A DNA stretch of 64,000 bases from Isoetes taiwanensis (lineage: Eukaryota; Streptophyta; Lycopodiopsida; Isoetales; Isoetaceae): assembly GCA_021234155.1 (NCBI GenBank), contig JAJEKV010000019.1:19839359-19903358 (forward strand), given 5' to 3'. Below are positions 1 through 64,000 of the stretch, one piece after another. The position numbers and the translations under genes are program-made. The stretch's first letter is position 1. Every line of letters starts with the position of its first letter. The notes beneath the pieces were generated by a model. It was not told where the DNA came from. It ran no database searches and was given only the letters and a program-made list of their open reading frames with translations.

Positions 1-121
1 ATCAACGCTCAAAAAGAGACACACTCTAAAAATACTATTTAGTATGCCCCAATAAATATAGCACTAAAATCATAGGAAAACCATGCCAAAAAATGTATAA
101 AACTATAAAAATAACCCCCTG
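1..121 (-). repeat. Dispersed repeat, inverted copy at 34367-34468
   Basis: Read on the minus strand, this AT-rich stretch follows the same order as 34367-34468 on the plus strand. Shared landmarks are GGTTTTCCTATGATTT and TACTAAATAGTATTT. The two copies are clearly diverged. No coding content is visible. From 122 to 587 I see no gene, only AT-rich sequence that may be the 3' flank of the DUF7869 pseudogene. Confidence 0.6.
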
Positions 122-587
122 TTATTATGTATGCTAGATATTCCGCCGATACTAAGAATAAAACATGGGAAAAAATTTGTGGGAAAGAGATGTTCCAAAT
201 GCTTTCCAAAGCAGGAATGAGAAAGAAGAAAAAAGTATATTATTATGGCACTCAACTTTACACCACTCCTCAAAGGCAAAGCCTCAACACAAAAATGATT
301 AAGAGAATGATTCATGGTTAATTTTTTGGTTTGGTAACATATGCTCCAATGGCCTAGCACATTGCATATATACCACCTACTCTCCTCTTCCATTTTAGAT
401 ACGACTAAAACCGCTCAACTTTGGAACATATGCCAACATTTCTTTCCAGTTTACAAAATCGTACAATAGCCAGCCATTCATTCAAGGACATTAAATATAA
501 TACGCGAAGGAATACCAAATGGCTTTTGAATATTGAACAGAGTTATGAATGACCTATATGGATCTTGCATCACATATGAACTATAGT

Positions 588-1942
588 CTATTGAGTGCTA
601 AGAAGTCCACCAAAAAGAGGGATTCGAGCAAGACGTTTGGAGAACCTACTAAACATCTGATCAATTTGATCGTGTGTGTGCCCAACAAGAAGAAAACCAA
701 TCTTCACTTTCTTGAAAATCTGTTTCTCAACAAGCATAGCACAGTACGTAACTAATGCTTGGTTCTTATTCTCTCTCGTTGTGTTGTCAAGCTGGAGGTA
801 CAGAACTGGTGGTAAATGCTCCAGACTAGAAAGAATCTTGTGCAAGGTTGTAATAGTGAGATTAGGATCAACATGAATGTTTGGATAGTTTAAGAAAGTC
901 TTGCAAGAATGTTTTCCATTGAAAACCATAGCACCAACAACATGCAAATGTACAAAGTCTTCTTCTGGAGCATCCTTGCACATTGACAAAGTGTGGCAGG
1001 GTTGTTTTTTTTCTGGCCATTCCATCAATGACAACTGATACACAGCTGAGAGGATGTTCAAGTGCTTTTTTCCTGTGTTTTGTCAGCTTTCTCCTCTCAA
1101 GAGATTGTTGTTCTCTGTGATTGTTAAGCTTCTCTTTCAATGCATCTGAGAAGAAAAACATGGTTAGGAAAGGAATCTAATAGTATAGGCAACCAGAACT
1201 CTCGGAAGCTTACTTTTAATGTGTTGTGTCCTCGCATTCTGTTGTTCCGCTTTCAATTCAGAACATGTAGCACAAACAGACATACGTTGCTTTCTAGGAA
1301 TTGTTACCCGTGAGAATTCCTTTTTCCACAACACAGTGAATTAAGAGTAGCATACATGCCTTTCACCAACTTCAACACACAAGTCTTTGTAGTTGTTATA
1401 AACCTCATGTTTAGTAAAGTTATCACTTAAATGGTACATTGGGCTGTTAGGTAGTTTCTCGCAAGAATCTTTGAAGAAGCTTTCCATCCAAGAAACACAT
1501 TGAAGTGCATGAATTCTTGAGACACTTCCTGTGTGGCAGTAGTCGTTGATGCCTAGGTCCTTGTCTAGCTGTTTCTTCAATGTATGAAGTCTTCTGCTGC
1601 CTAAAGCATGAATCATTTTAAAGGCTGCTTGACAGACACTCGCCCACCAGCTGTGTAAGAAAACTTGTCACCTACGTCTGGTCTAATGTTCATTGCTAAG
1701 TAACCTCTTTGTTCTAGTAAGGTCATGGAACTGTAGTTGTCACGTAGTTGTCTTAATTCTCGGAGACCAATCTGTAGTAAACAGCGCTGCGAGCAACAAT
1801 GTTTTGTATGAGTTGCTCTCAAGTGCCCCTCGTCCATCAATTTCCTTCGTCTTTGTGAGGTACAAGCCTTCTTGCGCAAGTCTCGTAAAGGGGCTTTGAA
1901 CTCGAACAAAGTATCTTTTGAGCGCGCTATGTCCTCATCCAA
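588..1942 (-). pseudogene. DUF7869-type transposase-like gene, N-terminal and catalytic-like half, broken
   Basis: Read right to left, the fragments give a Cys/His-rich start (KHCCSQRC, near 1800), the block VCQAAFKMIHALGSRRLHTL (near 1600) and WKKEFSRVTIPRKQRM with CATCSELK (about 1320-1210). After these come VVIDGMARKKTTLPH (near 1010), YLQLDNTTRENKNQ (near 790) and VGHTHDQIDQMFSRFSKRL (near 640). This order is what I recall for DUF7869 proteins, an uncharacterised transposon-associated family. A consensus intron appears to lie at 1146-1213. The gene is damaged by a frameshift near 1632, a stop at 1338-1340 and a frameshift near 980. An ORF at 2003-2209 may be more N-terminal sequence but is not recognisable. 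The C-terminal half of the same family lies at 9997-13128 on the other strand. Confidence 0.7.
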
Positions 1943-2185
1943 AAGATCTACACGAGGTGTTCACGAGAACTACACGAGGTGTTTCTTCATCAGACACGAG
2001 AACTACACGAGATGATTCTTCATTTGAAATAAGAGCAACAGGTGTAGAGGCTGATGTTGTAGAAGCTCCAGGACCTTGTGTGGAAAGAGAGAGCCTATCT
2101 CTGGGAAAAAGTAGTCTAGGTTGGTGGCGTAATTGAGCATCTCCTGACGTGGCATAGAATACAGGAGTTGCAAGCCTAAGACTAC

Positions 2186-2214
2186 ATTAGGGCGGATTTG
2201 GGGTCTCAAAATGG
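2186..2214 (+). repeat. 29-bp inverted repeat, left copy
   Basis: This 29-bp sequence begins ATTAGGGCGGATTTGGGG and matches the reverse complement of 6185-6213 at 28 of 29 positions. A further shared block, ATTCCACGTCAT, follows about 20-25 bp inside both ends. The pair brackets about 4.0 kb. I found no matching target-site duplication, so the terminal inverted repeat reading is tentative. From 2215 to 3670 I see no gene. Confidence 0.6.
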
Positions 2215-3682
2215 CCTCCTATCAGCCATTCCACGTCATATTTCCGCTCCTTTTTTCCCATGCCAACTAGGATACCAAATCTCATCATTACAGATTTACT
2301 TGGAATATTCTCCCGGAATAAGGGGGATTGCGCATTCATGGCGCCATATGTATTTAATTCTGTTGGTTGTCAGACAGGCTGATGCAACATGTGGCGCTTC
2401 TAAAAAGCCACTTGCATTATAGCATACTGGCAACTCATGACGGTGTCTCTTGGTTTGTCAGATACCAAGCGTGCGTGTCACCGATTCTTGCGCTATTTTC
2501 ATTTAGAGGCCATGGCCATACAAGCTCCCCGCCTTCCACATTTCAAAATTTGAATGTGTAGGTTGAAGCTTTGTATCAGACTTTCATTTCGAGGCTATTG
2601 CAAGGTCACTTTATGGGTGGTTCACATGGAGAAGTTTAGGCTCTCCGAAGTTACGTGGAGTCGAAGATCGATTAAAAAATTCAGCGCTGCATCAACTACG
2701 CAAGTTGGATCTTGCAAGGGCTGATTTTCCAAAACGGAGCTGAATTTTTTTGCCTCTGCCCAAGTTCAACATAGTTAGTCCATGTGAACCCAAAGATTAA
2801 CCGGATCTTTACTTCATCCCAATACAAAGGCTTCCGCCCCTACAATTCGAAATTTAAATTTGCTTAATGTATAAAAGCATGGATTGTAGGAGAATGGACT
2901 TTTCGATTTCCATATGCACGTTGCAAATTTCAAAAACGAGGTTAGTAATGCGGACGTTAGGCTCACCGGCCGAATTGTCTTTGGGGCATACAAATTGTAC
3001 ACCTTCATTTCGCTACCGTCGCGATCCACGCAAAGATATGGAAGCTCCAAATGATGTGTGGAACTGACTCACGAATATGCTCCAGTCTTCAATCGCAAAA
3101 AAAGAGGTCTAAAAAATAAGAACTTAGACCTCGACGTGTTGTGTCTTGCAGTGTCGACATCTGGGCGGATGGCAGTTTATATCCATTGGATCCGTTGATT
3201 GGCAAGTTTCAGGACGTTTCAAGTTTAGTCCGATTTTGTGGTGACGGTAACTCTGGCCTCCTAGGATATTGTGAGAGATTGAGAGACGATGAAGGCATTC
3301 GGAATCGAATACAGTTCATTGAGATGAGCTGCTTCCGATAAGGAAGGGGAAATGTCCGTGAAGATGCTAATAAATGACATTATACTTTGCAATGCGAAGG
3401 GTTTATACATTCTTGAAGTACAAAGGTTATGGTGTTTGTGTTTAGATACCTCTAATACAAGAAGTCTTTGACTACTTTTAACAATAGATTCCTTTAAAAA
3501 TCTATTGCTATTTAAATTATAGCAAAAATGAGTCTTGAAACTCTTCAAGTAGTAGAAGAGCTCTTTGACTAGTTATCCATTTGATGACCATTTTTTAAGA
3601 AAATATGATATGTGACATTCTTATATGCAAACATTCATAAAATTTATGAACATTGAAGGTCAAAGCCATCCTTGTTTAAAGA

Positions 3683-5319
3683 GGATCATATGATGCGAAA
3701 TATTCATGCGCAGAAGTAATTGCATATAAGAAATTCGCCTGGTGTGATCCTTGCGTAAAAAAGTAAATAGAAACACAAATATTGAACTTACAACTTAGCG
3801 TAAACAAATAGTATTTTAATAAACCAACACTTTATATACTAATAGATATTTCTTTCTTTTGTTTTACTTGAAAGCTATTTTTTTTTTCAAGATGGATCAC
3901 ACTAAGTGAATAATACATATGCAAAAAAAAAGGGACACACTAAATTCGCATGGTGTGATCCACTTTCTTATTTGTTGTCAAATTAAAATTATACAAGTAC
4001 TCATTCCTATTTGTATCTAAAATGCTTTACCACTCTTAAGTTAAGTCATTATCCCTTTTCAAAGAGCATATTATTTTTCAAGAAGGATCACACCAAGCGA
4101 ATAGTACATATGCAACAAAAATGGAACACACTAAATTCGCATCGTGTGATCCACTTTCTTATTTGTTGTCAAATTAAAATTAAACACAAGTACCCCTTCT
4201 CATTTAATGCTTTACCACCCCAAGTGCATAAAGTTATTAGTCCTTTTCAAAGAGCATATCTTTTTTTAAGAAGGATCACATCAAGCATCCTATTTGCATC
4301 TAAAATACTTTACCAACTCTAGTAGTACATAAAGTTATTAGCCCTTTTCAAAAAACAAACACTTTATCAATAAATGAGCACGTCACATATCCACACTTAA
4401 CTTCAAATAAGACACATATATATTTCTTTTATTAAAAGATAATCAAAGTAATTTTACTATAGGAAGTCATCTTTTTCCAAAAAGATCACACCAAGCGAAT
4501 TTTGTATAAGCTAAAATGTTGGAATATACTAAATTCGCATGGTGTGATCCACTTTCTTGTTTGTTGTCAATAGATAATAACACCAAGTCCCTCATCAATA
4601 GTCTCCCATTTGCATATAAAATATGTATCATTCTAAGTTATATTATGTTTTATGAACTAAACTTTTTCAAAGAGGGTCCCAAAGCAAAATACAAACACTT
4701 ACTCAATAAGCCAACACTTTACCAACAACCAAAGCTTTATTAAATAAGATTTTTATGTTATTTTATCAAACCTAACAATGTTTCCATATGTGACACTTTG
4801 AGTTAACTGATCCAAAGGCTCATGAAAGTGACATTTTATACAATATGTCTTTGGAGCTTTTGTGTCGTGGCATTAGTAAACACCTTTAATGGAGCAAATA
4901 TCTTGTAACTCATTTTTTCAACAACCCTGGATGCACGTCTTATCAAACATTTCTTCATTGCAAGGACACCATTCTCATAACTTTGAGGCTTGCACAATTC
5001 GCTTAAATGAGGTCATGGGACGACTTTCAAGCTCGGCTCCCACAACTTTACAACGTAAAACTAGATGCCCATTGCCCTGAATGTATATCTTGGAAAAGCA
5101 TGTCTCTTATATCCATATGTTAGACAACAACGATGCTAGTAATGCTTTTCCCTAGTCTCAAATCCCCAACATCTGATAAATATAGCCCAAAGAAAAATAT
5201 TTGATTCAGTGAGTGAATATAAATCAAGAAAAGGGAAGAAAAAAGAAGCAAGGATCACATGACGCGAAATCTCACTACACATTTACAAAGTGCATATGCA
5301 TTTTCGCATGGTGTGATCC
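3683..5319. repeat. Tandem array with five full 68-bp palindromes
   Basis: Five palindromic units of exactly 68 bp lie at 3683-3750, 3894-3961, 4085-4152, 4483-4550 and 5252-5319. A left half-unit starts at 4273. Each opens with a form of GGATCACACCAAGCGAAT and closes with a form of ATTCGCATGGTGTGATCC, so the ends pair over about 18 bp. Starts of the first five units are 188-211 bp apart. The sequence between units also repeats (CACTTTCTTATTTGTTGTCAA after, CCCTTTTCAAAGAGCATAT before). It is a tandem satellite built on a foldback core, possibly amplified from a small MITE. No protein is encoded. Confidence 0.85.
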
Positions 5320-6184
5320 ATGTATTATTGAGGGTGCAAATTTGCAAATATCCTCCTCTTCAAATCCCTTCCAACCCTCCCTTCCCTTTTTTTTTGGCAA
5401 TATACTATCCATAGCATTTATTTTGAACCCTATAGTTCTACCTATTCATTGCGTATGAATGTCGCTCCGGTGATGTAACTCCATAGTCACCCTTCGTTAA
5501 GGATAGCATTCTCACCCACAAGCCTATGGATAGATATCCTTCCGCCCGGCATGCCTTTATTATTTTGTAAGTGATGAACTACTTGAAAGCAATGTAGAAG
5601 TACTAGGAGCAATGATGGGTGCAATTAGAGATCTGGTCGGTCGTTGAATTGTAAGATGAATGGCGTGGAGCAATAATGATGAATGGGAAGAGCTGAAAAG
5701 TAGGAAAACTTCGTAATGAAAATTTGGGCAAGAAAAACATGGCATGTAACGTCGTTTGCTTGTCCGCGCCATCGCCGTTGTTGCTTAACTCTATGCTCAG
5801 CCCAAGAAAAAACACGATACTATTGGAGACTTGGATTCCAAATGAAGAGCCGGGCGGAGAGGATGCAATGTGAAGGGGCGCTAATGTGAACAATGGAAAT
5901 CTTGGTGCCAAAATTTGATAAGATGGTTGGTGCATGTGGGCATGCAATGCGAGGGCGGGAAAAGTAGCCATTATTTTGGTCCGCGATACGATTTTCGAAA
6001 AATGCAGGCCATTAATGTGGTTGCAATGAATGCACAAACATGTCCTATGAAATTTCGCCATGTGGATGCCAAGTAAGCTTGCTCCTCTTTCTACTTGCCA
6101 ACTAATACTGACTTTGGAAAAAAATGCGCAAACATCATTGGTCGCGAGAAACATGACGTGGAATTCTGGCATCCAAGATATGGG
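5320..6184. other. No gene recognised
   Basis: Overlapping ORFs occur on both strands (for example 5603-6172 minus), but none shows a recognisable domain. The composition is ordinary intergenic. Confidence 0.4.
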
Positions 6185-6213
6185 CCATTTTCAGACCCCA
6201 AATCCGCCCTAAT
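6185..6213 (-). repeat. 29-bp inverted repeat, right copy
   Basis: This is the reverse complement of 2186-2214 with one mismatch. The flanking bases differ from those beside the left copy, so no target duplication supports a simple transposon. Confidence 0.6.
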
Positions 6214-6639
6214 GCCACCGTCCAAGCAATACAGTGATCTCATTTTCAAGGATCGCGATTTTGCCTCTTTGGAGCTTGAGCTCGGATCCATTTCGTGGTT
6301 TTTTTCTTCAATTTTGTTCTCCTAATGTTGGACACGCAGGACTTGCACTGCCATCATTACATAAGAGGCTCAGAAGGGATGCAACATCTTTTTGGTGTTT
6401 TGTTGAGGGCACCATAGTGACAACCACCCTTTTGTGACACAAGTAGACCCCATGGCTATAGCACAGGCAGACAGCGACCATCAACCCCTTTGCCCGACTC
6501 ATCCTCGGCGGCATCGGCTTAACTGTGCCAAATAAAGTATATGTGTATATATATACAAGAAATTTAATGCGTCCTACGGTGCATGTTCGAGTTTTAGCAT
6601 GTTCCTACGTGCAAGTTCTTGTCGTGCCCGACATTCTAA

Positions 6640-7340
6640 AAGAATCTCTTGAGAATACTCTAAATTCATAGATTCTCTAAGATTCTACCAAGGTTCTTTT
6701 AGAGGTTTCGTGAGCATTTCTCTAAATTTTATAAGATCCCCTCTAGATTCCATTAGATTTCCCTAGATTCTCCAATATTTTATGAACATCCCCTTAGATT
6801 CCCTTAGATTCCTTTACATTTTATGAGATTGCCCTAGATTCCCTTACATTACATGAGATTCAAAGAGATTCCATAAAGATTCTCTTAGATACTCTAAAAT
6901 TTCATCAACATTTTCTTAGATTCCCTTAGATTTTATCGAGATTCCTTTAGATCCCCCAGATTTTAAGAGATTTCCCTAGGCTTGTAAATATTTTCCTAGA
7001 TTCTCTTACATTTTATAAGATTTTCTTACATTCTATTAGATTCTTCTGGATTCCTTTACATTCTAAAACTTTTTAGAACATTCTAAGACTTTCTGGAACA
7101 TTCTAAGACTTTCAATATATTCTAGAACTTTCTGGAAGTATTTCCCTAGATTTCCTTACATTCCCGTAAATTTCCCTACATTCTATAACATTCTAAAACT
7201 TATTAGAACAATTTGGAACTTTCTGGAAGACTTTTCTTAGATCCCCCCTAGATTCTCTTATGTCCTAGAACTTTCTAGAAGATTCTAGAACTTTCTCGAG
7301 CCTTCCAGAACATTCTAGAACTTTCTTGAACTAGCTAGAA
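6640..7340. repeat. Degenerate 10-11 bp minisatellite
   Basis: The left part repeats variants of CCTTAGATTC. The right part moves to a 10-bp period with the core TTCTAGAACA. From 7271 to 7330 there are six consecutive 10-bp units of the form nnTTCnnGAA, with partial units on each side. This gives 12 alternating NTTCN/NGAAN pentamers, 11 of them perfect, which is the geometry of a eukaryotic heat-shock element. No gene lies close enough to call it a promoter. Confidence 0.7.
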
Positions 7341-7411
7341 TGTTATAGTCTATTTTATCTTAATGGAACATTACCCTTAAGTGTATTTGAAACTTAAATT
7401 AGCTATGGAAT

Positions 7412-7475
7412 TAAAGCTTGGTCTAGTGGTTAGAATGGGGGGCTGGGGGGTTAATGGCCAGGGTTCGAATCCCCC
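7412..7475 (+). repeat. tRNA-derived SINE head (tRNA-Gly-like)
   Basis: An A-box-like TGGTCTAGTGGTTAGAAT (7419-7436) and a perfect B box GGTTCGAATCC (7462-7472) have the spacing of a tRNA gene and resemble tRNA-Gly. The predicted acceptor arms (7412-7418 and the bases after 7475) do not pair, and the anticodon region is a G-rich run. I therefore call it a tRNA-derived SINE promoter and not a working tRNA. Confidence 0.6.
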
Positions 7476-7529
7476 ACACAACATAAAAAATTTTAAAAGC
7501 CTTTTTCCTAAGGGATGAGCATTCAACTT

Positions 7530-7935
7530 GGGCCGCAGGATCTTGGACCCGATCAAGGGTCGAGATCTCACCACGTGACAATAATTAAAGCAACCTGAGC
7601 CATAGGATCTATTACATATAATTCCCAAAGTCATGTGCACCGTAGGATATGTGCCAAGCCACCTGAGCCGTAGGATCTCGGATCGACGATCACGATCAAG
7701 AACAACCTGGGCCGTAGGATCGATTACATATAATTCCCAAAGCCATGTGCACCGTAGGATGTGTCCCAAAGCAACGTGAGCCGTAGGATCTCGGACCGAC
7801 GGTCAGGATCAAATCAACCTGGACCGTAGGATCGCTTACATATAATCTACAAACAAACTCCCAAGCCATCTGGGCCGTACGATACGTCCCAAAGCCACGT
7901 GAGCCGTAGGATCTCGGATCAACGGTCGGATTGAC
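7530..7935. repeat. Tandem repeat with CCGTAGGATC core
   Basis: The phrase GCCGTAGGATC recurs about every 25-60 bp within a longer unit of about 110-120 bp that also contains CATATAATTCCCAAAGCCAT and CTCGGATCGACGATC. ORFs that cross it simply reflect the repeat. It begins just after the SINE head and may belong to the same retroelement. Confidence 0.7.
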
Positions 7936-9090
7936 TGGGACAAACATAAGAACATATATGAGTTATGATATAAGTAAGAAGGAATAAGTACGGAATGAAT
8001 GTCGTATATAAAGCACATAATATAAAGGATTCTAACAGTGAGGACGAGCAGAGGAGTACATTGAAAAGGGGTAGTACAAAATGTAAATAGAGGAGTCTCT
8101 GTATGTGTCAATTTATGTAATTGAGAATAGATATAAATAATGACTTAAAATGTGTACAGTTGTGGATATAACGTATGGTTAAGATAGAGAGTGTGAGTCT
8201 GGAAACATGAAAGATAATTAAAAGGAGAAAGGTATTTTAAAATATGGTCGAAAGAAAATATTGATGTCATAGAGTGGCTACAGTGTTAACTATCATCGAA
8301 TCGGAAAATATAATTATGTATATGTATAAAAACTATCGCAGGAATACTAAGAGTTAGATTATAATTATAAAGAGATTACGAATGATAAACGATGAACAAT
8401 GAGTGTGTAATTAATGTAAAGTATATATGTACACATATATATGTGCCTTAAATGATATAAGGGATAAAGAACTGTTTGTAAATGGTATAAAAGAATATAA
8501 CTTATAAATCTCATGGTTATGTATAATAATGCGAGTATCAATATATTAGTTGTCAAAAAAAAAAAAAAATGTAAGACATAAGAAAAACAATTGATAGTAA
8601 ATAAAACTTAACGCGAGTATACCATGAATGGCTAGTGTAGTAATGAAAGGTATGTTGTGGAGACTTAAATCATCATGATTACAACAATTCGACCCCAAAT
8701 TGCTCACCGACATATATGTTTTTGTTGAGGATTCGGGTTGCAGACTTCGTCTGGTTGAAGATTAATTCTTAGCGGGCTCAGCCTAAGATTCGATATTGCA
8801 TGTTACTGCCACCTCAATGAGCGGAACCTTTTAGATAATCTAGCCAGTATGCCCACGGGGCTATAAGCTACTTCTCCTCGCTCATCTGCATGCCATGATG
8901 TCCTGGCCGACGGATGAGGCATTTGATCTACTTCACCAAATACAAGAAGCTATGGCTCATTGAAATCAGCATCCAAAACTAAGAATCCTTATGAAATTGC
9001 AGCTTCTACCTGTGCATATTTTGAGCACAATCATGAAAAATCAGATCAAGGTTGCCATAGAGTAGAAGCTAATATCTCATAAACTACTTC
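7936..9090. other. AT-rich stretch without a gene
   Basis: I see only AT-rich sequence with an A-tract near 8556-8569 and no coding signal on either strand. Confidence 0.5.
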
Positions 9091-9114
9091 ACATAATGGA
9101 TTGTCGTCAATTCT

Positions 9115-9450
9115 TATGGAGTCTCAGTACAAAAGCGTTCTAGGACACCAAGTTTCAGGTAAATCCATTGAGTATTTTCACCGCAAAAGGCCAAAAAACA
9201 ATTTCTGGTATTTTATCGTAAAAGCCCAATATCCTACAAAATGCACTACAGAATTTGATGTCGTCTGTTCCATTAGATTCGTGATACAAAAACGTCTTTG
9301 GGGGTTAATTTTCAGACCATTCTATAGAGAATTGATAGTGAAAAAAGCTAAAAAACGATTTCTGGTATTTATAAGGGAAAAGCCTATATCTCACAAACGG
9401 CTTCATAAAATCTAATGCCGTCTCTTCTATTAGATTGGAGATACAAAATA
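9115..9450 (+). repeat. Two tandem copies of a ~170-bp unit
   Basis: The unit is present twice in direct orientation. Shared landmarks are ATTTCTGGTATTTAT, AAAAGCC and TCTATTAGATT...GATACAAAA. The copies have diverged. A 104-codon ORF crosses both copies and probably reflects the repeat. Confidence 0.6.
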
Positions 9451-9996
9451 TTCCAAATGTTATGAATATGGTAGCTCGGGGGAGTGGTCTTGGATGTTAG
9501 TCTTGGTGGACTAGCATAGGTGTGTGAGAATGGCGAATTATGGGCAATGCATGGCAAATAAATGGCAAGGAAACCATATAATGGTTATGGTTAAATAATA
9601 TCTTGGAGCCAAGATATTATTTAATGGTTACAAGAAATTTATCGTGGCGGTCAAGGCTGCCGAGAACATTTTTCTTTCCCAATAGTCATGTTCTATGTCA
9701 CTTATATGCAAAAATTCTGCTGCGATCATGTATTAATTCGAGAACATGCGAGATTTGAACATGCACTATTGCCTTGTGTTTTCATGCCTGTAGGATGCAT
9801 GGAAGCTATGGTCAACGACCATGGGGTTCTCAATATTTTCTCATTTGTATCACTGCGGCATTTTTTATTTTCTCATTTCTTTCTAGTTCTTTGTATTTTT
9901 GCACCATCCAATGGCATGGCAAAATCAAAGAATATGTTTCAAATCAAAGGCCAGTCAAGCATTTAAGAGAGGACAACCCATTCACAAAAGTTAAGG

Positions 9997-10303
9997 GTGC
10001 CAGCAATGATTGATGTTATCCAAGAATCCTACAATCCTCATCCAGAAATCAAGTTGTTGAATGAGACTTATGATTTTAAAGAACTGATTTTTTGGAAAGA
10101 CCCGTTAGGTCACTGTGCTATTGAGCCTCTAAGAAATATCACGTTCTCACATCAGATCAAAATCTCACTTAAAGATGGGAAAAGCCAGCCTACGAGGCAA
10201 GAAATATGCTACATCGAAGGAGTGGTAGCCAGCAGAAGGAATACAGTTCATTCAAACCAGTCCTGACATTACTTCTATGCTCTCAGCAGAGCAAATGCCT
10301 TTA
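9997..10303 (+). pseudogene. DUF7869-type gene, C-terminal half, part 1
   Basis: The translation gives VPAMIDVIQESYNPHPEI, then NETYDFKELI and NITFSHQIKISLKDGK. This matches what I recall of the segment that follows the HTHDQIDQMFSR block in DUF7869 proteins. A frameshift near 10240 moves the frame to one reading ITSMLSAEQMPLQ, after which LINE sequence starts. The fragment picks up close to where the minus-strand half at 588-1942 stops. Sequence from 9451 to 9996 may hold intron or degraded exon but shows no clear motif. Confidence 0.55.
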
Positions 10304-12184
10304 CAGCCCAGCCAACTATCGTACCATTATGGTCAGTTCTGTCTTTGCCAAGTTGCTTGCCGGGATTCTTGAGTAGCGACTGACACTTTGGGTAGAGGAT
10401 GGAGAAGTGCGGGCTCTCACGCAGGCAGGCTTCCGCCCCCGGCATTCTACTATTGACCATATCTTCACTCTGCGAACACTCATAGAGGATAGCCGGAATC
10501 AACGCCAGAATCTGTACTGTTGCTTTGTGGATTTCGCAAAGGCTTTTGACACATTGCCTCGGGATAAGTTGTGGGACAGATTGAGACAGCTAGGGACCCC
10601 CGTCGACTTGCAGAATGCTATATACGACTATCTGAGGGCTTGCTCCGGTCGTCTCACAATGTCGAAGGAGCCCGTTGTTAGTAGCATTGGGGTGCGCCAG
10701 GGCTGCCCTCTATCCCCGACGCTCTTCGGCTTGTACATTGACCAGCTAGAAGAATGGCTAGGCGAAAGCACCTGAGGGGGCGCTGGTTGATGCACCACAT
10801 AATCCGGCAACTCATATATGCCGATGATGTTGACCTGCTTTCGATATACCCCGGAGGACATGCAACGCCACACGGATGCTTTGGACACTTTCTCGCCAAT
10901 TCATCGACATAAGAGTTAACTTGGCCAAGACAAGGGTGCTCGCTGGTCCCATCATCCCGGCACCCACGCCTTTCCTCATTCACTTACGAGGCGGGTAGTG
11001 GAGGTGGCTCCGATCTTATAAGTATTTGGGCATTGAGTTTTCTACTACCACACACCGGGATGCATCCATCGGGTTACGGTCACCTGCAGTCGGAAAGCCC
11101 CAGATGCAATGCAAAACAACGATCACAAGGCGTAGTATGCATGGGGTCACCAGGCACACTTGTTCGTGGCCTTGGTTGAACCGGGTCCTCCTCTATGGGG
11201 CGTATGTGGGGGCGGTGATATCCCTCACCACTTGGAATGATCTAGAGCAGTGTGAAGGCCTTCTTGGCCCGGGCACGGGAGTGAAGTCCACGGTCCCATA
11301 TCGATCTTGCTCCGGGGAGACGGGCTTCCTTCCATTCTGAGGGGGTCTTGGAACGTCACATTATTTACTTCCGGAAGGTGGTGGCTATGGATGAAGCCCG
11401 GCTGCCCAACCTTGCTTTGGCGGTGGCGATGGGCCCGCGACTCAAAGCCTGCTTTGGAAAGACAAGCAATCCCAGTGGTTCGCTATGGAATGTGCAGGCA
11501 CACGATGTGGACCCGGTCATACACCGAAGGAACGCTACGCCTTGAAGCGATACTTGGATGCTTGCTTCATGGCCAAGCTTTGGGATCACAGAGGCCCCGT
11601 CACATGTCAAGGTGGCAAATTATCGACACGAGGTTAATCCCATGCTCACGAGGGGCCTACACCACTACCTGCGCACCCATCTACCCATGAAAAGCGCGGG
11701 GGTGATTGCTTCTATTCGCACGGGTGCACACCACCTCCAGCGTTGAGGCAGACGTATGCCATTGAGGATGAAAGTCACGCCCTCCGGGCTTTGTCCGTGA
11801 TACCGGATATCCGGGCTCGATATGCTTTCGGTTAGTTGTGCCCCATCGGGCCTTGCATGAGCTCTTGAAGCACGGCCTCTGTAGGCTTGTTGGGATCGTA
11901 CCTCGGGAGGTAATGGATCTGCCGGACTCGATTATGCCCCCGTCCGACATTAACCTCGGTTGTACTTGTGATTATGTATATAAGCGTGCGGTATGTCGAC
12001 ATCCTTATTGCTACTAAGGTTTTTCCCCCGAAAACCCTTCGGGGCGGGGGTTTTTTAATCCTGGTAGTAATACGCCTGATGCTCTCTCTTTGTACTTGGG
12101 TCCCATAGGCCAGTTGGTCTCCGTGGACGATAAAATCATATTCTATTCTATTCTATTCTATTCTATTCTATTCTATTCTATTCT
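10304..12184 (+). mobile_element. 5'-truncated LINE with reverse transcriptase and (ATTCT)n tail
   Basis: Reverse transcriptase motifs run in order: NYRTIMVSSVFAKLLAGIL, QAGFRPRHSTIDHIFTLR, CCFVDFAKAFDTLPRDKLWD and GVRQGCPLSPTLFGLYIDQL. The catalytic YADD is at about 10815-10828 (LIYADDVDLLS), followed by YKYLGIEFSTT near 11020. Frames break several times, including a stop at about 10374 and shifts after 10775, so it is dead. The 3' end has TGGGTCCCATAGG...GGTCTCCGTGGACG and then about nine ATTCT units. It begins inside the RT domain, lacks the endonuclease, and splits a DUF7869 gene. The element at 36.7-40.2 kb is a relative. Confidence 0.85.
12139..12184 (+). repeat. (ATTCT)n microsatellite forming the LINE tail
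   Basis: About nine ATTCT units directly follow the LINE 3' sequence. The same 3' sequence plus tail recurs at 49748-49815. Confidence 0.9.
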
Positions 12185-13128
12185 TTAAAAAGCTTGAAAG
12201 AAATCAAAGGGGTAAGAAGGAAGGGAGAGCCTTTCAACCGGACAAGTCGTTGGATTGCATTGAAATGAGCATCTTGTCATGCTCTAACCATTTTAGAGAA
12301 GCAGATACTTCATGGTGGCCTTAGTTTTTTGCTCAACAACTTGAGCTGCTCCATGCCATGTCACAAGGTCGCAGTCCTATTTTCTTCAATTGGCCAACTG
12401 AAAATCAAATGGAACAAGTGCTGGCACAAAATGAAAATCCAGTGGAACAGGAACGGCTCGTGTCTAGCTCAGATGAAGATGATAGAGTGATTTACAAGGG
12501 CCCTAGATGCACGACACAATATGTTGCCAGAGTTTCTGGTTCAGTCTTTGAGATTCAAAGAGGAATGCTTGTAGCTGTTCCAGCTGATGATGATGAGAGT
12601 GGGAAGCCATTTTGGTTGGCTAAAGTAGTGGACGTAACCCGGAAACTAAAAGTACACTGGATGAGAACAAGTGGAACTAACGCATTTAGTGGGACTTATA
12701 ACATGGACATGGTCAGAACTGGAGTGGGAAAGAGAGCCAAGACGAAAGCAAACGTTGGTATCATAGACCTTGCTGAAGTGAAGGTGCTAGCATATGACTT
12801 CGTTCTAACTGCTGCTAACAAGTTGCGTGCTGTAACTCAAAAGTTGTTGAGGTCAGCATGTGGATTGGATAACGCACGCAAAAAACCTTCCAGAGATTAT
12901 GACGAAGATTCACTGGTAGACAGTGATGAAGAGAATCGTTCAAGTACATCCAGTTTTGAGAGTGAGGCCGGGGACACTAACAGCTCTAATGATCCCGATC
13001 TAAATGAGTCAGAGGATGACATGCATCCCGACTTAGCTGCAAAATGTAAGTTTGTGTTAGATAAGGTATATATATACAAAGGAAAAAGTGTAGTGCACAG
13101 ACAATGTCAAAATGTATCACATTTTTGA
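12185..13128 (+). pseudogene. DUF7869-type gene, C-terminal half, part 2
   Basis: An ATG-started ORF of 256 codons runs from 12358 to 13128. Upstream, the same frame is open back to about 12185 except for one TAG at 12322-12324, so this is the distal part of a longer gene. Residues 75-115 read RGMLVAVPADDDESGKPFWL then AKVVDV and LKVHWM, a small beta-rich module I associate with the C-terminus of DUF7869 proteins. Residues 185-225 are acidic and Ser-rich. Part 1 lies at 9997-10303 and the LINE lies between the two. Confidence 0.55.
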
Positions 13129-16100
13129 CAATTTTGTTCATAATTTTGTGATGTCTTTCAATACTTTGAATACAACATCTTTTTGTTATTCCAGTGCACT
13201 TGTTGTTTTCTATGATCTCTGTTTTTTCGCGTTCTTGAATTTTTTGCTTTTCTTCGATACCAACCTGGGGGGCTGAAATGGGTATCAGAGATTTTTTCAT
13301 GGAAGTTAGTTTCAATTTCACCCCCCCAAAATGGTACGCAGAATGTCCTGAATGTCACACTTTATCACGCAAAAACCACGAAAATGGCTCTTTTTTTGGG
13401 AATTTTAGGGAATCTTTTAAAGATTCCTTTTAAAGTGCATTTGGAGCAAATTAGTGCGTTTCAATTTAAACTTTGTTCCTTTTGATATAGTAATGAAGGG
13501 GTCAATGTAAAGTAGGTTGTGCACTATTACAATTATGATATAGTCATTATCTCTTGCAACAAATATCATCTACAACAATCAATTTTTAACCATCAATTTT
13601 TATAGACACTCCTCCACGCATTGTTAAGCAACATTTGCTAACATAAAGCCCACATGACCCATAGATAATGTCTATCAAGCATAGTCCACATAACATTCAA
13701 GGTAGGATCTCCGAGATATTATTCTCATACCCTTTAGACATTTAAAATTTTGCATAGACATACATCCCATAACACAAATTTTTATGTAGTATTTTTGAAT
13801 GACCATTATCATACCCCTCTAATGTTGCAATCCCTTACAGGTCCAGACTGCGTTTGTTTGTCATTGATATGGTTCAAATGTAGTGCTAAGCTTGGTTACA
13901 AAGCTACAACAGTGGGATTACTACTACACACTTTTCAGCCAAACAATTTACAGGCTCTCAATTTATTACTAGTCCTATATTATAATGTTATAGGTTGTGT
14001 CGTGAATCATGCCCTAACTTTGATGGCTAGGATTAGATGAGCAGGTTTGACGGTCCAAAAATAAACCAAACAAAAGGTCCTTAGGGCTATCCCAGCGTGA
14101 GGCTATCGAATCATTCCGACATCGCCCAAAGTTTCTAATGGCCACGCTTTTAATTTCATAACATGGCCTGCCATTCTGCGTGCTAAAATTTGCTACTCTC
14201 CCATTAAACCTTTGTTCTATTGAAGATAATGCCAAGTTTATTGTTACCGGATCTTGGGGTGATAAAGCCTTTAAGGAAGCTCAGAAATATTCTAAGGTTG
14301 GAGCGAAAAAGCTAACAAATATACATCAGTATTTCAAGTGAATCAGATTTTCAGGTGTCTGCAAAATATCTGCACATAGCTTGCGTTAGGTCCTATGGTA
14401 TTCGCATTATTTGGACCTTCAAGGGATATGGAACAAAGATCTCAAATCCAGCTTGGAGGTATTGCTATGTCTTTTATATTGTGCAGTTGCTAAAAAAAAA
14501 GGGGTGGAATTGTTTAATTTAACAAGAGTATTTTTAGAGGATGTTCATATAGCAGATACTTGGCTGAATGATCTAGATGTGAGAGAAGCTAGGGTTCTTA
14601 GCATCTAAAGTTGGGCCGTACAAGCTTTATCAGCAGAGAAGCTAAAGTATGGGAAGCCAAAGCCAAAGCTATAAAGAGGAATCGGAATGGAGAAAGGAAG
14701 AAGAACTTCATTGCAAAACCTATAAAGAATCATGCCACTTTGCTCAGATAAGATTCTGTGTTGTAGATCATCTTATGTATTATATGATTGTAAACTTCAT
14801 TCGATCAGTCCTGGTTAGAAAAGCCAAGGTGAACTCAAAGACAATTTTGAATTTGAATTTTTTTCCTCAAACACTTGAACTTGGGCAATGCTTTTTGCAG
14901 GAGACTTTAGATCTTAGCAAAAAGTAGAAAAATGAAGGGAGAGTGGAAAATGCTGGGTATTGTCTTTTATAATATGGAGAATTTATTCATAATGGCAAGT
15001 ATTTATTTATGAAAACTCTTGCAGGATAATTAGTGATAATAAGAGTGTCTGCAATTAGTTTCTGTATTTGAGATACTATCAGTGGGCACAGTTTTACCTA
15101 TTTCATTTCTTTTCCAGCGCCTGATGGAAATACAAGAACATTATTAGCAAAGGTGATACGTTTTAGATCTAAACAAGGACTCTCGAGCACCATGTTTGGT
15201 TGGCTGGTGCATTAGTTGTACATTTCTTTCTAATTCTTAAGTTGAGTCATTTATCTGTACATTTCTTTCAAATTTTGAACCACATGGATTTTTCGTCGGA
15301 TCAAATTTGGAATGGCACAAATTAGGATGGAGAGATGAAGCAAGTTTAAAGGATTGAGGCTAAAGTGAAATATATTTGTTATGTCCATAACCTTGTAAGT
15401 TTTTATAACAGCAACCCCTTAAAAAGGATGTGCTCTCAAGAAATAATCTTCTCACAAGTTTATAATCTATGCAGATGATACATTCTTTCAAAGTAGTCAC
15501 TTTCATTAATATTTCCATTCATCAACTTATTTTCAACAGGCTCTTTAGATTTTGAAGATAAATGAATACACATCACAATCATAATGAGTAAAATTAATCT
15601 TTTCACCCTTTGACTACAATGTCTTCTTCACATGTTTTACTTTTGCATTTAATGTCATTTTCTGAAGGCGGCATTTCTCGAAAAGGGTGGCTTCTCACCT
15701 TTGGCAAGGCTTAAGAGGGACTCATAGAGGAGCAAATGCCTAAGTTTTCAATGGCGGATGGAACTCCACAAGAATAAGAAAGAAGGATTGAAACCACAAG
15801 AGATAAGGTCAAGGATGAAATAGCCCTTTAACTTGCCATAGAACAAATGATGCAATTCAATGGACCTCTTATGACAAACTTTGTGATAGCTCTTCAATGT
15901 TAATTCTTGAGACGTGGACAAGGTTAATTTAATTACCATCACTAAATTTCACTATAGCGTACTTTATGAATGCACTATTTTCTATCTCTAACTTACCATT
16001 TGGCATAACAAACTAGTTGTTTTTGCGCCCTCAATGTGTTACTGGTCCAACGATTGAGATTTGGTCTCAACTATAAAATTGGAGTGCTAGTGGGTCAAGG

Positions 16101-16430
16101 TCTTAGATTTAGTAATCATAACATTAAGTAATATTATTCATGGACTATTGATTAAACTCAAAATTTACTTTAGTTAAAACCCACAGGAAATTCCTCTCTA
16201 TTAAATTTGCCACTAAACTGAGGTCATAAACTATCCAGCCAGGAAAGGATCAATCTTTCAGCTAAGAAAGGAGCATTTCTAGCCAGGAAAAGAAAATCTT
16301 AATAATGGCTAAGTTTTAACAAAAAGCTCTAGCGATATTTTCGACAACCCTAACGCATCCCATCCATCCAAGGAACCGGGAGGCGTGGAGCAATCACGGC
16401 CGTCTAATGTTTACCATAGCCTTTTTCCGC
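13129..16430. other. No gene recognised
   Basis: An imperfect palindrome lies at about 13266-13330 (GGGGGGCTGAAAT against ATTTCACCCCCCC). ORFs at 14411-14608 and 14649-14927 have no motif I recognise. The rest is AT-rich intergenic sequence. Confidence 0.4.
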
Positions 16431-16489
16431 CATTTTAAAATTGATCGTAAACATAGTTTGATCCGGCCGTAACTGTAAAAGATTGTATA

Positions 16490-18230
16490 TAATGAACAGA
16501 TTGGTCCTGTCTATAATGATTGAAAGATAAAATCTTTTTTGTTATTCCCTTTTTTATAGAAAATGGAAGTGCCAAATTTCGAGGATGAATTTCAAATAAC
16601 AGTTGTTCTTTCCATCCATTTCTGGGCTTACAAAAAGGGCCCCAGTTTATGACAGAATGGCAGAGCAATCAGTTACATAAGTTATAAAAGCATTCAATGT
16701 TGCTTCATATGCATGGCCATAAGCTTAGTTGAATTTATCCATTTCTGAATTTATGAATTCAACACATTCTGGATATTATGAAGCTCAATCGATCCAAATT
16801 TAACGTCAATTTCCATTATGTCTTTTATGAAGTTGTAGTTGTGGTACTGTGCAAAGGGGGGTTCAAAAAACTCTTTTATAATACCACGACAAGCTTTATA
16901 GCTGTTGTATGGTCAGCTTTTCTGTGTCGATCCTTTAATCTCATTCGAATGCTCTTAATAAGTAACAGTTGTTTCTTTGGCTCATTTATGAAAAAAATGG
17001 TCACCATTTTGCAGTCACAATCGTTTATAATATCCCATCAATGTGCTCAACTTTCTTCATGTCCTTGTCCATTTCTGAATAATGACCTTTTCGATCCACC
17101 CAAATTGCTTTTTAGATGTGGTTAACCCTATGTATGTACACATTTGTAAGGCATATCCATATGGCCCTTGTAAGGACCACACATTTGTAAGACATACCCA
17201 TATGGCTCTTGTATGTACACATTTGTAAGACATACCCATATGACCCTTGTCCATCCAAATTTAATCCATTCTGTCCTTTATAAAGTTGTAGTTGTGGTAC
17301 TGTGCAAAGGGGGGTTTGAAAAACTCTTTTATACTACCATGACAAGCTACGTGGCTATTTTGATCCAGCCAAATTGCTTTTTAGTTTTGCAGTCACAATC
17401 GTTTATAATATCCCTTCAATGTGCTCAGCTTTCTTCATGTCCTTGTCCATTTCTAAATATGACCTTTCTTCTATAGTGCATGTGGCTAGATTCTAATCCA
17501 TTCAAATTTCTTTTTAGACGTGGTTAACCCTATGTATATACACATTTGTAAGACATACCTATATGGCCCTTGTATGTACACATTTGTAAGACATACCCAT
17601 ATGACCCTTGTCGATCCAAATTTAATACATTCTGTCCTTTATGAAGTTGTACTTGTGGTACTGTGCAAAGGGGGGTTTGAAAAACTCTTTTATACTACCA
17701 TGACAAGCTACGTGGCTATTTTGGTCCAGCCAAATTGCTCTTTAGTTTTGCAGTCACAATCGTTTATAATATCCCTTCAATGTGCTCATCTTTCTTCATG
17801 TCCTTGTCCATTTCTAAATTATGACCTTTGTTCTATAGTGGTATGTGGCTAGATTCTAATCCAGCCAAATTTCTTTTTAGACGTATGTATATACACATTT
17901 GTAAGACATACCCATATGGCCCTTGTAAGACCACTTTTGGATTTCATAATAACAGCTACTTTATTTGCTCATTCCAGGCTTACAACCCCCGTTGGTTGTT
18001 GACAGAATGCCATAAGCAATCGGGTATAAAAACCATTCATGAACATTAAGTTAACTATAGATGTGCTTGTCCTTGTCCAATTCTAACACCCCCCTTCTCC
18101 AAATTGTTCAGAATAACATTGTTCTTTAAACTATTCTATTCTATTTTTGTTAGTTTTTGACAAGAGGGCCGCAATTTTGCATGAACGATGGGTTATAATG
18201 TCGCTTTATTTCCTCACGTCGCTTTATATC
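16490..18230 (+). repeat. Duplicated block, copy 1, with internal tandem repeats
   Basis: The block starts near TAGAAAATGGAAGTGCCAAAT and shares its order with 19100-20330. Inside it a unit of 361-378 bp is repeated; the landmark CACAATCGTTTATAATATCCC-like sequence starts at 17016, 17394 and 17755. A second landmark, GTGGTACTGTGCAAAGGGGG, also recurs. Shorter repeats of ACACATTTGTAAGACATACC lie at about 17137-17250, 17541-17610 and 17886-17935. ORFs of about 110 codons across the block reflect the repeat. Confidence 0.8.
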
Positions 18231-19099
18231 CACGTCACTTTTATAATGGAAGATTATTGTCTTTATCCATTTCTAAGTTTGTGCTTCGTGCTTCCTCTTC
18301 CCATGCACCATTACCTTTTCTTAAGCCAAAAGTTGGCAAAGTGTTTTTTAAGTTTTGACTAATAAAAAATTCTTTTGTCACCTTACTTGCCACATTAACA
18401 TCCCATTGTGCCATGTCATCACCTATTTGCCACACCTCCAAATTAGCCCCCATTTTATACCCAAAAATCAAGATGCTCTTTTTGAAAAAAAAATCTTCCA
18501 TATTGAAAAGCAGAAAAAAAGATTCTATGCGGAAAAAAGATTTTTTCAAAAGGACCTAGTTATGACCTTCAAATTCCATTTCTTGGGAATCGTCGTGCCA
18601 TATTTGAAAAAGATAAAAAAAAATCTATCTACCCCCCTCCCCCCCTTCCCGGGGGGCCTAGTCACTCGTTTCCTCCAATCACCCCTTGCCACGTGGTACC
18701 TCCGGGCATGTGGGGTGGCAACTAGGCCTGGCCCAAGAGATTCACCTCTATATTATATGTATATGGCATTTGTATCACTAGGATAGCAAAAAAAAAACCT
18801 TTTTTATATGCGCGATAATGCTTTGTCACCTTTTTTACCATTTTACAATAGACTAGTACGATAAACTATAGCAAAAATCCCTTATTTTACGTACAAAATC
18901 GGCAATAGAAACCCTTTGCATGTACTTTGATAGTTTTTACTACTAATACTAAACGAGTCCCCATTGGCAGGTAGACTAGCTTTAATATAACATTTTGGTC
19001 TAGAATGTTTGATATATACGGTTTGAAAAGCAGCTGATGTGGGCAACTACAAACGATGGAAAGGCAGTTGTCATTGTACGCCAGCTTTTGTCTAATAGC
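18231..19099. other. No gene; C-rich patch at 18630-18740
   Basis: This spacer separates two copies of the duplicated block. A GC-rich patch at 18630-18740 contains CCTCCCCCCCTTCCCGGGGG and stands out from the AT-rich surroundings. Confidence 0.4.
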
Positions 19100-20330
19100 A
19101 ATGAAAAGCTTACAGTTCAGATCATGTCCATCTAGATATTGAGACAATGGAAGCGTCCTTTTTGTTATTCCCATTTTTACAGAAAATGGAAGTGCCAAAT
19201 TTTGAGGATGAAACTGTTCATTTCAAATAACAGTTGTCCTTTCCGTCCATTTCTAACCTTACAAAAAGGGCCACAGTTTTGGACAGAATGCCAGGAACAA
19301 TAGGTTATATAAGTTATAAAAGCATTCATTGTTGCTTCATATGCATGGCCATAAGCTTAGTTGACTTTATCCAGTTCTAAATTTATGAACTCAACACATT
19401 CTGGACATTATGAAGCAGATGTGATTGTGGTCATTCAATGAAGATTTTTTTCCATTTCTAAATTTACGACAAGCTTTATAGCTGTTGCATTATAATCTGC
19501 ATTCAGGCATATGTAGGCAGATGTGTTGCTTCTGTTTTTTGTGTTTTTCTCTTTATTCCACCTGTAGTTGCGATGTCAATTTTCATACCAACATTTGTGT
19601 ATGGTCAGCTTTGCTGTGTGACAGCCTGTGTCGATCCAAATTTAAAATCAATTTCCATTTTTTCCTTTACAATAGTTGTGGTATTGTGCAAAGGGGGGCT
19701 TAAAAAGCTCTTTAATAATTCCAAAAAAATCGCCCTAATAGATGGGACAGGACCATCCATTCAAATTTTGTCATAAGGATACAAATAATCGACCATCCAA
19801 AGCATTAAAGAAACATAAAAAACCACTATGTATGGCGATAAATTATAAAGTCACTTTTGATCTCCTTCGAATGCTCTAGATTTCTAGATAACGGTTGTTT
19901 TTTTTGGCTCATTTATGATGAAAATGTCACAGTTTGACAGTCGCAATCGTTTATAATATCCCTTCAATGTGCTAGCTTTCTTTATATCCTTGTCCATTTC
20001 TCAATTATGATCCTATGTGGTTAACCCTATGTAGTTATACATTTCTAACACATATCCACCTATATGGCCCTTGTAAGGACCACTTTTGGATTTCATAGTA
20101 ATAGTTGCTTTATTTGTTCATTCCAAGCTTATAAAAAGAAAAGGAACCCAGTTGTTGACAAAATGCCATAAGCAATCGGGTATAAAAAGCATTCATGAAT
20201 ATTAAGTTAACTGTAAATGTGCTTGTCCTTGTCCATTTCTGAAATTATGAATTCAACGCCCACCTTCTTCTAGAATATGGCTATCTGGACCAGCCAAATT
20301 GTTCAGAACGATCGGTCATAATGTCGCTTT
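19100..20330 (+). repeat. Duplicated block, copy 2
   Basis: It shares the order of copy 1: AAAATGGAAGTGCCAAAT near 19185, GTGCAAAGGGGG near 19685, the CGCAATCGTTTATAATATCC landmark near 19940 and TGGCCCTTGTAAGGACCACT near 20065. It has only one of the 361-378 bp units where copy 1 has three. From 20331 to 21080 I see no gene. Confidence 0.75.
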
Positions 20331-21080
20331 ACTTCTAAAAGCAATTTATTATAATGTCGTTACTGATTCATACATGTTTGGATGTAAGCATTAGACTTTG
20401 CACATTAAAAAAAAATGTGAATTATCTTGGAAGTATAAGGTTTGCCCCAACCTAGTCAATAAATGAGGCAAACATTTATATAGACAACAATTAAAATTAC
20501 CCTTATGATATGCCATAAGATTCACCGTGTCAAGACAAAGACTTTAGCATGTCAGCATTGCCATCATGGCTTGTCGCTTGTCTTGAGAGGCAGAGGTGTC
20601 TATTTAAGGAACATTTAGGATGAAAACTTAAAGAAGGGAAAATCTTGAAAAGGGAAAAATCGTATAGGGGGGTGTTTTAAGTGGCATGCAACCCTTCGGG
20701 GTTGGGGAGGGGGAGGGAGAGAGCGGTGGTGTGTATTCAAACGGAGGAACACAGATGATGTATAATCTACTCTAAAGGTGAGCCTCCCGGGGATTGCCTT
20801 CAAATTTTTTAAATTTACTACGTTTTTTTCTCAGCTCCATGGTTCAGAAAGGTATGTACAAACTAGGTCATTTAATTTAATCAACACATTTATCCTCAGC
20901 TCCAAAATTGACAATTCACTAAATAGTTTGTATGACGGTCCATCTTCCTGGTAGATTCATTTTAAAAAAATCACTACATTTGTTCTCAGCTCCATAATCC
21001 AAAAAAATTGGTATATACAATTTCCTTACCACTATGTATGCAGAATAAGCTACTAGTCGGCTAGAATAAAACTAGGTCCA

Positions 21081-22847
21081 TTAGACATAGGCGTCCACTA
21101 ATTTGTGCATCTTGTCCTCCTCTTTCAACGAATGTTTCCATGGGGCCTCATGCTCCAGTTCAAAACTATGCAGAACATCTTTCTCATGATTATTGAAACT
21201 ATTACAAGCCAGGAAATTTTGAAGAGTAGTAATGGACGTTTCACCTATTGACACACATAAACAAGTTTAGTACACTGCTATATATCTTATCAGAACTGTC
21301 ACGTAATGCCACTTACTTAATCTTGGCACTGTGTGTGCTTGAGGATGTTTGATAACAATCGGTTCATGGAATGCATCTATAAGGTCCTCATGCAGTACTT
21401 TCAACCAGTCCCTTTCTCCTATAACAAGATTGTAAATTGGACATGAATACCAAAAGCAATTAGGTTATATAATTGAAATATGCAAGTATATATGACAACA
21501 GAGCATGTCGAAGGAATCATTATACATGCAAAGTTGGGTATGTAATGGAATTTTACGTGTAAAGCACTACATCAAATACATCATACCTAATTTATTGATA
21601 CAAAATATAGAAATGCAAAAATCAGACTCCAGATACCTAGAAAATGAAGGGATGGGCAGTTAATTGAATTTAAATAGGCTATTTGCATGGTTTCTGCTTG
21701 AAGCTTGCAACCTGAGATGGCTATTACAAAACGAACATGAGGGAGGCCATGAAGAGCCAAGCCCTGCAAAAAAATCCCCAAAGGATTTGACTTCAAATAA
21801 AGATTGTTTAGAAACAACGACGAGTTAGTTAAGGATATTATGCAACTATTTTATCATCTAAGCAAAAACATACGAAATAAATTGAATAGAACTATAAAAA
21901 TAAGAAATCCGTTGATATAAGTACCTTTTCTTGAAGTCCCACAAGTGCACATAGTGTTGCTGCTCCCTATAATTACAATTATTATCTGTGGATAAATTAT
22001 GTCAACATATGAACATGAACAACAACAAGATATACCTGAGAAAATCCAATGAAACCATCAAAAGGCCCATGCTCCTTCATATAGTTTGTGATGTAATCAA
22101 AGCATTCTTCAAGACCAATATATTCTGTCATTTCCTGGTGAAGTTGCTGCATGGAGTGAGATACTTATAATGAGAATTATTATCAGAATCAGATGTCTAG
22201 ACCTTATTATATTGAAACCACTCATAGTATGGTGGAGTAAAGAAGCCTTCAACTTCTGATCTTCCTTTAGCTGGAAAAGGCGCATCTAGAAAGCTCTGGC
22301 ATCAAGGTACCAATTAAAATGGCTCATAAATCAAATGTAGACAAAACAAATTAATCAACATCAAGGCAACTGATGCATTAAGTAAAAAGATCGAATGATT
22401 AAGGCCAGTTTGACCAGTTTCTAATTGCAACAGACTAAATTTGACTAATGCCAGATTGATGCATACCATTTCTACAATATCTTCGATTGCATTGCCCCAT
22501 TTGGCAAGTTGTTTGTGCATGATCTTGCCACTGGTTCTAAATCCATGCAGACATAAAGCCCTCAATTTGCGCTTATCATTACTACTATTTCCATCAGAAA
22601 TTCTTATCAGTGATTTGAAAGAGCAGCTGGTGACCAAGCGTGCTGCAATAAAAAGGGTAGTATAATTACGTTTTTCAGAGGTATGTGAACCAAGAGACCA
22701 AACACACAAAAAAAACATTACAAGAAAGAAGAGGTATTTTGGGTTTGAGAAAACGAAAGAAGGAAAGGGTTGTCCAAGGAAGAACCAGATGTGTGAAGCC
22801 AAGGAGAACTTGGAGCCGCGTGGTGCTTGGGGCTTTGACGGTGCCAT
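21081..22847 (-). CDS. FSH-family serine hydrolase (DUF341), seven exons
   Basis: Predicted exons on the minus strand are 22847-22467, 22295-22203, 22146-22036, 21966-21925, 21763-21637, 21418-21317 and 21244-21081. All junctions are GT-AG and the frame closes at 339 codons plus TAA. The alpha/beta-hydrolase features are in order: KLRALCLHGFRTSG near residue 93, DAPFPAKGRSEVEGFF (about 131-146), PPYYEWFQ, nucleophile GFSQG (Ser194), GERDWLK (Asp255) and HPQAHTVPRL (His280). This is the FSH1/OVCA2 arrangement of a small cytosolic or plastid esterase; the substrate is unknown. The first about 90 residues are longer than usual for the family and hydrophobic, so the true start or an extra 5' intron is uncertain. 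A candidate acceptor (TTTTTATTGCAG) lies near 22645. Confidence 0.85.
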
Positions 22848-22951
22848 GGTGTAAAAAGAAGACTAGGAACATCTGCCCGAGCATTATCATAAACATTTGA
22901 AGATGAATAAACCATTGTCATATTGGTAGATGAATTGAATTGGCTTTTCTT

Positions 22952-23016
22952 CACGTGTTGAAGTGGGACGGCTGTGTCACGGCTTAACAACTATATCACA
23001 TACACATATATATACA
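22952..23016 (-). promoter_or_regulatory. Candidate promoter of the FSH hydrolase gene
   Basis: A TATATATA stretch lies near 23008 and a CACGTG G-box at 22952-22957. The TATA stretch is about 160 bp upstream of the proposed ATG. Because the G-box lies between TATA and ATG, its regulatory role is uncertain. A diverged copy of this region occurs at 24895-24975. Confidence 0.35.
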
Positions 23017-24894
23017 CACTCTTTGGTGCAATAATAATTTTACCTTTTAACACCCAGCCCCTCAAGTTTAACGTGTGAGATCAATCTTGACCAGTGCGTT
23101 ACTTGAGGCATAACACACTTACTTGGTAATACAGGTACACTTTCTTTCTTTTTTTTTTTTTTTCTCTTTTTGGTTTGGTTACATTACTGTTAAATTATTC
23201 CCTTTTAGAATAACCCAGGAACGACTCTGACATTTGCGGAGCGGCGCCGCGAAGCTCTGCCCCGTTTTGTACAGCAAAAACATTTGGGGCTCTGGCTATG
23301 GCGATTGCGGAAGCATTCAAGATTGCACAATCGTATTATTGATTTTGAGATCGGGCAAGCCCTTCCAAACATTTTTTATCTTATTTCTAGGTTCTGCCGG
23401 AACCTCATGTTTTCTCCGCTTTGATTCAAGCTCTAGCAATCCGGCCTGGAGGTGGGAATAAGCTCCCTGGAATCGGCTATGCCGTTTAAAACAGGGGGCG
23501 TTCATGCTCGGGAGCAGAGATTAAAAATCTGTTTTGCATGCCATTTGTGCTTTGAATATCAAATGTGCAACTTCAAAATTTCTGAGGGAGAAGCCATAGC
23601 TGTAATTTTCATCTGATCAAGACTCCCGGAATGCCATTTCCAACGCTTCAATCTGGAAAATGGTTTGATTTTCTGTCTCGGATTGGGGCTCCATGTGAGT
23701 TGCCCATATGAAGAATACTATTGCTTAACTTTACTCAAACGTGTGCATTTTATCTCAAACGTAGATCACATGCAATAAGAATCCATTCTTATCATTCCCA
23801 GATTCATATTGCATTCTTTAAGTTTTTGGAAAGAATGCATGCACAAACACAAAAAAAACCAAGAGAGACCGCAATGGTCATAATCTCATAAATTCCAAGA
23901 GAGCACATAATTGCATATAGTAAAAAGGTAAACCAACTAAGTGTCAATCACTTACCTTTTATTTTATTCTATTCTATTTATTGATGGTTTATAACTATCA
24001 GGTTTTGCTTGTTACAAAAAAAAGCACAAAGCTTGTGCACACAACACTTATGTATAGAGTTCATAAGGTTTATGTAGACTTAGGTGAAAAACCTTCACCA
24101 TTGCTTATTCCATAACTACATAGCATATTTGTCACTGAAACACGAATCATCTTTCTAATTCTCACCTAAAAGGCCAGAAGTGAAGCAAACATTGAAGAAA
24201 CGTGGCAAAGAATTCATTGGTAGTGAGATTGAAGCATTTGACACACATTCCACCACAGTTGCCCCTATTATGAAACAAATTTCTGAAACGAAGATGTTTA
24301 CTCATGCTAGTAGCTTGCCTTTAGGAATTTTTATTTTGATGGTTTTATGCAAATTGGAAAGTACATGCCTTTGCCCAAACAGTTTACATATTCCAAACAT
24401 GATGCCAATATAATCTTGTCTCAAATTACATTTGCCTTTTCAAGACCAAACTTTCTGAACTTTGCGCTTCAGAATTATCAGTCCTCAACTAAAAGATGAG
24501 GGAGCCTTGAAGGTCCATATGTTTAAACAATCATTAAGACTTGGTCCTTTATTTTAACCAAACCTGATTGCTATGCCTTTTCTTTATGTAGCCCAAAAGA
24601 CCATAGTTTTCATTTGCCATCATTCCTGGACATTTTCCTTTGCTAACATCATTCTGCCTATTTATATTATAGACATTTGACTCGTTATTATAGACATTTG
24701 ATGGTCCTCTAAACATGCTATTTTCTGTGTTCTTTTTTTTTTTTTTTTTTTGGGGGCTCAAAATACGATTTTATCTTCTTCTTCTTTTTTTTTTTTTTTT
24801 TTACCCCAATTTAATCCTTTTTTAAAAAGAAGAAAACCTTTGGAAAATATTTCTTCTGCTCCCATTTAGATGATTTCTCCCATTAAATATGCAA
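23017..24894. other. No gene recognised
   Basis: The stretch holds a pyrimidine/T tract at about 23142-23170, a short ATTCT run near 23957-23978, and long T tracts near 24728-24752 and 24784-24802. ORFs at 23234-23461 and 24180-24413 have no recognisable motif. Confidence 0.4.
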
Positions 24895-24975
24895 TATTGG
24901 GTCAATTGATTTGAATTGGCTTTTTTATTGGACTTGAAGCGGGACAACCATGTGACATATATATACTCTGAAACT
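24895..24975 (-). repeat. Diverged copy of the FSH 5' flank
   Basis: TTGAATTGGCTTTT, GAAGCGGGACAACCATGTGAC and ATATATATAC occur in the same order as TTGAATTGGCTTTTC, GAAGTGGGACGGCTGTGTCAC and ATATATATAC at 22930-23015. No FSH coding sequence follows here. Confidence 0.55.
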
Positions 24976-25599
24976 TCGGTCCTCAGAGATTTTAGAAATC
25001 CAACCAGTCCCCACCGTTGGATCTAGAGTGGTTATTTCGCATAACCTTCCAAATATTCCCTTTTCAAGTGTACTCCAGTGATTATCATAACTACTTCTCA
25101 GATGTTTTTTGGCAAAAGAATATTCGTACCTTCACGTTTTGCCCTCGCTGCCATAGCCTGCCCACACACAGCTTATGTGGACGTTCCCAAGGTCTAGATC
25201 CAATGCTTATCCAAAATGAAGCCATGTATAACACTCTCAAAAACACAAACACCACCAGCCTTCTGCCATAATCGACCTTTCATGGCCAAAAAAGCAAAAG
25301 GATCTAGCCACTCTCAGAGCTGAAAAAAGATAGTACAATTTGTATCCACTCTTTTGCACAGTCCGACATCAAATGGAAGATTTTGGATTCCATGCAAACT
25401 CTTGAATGGCGAAATTACTCCTCTGCTTTCTTTCAAGGTACAATCACTACTTCTATTGACCTAGTTCTTGTTTTAAGACATAGTAGGCCTTTAATAGCCC
25501 AGCCTAATTCCAAGGCCATGAGAAAAGAAGGGGAATTGGAAACAAGGAAGCCGAAAATTCGAAGGCCATGCCTGGAATTGCTTGCCCTCATAAGAAGAT

Positions 25600-26330
25600 G
25601 ATATGTGGAGACAGTGCTACAGGATGTCACGATTCTCATGGAAAAACTGGTAGGTCTTTTGGCCACATATTTTGTAAAACCAGGTAATAAATTGAGGGCT
25701 CATATTCAGCCAAGAAGGGCTGTAGCTATGGTGGTTTATTTCTTAGCTCACGGTGAATCTTCTCTACATGTTGGAAGGAGATTTTATGCTGGTTAGTCTA
25801 CAGTTTAGAAGTATGTGAGGAAGATTACACTTGCTTTGGCTTCCAAGAGCATGCTCTATAAAAGATTTGTAGCCATTCCATCAGGGCAGAGACTACTTGA
25901 CATTATAGCAGAATTTAAGGAAGCCACTGGTCCTCCTAATGTGTTTGCTGCAGTTGATGGCAACCATATATACTTGTACAGAAAACCAAAGAACAAATGA
26001 CTATTATAACAAAAATAAAAGATACTCCACTGTTTCAAGGCTGTGTAACTCATAATAAATTGTTTGTCAATGTGTGTTGTATTAGAATAGGATCTGTACA
26101 TGATTCTGACCATTTCACAAGTTAGCCTCCAAATCTATATTACAGGAGCCAGTTGTTAGATTACAAGGAAAGAAGATTAAAAAAGGAATGCCTACTGAGG
26201 AGGATATAATTATAAATATACCTCCTCAACTACTTGGTGATTCTGCATCAGAGGTAGGATTATTATTGAAAATGGTTTTGACATGGTTAAGGAGAAGTGG
26301 AGAATATTGAAGAGCCTCACAGTCCAAGCA
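25600..26330 (+). pseudogene. PIF/Harbinger transposase (HARBI1/ALP1-like), decayed
   Basis: Translated blocks match the DDE nuclease of PIF/Harbinger elements: RRAVAMVVYFLAHGESSLHV near 25710, then PNVFAAVDGNHIYLYRKP (first catalytic Asp) near 25940. A different frame then gives HNKLFVNVCCIRIGSVHDSD (second Asp region) near 26055 and PPQLLGDSASEVG near 26230. Stops at about 25796 and 25808, a frameshift near 25995 and a stop near 26125 show the gene is dead. Upstream sequence 25017-25600 may be the degraded N-terminus but has no clear motif. No terminal repeats were found. Confidence 0.75.
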
Positions 26331-26439
26331 TCACAAACTAGCAAAATCATGCACGCATCTGCTATATAGCCACTGGGTATGAAACATCAATTACCAGATT
26401 CTGCTTTTTATGGTTTTGACCTTGCTGCTAACACTTCTC

Positions 26440-28135
26440 CTTTGATGAGGAATATCTTTAAAGCTTGAAAAATTGTATCCCCAAATTTTCAGCATGACAA
26501 GATAACTAATTCGTTGGAGCCATCTATCTTTTGATCTCCTATTATGGCCCTTTCTTCATCCATTTCGACGTCTACCCATCGTCCCACCTGCTACAAAAAA
26601 TGGCGAATAGTACCAATATTTTGACTGTTAAGGATCTGTTTGATGATAATAACCAATGGCTTTCTTGGGAGGAGGTTAAGAAGTTGGTGAACGGGAGTAA
26701 AACTTATAGATCTATCTATAATCATGTTGTGAGGATATATTCTCGTCATCTCAGTAAGGATGGATCTGGAGAGAGCTTAACCTCCCTGATTTGGCTTTTT
26801 AAAATAAAAGGCTATTACAAGGTTTCTAAAATCTACCATGCTTGCCTTCCTACTAAAGGTGCGAAACATGGTACTCTTCAGGGTCTCTCACTTGATAAAT
26901 TCAAAAGCATCTTGTGCGCTCTAGCTGGAAATCCTACTCTTGTCCCAAAAATTAAAGTCTTCTCTTGGCTTGTGCTCCATAATGCTCTTCTCAGTAATAT
27001 CAATATGATTAAGAGGGATTTTAAATCAGTCCTGAACTCTACCCGCTCTCTTTGTAAGACCCATGATGAGACTGTGCTTCATATTTTCACATGCCCAAGA
27101 GTTTGTAGTTCCTACTGTTGGCTGTCGCAGATAGGTCCCAAAGTGAAGCTCCCTGACATGGACTCAGCCCTAGCACTTCCCAATTTTTTCAATCTCAAGA
27201 CTGTATTGTCAATACTTCTGTCATCCAGCTGGCCTTATCGATTGTTTGGAAGAATAGAAAAAATGTGATCTTGGCAAATAGGAAATGTGACCTCACTTGG
27301 ATGAAACTTAATTTCCAATTTGAATTCATCAGATGTGCCTTGGCCCATAAGGTTGCTAGAAAGGAAAAATATGACTCTGATTGGATTCATTGGGGAGAGT
27401 TTAAGTCCGCTTTCTTTGTTTGCTTTGACTCATTGATTGATCAAAATTCATTCCTGGATTGCAGCATTCTTGAACAGTGTGGTGTAGGTGTTCAGAGGTG
27501 TCAGGCTTCCTGATGATGTTTCCAATGATCATACAGGTACTCCGCATAGGGCCATCTTTTGACTGAAATTTTTGCTTCAGGAGGCTTATAACACTTACAT
27601 TCTTCACAAGTTCATTGGTTCCCACAACCGTCTGCTCACAGAGAATCAGTTTTGTTGTTTGCGCTCTATATATTACTGTCATAAGAAGAGTTGTGAATCT
27701 TGCAATGGAGTGCTTTTGGATAATATGCAAGTCCCTATTAATGAGTTGTTACTGCTACTCATTCATTCCAGGATCTCCTTGTTATTCCACCTTCTTTGCT
27801 TTGAGTACCATACCTGCGTAGCCTTCCTGTTTTGCCAATTTGCCGCGCCGACTTCCTACTGCTCTCTGTTTATTCTGTTGTCTATCTGGTTCATGGTTGG
27901 ACATAATTTGTGTTCATCAGGTTCCTATTTTGGTGATGATTATCTGATGTTCCATAGTATGTGCATCAATTCTATTCTATTCTATTCTATTCTATTCTAT
28001 TCATAGTATATGTATCAAGGATTTTCTCTCCTTATATTGCAAAGACGTCATGCCTTTCCTCTATATGTTTAAGTTATGATTAATATAAAATCCTTCCCCT
28101 TACTCCAAAAAAAAGAAAAAGAAAAAAAGAAAACA
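26440..28135 (+). mobile_element. L1-type LINE 3' end with zf-RVT domain
   Basis: The 245-codon ORF at 26531-27268 carries the reverse-transcriptase-associated zinc-binding domain of plant L1 elements. Visible blocks are VPKIKVFSWLVLHNALL and, about 25 residues later, LCKTHDETVLHIFTCPRV with its Cys/His/Cys spacing. The next frame (IEKMILANRKCDLTWMKLNF, then FIRCALAHKVARKE) continues the usual C-terminus after a frameshift near 27265. A non-coding 3' region follows, with an ATTCT run at about 27968-28003, and the element ends in an A-rich tail near 28107-28135. The RT domain itself is missing, so the copy is 5'-truncated. Confidence 0.75.
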
Positions 28136-28599
28136 AATGTGGTACTTTGTTAAATAACATGTAATGTTTTTAAAAACCATCTTACTTTGACATTGTAATT
28201 TACCTTTCCATGTGTACTAATATTCAATCCTACATGTGTTATTTAGAAGACAAACCATGCATGGCTCCTCCAAAAACAACAGTCAAGAAAAAACCACACG
28301 TTGACAAAAATTTGTTAAAAACAATAGTGAAAAAAAAAACACGTTGACAAAAAAAAGGGGGCCAAAAAACCATTGTCGGAAACTTCTAGCAAAAGTCAAC
28401 TATAACTTTTAGCAAATTTGGACAAAATGACAACGTGGACTTTTGATGCCATTTTGGTGTTGTTTTTTTGGCACAAAACAACACTTCCGTACAACTTAAA
28501 AACTACTATGGACCAAAATTTTGGGTGAGTACGAGAAGTTCATAAGGCTTTAGCTTAATATATCTTGCCGCTACAAACACTTAACACCTTGAGAAGAAC
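28136..28599. other. No gene recognised
   Basis: AT-rich spacer between the LINE tail and the duplicated block, with several runs of seven or more A. Confidence 0.4.
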
Positions 28600-29775
28600 A
28601 TCACCATATCATTTCCATAAATTACGTATATTTTGCAATATATGCATAGAAAATAGGTTTTGCACATGTGGATATCGCTCAACTTTGCCACATCATCATC
28701 CATTTAGTGGCTCATCATAAAAATGCTTCTTTGTTATATTTCTCCATTTGCCATATGTTAGTTCTTATTATGCCACATATGCACCCACTTTTGGCACATA
28801 AATGTATTTTATATAATTTACTTCACTTGTCAAATTAACGTATCTTCATGGCATGTTATCACAATGTAAGTACACCAAATTTTGGCACCTTTTCCCTTTT
28901 TTTCCAAAGTTTTTACCACTGCAAAAACCTCCCATGTATTATTTTTAAACACCCCAAATTTTATTAAAAGACCTTATGGTGGAATTCTTTTCCCAACTTC
29001 TACACCAACTGTAGCGAGCTTGGGAGTGGACAAATATATATGACATTTGCGATTTGTCATATAATCACGTCACAAATGATGAACAAGAACAATAATGTGT
29101 CTGCCATGTGATGATTCCAACCAGCTCCTTTGTGCTGGCGAGCCGTATTCTGGTTTTTCGAGCTTTCCAAATATCAGGTAGGTAATCCACTTGAGTTTAA
29201 GACTTTTATCTATAACGTATGTTACCATGTGAATTCATTTCTTTTTTCTAGTAATAATACCTAACATTTGATAAAGCTTGGCGACTAAGACCAAATGGGT
29301 ATTAGACGAAAAGGACAAGGAATTTGGCAACTTCGAGAAAGTAATATGGCAAAAACCATAACTATAGCAGAAGAAATACAAATGGCTAGTTGTTAGAATG
29401 AATGTGTGCATGTGTAAAAGCCATTTGAAATTTGTGTGGTCCAGAAGACATATGAAGACATACTGCAAAAGTCATACTGCAGAACAAATACGCCAAATAC
29501 AAATAGGTAAGACGTCAATATGACGGTTGTTAGAATGAACAATATGTATAAGCCAAATCGAGAAGCCAGACTTGCAACTTTCCACTCAAATTCGCCACGT
29601 TTTGCGATGTGATTTAATGACAAAACCATTAAAGACATAGCATCTTTTTATCCAGTATAAATAAGATTGTCTTCTGCAACCAACCGACAGGTTCAATAAC
29701 TTAGACGTATCTAATAATAGCACGTTTTTGTCTAGGCACTGAATTGCATCCCAAATATCAGGTAGCAAGTCATTT
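28600..29775 (+). repeat. Tandem duplication upstream of the BAHD gene, copy 1
   Basis: The unit starts near CATTTCCATAAATTACGTAT and ends near CCCAAATATCAGGTAGCAAG. It is collinear with 29835-31085; shared landmarks include TCCATTTAGTGGCTCATCAT, GACATTTGCGATTTGTCATA and GGAATTTGGCAACTTCGAGA. No coding signal was found. Confidence 0.8.
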
Positions 29776-29834
29776 TCTAGTTTATGGATCTTATTAGCAT
29801 ACCACATTTTGCCACCTCATCACAAAAATTTGCA

Positions 29835-31085
29835 ACATCACCATATCATTTACATAAATTACGTATATTTTGCAATATATGCATAGAAAATAGTTTTTGC
29901 ACATGTGGATTTGAATTTGCTATGTCACCACTCATTTTGCCATATCATCATCCATTTAGTGGCTCATCATAAAAATGCTTCTTTGTTATATTTCTGCATT
30001 TGCCATATATTAGTTCTTATTATGCTATGCACCCACTTTTGGCGCATAAACATATTTTAGTTTACTCCACTTGTCAAATTAACGCATCTACATGGCATGT
30101 CATCACGATGTAAGTACACCAAATTTTGGCACCTTTCTCCTTTTTCCCAAAGTTCTTACTAGTGCTAAAACCTCCCATGTATTATTTTTAACACCCCAAA
30201 TTTTGTTAAAAGACCTTGTGATTGGAATTCTTTTCCCAACTTACACCAACTGCAGCCAACTTGGGAGTGGACAAATATATATGACATTTGCGATTTGTCA
30301 TATAGTGTCACAAATGATGAACAAGAAACAAAAATGTGTATGCCATGTGATGGTTCCAACCATCTCCTTTGTGGTGGCAAGTCATATTCTCCTTTTTAGA
30401 GCTTTGCAAATATCAGGTACGTCGCCATCAACCCATGTAAGGTTTAAGAATTTATCTATCACGTATGTTACCGGTATTAAACAAAAGGGAGAAGGAATTT
30501 GGCAACTTCGAGAAAGCAATATGGCAAAAGCCATACCTATAGCAGAAGAAATACAAATGGCCAGTTGTTAGAATGAACATATATAAATGTAAAAGCCATA
30601 TGAAACTGTAATTTGTGTGGTCCAGAAGCCATAACTGCAGTAGACATACTGCAGAAGTCATACTGCAGAACAAATATGCGAAATACAAATGGGTAAGACG
30701 TCAATATAACAGTTGTTAGAATGCCAGTATGTAAAAGCCAGAGGGAGAATTCAGACCTGCAATTTTCCACTCAAATTCACCACATTTTGCGATGTGATTT
30801 AACGACGAAACCATCAAAGACATAGCATCTTTTTGTCTGGTATATGTAAGATAGTTTTCAGTTTTATATCTTTTTTGGACATACTGGATATGTTATATGT
30901 TATATGATGTACTTGGCTGTCATATAGACCTAAGGGTCTCTACATGACATTTTAATACATTACTATTATTATTATTATAGTCTTCTGCGGCAAATCGACA
31001 GGTTCAATAAGTTAGACGTATCCAACAAGAGCCTGTGTTTGTGCAGGCACTGAATTGCATCCCAAATATAAAGTAGCAAGTATCA
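29835..31085 (+). repeat. Tandem duplication upstream of the BAHD gene, copy 2
   Basis: Same landmarks as copy 1. It ends about 380 bp before the BAHD start codon and carries an extra segment at 30862-30980 that copy 1 lacks. Confidence 0.8.
30862..30980 (+). mobile_element. ~120-bp insertion with (ATT)n tail
   Basis: The segment is absent from the aligned place in copy 1. It ends in five ATT units, like the 3' end of a truncated non-LTR element. AGTTTTC before it and AGTCTTC after it could be a decayed target duplication. Its 5' part is not recognisable. Confidence 0.45.
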
Positions 31086-31388
31086 GGTAAGTTATGGATC
31101 TTCCCAAATATCAGATAACTTAGCCATCAACCCACCATGTAAAACTATTTCCTTTTTTTTTATTTGCTAAAGCTCCAATAATATCTGCCATTCTACTGCA
31201 ATTTGTCAGAATATGCCATACTGCAATTTAATGCACAAGATCCTTCCAAATCACATGCTAAGCATGAATATGCCACAAGCAATGCAGAAGCCAACCGCCA
31301 TACAGCAATTTGTGTGGTCCAGAAGCCATACTGCTCAGTCATTCTCCACACAAATTCGACCACATTTTTTATTTTTCCCAGTGTATAC

Positions 31389-31397
31389 TTATATATA
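31389..31397 (+). promoter_or_regulatory. TATA box of the BAHD gene
   Basis: TATATATA-type sequence (TTATATATA) lies about 70 bp upstream of the ATG at 31463, a suitable distance for a short 5' UTR. Confidence 0.5.
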
Positions 31398-31462
31398 GCA
31401 TCAAACAACCATAGGATGTAATTCAGCCTGTGTTTGTGTTGGTGTTGGTGTTTTGTGTAGTG

Positions 31463-33015
31463 ATGGTGAAGGATATGGTGATAGTCACATCAACATCCAT
31501 GATAAAGCCTTCACCTCCAACGCCTCAGCCATGCAAATATGCTCTTTCTAATTTCGATCTTGTAACAACTTGCAAAGATTATGCAAGTGCAGTGTATTAC
31601 TACAGCCCCCATGAATCAATGGTCAATGTCATAGCATCTCTCAAGGAGTCCCTAGCCAAAACTCTCCACATATTCTATGTTCTTGCAGGACGAGTTGAGG
31701 AAACAAGTGATGGAAAGATGGAGGTGAACTGCAATGACAAAGGAGTTATGTTTGTTGAAGCATTCGCTGATGCCAGATTCATGGATTGGGATGGCAACAT
31801 GAGATGCTCAAGCATTGTCGAGTCTCAGCTTTATCCCAATGATACTGTTATAACAGATATGGCCACAGCTCCACCTCTTCGTCTCCAGGTATGTCTTATC
31901 CCATCATGGATGTTAAAATTTCAATTCAATTCAATTCAATTCTATTCTATTCTATTCTATTCTATTCTATTCTATTCTATTCTATTTCATTTCATTTCAT
32001 TTCATTTCATTAATGCACATGCACGTTGTCTTCGCAGGTTACACGCTTTAATTGTGGTTCCATCTCCGTGGCATTTAACATGTGGGAGCTCATCATTGAT
32101 GGGTTTTCTGCAAACCTTTTTATGAACACATGGTCTGAAATACATCTAGGACAACCCATTTCTAAGCCATGCTACATGGGTACCCATCTTCTGCAAGCTC
32201 GGAACCCTCCTCGTGTGAATGTGCCAATTAGGGACTACATTGTAGTGGAACCACAAAAAGAAGTTGCAAAAGTTGAATATATCCAAAAGGTCTTTGATAT
32301 TTGCCCCGAAAATATCAGCAAAGCTGTGATGGAGATCCAAAATGGCCCTTATAAATATGGCCATGTCAGTGCATTTGAAGCCATTTGTAGCATTGCATGG
32401 AAGGCCATAACTCAAGCACGTAACTTGCCGGATCAGATCACCACAAGATTCCTCTATCCTTACAATCTCAGAGTCCAAAATCGATGGAGCCCTCCTCTTC
32501 CTGAAAACTATTTTGGCAATGCAGCTCATGTTGCATCCCTGCCAGCCATGGCTGGGGAAATCAAGTGTAATCATGTTTCCTACGCTGCCAAGTTGATCCA
32601 TGATGACATTAAAAATATCACTCTTGAAGATGTCAAGTCCTCAATAGATTGGATAGAAATACAACTTAGGGAAAAGAGAGAGCTCAGCTTTAACATAGAT
32701 TATTGCTCAGGAACTGATATTCATAATACCATCCTTGTCAATTTTCCTTCGTACCAAGTGGATTTTGGATGGGGAAAACCTGCACTTTATTCTATGATAG
32801 TGAATGCATCATACGGAGATGGTGTTGCTTTTCTTTTGCCATCACCTCAAGGAGGAAGACATAGACGTTTGGCTATTGCTTTGCAACAGTTCGCAATGGA
32901 TCGTCTTCTGCAAAACCCCTTGTTCATGGCTTTGGTCACCCCAATAAAAGACAATATCAAAGGTCATAGAACCCAGATAGCCAATGATTTGGAATATGCA
33001 CAATCCCGATTGTAA
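31463..33015 (+). CDS. BAHD acyltransferase with altered HXXXD motif
   Basis: Exons 31463-31888 and 32038-33015 encode 467 residues, in the usual BAHD range. The ATG at 31463 is preferred over the in-frame one at 31430 because MVKDMVIVTSTSMIKP followed by YALSNFDLV fits the family start. The single intron lies directly before VTRFNCGS, the conserved BAHD Q-intron position. The structural motif DFGWGK is intact (Asp384), followed by a C-terminus rich in hydrophobic residues. BAHD enzymes transfer acyl groups from acyl-CoA to alcohols or amines in the cytosol, using the His of HXXXD as the base. Here the motif reads ELIID: Glu159 (GAG, 32086-32088) replaces His, while Asp163 is kept. The frame is otherwise undamaged. 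The acceptor substrate cannot be inferred, and the protein may be non-catalytic or use altered chemistry. Confidence 0.9.
31918..32012 (+). repeat. Compound pentanucleotide microsatellite in the BAHD intron
   Basis: Runs of TTCAA, then TTCTA, then TTTCA follow one another and fill most of the 149-bp intron. The middle run matches the LINE tail motif. Confidence 0.9.
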
Positions 33016-33638
33016 ACTGTTAAGATGCTGATCAGAGTCTTGCCTGTTAGCATTTTGTAGAGTCTTTTGGTCTGATATATATTGTGACTGCGGTTGGCAG
33101 TATTCCAACCAGGTTATGTAATCTAGTCTTGCATTTAGTTATCCGCTGAGTATCTCTAAAAATTCACATCGTATCTCAGAGCTTTGGCTTTGAAAAGGCT
33201 GTTGTAAAGCACGACACTCTTGGGATCGAAACAAGAGCCTCAAATTTGTGATCACCCAGCTCTGTGTTGGAGCGATGATTGCTGAAAGCCCATCTTTAAA
33301 CTAATGGGCTATAAGTGAGACAAGGAAACAACCCCTAAATTATTGTAGAGGGCCCATCTATCCGGTTATATTTGTGTGTGATATTTGTGGAGTGCTCGAT
33401 TCAAAGATGGCTTCAAACATAGTGGAGAAGACAAGACATCCATTGACAAATTTGTTTCAAATTGTAGAAGAAGAGAAGAAGAAGAGATTTTAACGTCACG
33501 CCACAAGGCAGCGTCCTATCGGACATGTGACACTTTACAACATACCCAGATGGGTCCTGCACAGATGTAACTAAGTGCAGATAATATATTCAATATAGAA
33601 CAGAAAACTTGTTGAACAGGCCTCCACCATAACCTAGA
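33016..33638. other. BAHD 3' flank, no further gene
   Basis: Probable 3' UTR and intergenic sequence. A 61-codon ORF at 33385-33570 has no recognisable motif. Confidence 0.4.
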
Positions 33639-33668
33639 CTAGAAACGTGTGCCCGGCGATGCCGGGCA
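33639..33668 (-). mobile_element. Helitron-like 3' terminus
   Basis: Read on the minus strand: an 8-bp-stem hairpin (33650-33668, core GCCCGGC/GCCGGGC with a 3-nt loop), eight spacer bases ending in GTTT, then CTAG followed by T. This fits a Helitron 3' end (hairpin, CTRR, insertion between A and T). The body would extend to the right. I could not fix its 5' end. Confidence 0.55.
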
Positions 33669-34366
33669 TTAGTCACAGATGTGTGAAATGAGTCGAGATT
33701 ATAAAATTTAAAAAGTGTTGTAAAATACGTAGATGTAATCATATTCCTACATTAAATATATAAAGGGCATTGTATATATGTACGTGGCCCGCATACAATT
33801 GAACAAAAGGCATGGGAGGGTGGAAGGGATGGATCTTATCATAGTTACTAAACCCATTGTAATCTCTTTAATCAACAATAAGATTCACATTTTTATTTAT
33901 CTCAAAATTAATCAATCGAATAATTTAAGGAGTAGATTTTGTATATCACAAACATTATGCACATATATGTATCTACAACTTTAAAATTTTTTGGGTACAT
34001 AGAGAGCATATAGTCTTAGAAATATTGTTAGTTAGCACATCAAAGTAGAGGGAAATCCCTTTGTGTAATGTATGTCGGGATAAAAATGGTTAATACATAG
34101 TTTAACTGTATTAAACCAAAAAAAAAAAAAGGGCATAAGTTCTATAGATGCAATGGTGTTTGGAGCTGCAAAAGAGTTAAGATAGATATACAATGGTTAG
34201 GGCAAACATTTTCTTCATAAAATGCCATTTTTTGAGATAGAAATACAATGCTTAGGGCAAAGATTTTATGTGCAAATTGCATCTTTTGTTTGGTTCTATA
34301 TTTTAGCATGCTTCGTCCTATAATCTAAAATTGAAAACATTTATTTGAACATATGGCACAATAACA
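33669..34366. other. No gene recognised
   Basis: AT-rich sequence with an A run near 34119-34130, possibly part of the Helitron-like body. Confidence 0.35.
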
Positions 34367-34468
34367 GGGGTTTTTATTGTGTTTTGTACGTTTTTTTCTA
34401 AGGTTTTCCTATGATTTGGTTGTCATATTCATCTAGGTGTACTAAATAGTATTTCTAAAGTGCTCCTT
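34367..34468 (+). repeat. Dispersed repeat, inverted copy of 1-121
   Basis: Shares GGTTTTCCTATGATTT and TACTAAATAGTATTT with the minus strand of positions 1-121. Confidence 0.6.
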
Positions 34469-35469
34469 TTCCTGGCCATTGATTTTCTAATGAAAGGCAG
34501 AATTATATGGTCGCTATGTACGGTCCAGATCAAGGAATAAAGGGCAAACATACTCATCCGACAGCTCTCGGTGCCCAGAGTAACCCCTCGTGTGAATACG
34601 CACACAAACCACAGAGGGTTTCAGGGGGCTTTTATTTTTTAATGTGTTAACTTGGTTACTTATAAAAGGTTAGGTACGAAACATTGAATATAAATTTGTT
34701 CAACAAATGTAGAATAAATTGTTAGCCTCGTCTACTTCAAAGTTCTAAACACTGTCAAAATCACTCTAAACACTGTCAATAGTATGCATGAAATCAGATT
34801 TACACAAAGTAATTCTTAAGCACCTCTTTCCCCAAGAGGCAAGTCAAAACAAATGCTAATTTCTTGTAAGCCTTGCCCGCATTATAGCACTCTAACAGAT
34901 ATTAAGAATGGCATTGTCGGGTTTCCCTTCAGGATTCTTGTCTTGATCGCATTATGTTGAAACATTTAAAAGCCTCCAAGTGATTTCACAATTCAATGGG
35001 AGATCAATCAGCCATGGAAATTTCTAAACTATGATAAGTCCATGCTTTTAAATTGCTTAGCTCTATTTGAACAAAGAGCATATGTCTAATCTCTAGAAAG
35101 CATATGCACTTGCAAGTAACAAAAATGGATGCGTCTACTTTAATATTTTTAGAATTTTTTCCTTGGTCATGGATTTTCCAAAATCCAAAAAATTAATGTT
35201 GAGCAACTTCATCAACATAATGTTTCACATTGCATTACTTGCAACATTCAGCTATTGCAATCCCCCTGGAGTGATAAACTTTTTCTTAATTCCTGGATCA
35301 TGTAGGGACCCTTTGCTAGCTGCATTGTTACATTCTTCAAGTGGTCAGATGACAATGTTCGTCCCCATAGAAAAGAGAAGTTGACAAATTAATAGGTAAT
35401 AATAGCATACACAATATCTAAAAATATATACTTACCTACATAAGGGAATCTGAATTACAAAGATAGCTG

Positions 35470-35930
35470 AGATGTTGTAGAACCCTCTGTGGCATTTTTG
35501 CAGTTCAGATCATCCATGCTAGTACTTGCAGGAGACATTTGACCAAATGTTGAAGGATTCTGCAAATAATGAGAATGGCTATACCTTCCATCTGCCCAAG
35601 CGCCCATGCGCTAACGGCTCTTTAAATTCTTTTGCATATCAAGCAATGCACGTGCACCATTGGCCCAAATGATGCTTATTGCAAGTAATCGATTAAAAGC
35701 AACCATCAAGCATAGGACACCAATAATTCTGATAGGAAGACAAATGCCAATACTAATTTTTGTTAAAAGTGCTTTCACAGGTCCATATTTTAGCAGGTCC
35801 CGCACAAGATGGTATTATGCTTGCGTGAAAGACAATTTGCCTTCAAGAGACCATGACTGCACAGCCAACATATCAAGAAAACCAAGGTACATAAGTTACA
35901 GAGTTATATCACCATTTCAAGCAACCACAT
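35470..35930 (-). pseudogene. Possible last exon of an unidentified membrane protein
   Basis: One minus-strand frame reads MLAVQSWSLEGKLSFTQA, a stop, then RDLLKYGPVKALLTKISIGI. It continues through two hydrophobic stretches (near 35740 and 35680) to QKNLKSR, a TAG at 35611-35613, and MGAWADGRYSHSHYLQNPST, with a polar Ser-rich end stopping near 35460. Apart from two stops the frame reads like real protein with a membrane-embedded region and a soluble tail. I do not recognise the family. From 34469 to 35469 and 35931 to 36290 nothing else was found. Confidence 0.35.
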
Positions 35931-36289
35931 AGGGATTGATCATAAAGAGGCATGCCAAGGGCCATTCTATAACTATATTAGTAGTATATGGGCATGAAAT
36001 GTAAATTTTGATTTCCTATCACTTCTCAAAATCACAATGCTGACATCCATTTCGAAAATTAGTGATCAAGAGGTTTGGCATGGCAGTAGGGATACTTGGA
36101 AGATGTAACTCCATCCCCAATAATGATGTTGTCATTTTTTTTCTTAACGTCCTGGTCAGCGCCCATCCAGGTACCGGCTTGGTAAGTGATTTGCTTTGAT
36201 CCGCTTGTTTCTGCAATCAGCTTGTCTTTGGATTTGCTCTGCCTTGCCTACAGCCCCTTGCATAGAGCCCCCTTGATTTGCCCCTTTCT

Positions 36290-36680
36290 GGCTTTCTCTC
36301 TCTAGGGTTTACAGTCTCTCTCTAGCCCCAAAACCCCCAAACCCCTAAAAGGTGCTCTGACCTACGTTTTTGGTCCCTAAATTGGATTACGGCTTTTTGT
36401 ATGCCGAGACCCCCCACGCCTCACGAGCTCTCTCTCTCTCTCTAGGAGTTACAGTCTCTCTCTAGCCCCATAACCCCCAAACCCTTAAAGGTGCTCTGGC
36501 TGATAATTTTGGCCCCCAAATTGGATTCTGAGCGCAATTTTGACAGCCAGAGACCCAACTGCCTTTGACCCTAAAAGGTGCTCTGACCTACGTTTTTGGC
36601 CCCCAAATTGGATTCTGAGCACAATTTTGTATGCCAGAGACCCCATTGCCTTTGGAAGACAGCGCACAGAATAATGTTGA
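36290..36680 (+). repeat. Short tandem repeats before the LINE
   Basis: Three diverged units start with AAGGTGCTCTG at about 36350, 36487 and 36575 and continue with TTTTTGGCCCCCAAATTGGA and GCCAGAGACCC. Two copies of CTCTAGG..TTACAGTCTCTC precede the first two units. A (CT)n run lies near 36427-36445. Confidence 0.7.
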
Positions 36681-36689
36681 GCTAGGCTC

Positions 36690-39600
36690 CAACATTTGCC
36701 TGACATTGCCATAGCCCAACCAACTGTCTCTTGGCCTTGCCTAGCCACAAATGTACCACATACCGGCCTAGCCTCCCCGCCCGGACGACAAGCCCCCACC
36801 CATAGCCTACCTAAACCTTGCTTGACGTGCCATAGCCCAAGTCATGGCCTACGAGGCGACCAAAGTGTCCGGCCTCACCCCTAGCGGGTGAGCTTCCCTG
36901 CACTTCCTGACACCCACCCCAGGCAAACCCCGGACCCCGGCCTGGCCGAGCCCTGCTGAAAAACCAAGAAGGGCCACCAAGGAAGCGGCCCCGTGCAGAC
37001 GCAATGGGCAAGGGAGAGACATCCTCCATGAAGAAGGAGGCCCGGGCCAAGACCCACACAACCAGTCGGCTCGAGGAATTGGCCGCCAGCCCCCCATACT
37101 CTGCTGGCGTAACCTTTTGGGCCCATCCAAGCCGGGTTGAGGTTACCGCCACCGCATTAAGGGCTTGAGATGGAGATGGAGTCCGCGAACATCCCGTGTG
37201 TTGCGCAGCACGCTGATGATAGCAAAACAACAGATCAATGAATTGAGACCCAAGCACGCCGGGTGGACGACAAAGATCCGCTTGGTGCACTTTTGAGACC
37301 GGCAGAAAAGCGACATAGCTTGGTAATCACGCCTCAGCAAGCATCGAGGTCGATGAGGCCAATGCCATGGCACGGCGAGCACAAACACACCCAGCTTGAA
37401 GTTGAGGAGGCTACCGCTGCAAGATACGAGGTTGCAGTCGCCTTTGGAAGTTAACCAGCAAGACCGAAAGCGCCTCTTCGAGAAAGATTTGGCACGGACC
37501 GAAAATGCGGGAGCTTCGATCGTCATTGCCCGAAAGGCAAGGGCCTCCATGCAGAGGCGATGAACAATGGTGGCACCGCGACGCTGAGATGGCAAGACAT
37601 GACCAAGCCTTGCAAGAGCCGAGCTCCGCACTTCAGAAACGAAGCGCAACACATGACACACCATGCCCATGAGCCCAACAACCCGCAAGGCGTCAATCGG
37701 ATCACCTCGTCAACCTGAATGCCGACAGCAGCCCCACCCCCGTCGCACCATCATCACGCTGCGTCGCCACCAAGCGGCGGGCGGTGCCCCTCATCGGCCG
37801 CCGAGCTCCGTGGCCTGACGGCGAACCACAACCCGGTAGTTCGGGCCTGCCGAAGAGCCGGGAGAGAATCTCACCCGAAGATACACACACGGATCCTTGG
37901 CGCATGACGTTTCTTGGTCCAGGACCTATTCCGCGTTCATGATCGGCACCGCATGGGGTCCAGCGCCCGAGGCCATAGCCGAGTCGTGGTGTTCACGCGG
38001 TTCGCGGATGCACAAGTTGAGAGGCCATCTTGCGACGGGGCAAGTTCTTGAAGGGAACATCTGCGTATGTGGCGGGATCTCCTCGGTTACAGCAGGAGGC
38101 GGAGCCGGGAGTTGCCGAGTCGGGGGCCGTAGTCGACCAAATGCTGCTTGGTACACCTTTCGGCCAAATGCTACCATTCTTGCCCGGCTCTTGCTCCTCG
38201 CCAATCTGCCCCTACAACTCGATTACGCTCGCCCGGCCAAATCGCGCCCTGCGCCTAAAAACACCTTTGTCAGAAGTCGCCCCCGACCTAATCTGCTCAT
38301 TTCTTTGGTCATACGTGACACACACTACACAAGCATCTCCGTCGGCTCAATAGGAATTGTGCCTCCGTTGGTGGTTTGGAGCTGTCGGGGTTTCGAGTGT
38401 GAGGAAGAGGCGATAGCCTCAATTCATTGGGCTGTGGACATGGACCTCATCTTCCTCATGGAACATGGGAATACCCAGGGCCATAAAGACTGCCCGATCT
38501 GCCAGTGGTACCAGCATTTTTCGGTGTTCAATGGTTGTACAGGGAGAGACGGCCCACGGTGGGGTTGCTGCTACTATCGGGTAGCCCCTGCACATTTGGT
38601 TTCCCTCGAGGAAGGAGACACAATCGCTACTTGTGGGTCCGAAGTGCACCACCCCTCGGTGGCGATCCTCTCTTCCTAGCTGCTTTGCTACTTTCCCCAT
38701 GTAGAGAGTCCCTTCTATCACCCACCGGAGATGGGCGGGATGGACCAGTTATGTCGATCTATATGATGACATACGGCCAGCCAAGCGGATGGGCGAGTCA
38801 TGCTCCTTGGGGACTTCAATGCGCAGACGAGGATGGAACAAAGCTATGCGGCTAGACCCTCGCGGATGGCGTGCTGCCGCTTGCGTCCCTTGAGAGAGAC
38901 TTTTGCCCACGGCACTCGGATGATAGTCGTCACCCGCTTGGCAGAACAATTGCTCGATGTGTGGTATCTTTGACTGCTCATATGCAATGGCCTACCACAA
39001 TGGCCCTCTTCCCACGGGTACACTTGCAAACGGACAATCACGGCCGGGTAACTAGTGTCGCATGGATTATGTCCACGCTGGCTCGCACGTGATGTACACC
39101 TTGTCACCCATTTTCATGTGGGCACGGACAACCGGACGAGGAGGCCGACTTCGGATCACCTCCCACTTCTATGTGAGGCCGGCTTGGCCGCCGCTACGGC
39201 CTCGCGCGCATCACCTCGTAGGCCTTCGGTTGCGCTTTTGATTATGAGCAGCCCAGGGTTACGCCGACATGCTCGGGCAGGCCCTCCCGACGGTTCTGGG
39301 CCCACACGCCGGAGCAAAGAAACCGACCAACCGGGTTGAGCTCCTCGTAGCGTGGGGCATACCGCTGGGAGACCTCCCACGCCGGAGATCGAGGGCGCGA
39401 ACCTTCCGCTGCAGAATGGCGGTTTGATGCTCCGGGCAGGCGAACGAAAACGCGACTCCGCTTTCATCGTGGATCGTGACATCGCGAAGCTTCGGCCACC
39501 AGCCCATTACCGCGCCTTTCTCAAGGAAACAAAGGCAAGGTACCCGGCAAGGCACGGAAGGAGAAATATTTGGCCTACTAGACACCCACCCGAACTTTAC

Positions 39601-40228
39601 GGTGCATGGTACTCCAAAGGCCCAAGACCCTTACGGGGGCACATCTACGGAGCAATGGGAGCAATACACGAACGGCTTTATCATCCCCCGTGAACACCGG
39701 ACGATGTGCCCCCGCAACATGGCTCAATCACCGGTGATCACGTGCATCGAAGATGTCGAAGAGGGTCGCAGCGCTGGCTAATGGGAAGGCGGCCAGACTT
39801 AGACACGACTAAGCCGGAGTTGCTCAAGTGGGCGTGACAGCCCATGGTGCCCGGCCCTGTCGCGACTTTGTTCAACGTGGCCGCAAAGAGGGTTTTCCCC
39901 GGTCATGGACCCCAGGCGGTTGTTCCCATCTACAAGGCGGGGACCCCCACAGGCCCGGTGATTCTCAAACCATCATGGTCAGCTCAGTGTTTGCCAAGCT
40001 ATTGGCGGGCATTCTCGAACAGCAGGTAACCACCTGGGCAAAGGCAAAATCAGGGCACTTACCCAGGCAGGCTTCCGACCCCGACATTCGACCATTGATC
40101 ACATCTTCACACTCAGGGCCCTGGTCGAGGACAGCAGGAACCGTCAGGAGGACCTGTACTGCTGTTTTGTGGATTTTGCAAAAGCTTTCGACACGGTACC
40201 CCGGGAAACGTTGTGGGCGCGATTGCTG
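36690..40228 (+). mobile_element. LINE with APE endonuclease and start of reverse transcriptase
   Basis: A GC-rich block in AT-rich surroundings. The endonuclease domain is visible as DLIFLMEHGN (near 38435), LLGDFNAQT (near 38805) and SDHLPLL (near 39155), with shifts between frames. The RT follows near 39975-40220 with IMVSSVFAKLLAGILEQQ and DLYCCFVDFAKAFDTVPRET, and stops at 40228 where other elements begin. Sequence around 37430-37560 can be read as a charged, coil-like ORF1 remnant. It resembles the LINE at 10304-12184 in the RT part and supplies the endonuclease missing there. Several frameshifts mean it is inactive. Minus-strand ORFs over it are composition artefacts. Confidence 0.75.
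40221..40228. repeat. Target-site duplication GATTGCTG, left
   Basis: The same 8 bp recur at 40897-40904 on the other side of the MITE. Confidence 0.85.
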
Positions 40229-40896
40229 CATGGAATAAAATAACGGCTAAGGTTAGCCAAATGGCTATTTTGTAGTTGTTTTGTCAAGAAAAATGGCTAA
40301 AGTAAATGGAAAAAATGCCCAAAAAAAGGGGAAATTTTAGCCCAATTTTTTTGCCGCCCAAGTGAGCTTTTAGGTTGAATAGCCAAACCTTTACCTCCAG
40401 ACATATCCACCAGGGCATCGATTAGCTAAACCTAAGATAGAGTGGGCTTGGAAAAATGGATAGATTAGCCCAAAATCCAACACCAATATATGTACCAACT
40501 TTAAGAAATTTCAAATAGAGTTTATATTTTTCTTTTTTTTCCACTTTTTTTTCTTGTTCCAAGTAACAAAGTTAAAGCATTAAAGGAAAAGGAAAACAAT
40601 ATACTCTTTTTTTTTAGGCTTTTGAACATGTTCATGTATGTTTGTGTGTTGATTTATGTATTTACAATAAATTTAATGTCTTTGCCAAATTGCTTGGATT
40701 TGTTAAAATTATTATAGCATGATGGCTAATATTTGCCTCTCTATTTTGTGAAAGTTTAGCCAAAAGCAAGAAAGTGTGTTGAAGAAAAACCATTTAGTTT
40801 AGCCAAGTGTTAGAAACTTCTAGCCCCAATTTGAAGGTAGTTTAGCTAAATCTATTTTGGCTACACTAAAATATAGGAGTAGTAATTTATTCCATG
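40229..40896. mobile_element. hAT-type MITE (668 bp)
   Basis: Both ends carry the inverted sequence CATGGAATAAA, and perfect 8-bp duplications (GATTGCTG) flank the element, which is diagnostic of hAT insertion. The interior has no ORF. It contains many short TTAGCCA/TGGCTAA motifs in both orientations near the ends, as expected for hAT transposase binding sites. The right duplication includes the first two bases of the adjoining LTR, so the MITE inserted after the LTR element joined the LINE. Confidence 0.85.
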
Positions 40897-40904
40897 GATT
40901 GCTG
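40897..40904. repeat. Target-site duplication GATTGCTG, right
   Basis: Matches 40221-40228 exactly. Its last two bases are the TG that opens the LTR. Confidence 0.85.
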
Positions 40905-42433
40905 TGACGGCCCCAGCTCATATACGATGCCCTGATCGTGTACAAACTGGAGATCATCCCTCAAACCAGCATCTGCTCGCTGACGTGAGGCCGTCCACCT
41001 AACATCGGGCTCTTGATGGTGGCCAAGAACCCGACGGGAAAGAATGGACGTGTCATTCATCCCGTCTCCCTCGGGATCGATCTAACTGCGGAAGCGTAAA
41101 CACACATGAGCACATAACATAAATCAATAATAACATACCCACCTCGAAGGGTGGTCCACCATATCACAATGGTGATCAACACATCAAGACATCAAAGATA
41201 ACATAGGGAAGTCCTACCTGTGCTCGGACTCATGGGGAAAGACCCGATGGCTTGGGCTCCCGGATAGCAATGCGCATGTAATTCATGGCAAATGGATTTG
41301 GTCGGCATAGGAACATGGCCGTTGGGTAGTCCACTCCATCCGCCCCTCCTGTGCATACTTTGCGGATAGGTGAAAAGTATTGGAGCCCCACCGTGACGTC
41401 CGGTGAATAGCCGAGGGGCTACTACTACCGGGTTGCATCTCCCCAGCCCGATGAGGCAGAGGAGATCACTCTCCTCCGTAAGGTTCATGCCAATCACAGG
41501 CGAGCTAGAGAGCCACCGTCAGATATCGACTTGAACCCCTAGAAGATGACGATCACCCAAGAGGTGTCGAGCCCATACCCCGCCTCATGCGGTGCCGGGA
41601 TATTAGGCCTAGCTCACAACGTTCTCCTACCGCCGCTACGCACTGCAGGGATCAATCGTGATTAGAAAAGCCCTCCCTTGTCACCCGGTCTAGCTCCGCC
41701 ACCCACGTACCAAAGGGCTCTTATGCACAGCCGCATTAATGGGAATTAATGGGCTAAAACTAGGATCATCCATCTACTTGGGCTCGGGTCTCTACCCCCT
41801 TCCCAATACACAAGAGTGGCGATAGAATGTCAAACATCAACACAAATAACTGAAATAATAGAATACATCTATTCTAATCTACCTAATCATACATGGTTAG
41901 GTTCCTTTGTTAGTGTTTATCATTCTTAGGGTCAGAGGGGTCGCCTATAGCTAAGAATGGATACTAATCCTATGGAATGAGGGCTGAAAACTCGGATCTA
42001 ACTATCGGATCAACCACTAACCCGCTTCTTGGCTGGCTCCCACTCCTCTAAAAGCGTCCATGCTGCTGGATTTCGAGACTGCTAGTCTTGGATCGAGCTG
42101 CAACCTAGGAATTCCGATTCCTCTGCTACTCTTCAGGCGAAATGACGTCCAATGCTGCTCCAATCCAACCTATAGGGGCTGGAAACCGAAAGCGTTTCCC
42201 TTTTAGGGTTTATGCCCCTTTATCCCCACGAATTTTAGGGCTGGGCCCTTTTGGTCAATGGGCTATTGCCACATGGCAAAAGATATTATATTCACATGTG
42301 GCCTTAACATGTGCAATATAATGGTTCACTACCCTTTACGGTCGCCGTGTACATGTCATCTGAGTCGACATGTACTAGTGACGTGTCAGTATAATATACG
42401 TATTCATACCGTATGTTATGCTGGAACGTCACA
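40903..42433 (-). repeat. Left LTR (3' LTR of the element)
   Basis: 1,531 bp bounded by TGTGACG and CGTCACA, a canonical TG...CA pair with a 7-bp inverted terminus. The first about 1.5 kb of the right copy at 54700 is homologous. It joins LINE/MITE sequence on the left. Confidence 0.85.
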
Positions 42434-42446
42434 TTCTCCCCACCTT
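42434..42446 (-). promoter_or_regulatory. Polypurine tract
   Basis: Minus strand AAGGTGGGGAGAA sits directly next to the LTR start TGTGACG, the place and composition expected of the plus-strand DNA synthesis primer. Confidence 0.75.
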
Positions 42447-45400
42447 AAAATGATGCTGTCCGCAGCATCAAGGTTCTCCCCACCTTGGGATCTTCCTGTC
42501 CTGCAACCGACTTGATGCATGCAATTATTATTATAGTTATATAATTATTAGAATTACTCTAAGGTAATGTTTAAGACCTTACTGTACTATTTGATTATCC
42601 AATTAACTTATCGCTTCATAACTTAATACAACATTTAAGTTTATCAAAGTTTATCAAGTTCATACAAAATTTACACTTCCAAGGTACTCTTCATCCCTTG
42701 CAACACGTTATAACAAAATTTGTGTTGCAAGTCTTTGCACCTTGAAATCCTGCATTAATTTTACAATATCTATAATTACATACTTACTATCTCACACAAA
42801 ATTTAAGCGATTAGTTTAAATGGTAGAAATCGCAACTACTCTAGAACTCTTTAACTTGTCAGAGGATATCTTCGCATTTCCTCCACCAACTGCTTGCATG
42901 TGGGCTAGCATCTGTTAACATTTTTAAGTAAACATGATGCTTGGACGCCAAGACGATCCTGGCCGGACTTCCCTTAATGCATGCGATTAACATAATTACT
43001 CTAAGGTAATATTTATGAATTAACATTATCATAGTATGGGATACATTACTTTCGATCGGATACATTACTTTCGATCGCATAAATTATATTTACTCTAGCT
43101 TTGCAATATTTAACAACTTTTAGGTCGCGATTATTTAAACAATAACCCTGATTTGGAGCTATTGTTACATAGACAAGGTTTTAATTATCATACACAAGAA
43201 TTAGATGTGCTTCTTATTCTCTTCCTTGGGTCCTGCATTACCCTTGGAAGTATATCCCTAAGATGCACTTAAGTATATCTGAATTCTATTTTCTATTTAT
43301 ATTTATAAGGACCCGAGGTTATATAGCTATCCTTGGAAGGAATTGCATCCTTCTTGAAGGATTAATTAACATGCTACCTCACATTACCGTTGTTATTTAA
43401 CTTATTTCCCTATGATACATATATGTACAACAAATTCTATGTGGTTATTAGGATCTATATTTAACTTGTCAATAAGACACATTAAAGCTTATTATGCATG
43501 GGCACCCTTACCTAAGGCTAGGACGCATCCACCCATTGAGCCGGCGTGGAGTAATTTGGAGGTGACTTGGTCGTTGCATTGCTCCCATAGTTTTGCTCCA
43601 CTTCATTGGTGTAGTTAGCTACTACGCCGGTCTCAAGCGTTGAAGGCCTCCCCGAGCACTAAGGTATCTATCTATCTTACGCTTATATTCGCTTCGCCCC
43701 ATTGCCGGGAGTGAACTCTATTCTACGGGTCGGTCAATTCGATGCAAGTATGCGCTCAATCATAAGATTGAGCCCTCCCACTTTCTTCAAAACGAAAATG
43801 GTCCTCAAGACCTTCAACGGCGTTGTACACAACGCGTCATATCTATTCTCTCCCCTTAAGAGGTTATACGCTTCTTACTTAGCGCATTAATTTACTAGCC
43901 TTAGCTGACATATATAACTATCTAAGATGGATGCACATATTATGTTATCATTTATTTCAATATAGTTATGGGTTACCTACTTAGTTAGAACAATTCTAAA
44001 CCACAAGGTTTTGTCATGACGACAATTCCTTTTATCTCAAAAGACTATTTGATTACTATAATTCTTATTTTAGATGTACCTTACATGTATTATTCTTTTA
44101 TATTCTAGAGATTCCCCCTTTCTTAGTTATTTAAACTCTTGGAATATTCCTACCAATCGAATTGATGCCATCGTAACAAGTTGGCCGGACTTGTTAGATT
44201 GCTTCTTTTCTTTCGGTTGGATTATTCTTTTGGAGGTGCTAGATTTATACATGGTCAACAATTATCCTAGTAATGATTCCTTCTTAGCGAGGTGATCAAT
44301 CTCACCAAGTGGTTTCAATATGTTGGACGTCTGTTAACAATCGTGTATAATTATAGTTACTCCTATGCATTTCCTTCCCAATCCTTGATGCTTAGCTCAA
44401 TATTGGGGCAATCCTTTCAGCGAGAATATCTGAAAATGCCTTCTAATCCCAATATGGATGTTACCGTCTATACATTTACCCTACTAGGCCCCATGGCCTT
44501 AGATCCTTGAGCTTGTTAGAAGCTTATCCACTCGTTGCCTGCTTGAAGTAGCAAGGTGACGTTCTTCCGAAATCGCCGATACTTGGTCTCCTTGACGGTG
44601 GCTCCTCTTTATGTAGAGGTTGACTTTGTTCGTTAGAAGCCTCTCATTGCTGGTGGCTTTGATGGTGTAGTTGATCACTTGAATCTTCCATGCCGCTTTT
44701 CAAAAGCCTGAAGGTGATGCCGTTGAAAAAAAATCTTTCATCTTGAACTCTTTGTCTTGGCGGCTAAAAGGACGACTCGATCCGATATTGTTTCTTCGAC
44801 TCCATCGACGTCTCATACGTCGAGTCCTCTTGTTGCCCGAAGAGTGTTGAGGATGTTGGTTGCTTCACCCCTGCAATTGCCTGACATCTCTTCCTTTGAT
44901 TTGTTACGCTATGGGAGGGAGGGAATAACAAGGGAACTATATATGCAAAGCATATAGCTTACATAATTACAATTACTACTAGAGCTATTAAGTCCCCCTT
45001 ATGCTTCCCTTCGAGTTGCACACCTACTCCTTGGTAATGTCATCGGTGTTCCTCCCGGTGCAATGGTGTTGACGATCTATATCCTCCTATTTGTACGTCC
45101 GCTCGTACTCCGGAGTGACTTGTTGATATACTTGGGCCGTCCGATGTTTGTTGGCTATTGCACAACACGCTTTGCATCACATTCTAACTAAAGGTGTGCT
45201 GGTCGTTGATGCTTCGACATTTCAGTCTGCTTCCTGATCCTGTTCTCGGGCGGTAATTGTTCCCCCCTTCATGATACTTGAAGCTATTTGGAGGCGTCTC
45301 TTGAGGCTGTGTGCGCTTTCTTTGGCTATACTCCTCTGGAGTTGTTCTCTTCTGCAGTTGTTCTTTGAATCGTCCATCCTTGGGTTCACCAAGTTGCATG

Positions 45401-46560
45401 CAAGTCCGCGTGCAAGTTATCGGCTCGCCTCGTCTCGCCTCACCTAATTGCTCCTCCATCGGCTTCCAATCTTCCTTGTTTGATCCCCTCGGTCACATGG
45501 CTTGGACATTGTCACGTTCCTCAGTGCTATGCCGTCTTCTTGTCTTGAGGTACCCTCCGGTGGTTTTGATTGTGCCCGTCAGTTTTGATCCTCCTGTTGC
45601 CTCTAGGGAGCTCGTTGATGCCGGGTCGTTCCTCCTTCGTACTTGCTCTTCCATTTTGATCTTGGGCTATAGTTGTGCTTCCTTGCTTCCTCATTTGGTA
45701 GTCGAAGTGAAGGAGCTTCCTGATCTAAGCGCTAAATCCGTAAAACATGACTTTAAACTCATGTTTCTCCACTATATCTGTGAGCACCCGATCATATACA
45801 ATAGACATATATGCATTTACATTGGGATTTTAATTCATCCACTTTTTCAAAACAACTACGAAGATCTACTTAAATGTTTATACTCCTTTAGGGTTTCCCC
45901 TCCTCCTATCGCGTTTGATCCTTCGGTTTTGCTGCATCTTCTTCGTTCTGGTTGACTCCGGGATTCCTTGAGATGTTGCTACTATTGTTGAGCTTCATGT
46001 CTGATCCGAGCTCGTCACCCCAAGTTGCGAAGAGTGTTCGTCGATGTGGTCCCTTGAAAAAGATGCTCCTTCTTAATGTGCATGTCTGTCGTAAGGAATG
46101 CGGTGACCGCTCAACGTCCCTATATGCAGTGTGTCGTTGCAAGGTTGCCGATGTGCGGTGCCATTGATCGGTTGATCACCTAGCTGTTGCAGTCGGGCGT
46201 TCTTGAATGTCTTCGAAGCTCTGAGATCGTGGTCGGTAGGCAGGCATTGTTATTCTTCCGCAGGTTGAACTTCTGGGTGCGACTTCTGTTGCTTGGGCTT
46301 TGCTTCATTCCGAGGTCTCTCTTGTCCGTGGAAGTGTGGTCATCTCCATTGCACCTACCATAGCTCCTTCTCTTTGCGTGATTTGTTCCTGCTGTCTAGG
46401 TCGTCTCCTCCGTTCTTTGTGACCTATCCATTCGAGTCTCGCACTCCTTATCTGCCTGTAGATCGGCCGGGTCCTCGATGTCTTCAAGAAGTTGCGCCTC
46501 TAGCTCTTCTTTGGCTCTGGCCTTATACTTCGAAAGCAACGCTCGTATATCCTAGAGTCT
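42447..46560 (-). other. Non-coding 3' internal region of the retrotransposon
   Basis: The part up to 45806 is homologous to 56178-59453. ORFs on either strand (for example 45311-45955 plus) are not conserved in the second copy and show no known domain. Minus-strand translation near 45906-46487 is rich in charged residues and may be a degraded gag, but nothing specific can be named. Confidence 0.5.
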
Positions 46561-47243
46561 AAGGGTCTACTTGAAGGGTTCCCCTACAACATTCTGGGCT
46601 CTATAAGTAAGCAAGATGGCTCGAGCAGCATTACTGGAGACATCTATAATCTACAAGTCTATGGACATTAGGACGTGTGGTATGGCATGAAATGAGGTTT
46701 GTTTTGCAGAGCCTTCATGATGTTTGAGGCATACTCTAAGGTCCTAGCAAAGTTGGTTTGGGAGAGTCCAATCTCTACACGTGGAGTGACTTGGGCAGCT
46801 CTAGACTCTGGCTCCTTTCTAGGTGTCCTGGCAATAGGGAGTGTCAATGTGGCAGCTGTATAGGTCAAACTCTATTAGAAGGACACAAAATTAGGTCAGG
46901 GTTTATGCCTTTGGCATGAGCAGAGGTGATGTACCAACAGTTGGACTTGGGTTGCTATGCTGAGGTCTAGATGACTATAATAAAGGGGTGTTCTTGGGCA
47001 CTTCTATCTAGGAGTAAGGCATCAGCTTTGAGCCGAGAGCAATACTTGTGAGGTACTAATGGGATATGCTTCTATTTACAAACAAACCACAGTTTGGAAA
47101 AACAATTCAAGGGTTTGAGCAATTTTAGTCATTTTGAGCTGGGGTCATAAATGGATTCTAGGCTGTCTAACGGTCCTATTGGAACAAATTTCAGGCGATT
47201 TGGAGCTGTGTAGCTCAAGTTATGGGGTTTGAAAAATCGGACC

Positions 47244-47309
47244 CCTCTAAGAGTGCGCGAGGAGGGTGTTAGGTTGGGACCTAAGTGGCCTCTGGCGCAC
47301 TCTTGGAGG
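47244..47309 (-). repeat. 66-nt hairpin, copy 1
   Basis: Opens CCTCTAAGAGTGCGC and closes GCGCACTCTTGGAGG, with an inner GTTAGGT/ACCTAAG pairing. The closing arm here pairs better with the opening arm than in other copies. Confidence 0.8.
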
Positions 47310-47447
47310 TGTTGGTCTATCTGGATGCCAAGAACAAGTTCAAAGACGTGAATTCCTACTTATTTTCCTCTTAACTGCAAGTTTCTTTGCTTATTTACTT
47401 CATTTGGAGCAGGTAAGTGGCTGATCAAGGGCCCAGTTGGCTGGACC

Positions 47448-47513
47448 CCTCTAAGAGTGCGCGAGGGGGGGGTTAGGTTCAGACCTAACTGTGCTCTGGC
47501 GCACCCTTAGAGG
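47448..47513 (-). repeat. 66-nt hairpin, copy 2
   Basis: Opens CCTCTAAGAGTGCGC, inner GTTAGGT/ACCTAAC, closes GCGCACCCTTAGAGG. It starts 204 bp after copy 1, and both are followed by TGTTGGTC. Confidence 0.8.
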
Positions 47514-47654
47514 TGTTGGTCAAAATTGGACATTTGCTCCTTAACTACTACTATACTTAATTCAATGCACGTTTTAAACAACTATATATCCTTATTATTC
47601 AAAAATTTCACACTTTCCATATAAGCCTGTTAGTTAGGAAAAGTAGTTTCTGTT

Positions 47655-48287
47655 CTATTTATCTGTCCTCTTGATGTATTTGGCCAGTCTCATGTCCTTT
47701 GGCTGAAGCGTGACTCTTTTTGCATGGACCGTGCATGCCAGTGAATCTTCGAAGTGTTGCACGGCCTCCATCTCTGCTGCTTCTTGTAAAGCGAGTAACA
47801 TGTCGTTGGTTACTCGCTTGTCGGGGTCGAAATCCCACAAAATCTCCCGGACAAATCTCTGGAATGCAGCTCTGAGGATAAGAAATCCGTAACTCCGTTG
47901 GAAGTGTCGGATTTCTCGCAAGGCTTTCCCAAATACTGAATTTTAAGATCTTCTCTTGGGCTTCTGTGGGGGGTCCGGAAGCTCTGGTGGGGGTTTCAGC
48001 CGGAGTGTCTCACGTGTTGGCCGCCCTCCTTCAATATATTTTACCTTGTATGCCTCGTAATAGGCACTGTACTCGGTGTGCATCCTCTTTGCCTTCTCTT
48101 CTTTCCTCTTGGTCCTCTCTTCTTTCTTCCGCCTCTTCTCTAGATTTCGGTAGTATCTAGGTCGCCTCTCCATGTCGGCCTTCAGTTTCTCTTCAGCATC
48201 CTTGAGTTTCTGCTCGGCGGCGAGGACTTGGGCGCTGGGCTTATCATCGTTGCTTACCTTACGAGCGGTCTGCTCCGTCCTAGCCAT
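47655..48287 (-). CDS. Divergent histone H3-like ORF with long charged insert and one in-frame stop
   Basis: The ATG at 48287 opens MARTEQTARKVS, matching the H3 tail ARTKQTARKS except Lys4 to Glu. About 95 charged residues follow, probably coiled coil (AAEQKLKDAEEKLKADMERR, then a Lys/Arg/Glu-rich run), ending PPPELPDPPQKPKRRS. A TAA at 47943-47945 (codon 115) interrupts. The same frame continues FGKALREIRHFQRS, AFQRFVREI, LLALQEAAE and HAKRVTLQPKDMRLAKYIK to TAG at 47655. These match the H3 alpha-N, alpha-1, alpha-2 and alpha-3 regions. Loop 1 has canonical H3 length; REIRHFQ resembles CENH3. An H3 would pair with H4 in nucleosomes. A TATA box and telo-box lie upstream, and retroelement hairpin arrays lie on both sides. 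The stop means pseudogene, readthrough or sequence error. Confidence 0.8.
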
Positions 48288-48393
48288 TGTTTGACAGAGT
48301 TCGATTTGGATCAGGGCGCCGGAAGATAGCCTGTTGGGACAAGCTCGAAGGACAACGTGGGAAACCCTAAAAAAAATGAGGTCTAAGTCCACT

Positions 48394-48421
48394 TAATTTA
48401 TAGGGTTAAATTTTAGGGTTT
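48394..48421 (-). promoter_or_regulatory. TATA box and telo-box upstream of the H3-like ORF
   Basis: On the minus strand AAACCCTAAA (48421-48412) precedes TATAAATTA (48402-48394), about 110 bp before the ATG at 48287. Telo-boxes are common in plant promoters of histone, ribosomal and other growth-linked genes. A second AAACCCTAA lies on the plus strand at 48362-48370. Confidence 0.55.
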
Positions 48422-48497
48422 GGCCTAAGTGCTTATTTTCTTGGTTTGTTGGTGAAATCCTCCATATCCCGAATCAAAGCTGGGTCTTCTTCAACTA

Positions 48498-48526
48498 CTA
48501 GTAATGGTGCCCAGCGTTGCTGGGCA
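48498..48526 (-). mobile_element. Helitron-like 3' terminus
   Basis: Minus strand: hairpin with 8-bp stem (48508-48526, core GCCCAGC/GCTGGGC), seven spacer bases, then CTAG followed by T. It has the same layout as 33639-33668 with different stem bases, so the structure is kept while the sequence changes. Confidence 0.6.
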
Positions 48527-48639
48527 TAAGTTGGGAATCTGTATAGACGGAAACCTGTTCATCTCAGACTCCTTTTCATAAATCTAATATAATAAAAACG
48601 AAATCCAGTATTCTTGGGCTATAATAGGTTGTTGTGTAC

Positions 48640-49010
48640 TTGACACCCTTTTTCATTTCTCTTTCTATTTTTTATTTTTCCATACCTTTTTCCATTCCTT
48701 TTTCCTCACCTTTTTTACATGCTCCTCATCCCTTTCATCTTCAAAGTTTTTCCGTGCCCTTCCCCTCTTCTTCTTTTCTAATTTCCTATCCCGTTTCCTC
48801 GTGCACCTTTTCCCTTCCCTTTTCCCCTCTCTGCCTCCTTTTTCGTTTTTCCTTTCCCTTTTTATTTTCCCATGTTCTTTTTTTTGTCTCTCCACCATTT
48901 TTCGCTTCCCTTTTCCTCCTTTCCTCACCCTTTCCTCTTTCCCTTTTTCTGTTGCCCTTTTTCCCTTCCTTTTCCTCCCTCCCCCTTTTCTTTTACCTTA
49001 TTTTTCCTTA
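48640..49010 (+). repeat. ~370-bp polypyrimidine tract
   Basis: The plus strand is almost entirely T and C, built from variants of TTTTCCCTTCC. ORFs here are low-complexity. From 49011 to 49747 there is no recognisable gene, only a T-rich run near 49205-49250. Confidence 0.85.
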
Positions 49011-49747
49011 AGGTAGCCTAATAATATCCAAAATGTTTTAAATCACTATTGTTCTAATATTTAATATCTAAGCTCAATAGTAAACATGTGCCTGGAGTAT
49101 CCATGCATTAGTAGGTATGTTTATATGGAGTTGATACCCTATAGCGTACAAATTTTTTGACTAATTAGTTTTGGCCATGTCTCTCCACGGAACCTCTCTT
49201 GTGTGTGTGTGTTCTTTTCTTTTTCTTTTTTTGTTTTCTTTTTTTTTTTTTAAGAGAAGGAGGAGGAGATTTTAAACATATCCTGGCAACACATAACATA
49301 TGTAGGGGTACGTGTATGTACGGATATGGTGTCTATATGGATAGGAGTGTGTTCGTTCCCAATAGAAGTGGCAATTCCATCAAATGCATAATCAACAAAC
49401 ATATATGTGATATTGGACAGAATGGCCATCATGGTGTAAACAAAGATCCACTCTATAAGGCTCTTTAAAAATTAGAGAATGGAATGATAAACATATGCAA
49501 ATGATTAGATTAGTATCTTTTCGGGGCAAAGTGAATTATGTCGTTTGAATGCAAAGTGTATGAAATTATAAGATTACACATTAGTGGTACTTAGTTGAAA
49601 ATATCCATCATGGTAGATAGATTTGTGAACGCCATTTTAGCTTTTAAGAAAAATGCTATTTTATCTACAGACAGAATGCCCTTTGTTATCTATCGAATGT
49701 TTAACTTCTGCTCTTTTGATGTTCTATTCTATTAACTAGCCCATTGT

Positions 49748-49815
49748 ATGGGTCCCATGACCTATTGGTCTTCGTGGACGTTAAAAAAACTATTCTATTC
49801 TATTCTATTCTATTA
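49748..49815 (+). mobile_element. Very short LINE 3' end with (ATTCT)n tail
   Basis: ATGGGTCCCATGACC, then GGTCTTCGTGGACG and a pentanucleotide run, match the last about 70 bp of the LINE ending at 12184. Everything 5' of that is missing. Confidence 0.75.
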
Positions 49816-50264
49816 AGGACAATGGTCGTTAAAGGTGCATTTAAGCTTGTATATTTTATAGATTTATACTACTTGGGACTTCAAATGGTTTCAAAATAAA
49901 CTTGTTTGTACTTTTTAACGGGAATGCCAACAAATAATCTTTGAGATGTCAAATGACTTTGATGTCATCACAATTGTCGGGATTGTAATGAACATCATGA
50001 ACATTACATTGGTAACTACATTTATGCCAATTTATATAATTATATAATACTCAAAATGCAAGGAATGATCACTGCATTTATCAATGTCGATAGCCATCAT
50101 CCATCATATCTTGAATGAGCATCTAGAAAAGCAAGCTTGCCGAATGAATAAAAGAGGTAAATTATCTAAAAACAAAAAAAATGGAGGATTATGCTCAATA
50201 ACGTAATAGAAATACTTGTATTTTGATTGCAAGGAGATCACATGGAATTTGAGATATTCTCATG

Positions 50265-51090
50265 AGTGTGTATCTCATGGTGTAGAGAGAAAGGTCTACC
50301 TATAATACCACCTACAACCTGTACAATGAAACTATGCAATCAAATTTAATATACAATTGCATGAGGCTTTCGATGCCACCTACAACCTGTACAATGAAAC
50401 TATGCAGTCAAATTGATTATACAATTACATGAGACTTTCGATGCATGAATATGCTATAAGGACAGAGGACACAATCTCTAATAGACTTGCCATGTTATTA
50501 TTTAATGTGGATGGCTATGATCAAGATTGGCCAGTGGTTGGCTATGTCTATGGCTATGTGCAAAGCAAGAAAAAAATGTTGGAAATAAGAATTAGAAAAT
50601 AGAAGGCGGCCTGAACACCACAACTAGATTTTTGAGCTCATCCCATGAAACTAAAAGACTGCTCATGTCTTGGCATTTCTATAAAAAAGAGATTAGAAGT
50701 GGAGTCTGAGATCTGTAGTTTTTCTTATCATCATATTCTATTCTATTCTCATGAGTGTGTGTCTCGCAGTGTAGAGAGAAATGTCTATAATACCACCTAC
50801 GACCTGTACAATTAAACCATGCAGTCAATTCTAGTATACAATTGCCTAAGGCTTTGGATGCATGAATATGCTCTAAGGACAGAAGACGCAATCTCTAAAG
50901 AACTTGCCAGATTGTTATTATTTAATGTGGGATGTCTAAGCAAGAGTACAATGCTGGAAAAAAGAATTACAAAATAGAAGGCAGCCTGAACAACGCAGCT
51001 AGATTTTTGGGCTAATCCCATGAAACTAAAAGACTGTTCATGTCTTGGGATTTTTATAAAAAAGGGATTAAAAGTGGACCTTGAGACTGT
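50265..51090 (+). repeat. Tandem duplication of a ~350-440 bp unit
   Basis: Copies at about 50265-50712 and 50745-51090 share CACCTACAACCTGTACAAT, GATGCATGAATATGCT, AAATAGAAGGCGGCCTGAAC and GAAACTAAAAGACTG. A short ATTCT run (about 50732-50750) sits at the junction. From 51091 to 52390 I see no gene; the ORF at 51020-51235 has no known motif. Confidence 0.7.
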
Positions 51091-52392
51091 TCCATTGACA
51101 AAAGAAGAATCCCTATTTGTATTTGAGGAGCAGAGGAAACAAAGCAAAGATCTATTGGCATCACAACGAAGAAAATATTATTTTGTGACAATAACAATCA
51201 TAGGAGATAGGCACCCCATCCTCCATCTAGTTTGAATGAGTGCAATGAGTGACCAATAGCACAGACTTTGGTGCCAAGAGCAGAATCGAGAAGAGGAAAC
51301 AGTGGGTGTTTTCAGCCACAATAATTGCATAACAATGGTCAAATATTGTGATAAACTTACTCAGATGTCTGAGTGCCAAATGGTAAGGCTGAACTACTGC
51401 AAATGTTCAAGTTGTTTCAAAGTAGGAGTAGTACTTGCTCAGTAGCTGGGTGGCACTGCCTCCAAATGCTCAAATGCTGGAGCAAATGATACACCAAAGC
51501 TGGAGACAAAACAAAATAAAATTAGCCTTCTATACAACTTTATATCAAAAAGCTTACAAAGGATACCTTGAATAAGAAAAAAAAAAAACTGGAAATTTTA
51601 TACCATAGCCAAACTTCATGGACGGCTAGCTCCAAAGTGAGAAGCCTGCAAATAAAGAGCCTCGCCCTGATCAGAAGACCTTCAATAAGCCCATGTGGGC
51701 AACAGATGTTTGGCCTGATGCATCGACTCTAGAGCTCAGATTTGGGTTACAGGCCACATGTAACAAATAACCAAGCTAGAGATGCAGATCAAGACATATG
51801 ACATTTGCCTTATAGGATTCCATGACCTGCAGCAGGTTGTGTATAATGGGTATGGTGAGGCTATAATATTGTCACAACAATTATTATTACTATAATTATT
51901 ACTATGAAGATGACCTTGCACTTTTCAAGCATGTTTAGGAAGTGTAAATAATTGCCTTCTTATGTAGCATGTTCCAGGTTCTAATGGAGGACCAAAGCTT
52001 CCTCATCAAGATAACTATTTTTTGTGTAACAAACGCTAGTCTAGAAATAGACTTTCCAAGAAATTATACCTATCCAATCAGAACATTCAACCTGCAATGA
52101 GGTATCTAACCAGGCTACATGCACTTGTAAAACGGGGAACTCAGCTGTGATAATATGAAAAGTACGATGGTTGTTTTAATTTTAAGGGAAAGAACATCAC
52201 ATTTGGGGCAATCATAAATAGAGAAGAGTTACTCTTACCTCAGATGGCGAGTAATTTCTTGGAAGCGAAGCCCATTGTGCCAATTGCCTGTGCATCCAAT
52301 GAACCAATTGTTGAACCTAAATGGTTGGCACAGAGAATAGAGCCCATCTGCAACAACGAAGGGGACTTTCCTTTGCGGGATTATCTTGAATT

Positions 52393-52536
52393 AGAGCACA
52401 TTCTGATCAGAACGTCTGAAACACAGACCGCATCATTGATTATGAAGGAGCATAATATGTTGAAATAGAGTATGTTCTGATCAGAATGTCGGAAACACAG
52501 AATGCTTCATTGATTCTAAAGGAGCGTAATATGAAG
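52393..52536 (+). repeat. Tandem duplication of ~70 bp
   Basis: GTTCTGATCAGAATGTC-like sequence, AAACACAGA, TTGATT and AAGGAGC occur twice in the same order. Confidence 0.7.
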
Positions 52537-53120
52537 AAGAATACCTCAGCGCATGCAAAGGCCTCTTCCCAGCAAAAGCTTAGATAACCTGCCAAGAGCT
52601 CTGCTAGGTTTGTTCTGCCATTCTCGGCATTCACCATATGCGCGCATCCGTAGACCTTCACTTGATTTTTTAGAAATGTTAGAAGCAATGCTGGCTTCAT
52701 GTTTTGTAATGTGTGCACTGTGCATTTGGTACATCTCAAATTTATCTTTGACTTTCCATAATCCATATCTTGCATCTGCCAGCTTATCTTACTATGTAGT
52801 CCCATAAAGAAAAATAATACCCATATCCTAGTTTCAAGTTCCACCCATCATCCAAGATAATCCAGCACGTTGGTTTTTTCCAAGGTCCATTCCACACATA
52901 CCTCTCACTCATACTATAACTGTATATTCTCAAGCAGCGGCTGGAAACCAGAAAGATGAACTAAACAAATGCCTCCCAACACAAGCTGGCAAACCATAGA
53001 CATTATTTAGAAAAATCCATATTTCTCTGCCATGTCATTGCATTCTGATGATTATTTTTTCAGAAAATTTTCCAATTCAATCCTAACTTATCATCTGTTT
53101 TGTACATTGCAGCAGTTTGA

Positions 53121-53733
53121 TTACCAATAGTCTCCAATTAGCTTGCCTGTCGCCGGAGGCATCCATCTGCCAGAATTGTACACATTTTCTCCAACCTTCC
53201 AGCCTGGGGCATGAGCCATGATCCTCGCTTCTTCTTCAAGTTGTTTTTGGTATTCCTTAACGAACCTAAGATAGATAACTAACAATCAGAATCACCTTGC
53301 CACTAAACGTGATAAAAAGTTAGTACTACCTCAAATCTTCCTCAGCTTGAAGAAAAGGCATTATAGCTTGTCGACCGGCAATCTTCTCAGCTTTCACAGC
53401 CCTGTAATTTAATTTATTCATATAAAATTTAGGAGTCTGCATATACCCGCAAAAAGCAACCACAGAATTTACCGATGATCATGTTGATTTTGCTTTGTAT
53501 TGCGATTATTGTTTCATTTACAACTATGGAGGATTCAGCATAGAGACAGAGAAACACACCTGCGATACTTGTTGCCCTGTCCAACCTGATAAAGCCCATA
53601 TGAAATAATGAGGGCAGCTCCAGTGAAGATGGCAACTGCACTGGGTCCAGTGTTAGAGGGGCATGTCTTGAAGGGGGGGCATGTCCTTGACACTGGCCAT
53701 GCCCTTCTGGCCTCGGATTAGAGTTTCCGTCAT
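53121..53733 (-). pseudogene. NDUFA13: NDUFA13 / GRIM-19, complex I subunit copy with damaged exon 1
   Basis: Predicted exons are 53733-53560, 53401-53330 and 53265-53121, with GT-AG introns. Exon 1 encodes [20 protein letters not shown] and, in another frame, [10 protein letters not shown] and [14 protein letters not shown] with the single membrane segment. Exons 2 and 3 are intact: AVKAEKIAGRQAIMPFLQAE, then [15 protein letters not shown] and TAA. NDUFA13 is an accessory subunit of mitochondrial complex I, about 143 residues in plants. Here roughly 14-15 residues (the usual Gly/Pro-rich GPPPGG...YARR stretch) are missing and the junction shifts the frame by one. The protein would otherwise be about 129 residues. 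Introns exclude a retrocopy. The gene lies within a putative Helitron inside a retrotransposon. Confidence 0.85.
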
Positions 53734-53868
53734 AGCTACAGCTGCTTGGAGCTTCCGGTGTTCGGATCGTTCGTCTTCCCTATATTGTTCGAAAGATTGG
53801 CAAATCGTAATCATAGGATAAAGTGATTAAACCTCAGCCATTGGATCTAGGGCGTGGTCCATTACTTG

Positions 53869-53956
53869 CACTAAAACATTATAATATAAGATTTTTCCTC
53901 AAACCCTTCTAAGCACTAAAACATTATAATATAAGATTTTTCCTCAAACCCTTCTA
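53869..53956. repeat. 44-bp tandem duplication
   Basis: GCACTAAAACATTATAATAT plus the 24 bases after it are repeated once, at 53869 and 53913. The unit spans the proposed Helitron/retrotransposon junction. Confidence 0.85.
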
Positions 53957-54016
53957 AGCATGCGCGAGGAGCGTGTTAGGTCCAGACCTAACTATGCCCT
54001 GTTGCATCCTTAAAGG
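53951..54016 (-). repeat. 66-nt hairpin, copy 3
   Basis: The most diverged copy: opens CTTCTAAGCATGCGC, keeps the inner GTTAGGTCCAGACCTAAC and ends TTAAAGG. Confidence 0.65.
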
Positions 54017-54164
54017 TGTTGACCTCTTTTTGCTTTAAACTTATCCAATTTAAACAAATTAACATGCATTTCTAACTAATTTAAGCATTATAAGCAAGAT
54101 TCTATCATTACTTTTAGAATTTAAGTAAATTTGGATCAAATTTCGAGGTCACTTTTAGGGGACC

Positions 54165-54230
54165 CCTCTAAGTGTGCGCGAGGAGGGTGTTAGGTCATGA
54201 CCTAACTATGCCCTGGCGCACCCTTAGAGG
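54165..54230 (-). repeat. 66-nt hairpin, copy 4
   Basis: Opens CCTCTAAGTGTGCGC, inner GTTAGGTCATGACCTAAC, closes GCGCACCCTTAGAGG. It starts 214 bp after copy 3. Confidence 0.8.
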
Positions 54231-54378
54231 TGTTGCTCCAAAAATGACTTTTACTTAATGTTTTTCTGTGTTTTAACATACAAATCTAGCTAATTCGAGC
54301 TTTTTAAGCGGGATTTCATCTTATATTTTACAATTTGGGGCTCCTAAGGCCGAGTTCTAGGGTTCATATGGGGTGACC

Positions 54379-54444
54379 CCTCTAAGAGTGCGCGAGAGAC
54401 CCATTAGGTATGGACCTAACATGCTCCTGGCGCACCCTTGGAGG
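54379..54444 (-). repeat. 66-nt hairpin, copy 5
   Basis: Opens CCTCTAAGAGTGCGC, inner TTAGGTATGGACCTAA, closes GCGCACCCTTGGAGG. It starts 214 bp after copy 4. Confidence 0.8.
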
Positions 54445-54686
54445 TGTCGGCCGAAAGTGCCTGAAATTTATTAGGCTCTCTTAGGTGCTTTTCTTCTATT
54501 TGTTCATCTTACTTATGTTCTCTAATTATCCTAATTCTAGATGATTACTAACTCTACCCCGGGAAGAAAAAATTTCCCACTACTCGAGGTTCGTGCTTGG
54601 GCTTTTATCTCCAAGACTGAATGTCTAGATTAGTTAGTTCCTATAGGATTACGGTCAGTGCTCAATCCTGGTCTGCCAAGATCGGA

Positions 54687-54698
54687 GCTCTGATACCA
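54687..54698 (-). promoter_or_regulatory. Primer binding site for initiator tRNA-Met
   Basis: Minus strand TGGTATCAGAGC complements the 3' end of plant initiator tRNA-Met and lies one base downstream of the LTR end CGTCACA. It fixes the element as minus-strand. Confidence 0.9.
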
Positions 54699-54699
54699 T

Positions 54700-56177
54700 T
54701 GTGACGGCCCCAGCTCATATACGATGCCCTGATCGTATACAAACTGGAGATCATCCCTCAAACCAGCATCTGCTCGCTGACGTGAGGCCGTCCACCTAAC
54801 ATCGGGCTCTTGATGGTGGCCAAGAACCCGACGGGGAAGAATGGACGTGTCATTCATCCCGTCTCCCTCGGGATCGATCTAACTGCGGAAGCGTAAACAC
54901 ACATGAGCACATGACATAAACCAATAATAACATACCCACCTTGAAGGGTGGTCCACCATATCACAGTAGCTGCATCAACACATCAGTACATCAGCATAAC
55001 ATAGGGAAGTCCTACCCAGGCTCAGACTCATGGGGAAAGACTGACGGCTTGGGCTCCCAGATAGCAATGCAGACAGAATTCACGGCAAATGGATTTGGCT
55101 GGCATAGGAACATGGCCGTTGGGTAGTCCACTCCATCCGCCCCTCCTGTGCATACTTTCCAGATAGGCTGAAAAGTATTGGAGCCTGACTGTAGCCTGCC
55201 GGGTGAATAGCCAGAGGGGCTACTACTACTGAGTTGCATCTCCCCAGCCCCGATGAGGCAGGAGGAGATCACTCTCCTCCAGAAGGTTCATGCCAATCAC
55301 AGGCGAGCTAGAGAGCCACTGCTCGTATACGACTTGAACCCCTAGAAGATGACGCATCACCCAAGAGGTGTCGAGCCCATACCCTGCCCTCACGCAGTGC
55401 CAGGATATTAGGCCTAGCTCACAACGTTCCCCGGCCGTCGCTACGCACCAGAGGGATCAACTGTGATTAGACAAGCCCTCCCTTGTCAGCCGGTCTAGCT
55501 CCGCCACCCACAGCCAGGCGGGCTCTTATGCACAGGCCACATTAATTGGGAATTAATGGGCTAAAACTAGGATCATCCATCTACTTGGGCTCTAGGTCTC
55601 TACCCCCCTTCCCAATACACAAGATGTCAAACATCAACACAGAACTGAAATAATAGAATACATCTATTCTAATCTACCTAATCATACATGGTTAGGTTCC
55701 TTTGTTAGTGTTTATCATTCTTAGGCTGTAGGGGTCGCCTATAGCTAAGAATGGATACTAATCCTATGGAATGAGGGCTGAAAACTCGGATCTAACTATC
55801 GGATCAACCACTAACCCGCTTCTTGGCTGGCTCCCACTCCTCTGAAAGCGTCCATGCTGCTGGATTTCGAGACTGCTGGTCTTGGATCGAGCTGCAACCT
55901 AGGAATTCCGATTCCTCTGCTACTCTTCAGGCGAAATGGCGTCCAATGCTGCTCCAATCCGACCTATAGGGGCTGGAAACCGAAAGGGTTTCCCTTTTAG
56001 GGTTTATGCCCCTTTATCCCCACGAATTTTAGGGCTGGGCCCTTTTGGTCAATGGGCTATTGCCACATGGCAAAAGATATTATATTCACATGTGGCCTTA
56101 ACATGTGCAATATAATGGTTCACAAGGTCGTCGTGTACATGTCATCTGAGTCGACATGTACTAGTGACATGTCAGTA
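54700..56177 (-). repeat. Right LTR, truncated at its U3 start
   Basis: Homologous to 40903-42433, starting at the same TGTGACGGCCCCAG. About 85-90 bp that would contain the LTR start and polypurine tract are deleted at about 56177, so this copy could not template a complete new element. Confidence 0.8.
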
Positions 56178-59100
56178 GGTTCTCCCCACCTTGGGATCTT
56201 CCTGTCCTGCAACCGACTTGATGCATGCAATTATTATTATAGTTATATAATTATTAGAATTACTCTAAGGTAATGTTTAAGACCTTACTGTACTATTTGA
56301 TTATCCAATTAACTTATCGCTTCATAACTTAATACAACATTTAAGTTTATCAAAGTTTATCAAGTTCATACAAAATTTACACTTCCAAGGTACTCTTCGT
56401 CCCTTGCAACACGTTATAACAAAATTTGTGTTGCAAGTCTTTGCACCTTGAAATCCTGCATTAATTTTACAATATCTATAATTACATACTTACTATCTCA
56501 CACAAAATTTAAGCGATTAGTTTAAATGGTAGAAATCGCAACTACTCTAGAACTCTTGCTGCGAGAGGATATCTTCGTACTTCCTCCACCAACTGTTGCA
56601 TGTGGGCTAGCATCTGTTAACATTTTTAAGTAAACATGACAGTCTTGGACGCCTGCACGATCCTGCTGGACTTCCCTTAATGCATGCGATTAACATAATT
56701 ACTCTAAGGTAATATTTATGAATTAACATTATCATAGTATCGGATACATTACTTTCGATCGGATACATTACTTTCGATCGTACAATTATATTTACTCTAG
56801 CTTTGCAATATTTAACAACTTTTAGGTCGCGATTATTTAAACAATAACCCTGATTTAGAGCTATTGTTACATAGACAAGGTTTTAATTATCATACACAAG
56901 AATTAGATGTGCTTCTTATTCTCTTCCTTGGGTCCTGCATTACCCTTGGAAGTATATCCCTAAGATGCACTTAAGTATATCTGAATTCTATTTTCTATTT
57001 ATATTTATATGACCCCAGGTTATATAGCTATCCTTGAAGGAATTGCATCCCGCGTAAGGGATTAATTAACATACTCCTCACATTACCGCTGTCCTATTTC
57101 CTATGATACATATATGTACAACAAATTTAAGTGTGGTTATTAGGATTCATATTTAACTGGTCAATAAGACACATTAAAGCTTATTATGCATGGGCACCCT
57201 TACTTCCATACAGACGATCCACCCATTGAGCCGGGCGTGGAGTAATTTGGAGGTGACTTGGTCACAGACGTTCTATAGTTTTGCTCCACTTCATTGGTGT
57301 AGCAGCTACCATGCCGGGCCTCGCACGCTGAAGGCCTCCCTGAGCACTAGCGGTCTATCTATCTACGCTTCTATTCGCTTCGCCATTGCCGAGTGAACTC
57401 TATTCTACTAGTCGTCAATCTTGATGCAAGTATCGCTCAATCATAAGATTGAGCTCCTCCCCACTTCAAAAAGAAAATGGTCCTCAAGACTCTTCAATCC
57501 ACGCTGTACACAACGCCATATCTATTCTTCCCCTTAAGAGGTTATACTTCTTACTTAGCATTAATCACTAGCCTTAGACGTACATATATAACTATCTAAG
57601 ATAATGCACATATTATGCTATCATTTATTTCCAATATAGTTATGGGTTACCTACTTAGTTAGAACAATTCTAAACCACAAGGTTTTGTCATGACGACACC
57701 TTTGTCTCCAAAAGACTATTTGATTACTATAATTCCATTTTAGGATGTACCTTTATATGTATTATCTTTTATATTCTAGAGATTCCCTTTCTTAAGCTAT
57801 TTAAACTCTTGAATATTCCTACTAATCAATTGATGCCATCGCAATGTTGGCCTGACTTTGTTAGATTGCTTCTTTCTTTCTGCTGATTACTTTGGTGCTA
57901 GATTTATACATGGTCAACAATTATCCTTAGTAATGTGATTCCTTCTTAGCTTAGGTGATCAATCCCCACCAAGTGGTTTCAATATGTTGGACGCCTCATA
58001 ACAATCGTGGTATAATTATAGTTACTCATATGCATTTCTTCTCTAACTCGACGCTTTAGCTCAATATCGGGGCAATCCTTTCAAATGAGAATATCCGAAA
58101 TGCCTTCTTAACCTGTAATATATGGATGTTACCGTCTACATTTCATCTCTACTAGGCCCCATGGCCGATCCTTGAGCTTGTTAGAAGCTTATCCACTCAA
58201 GGTTCGCTTGAAGTAGCAAGGTGACGCTCTTCGAAGTCACATACTTCAAATTTTGATCAAGTGGCTCCTCTTTATGTAGAGAAGGACTTTGTTCGCTAGA
58301 AGCCTCCTCATTGCCGTGGCTTTGATGGTGTAGTTGATCACTCTTTGAATCCTCCATTTTCAAAAGCCCTCAAGGTGGCTTGAAAAAAAAATCTTTCATC
58401 TTGAACTCTTTGTCTTGGCAAACAAAGGACGCATCAGATCCTGATATTGTTTCTTTCGACTCATCGACGCCTCATTAATGTCGAGTCCTCTCATGTCTCA
58501 AGAGTGTTGAGGATGTTGGCTGCTTCACCTCGCGAATTGCCCGACATCTTTTCCTTTGATTTGTTACGTTTATGGAGGGAGGGGAATAACAAGGGAACTA
58601 TATATATGCAAAGCATATAGCTTTATATAATTGGCTAAATTACTACTAGAGCTATTAAGTCCCCCTTATGCTTCCTTCGAAGTTGCACACACCTACCCTT
58701 GGTAAATGTCATCACCTGTTCCTCCCGTGCAATGGTGTTGACGATCTATATCCTCCTATTTGTAATAACCGTGCATTCCTGAAAGTGACTTGTTGATATA
58801 CTTGGGCCGTCCGATGTTTGTTGGCTATTGCACAACACGCTTTGCATCACATTCTAACTAAAGGTGTGCTGGTCGTTGATGCTTCTCACATTCTCAGTCT
58901 CCGCTTCCCCGACATCCCCGTTTCTCAAGCGTAATTGTTCCCCTTCATGATATCACTTGAAGCTATTTGGAGGCGCCTCTTGAGGTCAAAAGCGATTTCT
59001 TTGGCTATACTCCTCCTCGAGTTGTTCTCTCGGCAGCTTGTTCTTTGAATCGCCCATCCTTGGGTTCACTGCCGTGGCGTAGTCCACAAGGTGTTATCGC

Positions 59101-59453
59101 TCGCCACCCACTGTTCTTCCCTCCATCGCTTCCAATCTTCCTTTGTTTGATCCCCCGGTCACATGGTTTTGACATTGTCACGCTCGCCATATGTCAGTCT
59201 TCACTTTGAGGTACCTCCGTGGTTTTGATTAAGTCTTTGATCCTCCCCGTTCTAGGAGCTCGTTGATGCCGGGGTCGCTCTCCTTCAGACTTCTGTTTCC
59301 TTCCATTTTGATCTTAGGCTGCGTTGTGCTTCCTTTGCTTCCTCATTTGGTAGTCGGCGGAAGGAGCTTCCCGATCTAAGCTTAAACTGTAAAACATGAC
59401 TTTAAACTTCATGTTTTCCACTATATCTCGGAGCACCCGATATACAATAGACT
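56178..59453 (-). repeat. Second copy of the retrotransposon 3' internal region
   Basis: Homologous to 42465-45806 throughout, with many substitutions and small indels. Homology stops after ATACAATAGAC in both copies, and unrelated sequence follows. No conserved ORF. Confidence 0.75.
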
Positions 59454-60049
59454 GGCCATGAACTCTACTCAAACAAGGAAAATACGCGGGAAAATACGCG
59501 CAGGCAGTTTGTTAACTAAATATGAATGTGAATCAAGAATACAATAGCCCGGAAGGCGCGGTGAATATCAGACGATGCCTAGAAGGCCTAAGACCGGCGC
59601 TTGAACTGAATGGTTTGACAAGAAGGAGGTGCCTCCTTATATATCTAGACCAATCTGGCCGATCAAGGCCACTCCAATGGATGAGATCGCCATGTCACAA
59701 GATGCATTTAGGTTCTAGAATATTCTAGAACCTTTCCCCGAGATATCCCACATATGAGGGAAAGACGGAAGGAATATCTTCAACAACTATTGTGAAGACT
59801 TGGTGACTTCCAGAACCTGAAGGTTGCGAAATTAAACCTTGTCTTGTGCAACTACTCCTTTGCATCCTGCGGTGACGCACTCATCTTTGTACATAGAAGT
59901 ATAATGTTCAGATGATACTTAATAAATTGCATGGTCGCTACACCATCCCTCCTACGATGGCTAATTTGAAGTCCCCTAAGTCACGGAAAATTCGCATTCT
60001 TGGTTTATGCGGGTAACGCTTCTGAAACCTCGCACCTTTGTCGCATTAG
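59454..60049. other. Junction sequence, possibly chromovirus 3' end
   Basis: No gene seen. Its position just beyond the chromodomain makes it a candidate for 3' UTR or LTR of the Ty3/gypsy element, but no LTR boundary was identified. TTCTAGAATATTCTAGAA is a perfect palindrome near 59713. Confidence 0.3.
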
Positions 60050-60099
60050 TCGATTCTAAGCAGTTCCCGTGTTCTCGGCTACTTCATGCAGTAATCTCC

Positions 60100-60330
60100 A
60101 ATCGACGGCGCAAACAATCAGTCGCATCTAAGAAACTTGGGAGTCCAGAATCTCTCAACCTCGAACTCCTCGCGATCATCAATCTCGACCGTGATGGAGG
60201 TGGAGGTACTTCGATCCCGAAATGGATTCGCCATATAGGGTTCTAACAAAGACACATATGAAACACCTGCGAAGCCGGACTGATGGCGAAGCTCCAGACG
60301 GAAAGCGCGATCACCAACTCCTCGCTCAAT
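60100..60330 (-). pseudogene. Integrase C-terminal tail and chromodomain start
   Basis: One open frame reads GDRAFRLEL, then VSYVSLLEPYMANPFRDR, ITVEIDDREEFEVERF and TPKFLR. The GDRAFRL and HVSLLEPY-like blocks are typical of chromovirus integrases, and EEFEVERF opens a chromodomain (compare YEVEKIL). The rest of the chromodomain is not readable. Chromodomains steer integration towards marked chromatin. Confidence 0.65.
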
Positions 60331-60405
60331 GATCCGATAGGGGACCTGTCGAATGAAGCTTGTTACATATGGCAGTCATTCAAGAATCCCCGGACGCAAG
60401 CAAGA

Positions 60406-61120
60406 TCAATTAACCGCAAAATGAGGAGCCGGCCCCGACATGTTGATCCTCGCATGATGACGATAACGGTTTGGGCTCCTGAGGATGGTGTTGAATGTCA
60501 TCCAAGCATGCGAGCTTCTCGAGCTCGTTCCTGTGACTGATTGACTGAAGTCATATCCTCGAGCACCAAAGACCACCGTGATGCATGCTTCTAAATTAAT
60601 AAAGAACGGTCCGCCCCTCGGTGGAGGCATGGACAGAATTATTATAAGCAATTCCGCCAGTAGCCAATCAACCCGCCTATCCCGGCTGTGGATAATTGAT
60701 GAAGCATCGCGCAACACGCTTGCTGGTTTGATTAGTGCGCCCACCGTCTATTGGCTCTGGATGATGTCCGGAGAGCTTAACGCTCCACATGCAAGAGCGT
60801 ACAGACGCTTCCAAACCGGCAACAAATTGAGGGTCGCTGTCAATCGACAATGTTAATCGGGTAAGCCATGGAGTCAACCACCTCGAAGCAAGAGAACCGC
60901 CGGTATCACCTAGAGATAGAAGGCCGCATGAACTAAATGCGCCATATCTTGGAAAACGGTCAACAACAATCGTGGATGGCGCCATGGCCTGGAGTATGGA
61001 AGCTCGACAAATAAAATCCACCGGGGCCACTCTTCCGCCGACCGGCCGGAACCGGTAAAGGCTGAAGTAGGCCATGAGGAAGATGCCTTTGGAACCTTGG
61101 CTCGACAAACAGCATGTCAC
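60406..61120 (-). pseudogene. Ty3/gypsy integrase core remnant
   Basis: SIDSDPQFVAG (catalytic Asp), KLSGHHPEPIDGG, RTNQTSKRVARCFINY and GGPFFINL appear in the order of a retroviral-type integrase core, with small frame breaks. The catalytic Glu expected before RTNQ is not readable. Confidence 0.75.
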
Positions 61121-61760
61121 AGATCAATAAAAGCTTCGATGAAATGACGAAGATTCGCCACCAATACTCGACTAATAAGTCTAAGAGTCTTGCTTACTCC
61201 GAAAGTGTCCGGCCAGAGGGTAAATCATGGTGCAAGCCCGAAGAACTCGAAGCCTAGAAGCACCATCTCGCACATATAGAAGCCCATCATCGAGCAGAGT
61301 CCATCTCGGGAACTCCTCAAACCATCATAGTCCGATCCCATCTCGCCGAAAGAGGATGATGCAAATGGCCAAGGTGTAAGAATACATCTTGGTTTCGCCG
61401 GATCGAGGGCAGAAATGCTCTAACGACCCAACAAGGCTGGAACTTCATGAGGCCTCCTAACAAAGTGAGAGCCATAAGTCGAACCGACAGTTCCTTAAAA
61501 TAACTCCGGGTGGATTACCGATCATATGCGTGATCACCTAGTTTGGGCTCAAGGTAGGAGCCGCCGACAAGGTGACCGCTTTCCTTGAGGGATCCAGACG
61601 TGCCTGATCACGCATCAAATCAATCCGGATAATACTTTGAGTATGCCACCGGCGACTCGCTGAGCACTCGAAAGCAGATCAAAATATTCAGATTCGTGAT
61701 CCGTAGATCAGGACCTTATAAGGAGATCCTCCAGAAACGCTCAATTCTCTAAAAAATCCA

Positions 61761-62027
61761 CTATCGCCAACAAACTCCCTTTGTCATAAATGGGATAGTT
61801 GATTTCAAACAAATCCATGGAATGATAGGCTTATTGATGCAATTCATGGTCATCCCCCTCAGGATGATCCCACCAAGCGCAAAAATCAAGCATCCGTCAA
61901 TAACATATGGATCTGTGTTGATTCCGCATATTGAACTGGCCGCGCAGGAAAGCATGCTTCGTGGTAACAAAAGTGCATTCCGCCTAATAAATTCATTCAA
62001 TGGCAATTCTGACAGCGAGGTTGTCAA
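61761..62027 (-). pseudogene. Ty3/gypsy RNase H remnant
   Basis: FALGGIILRG and a degraded IPFMTKGVCWR follow the pattern DASDFALGGIL...YPIYDKELLA of gypsy RNase H. The first catalytic Asp region reads VIDGC and is poorly preserved. From 61121 to 61760 I see only degraded sequence of the same element. Confidence 0.5.
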
Positions 62028-62085
62028 AGGAAGAGCACTCCTATCAATCCCGATGAAAACGCCGAAATTGGCAAACCTAAAACAA

Positions 62086-62840
62086 TCAACATCTCGAACG
62101 GATGAAGGTGTTTCTTTGCCACCTGCACGTTATTGACCTTTCGATCGATAAAGACTCCATGGTGTGATGCGAGCAGCGCCGTATGAACTCCACATTATCC
62201 CGCTTGAACTCGCACTTCAAGTTTGGCATATAATCCATGCTATTTAAGCTTTTTGAAGGACTCGTCAACATATTCTTTCATGTTCTTCGAGTCTTAGAAT
62301 AAATAAGGATATCATCCAAATAGATGATAATAAAGTGCTCCAAGAACTCAAAACATCATTGGCCATATACCGGAATATCACGAGCATTGTAAGTCCAAAC
62401 GCATAACTGTACTCAAATGGCCATACCGGTGCACGCTATCGCTTCCACCATCACCCTCCCGGATCCTAATAAGATTATAGGAACCCCGAAGATCAATCTC
62501 GTGAAAAATAGTAGCGACTCCTCGAGTCGCTCCAACAACTCGATCGAGAAGCGGATTATTGAGGCCACGATAATCATATGACCGACGCAAATAACCATCC
62601 TTCTTTGACGAAGATAGGCTACCAGCCAGGGATCTAGAATGTCAATGAAGCTGGCTAAAATTCTCTAATATAGTCCCAAGAAAACTCTTTAACTCCGCGG
62701 AGATAGACCATATATCGGACCATATGGCGGCGTGGGTCCCCCGGCCGCAAATCAATAGGACAATCATATGGACGATGCTCGAGTTTGGTCGCCTTGACTT
62801 TGTCAAAACATCGAGAAGTCGCCATATTTATCTCGAGCAT
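62086..62840 (-). pseudogene. Ty3/gypsy reverse transcriptase remnant
   Basis: FDKVKATKLEHRPYDCPIDL near 62800, SYDYRGLNNPLLDRVV near 62570, IFHEIDLRGSYNLIRIREGD near 62490 and KCEFKRDNVEF near 62200 are recognisable gypsy RT blocks. The YLDD region falls in a broken stretch. Confidence 0.75.
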
Positions 62841-62965
62841 TGGATAGACTACCGATGTCGAAGCTAGCCGAAGGGTGAACTCGATTTGATCTTGCCTTCT
62901 AGATTTATCAAAACCGCTGGTTTGTCTTCAGATACTTAACCGAGGGCATGAAGAAACCTCCACAA

Positions 62966-63250
62966 AAGCATGAGCAGAAATTACGAACATGAGCAGAGTA
63001 ACCGAAATGAACTGATCAAGAACCGAGCAGGAACATGGATCGAGCAAGAACCGGAGCAGAGCGTTAAACTGAACTGGAGCAAGAGCGGTGAACTAGAGTC
63101 GGAGCCGGGATACCATCAAGAACATGATCAACTGGGCATGAACCGGAACAGAGGCAAGAGGCGGATCGTAACATGGAACAAAGAAGGGACGGAGTCGTGG
63201 GCCCACGACATCGCACCTGATCAAGTCGATGTTGGTGTAGAGACCTAATC
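62966..63250 (+). repeat. Purine-rich imperfect minisatellite
   Basis: Variants of GAGCAGGAAC and AACCGGAGCA recur every 10-20 bp. On the minus strand this lies where the gag-pol spacer of the chromovirus might be. From 63251 to 64000 I see no gene; the plus-strand ORF at 63355-63756 has no recognisable domain. Confidence 0.5.
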
Positions 63251-64000
63251 AGCATGAACCGAACTAGAGCTAGAACTTCAACAAATCGAAATGATCTAGT
63301 ACGCCAATCAATCAAGGGTTATGTAGGCCTCGAGCCGTATGCACTCCAAAACTATTGGCTACGAGGGCTACAGCGGCAATGAGATTGAAGGAAATACGAC
63401 AAGAAACTCCTCAACAAAATCAAGAGGCTAAAGACATCTGCGGATCGCACCCGAGGAGATCTCTCCCGCCCATCAATCACTCTCATGTACAGGATGCTCA
63501 ACCTTGTTTCTGTGAGATGATGCTACATCGGCAAATGCATCTATCCATAAAGCAAGCATTTCCACCACAATCAAGTTGCACCAACACTCTGCAATTCTCC
63601 AACTTCCGGGATTTCAATGATATAGGGATGAAGAATGCCTTGCTGACCTTATCTGATGGAATAAACATGTCAGAAATGTGGAAGAGTCCGAGAAAAGGTG
63701 GCCACCGACGAGACTCCTACCACTCTGACCAGCCCCCAAGCTCCAACGGGATTTAGGTCACACAGGCATCCACGAGCTTATATGGCCAGCCTCCACGAGG
63801 CAAAGATTAGCCTCTCTCCGACGCCGCCGGGCGGCGTGATATGGGTCCTCGAATCAGCCCGATCAATCAGATAGGCTCAGTCCAGATCCGCTTTTGTGAT
63901 TCTACGATAGGGCCGAAGGCGAAGCATAGGCCAGTAATTGGAAAGACCCGGACCACGCCTTCTTCTTGCCTACGCTCAAGAGCCGATTATCAGCCACCGG

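What the first reader, a model, noticed from the sequence alone, without database searches (positions are those of the whole stretch)
47655..48287. Histone H3-like gene inside an LTR retrotransposon
Seen: an H3 tail (MARTEQTARK) and an H3 fold (REIRHFQ, AFQRFVREI, HAKRVTLQPKD) in one minus-strand frame. TATA and telo-box lie upstream, and the ORF is flanked by hairpin arrays, one of which is next to the retroelement primer site. Known: plant retroelements can carry captured genes, and some target chromatin through chromodomains. I know of no plant LTR element carrying its own H3. Inference: this could be a captured host H3 or CENH3-like gene, or an accessory protein affecting packaging or integration.
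Basis: partly seen in the sequence, partly recalled or inferred. Interest (0 to 1): 0.9.

Follow-up and report, generated by a model that had tools for sequence, protein, structure and literature searches.

The report
Jumping genes carrying their own histone
In what appears to be the genome of the aquatic quillwort Isoetes taiwanensis, families of LTR retrotransposons carry their own gene for a histone H3-like protein, preserved by natural selection in many copies, so these jumping genes may build or disguise themselves with their own piece of chromatin.

Summary
A minus-strand ORF (48287-47655) encodes an H3 tail mimic, a charged linker and a complete, ungapped H3 fold (Pfam E 3e-20) inside an LTR retrotransposon of the same orientation. 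The window copy is dead (one TAA, ~550-nt deletion, 5.4-kb nested insertion). Elsewhere in the same 1.66-Gb genome (size and contig number match Isoetes taiwanensis) the gene goes with the element: 21 of 40 scored LTR matches have a same-strand H3 locus within 15 kb (0.015 expected), and one 10.6-kb element with an intact 394-aa ORF has a perfect 5-bp target duplication. dN/dS between six intact copies is 0.22-0.48 (fold 0.07-0.35). A second family, found with canonical H3, encodes ~410-aa fusions of an unknown N-terminal domain with a fold ~85% identical to host H3 (fold dN/dS 0-0.05), upstream of gag-pol in a chromodomain-bearing Ty3/gypsy element (RT 4.4-4.6 kb downstream at 12 loci). Best reading: an accessory H3 gene, in the second family captured from canonical H3, kept as a chromatin-acting element protein; the window type is a diverged, non-autonomous relative. 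It is not CENH3-like. Precedent found: an H3L gene in a fungal hAT DNA transposon. The mechanism is inferred.

The parts
47655..48287 (-). H3-like (family B) ORF of the element, dead copy: one in-frame TAA at 47943-47945 and a ~550-nt internal deletion at about 48083-48089
48258..48287 (-). H3 residues 1-10 mimic MARTEQTARK (MARTKQTARK in some other copies)
47655..47924 (-). complete H3 histone fold, 89 aa plus stop, no gap against host H3
48396..48402 (-). TATA box (TATAAAT) of the ORF; TATAAA found in 28 of 31 other copies that could be read
48414..48421 (-). telo-box AAACCCTA; found in 28 of 31 other copies that could be read
40903..42433 (-). 3' LTR (TGTGACGTTCC...GGCCGTCACA)
42434..42446 (-). 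polypurine tract AAGGTGGGGAGAA
54700..56177 (-). 5' LTR, first 42 nt missing relative to the 3' LTR; K2P 0.062 to it
54684..54698 (-). primer-binding site TGGTATCAGAGCTCC (initiator-tRNA-Met type, label recalled)
47239..47520 (-). two ~78-nt hairpin units downstream of the ORF
53946..54451 (-). three ~78-nt hairpin units between PBS and ORF
48498..53935 (.). nested insertion: absent (53936 abuts 48497) in three of four compared copies; the fourth has ~0.56 kb of other DNA there
56178..59452 (-). 3' part of another internal region (matches 42471-45806): remnant of a tandem neighbour copy

Best explanation
The ORF is an accessory histone H3-like gene that belongs to a lineage of Ty3/gypsy (chromovirus-type) LTR retrotransposons. 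SHOWN by sequence: the H3 ORF is the first ORF after the PBS, in the element's orientation; many loci keep it open; intact copies show purifying selection; a related element with gag, RT, RNase H, integrase and chromodomain carries an H3-fusion ORF upstream of gag-pol; the window copy itself is dead, and no gag or pol was recognised in it. INFERRED: in the second family (A) the source was a canonical host H3 whose tail was replaced by an element-specific N-terminal domain; family B (the window) keeps an H3 1-10 tail mimic, inserts a ~290-aa charged linker, and has a strongly diverged fold. Most likely action: the protein pairs with H4 and enters nucleosomes on element DNA or at target sites. 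Family A thereby lacks the H3 tail residues that carry silencing marks and displays an element domain that can hold or guide the element's particle or integrase; family B offers an H3K4/K9-like tail that the partner's chromodomain or host readers could bind.
For: H3 fold complete and ungapped. In the seven element folds tabulated (three of A/A2, four of B) R49, R69, R72, R83, C110, H113, A114, R116 and T118 are unchanged. Element linkage: fixed LTR-to-H3 spacing; complete element with 5-bp TSD GTATC at C1035. Selection: family B, 6 intact of 40 copies, 15 pairs, dN/dS 0.22-0.48; family A, 8 intact ORFs, 28 pairs, dS 0.24-1.89, dN/dS 0.08-0.15, fold 0-0.05. Open copies: 58 of 101 scored A loci full length without a stop; 30 of 107 B matches (hand count). 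Autonomous architecture: RT/RNaseH, integrase, chromodomain PF00385 E 5e-9 at one copy; 17 loci with a same-strand RT within 10 kb downstream against 0.05 expected, 12 of them at 4438-4575 bp; gag-like ORF in the interval of one copy.
Against: No expression, protein or chromatin data. 34 of 40 family-B copies examined are broken or partial. 19 of 40 LTR matches have no listed H3 locus nearby, including four LTR pairs; lists are capped, so loss, solo LTRs or deeper divergence cannot be told apart. Contact residues are not kept everywhere in B: R63 is replaced in the four tabulated folds (kept in L010), D123 is H in L045, and of the intact copies L010 has Q at 49 and L014 Q at 72. No partner of family B was identified. 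A and B share only short LTR/PBS/PPT similarity (77-88%) and a marginal N-terminal match (E 0.046).
Confidence: 0.55

Rival explanations
1. Dominant-negative decoy: the TE H3 is maintained because it binds H4 and H3-H4 chaperones or silencing enzymes and so weakens host chromatin assembly or silencing during transposition, rather than by stable incorporation into nucleosomes.
For: Substitutions of A and A2 folds hit the 86-89 stretch (3 of 13 or 3 of 11 changes in A, 3 of 11 in A2), recalled as the chaperone-specificity patch of H3 variants; family B offers an ARTKQTARK-like, substrate-like tail.
Against: Most nucleosomal DNA- and dimer-contact residues are kept too, which a pure decoy need not do; no binding data.
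Confidence: 0.22
2. Packaging or integration factor: the histone fold or basic linker binds the element's cDNA or RNA inside particles, as a histone-like nucleocapsid or pre-integration tether.
For: Encoded after the PBS and upstream of a gag-like ORF in family A; linker of B rich in K, E and R with several basic runs.
Against: A fold kept ~85% identical to host H3 with fold dN/dS 0-0.05 implies partners beyond nucleic acid; no particle data.
Confidence: 0.18
3. Passive hitchhiker: a captured H3 fragment that only spread because the element spread, as in most transduplicated genes.
For: 34 of 40 B copies broken or partial; a review calls gene fragments captured by DNA transposons in plants usually non-functional pseudogenes (PMC13317346, passages).
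Against: Fold dN/dS 0-0.05 at dS up to 1.9 and 58 of 101 scored A loci open over the full length; TATA and telo-box each in 28 of 31 readable copies.
Confidence: 0.04
4. Ordinary host H3 or CENH3 gene at this locus into which a retrotransposon inserted.
For: A promoter-like stretch and an H3 tail are present.
Against: Same ORF at fixed distance from the LTR in many loci; the TSD of one element encloses it; 15 full-length host-type H3 loci at 96-98% identity to the query lie elsewhere.
Confidence: 0.01

Closest known systems
H3L of the Pyrenophora tritici-repentis hAT transposon (PMC3538342; passages read)
   Same: a mobile element carries and multiplies an H3-like gene; a likely autonomous and a shortened form
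   Different: fungal DNA transposon with 26 very similar copies; here LTR retrotransposons in a plant, deep divergence between copies, purifying selection, fusion with a domain unknown to Pfam
Plant chromoviruses (Ty3/gypsy with chromodomain)
   Same: RT, RNase H, integrase, chromodomain, LTR ends, PBS, PPT
   Different: extra ORFs (H3 fusion, ORF2, ORF3) between PBS and gag; no such report seen in the nine paper searches listed under Tried and rejected
Captured genes in plant LTR retrotransposons, including large non-autonomous (LARD-type, name recalled) elements
   Same: LTR, PBS, PPT, TSD, no gag or pol recognised in the window type; a review reports that most of 1,235 genes linked to captured LTR sequences in rice are under negative selection (PMC13317346, passages), so selection on such genes is not new in itself
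   Different: the captured gene is an H3-like gene with many intact, deeply diverged copies; the review passages do not mention histones
Canonical H3 / CENH3
   Same: family A fold ~85% identical to host H3; family B begins like H3 residues 1-10
   Different: tail replaced (A) or extended by ~290 aa (B); no CENH3-type loop-1 insertion

Membership tests
LTR retrotransposon | paired LTRs with TG...CA, PBS, PPT | tested here: met
LTR retrotransposon | target-site duplication | tested here: met
   GTATC on both sides of the C1035 copy; none was found at the window copy, a rearranged tandem
Ty3/gypsy chromovirus (window-type element) | own gag-pol with RT, integrase, chromodomain | tested here: not met
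   no gag or pol recognised by eye in the ORF lists of the window internal region and of the B pieces read; these short ORFs were not scanned against Pfam, and the listing shows pol-like ORFs that lie beside L027 without match to the element. Filed only as a non-autonomous relative
Ty3/gypsy chromovirus (family A element) | RT-RNaseH-integrase order and chromodomain | tested here: met
   one copy
Histone H3 | complete histone fold with H3 contact residues | tested here: met
   (some contact residues replaced in single B copies; R63 in four of the B folds)
Histone H3 | modifiable N-terminal tail of canonical length | tested here: not met
   A: tail replaced in the eight ORFs read; B: only residues 1-10 kept
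Histone H3 | assembles into nucleosomes | not testable with these tools
   needs protein work
CENH3 | longer loop 1 and grouping with plant CENH3 | tested here: not met
TE-borne H3 (Pyrenophora H3L type) | H3-like ORF multiplied as part of the element | tested here: met
TE-borne H3 (Pyrenophora H3L type) | hAT DNA transposon with TIRs | tested here: not met
   LTRs and pol instead

The most novel reading that the evidence does not exclude
A chromovirus lineage has made H3 a standing element gene: it reads chromatin with its chromodomain and writes it with its own tail-swapped H3, so that element DNA or target sites carry element-made nucleosomes that escape tail-based silencing; non-autonomous relatives evolved a second, tail-mimicking H3 that may recruit the partner's chromodomain integrase.
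Probability: 0.35. Interest if true: 0.96.

Novelty: new variant of a known kind. Interest (0 to 1): 0.86.

Why it matters
Retrotransposons are usually seen as targets and readers of host chromatin. A lineage that keeps its own H3 under strong selection would be a writer, and gives a natural set of H3 variants with swapped tails for testing what the H3 tail is needed for and how elements evade silencing. It also matters for annotation: in the capped list, 135 non-host H3-like loci stand beside 15 full-length host-type ones, so H3 gene counts and H3 chromatin data in this genome may be confounded.

Tried and rejected
Considered and rejected: (1) intron explanation for the ~550-nt difference: in the intact copies the extra DNA is open coding sequence continuous with both sides, and the window copy breaks at a repeated AAGAGGA, so it is a deletion. 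(2) LTR of ~4.9 kb (from the self-comparison): comparison with other copies showed the LTR is 1.53 kb and 56178-59452 is a piece of a neighbouring internal region. (3) CENH3 origin. (4) tRNA or known RNA family in the window: none at the thresholds used. (5) Solved relatives of an A N-terminal stretch of 111 aa, of the B tail plus linker, or of ORF2: none meaningful. (6) Structure of the window fold: predicted without an alignment, mean pLDDT 59.5, four helices, too weak for a fold search, so none was made. (7) A pooled fold dN/dS of 0.65 over 14 copies was set aside because it included a misaligned row (L026) and copies whose genes are broken elsewhere. (8) Host CENH3 was not sought by its own query because H3-like loci would swamp the capped list. 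(9) The protein database search could not be made (database switched off).

Paper searches: (open-licence PMC only; two returned nothing). No report of an LTR retrotransposon with its own H3 was seen in the listings. Seen as passages: PMC3538342, PMC13317346, PMC8566536 (Isoetes taiwanensis genome; no occurrence of 'histone'), PMC12477816. All other papers: search listing only.

Full report
OBSERVATION. On the minus strand of the window, 48287-47655 reads MARTEQTARK, a lysine/glutamate-rich stretch, and then a complete H3 histone fold, all in one frame with a single TAA between linker and fold. The fold matches Pfam Histone at E 3e-20 and solved H3 chains at about 1e-21 over 85 residues without any gap, so this is not chance. 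TATA and telo-box lie 109-134 nt upstream of the ATG. Of 38 other copies examined, 31 could be read there; each motif is found in 28 of these 31.

THE ELEMENT IN THE WINDOW. It lies on the minus strand. LTR 40903-42433 begins TGTGACGTTCC, ends GGCCGTCACA, and is preceded by AAGGTGGGGAGAA; the other LTR is 54700-56177 (K2P 0.062; it lacks the first 42 nt) followed by TGGTATCAGAGCTCC. The self-match beyond 56177 (to 59452) is part of another internal region, so the locus is a rearranged tandem. In three of four other copies window 53936 abuts 48497; in the fourth (L027) about 0.56 kb of other DNA lies between; 48498-53935 is therefore a later insertion. Five ~78-nt units, three between PBS and ORF and two after the ORF, fold into stable hairpins (z -3.8 to -6.8); their role is unknown.

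HOST. The genome held for the window has 1,658,258,908 bases in 1110 contigs. The published Isoetes taiwanensis assembly has 1658.30 Mb in 204 scaffolds plus 909 unplaced contigs (PMC8566536, passages). The host is therefore very likely I. taiwanensis; the name comes from this match, not from a label.

THE WINDOW TYPE (FAMILY B) IS A MULTI-COPY ELEMENT GENE. A DNA search with the ORF scored 40 loci of 801 candidates. Most copies have about 550 more coding nucleotides than the window, which has lost them at a repeated AAGAGGA. Of 40 copies examined (window, the C549 copy and 38 others) 6 have an intact ORF of 386-394 aa; 34 are broken or partial. With the protein of one intact copy, 105 of 41208 candidates were scored and gave 107 matches, the long ones at 54-100% identity; by hand count 30 cover residues 1 to 393 or 394 without a stop, 20 of these at only 71-75% identity and one at 59%. 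The LTR of the window scored 40 of 7630 candidates. Set against 41 B loci (40 and one), 21 of the 40 LTR matches have a same-strand B locus within 15 kb, against about 0.015 expected. In 14 the LTR lies upstream: 11 at 776-820 bp, one at 1.6 kb, the window at 6.3 kb because of its insertion, one at 10.7 kb. In 7 it lies downstream: 6 at 7.5-8.7 kb, one at 14 kb. Nineteen LTR matches have no listed H3 locus nearby, among them both members of four LTR pairs (C246, C907:44.2 Mb, C1019:21.28 Mb, C1029:7.43 Mb); because both lists are capped, these may be solo LTRs, H3-less copies, a partner element or more diverged copies. One copy (C1035) is complete: GTATC flanks both outer LTR ends, about 10.6 kb apart, and the element holds an intact 394-aa ORF. 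No gag or pol was recognised by eye in the ORF lists of this copy or of the window's internal region; these short ORFs were not scanned against Pfam.

A SECOND FAMILY (FAMILY A). A canonical H3 query against the genome scored 150 of 9022 candidates: 15 full-length host-type H3 loci at 96-98% (two were read, L064 and L065), and 135 others at 71-86%, 49 of them in stop-free open frames of at least 400 codons. Eight of the latter, chosen for long open frames, encode 409-421 aa: an N-terminal domain without Pfam match (MAITKSAPDPTTLSIVEIYAMIAKH...), a basic linker and an H3 fold from KPHR(F/Y) onward, about 85% identical to host H3 in the copy measured. A ninth (L063, called A2 here) has a different N-terminal part and a fold 88% identical to host H3. 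Searching with one A protein scored 101 of 12392 candidates; the 101 match at 77-100%, and 58 of them are full length without a stop.

FAMILY A SITS IN AN AUTONOMOUS-TYPE CHROMOVIRUS. Around one A copy (C1061) lie an LTR, a PBS, and downstream RT-RNase H, integrase with an SH3-like end, and a chromodomain in another frame (PF00385, E 5e-9), then the second LTR, cut by the end of the piece. The RT of that copy scored 84 of 40943 candidates. Among 191 distinct non-host H3-like loci (pooled) and these 84 RT loci, 17 H3 loci have a same-strand RT within 10 kb downstream against 0.05 expected; 12 of the spacings are 4438-4575 bp. Of 21 pairs within 20 kb, 20 are on the same strand. The other loci show no RT in the capped list. 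In one of the 4.5-kb intervals there are a 467-aa ORF and a 161-aa ORF without Pfam match, then a gag-like ORF (Retrotrans_gag E 7e-5, just under its cut-off). The gene order is thus LTR, PBS, H3 fusion, ORF2, ORF3, gag, pol with chromodomain, PPT, LTR, put together from two copies. The LTR start TGTGACGTTCCA, LTR end CGTCACA, PPT and PBS resemble those of the window element (short matches of 77-88%), so A and B elements look like one lineage.

SELECTION. Between the six intact B copies (15 pairs) dS is 0.05-0.33, dN/dS 0.22-0.48, and in the fold 0.07-0.35. Between eight intact A ORFs (28 pairs) dS is 0.24-1.89, dN/dS 0.08-0.15, and in the fold 0-0.05; four A copies (six pairs) have no amino-acid difference in the last 100 codons despite 4-13 synonymous changes. 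Two cautions: copies were chosen as intact, and A loci were found by fold similarity, which lowers fold dN in A. The A N-terminal domain was not part of the H3 query and still gives 0.07-0.18 (27 of 28 pairs computable). A first pooled figure of 0.65 for the fold of 14 B copies, most of them broken elsewhere and one misaligned, was set aside.

RELATION TO H3 AND CENH3. A differs from host H3 at 11-13 of 89 positions in the two rows tabulated, A2 at 11, B at 44-47. R49, R69, R72, R83, C110, H113, A114, R116 and T118 are unchanged in the seven element folds tabulated. Exceptions in B: R63 is replaced in the four tabulated folds but kept in L010; D123 is H in L045; L010 has Q at 49 and L014 has Q at 72. 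Three of the A changes and three of the A2 changes fall in residues 86-89, recalled as the stretch that steers H3 variants to their chaperones. N-terminal parts of A and B match only marginally (DM..RP.RY, E 0.046), so common descent of the two fusions is a hint, not a result.

MECHANISM. Shown: an H3-like gene is a multi-copy, selected part of these elements. Inferred: the kept contacts suggest that the protein can still pair with H4 and enter nucleosomes; loss of the tail in A would remove the usual marked lysines while adding an element domain; B keeps residues 1-10, which the chromodomain of a partner integrase or host readers might bind. Decoy and packaging roles remain open and are rated as rivals.

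COMPARISON AND NOVELTY. The closest precedent found is H3L, a histone H3-like gene multiplied inside a fungal hAT DNA transposon (PMC3538342, passages). A 2026 review of gene capture by plant TEs has no occurrence of 'histone', but does report negative selection on most genes from captured LTR sequences in rice (PMC13317346, passages). None of nine searches of the open-licence library listed a report of an LTR retrotransposon with its own H3; subscription papers and preprints were mostly not covered. I rate it a new variant of a known kind (captured genes in TEs), with unusually strong signs that the captured gene works for the element.

LIMITS. Genome lists are capped, so copy numbers are lower bounds. 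No other eukaryotic genome could be searched.

Noticed in passing
L068:157-1557 (+) and L068:1771-2253 (+): Two further ORFs (467 and 161 aa) without Pfam match lie between the H3 fusion and gag of the chromovirus; the first may be another accessory gene.
   Followed up: partly
window 47239-47520 and 53946-54451: Five ~78-nt stable hairpin units (CACCTCTAAGGGTGCGCC...TTAGGT..ACCTAA...GCGCACTCTTAGAGGGGT) flank the H3 ORF on both sides in the window; similar units flank it in other copies.
   Followed up: partly
L063 (C1014:353300-355100): A third type of H3 fusion (A2), fold 88% identical to host H3, with a different N-terminal part containing DMLAHPDRYHAELRRR.
   Followed up: partly
L002 (C549:77118-80772): A second copy shares the window's internal deletion but has other sequence upstream of codon ~11, so the deleted form has been duplicated or has moved at least once.
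   Followed up: no
window 28597-30859: Tandem-like duplication of units of about 1.2 kb (85-86% identity in the longest pieces), not part of the H3 element; not identified.
   Followed up: no
window 10323-10583 and 39969-40225: Two dispersed copies (72% identity) of an unidentified repeat; a related stretch also matched near the C1035 element (L031).
   Followed up: no
window 16533-20240: Cluster of direct repeats of several units (about 74-95% identity), not identified.
   Followed up: no
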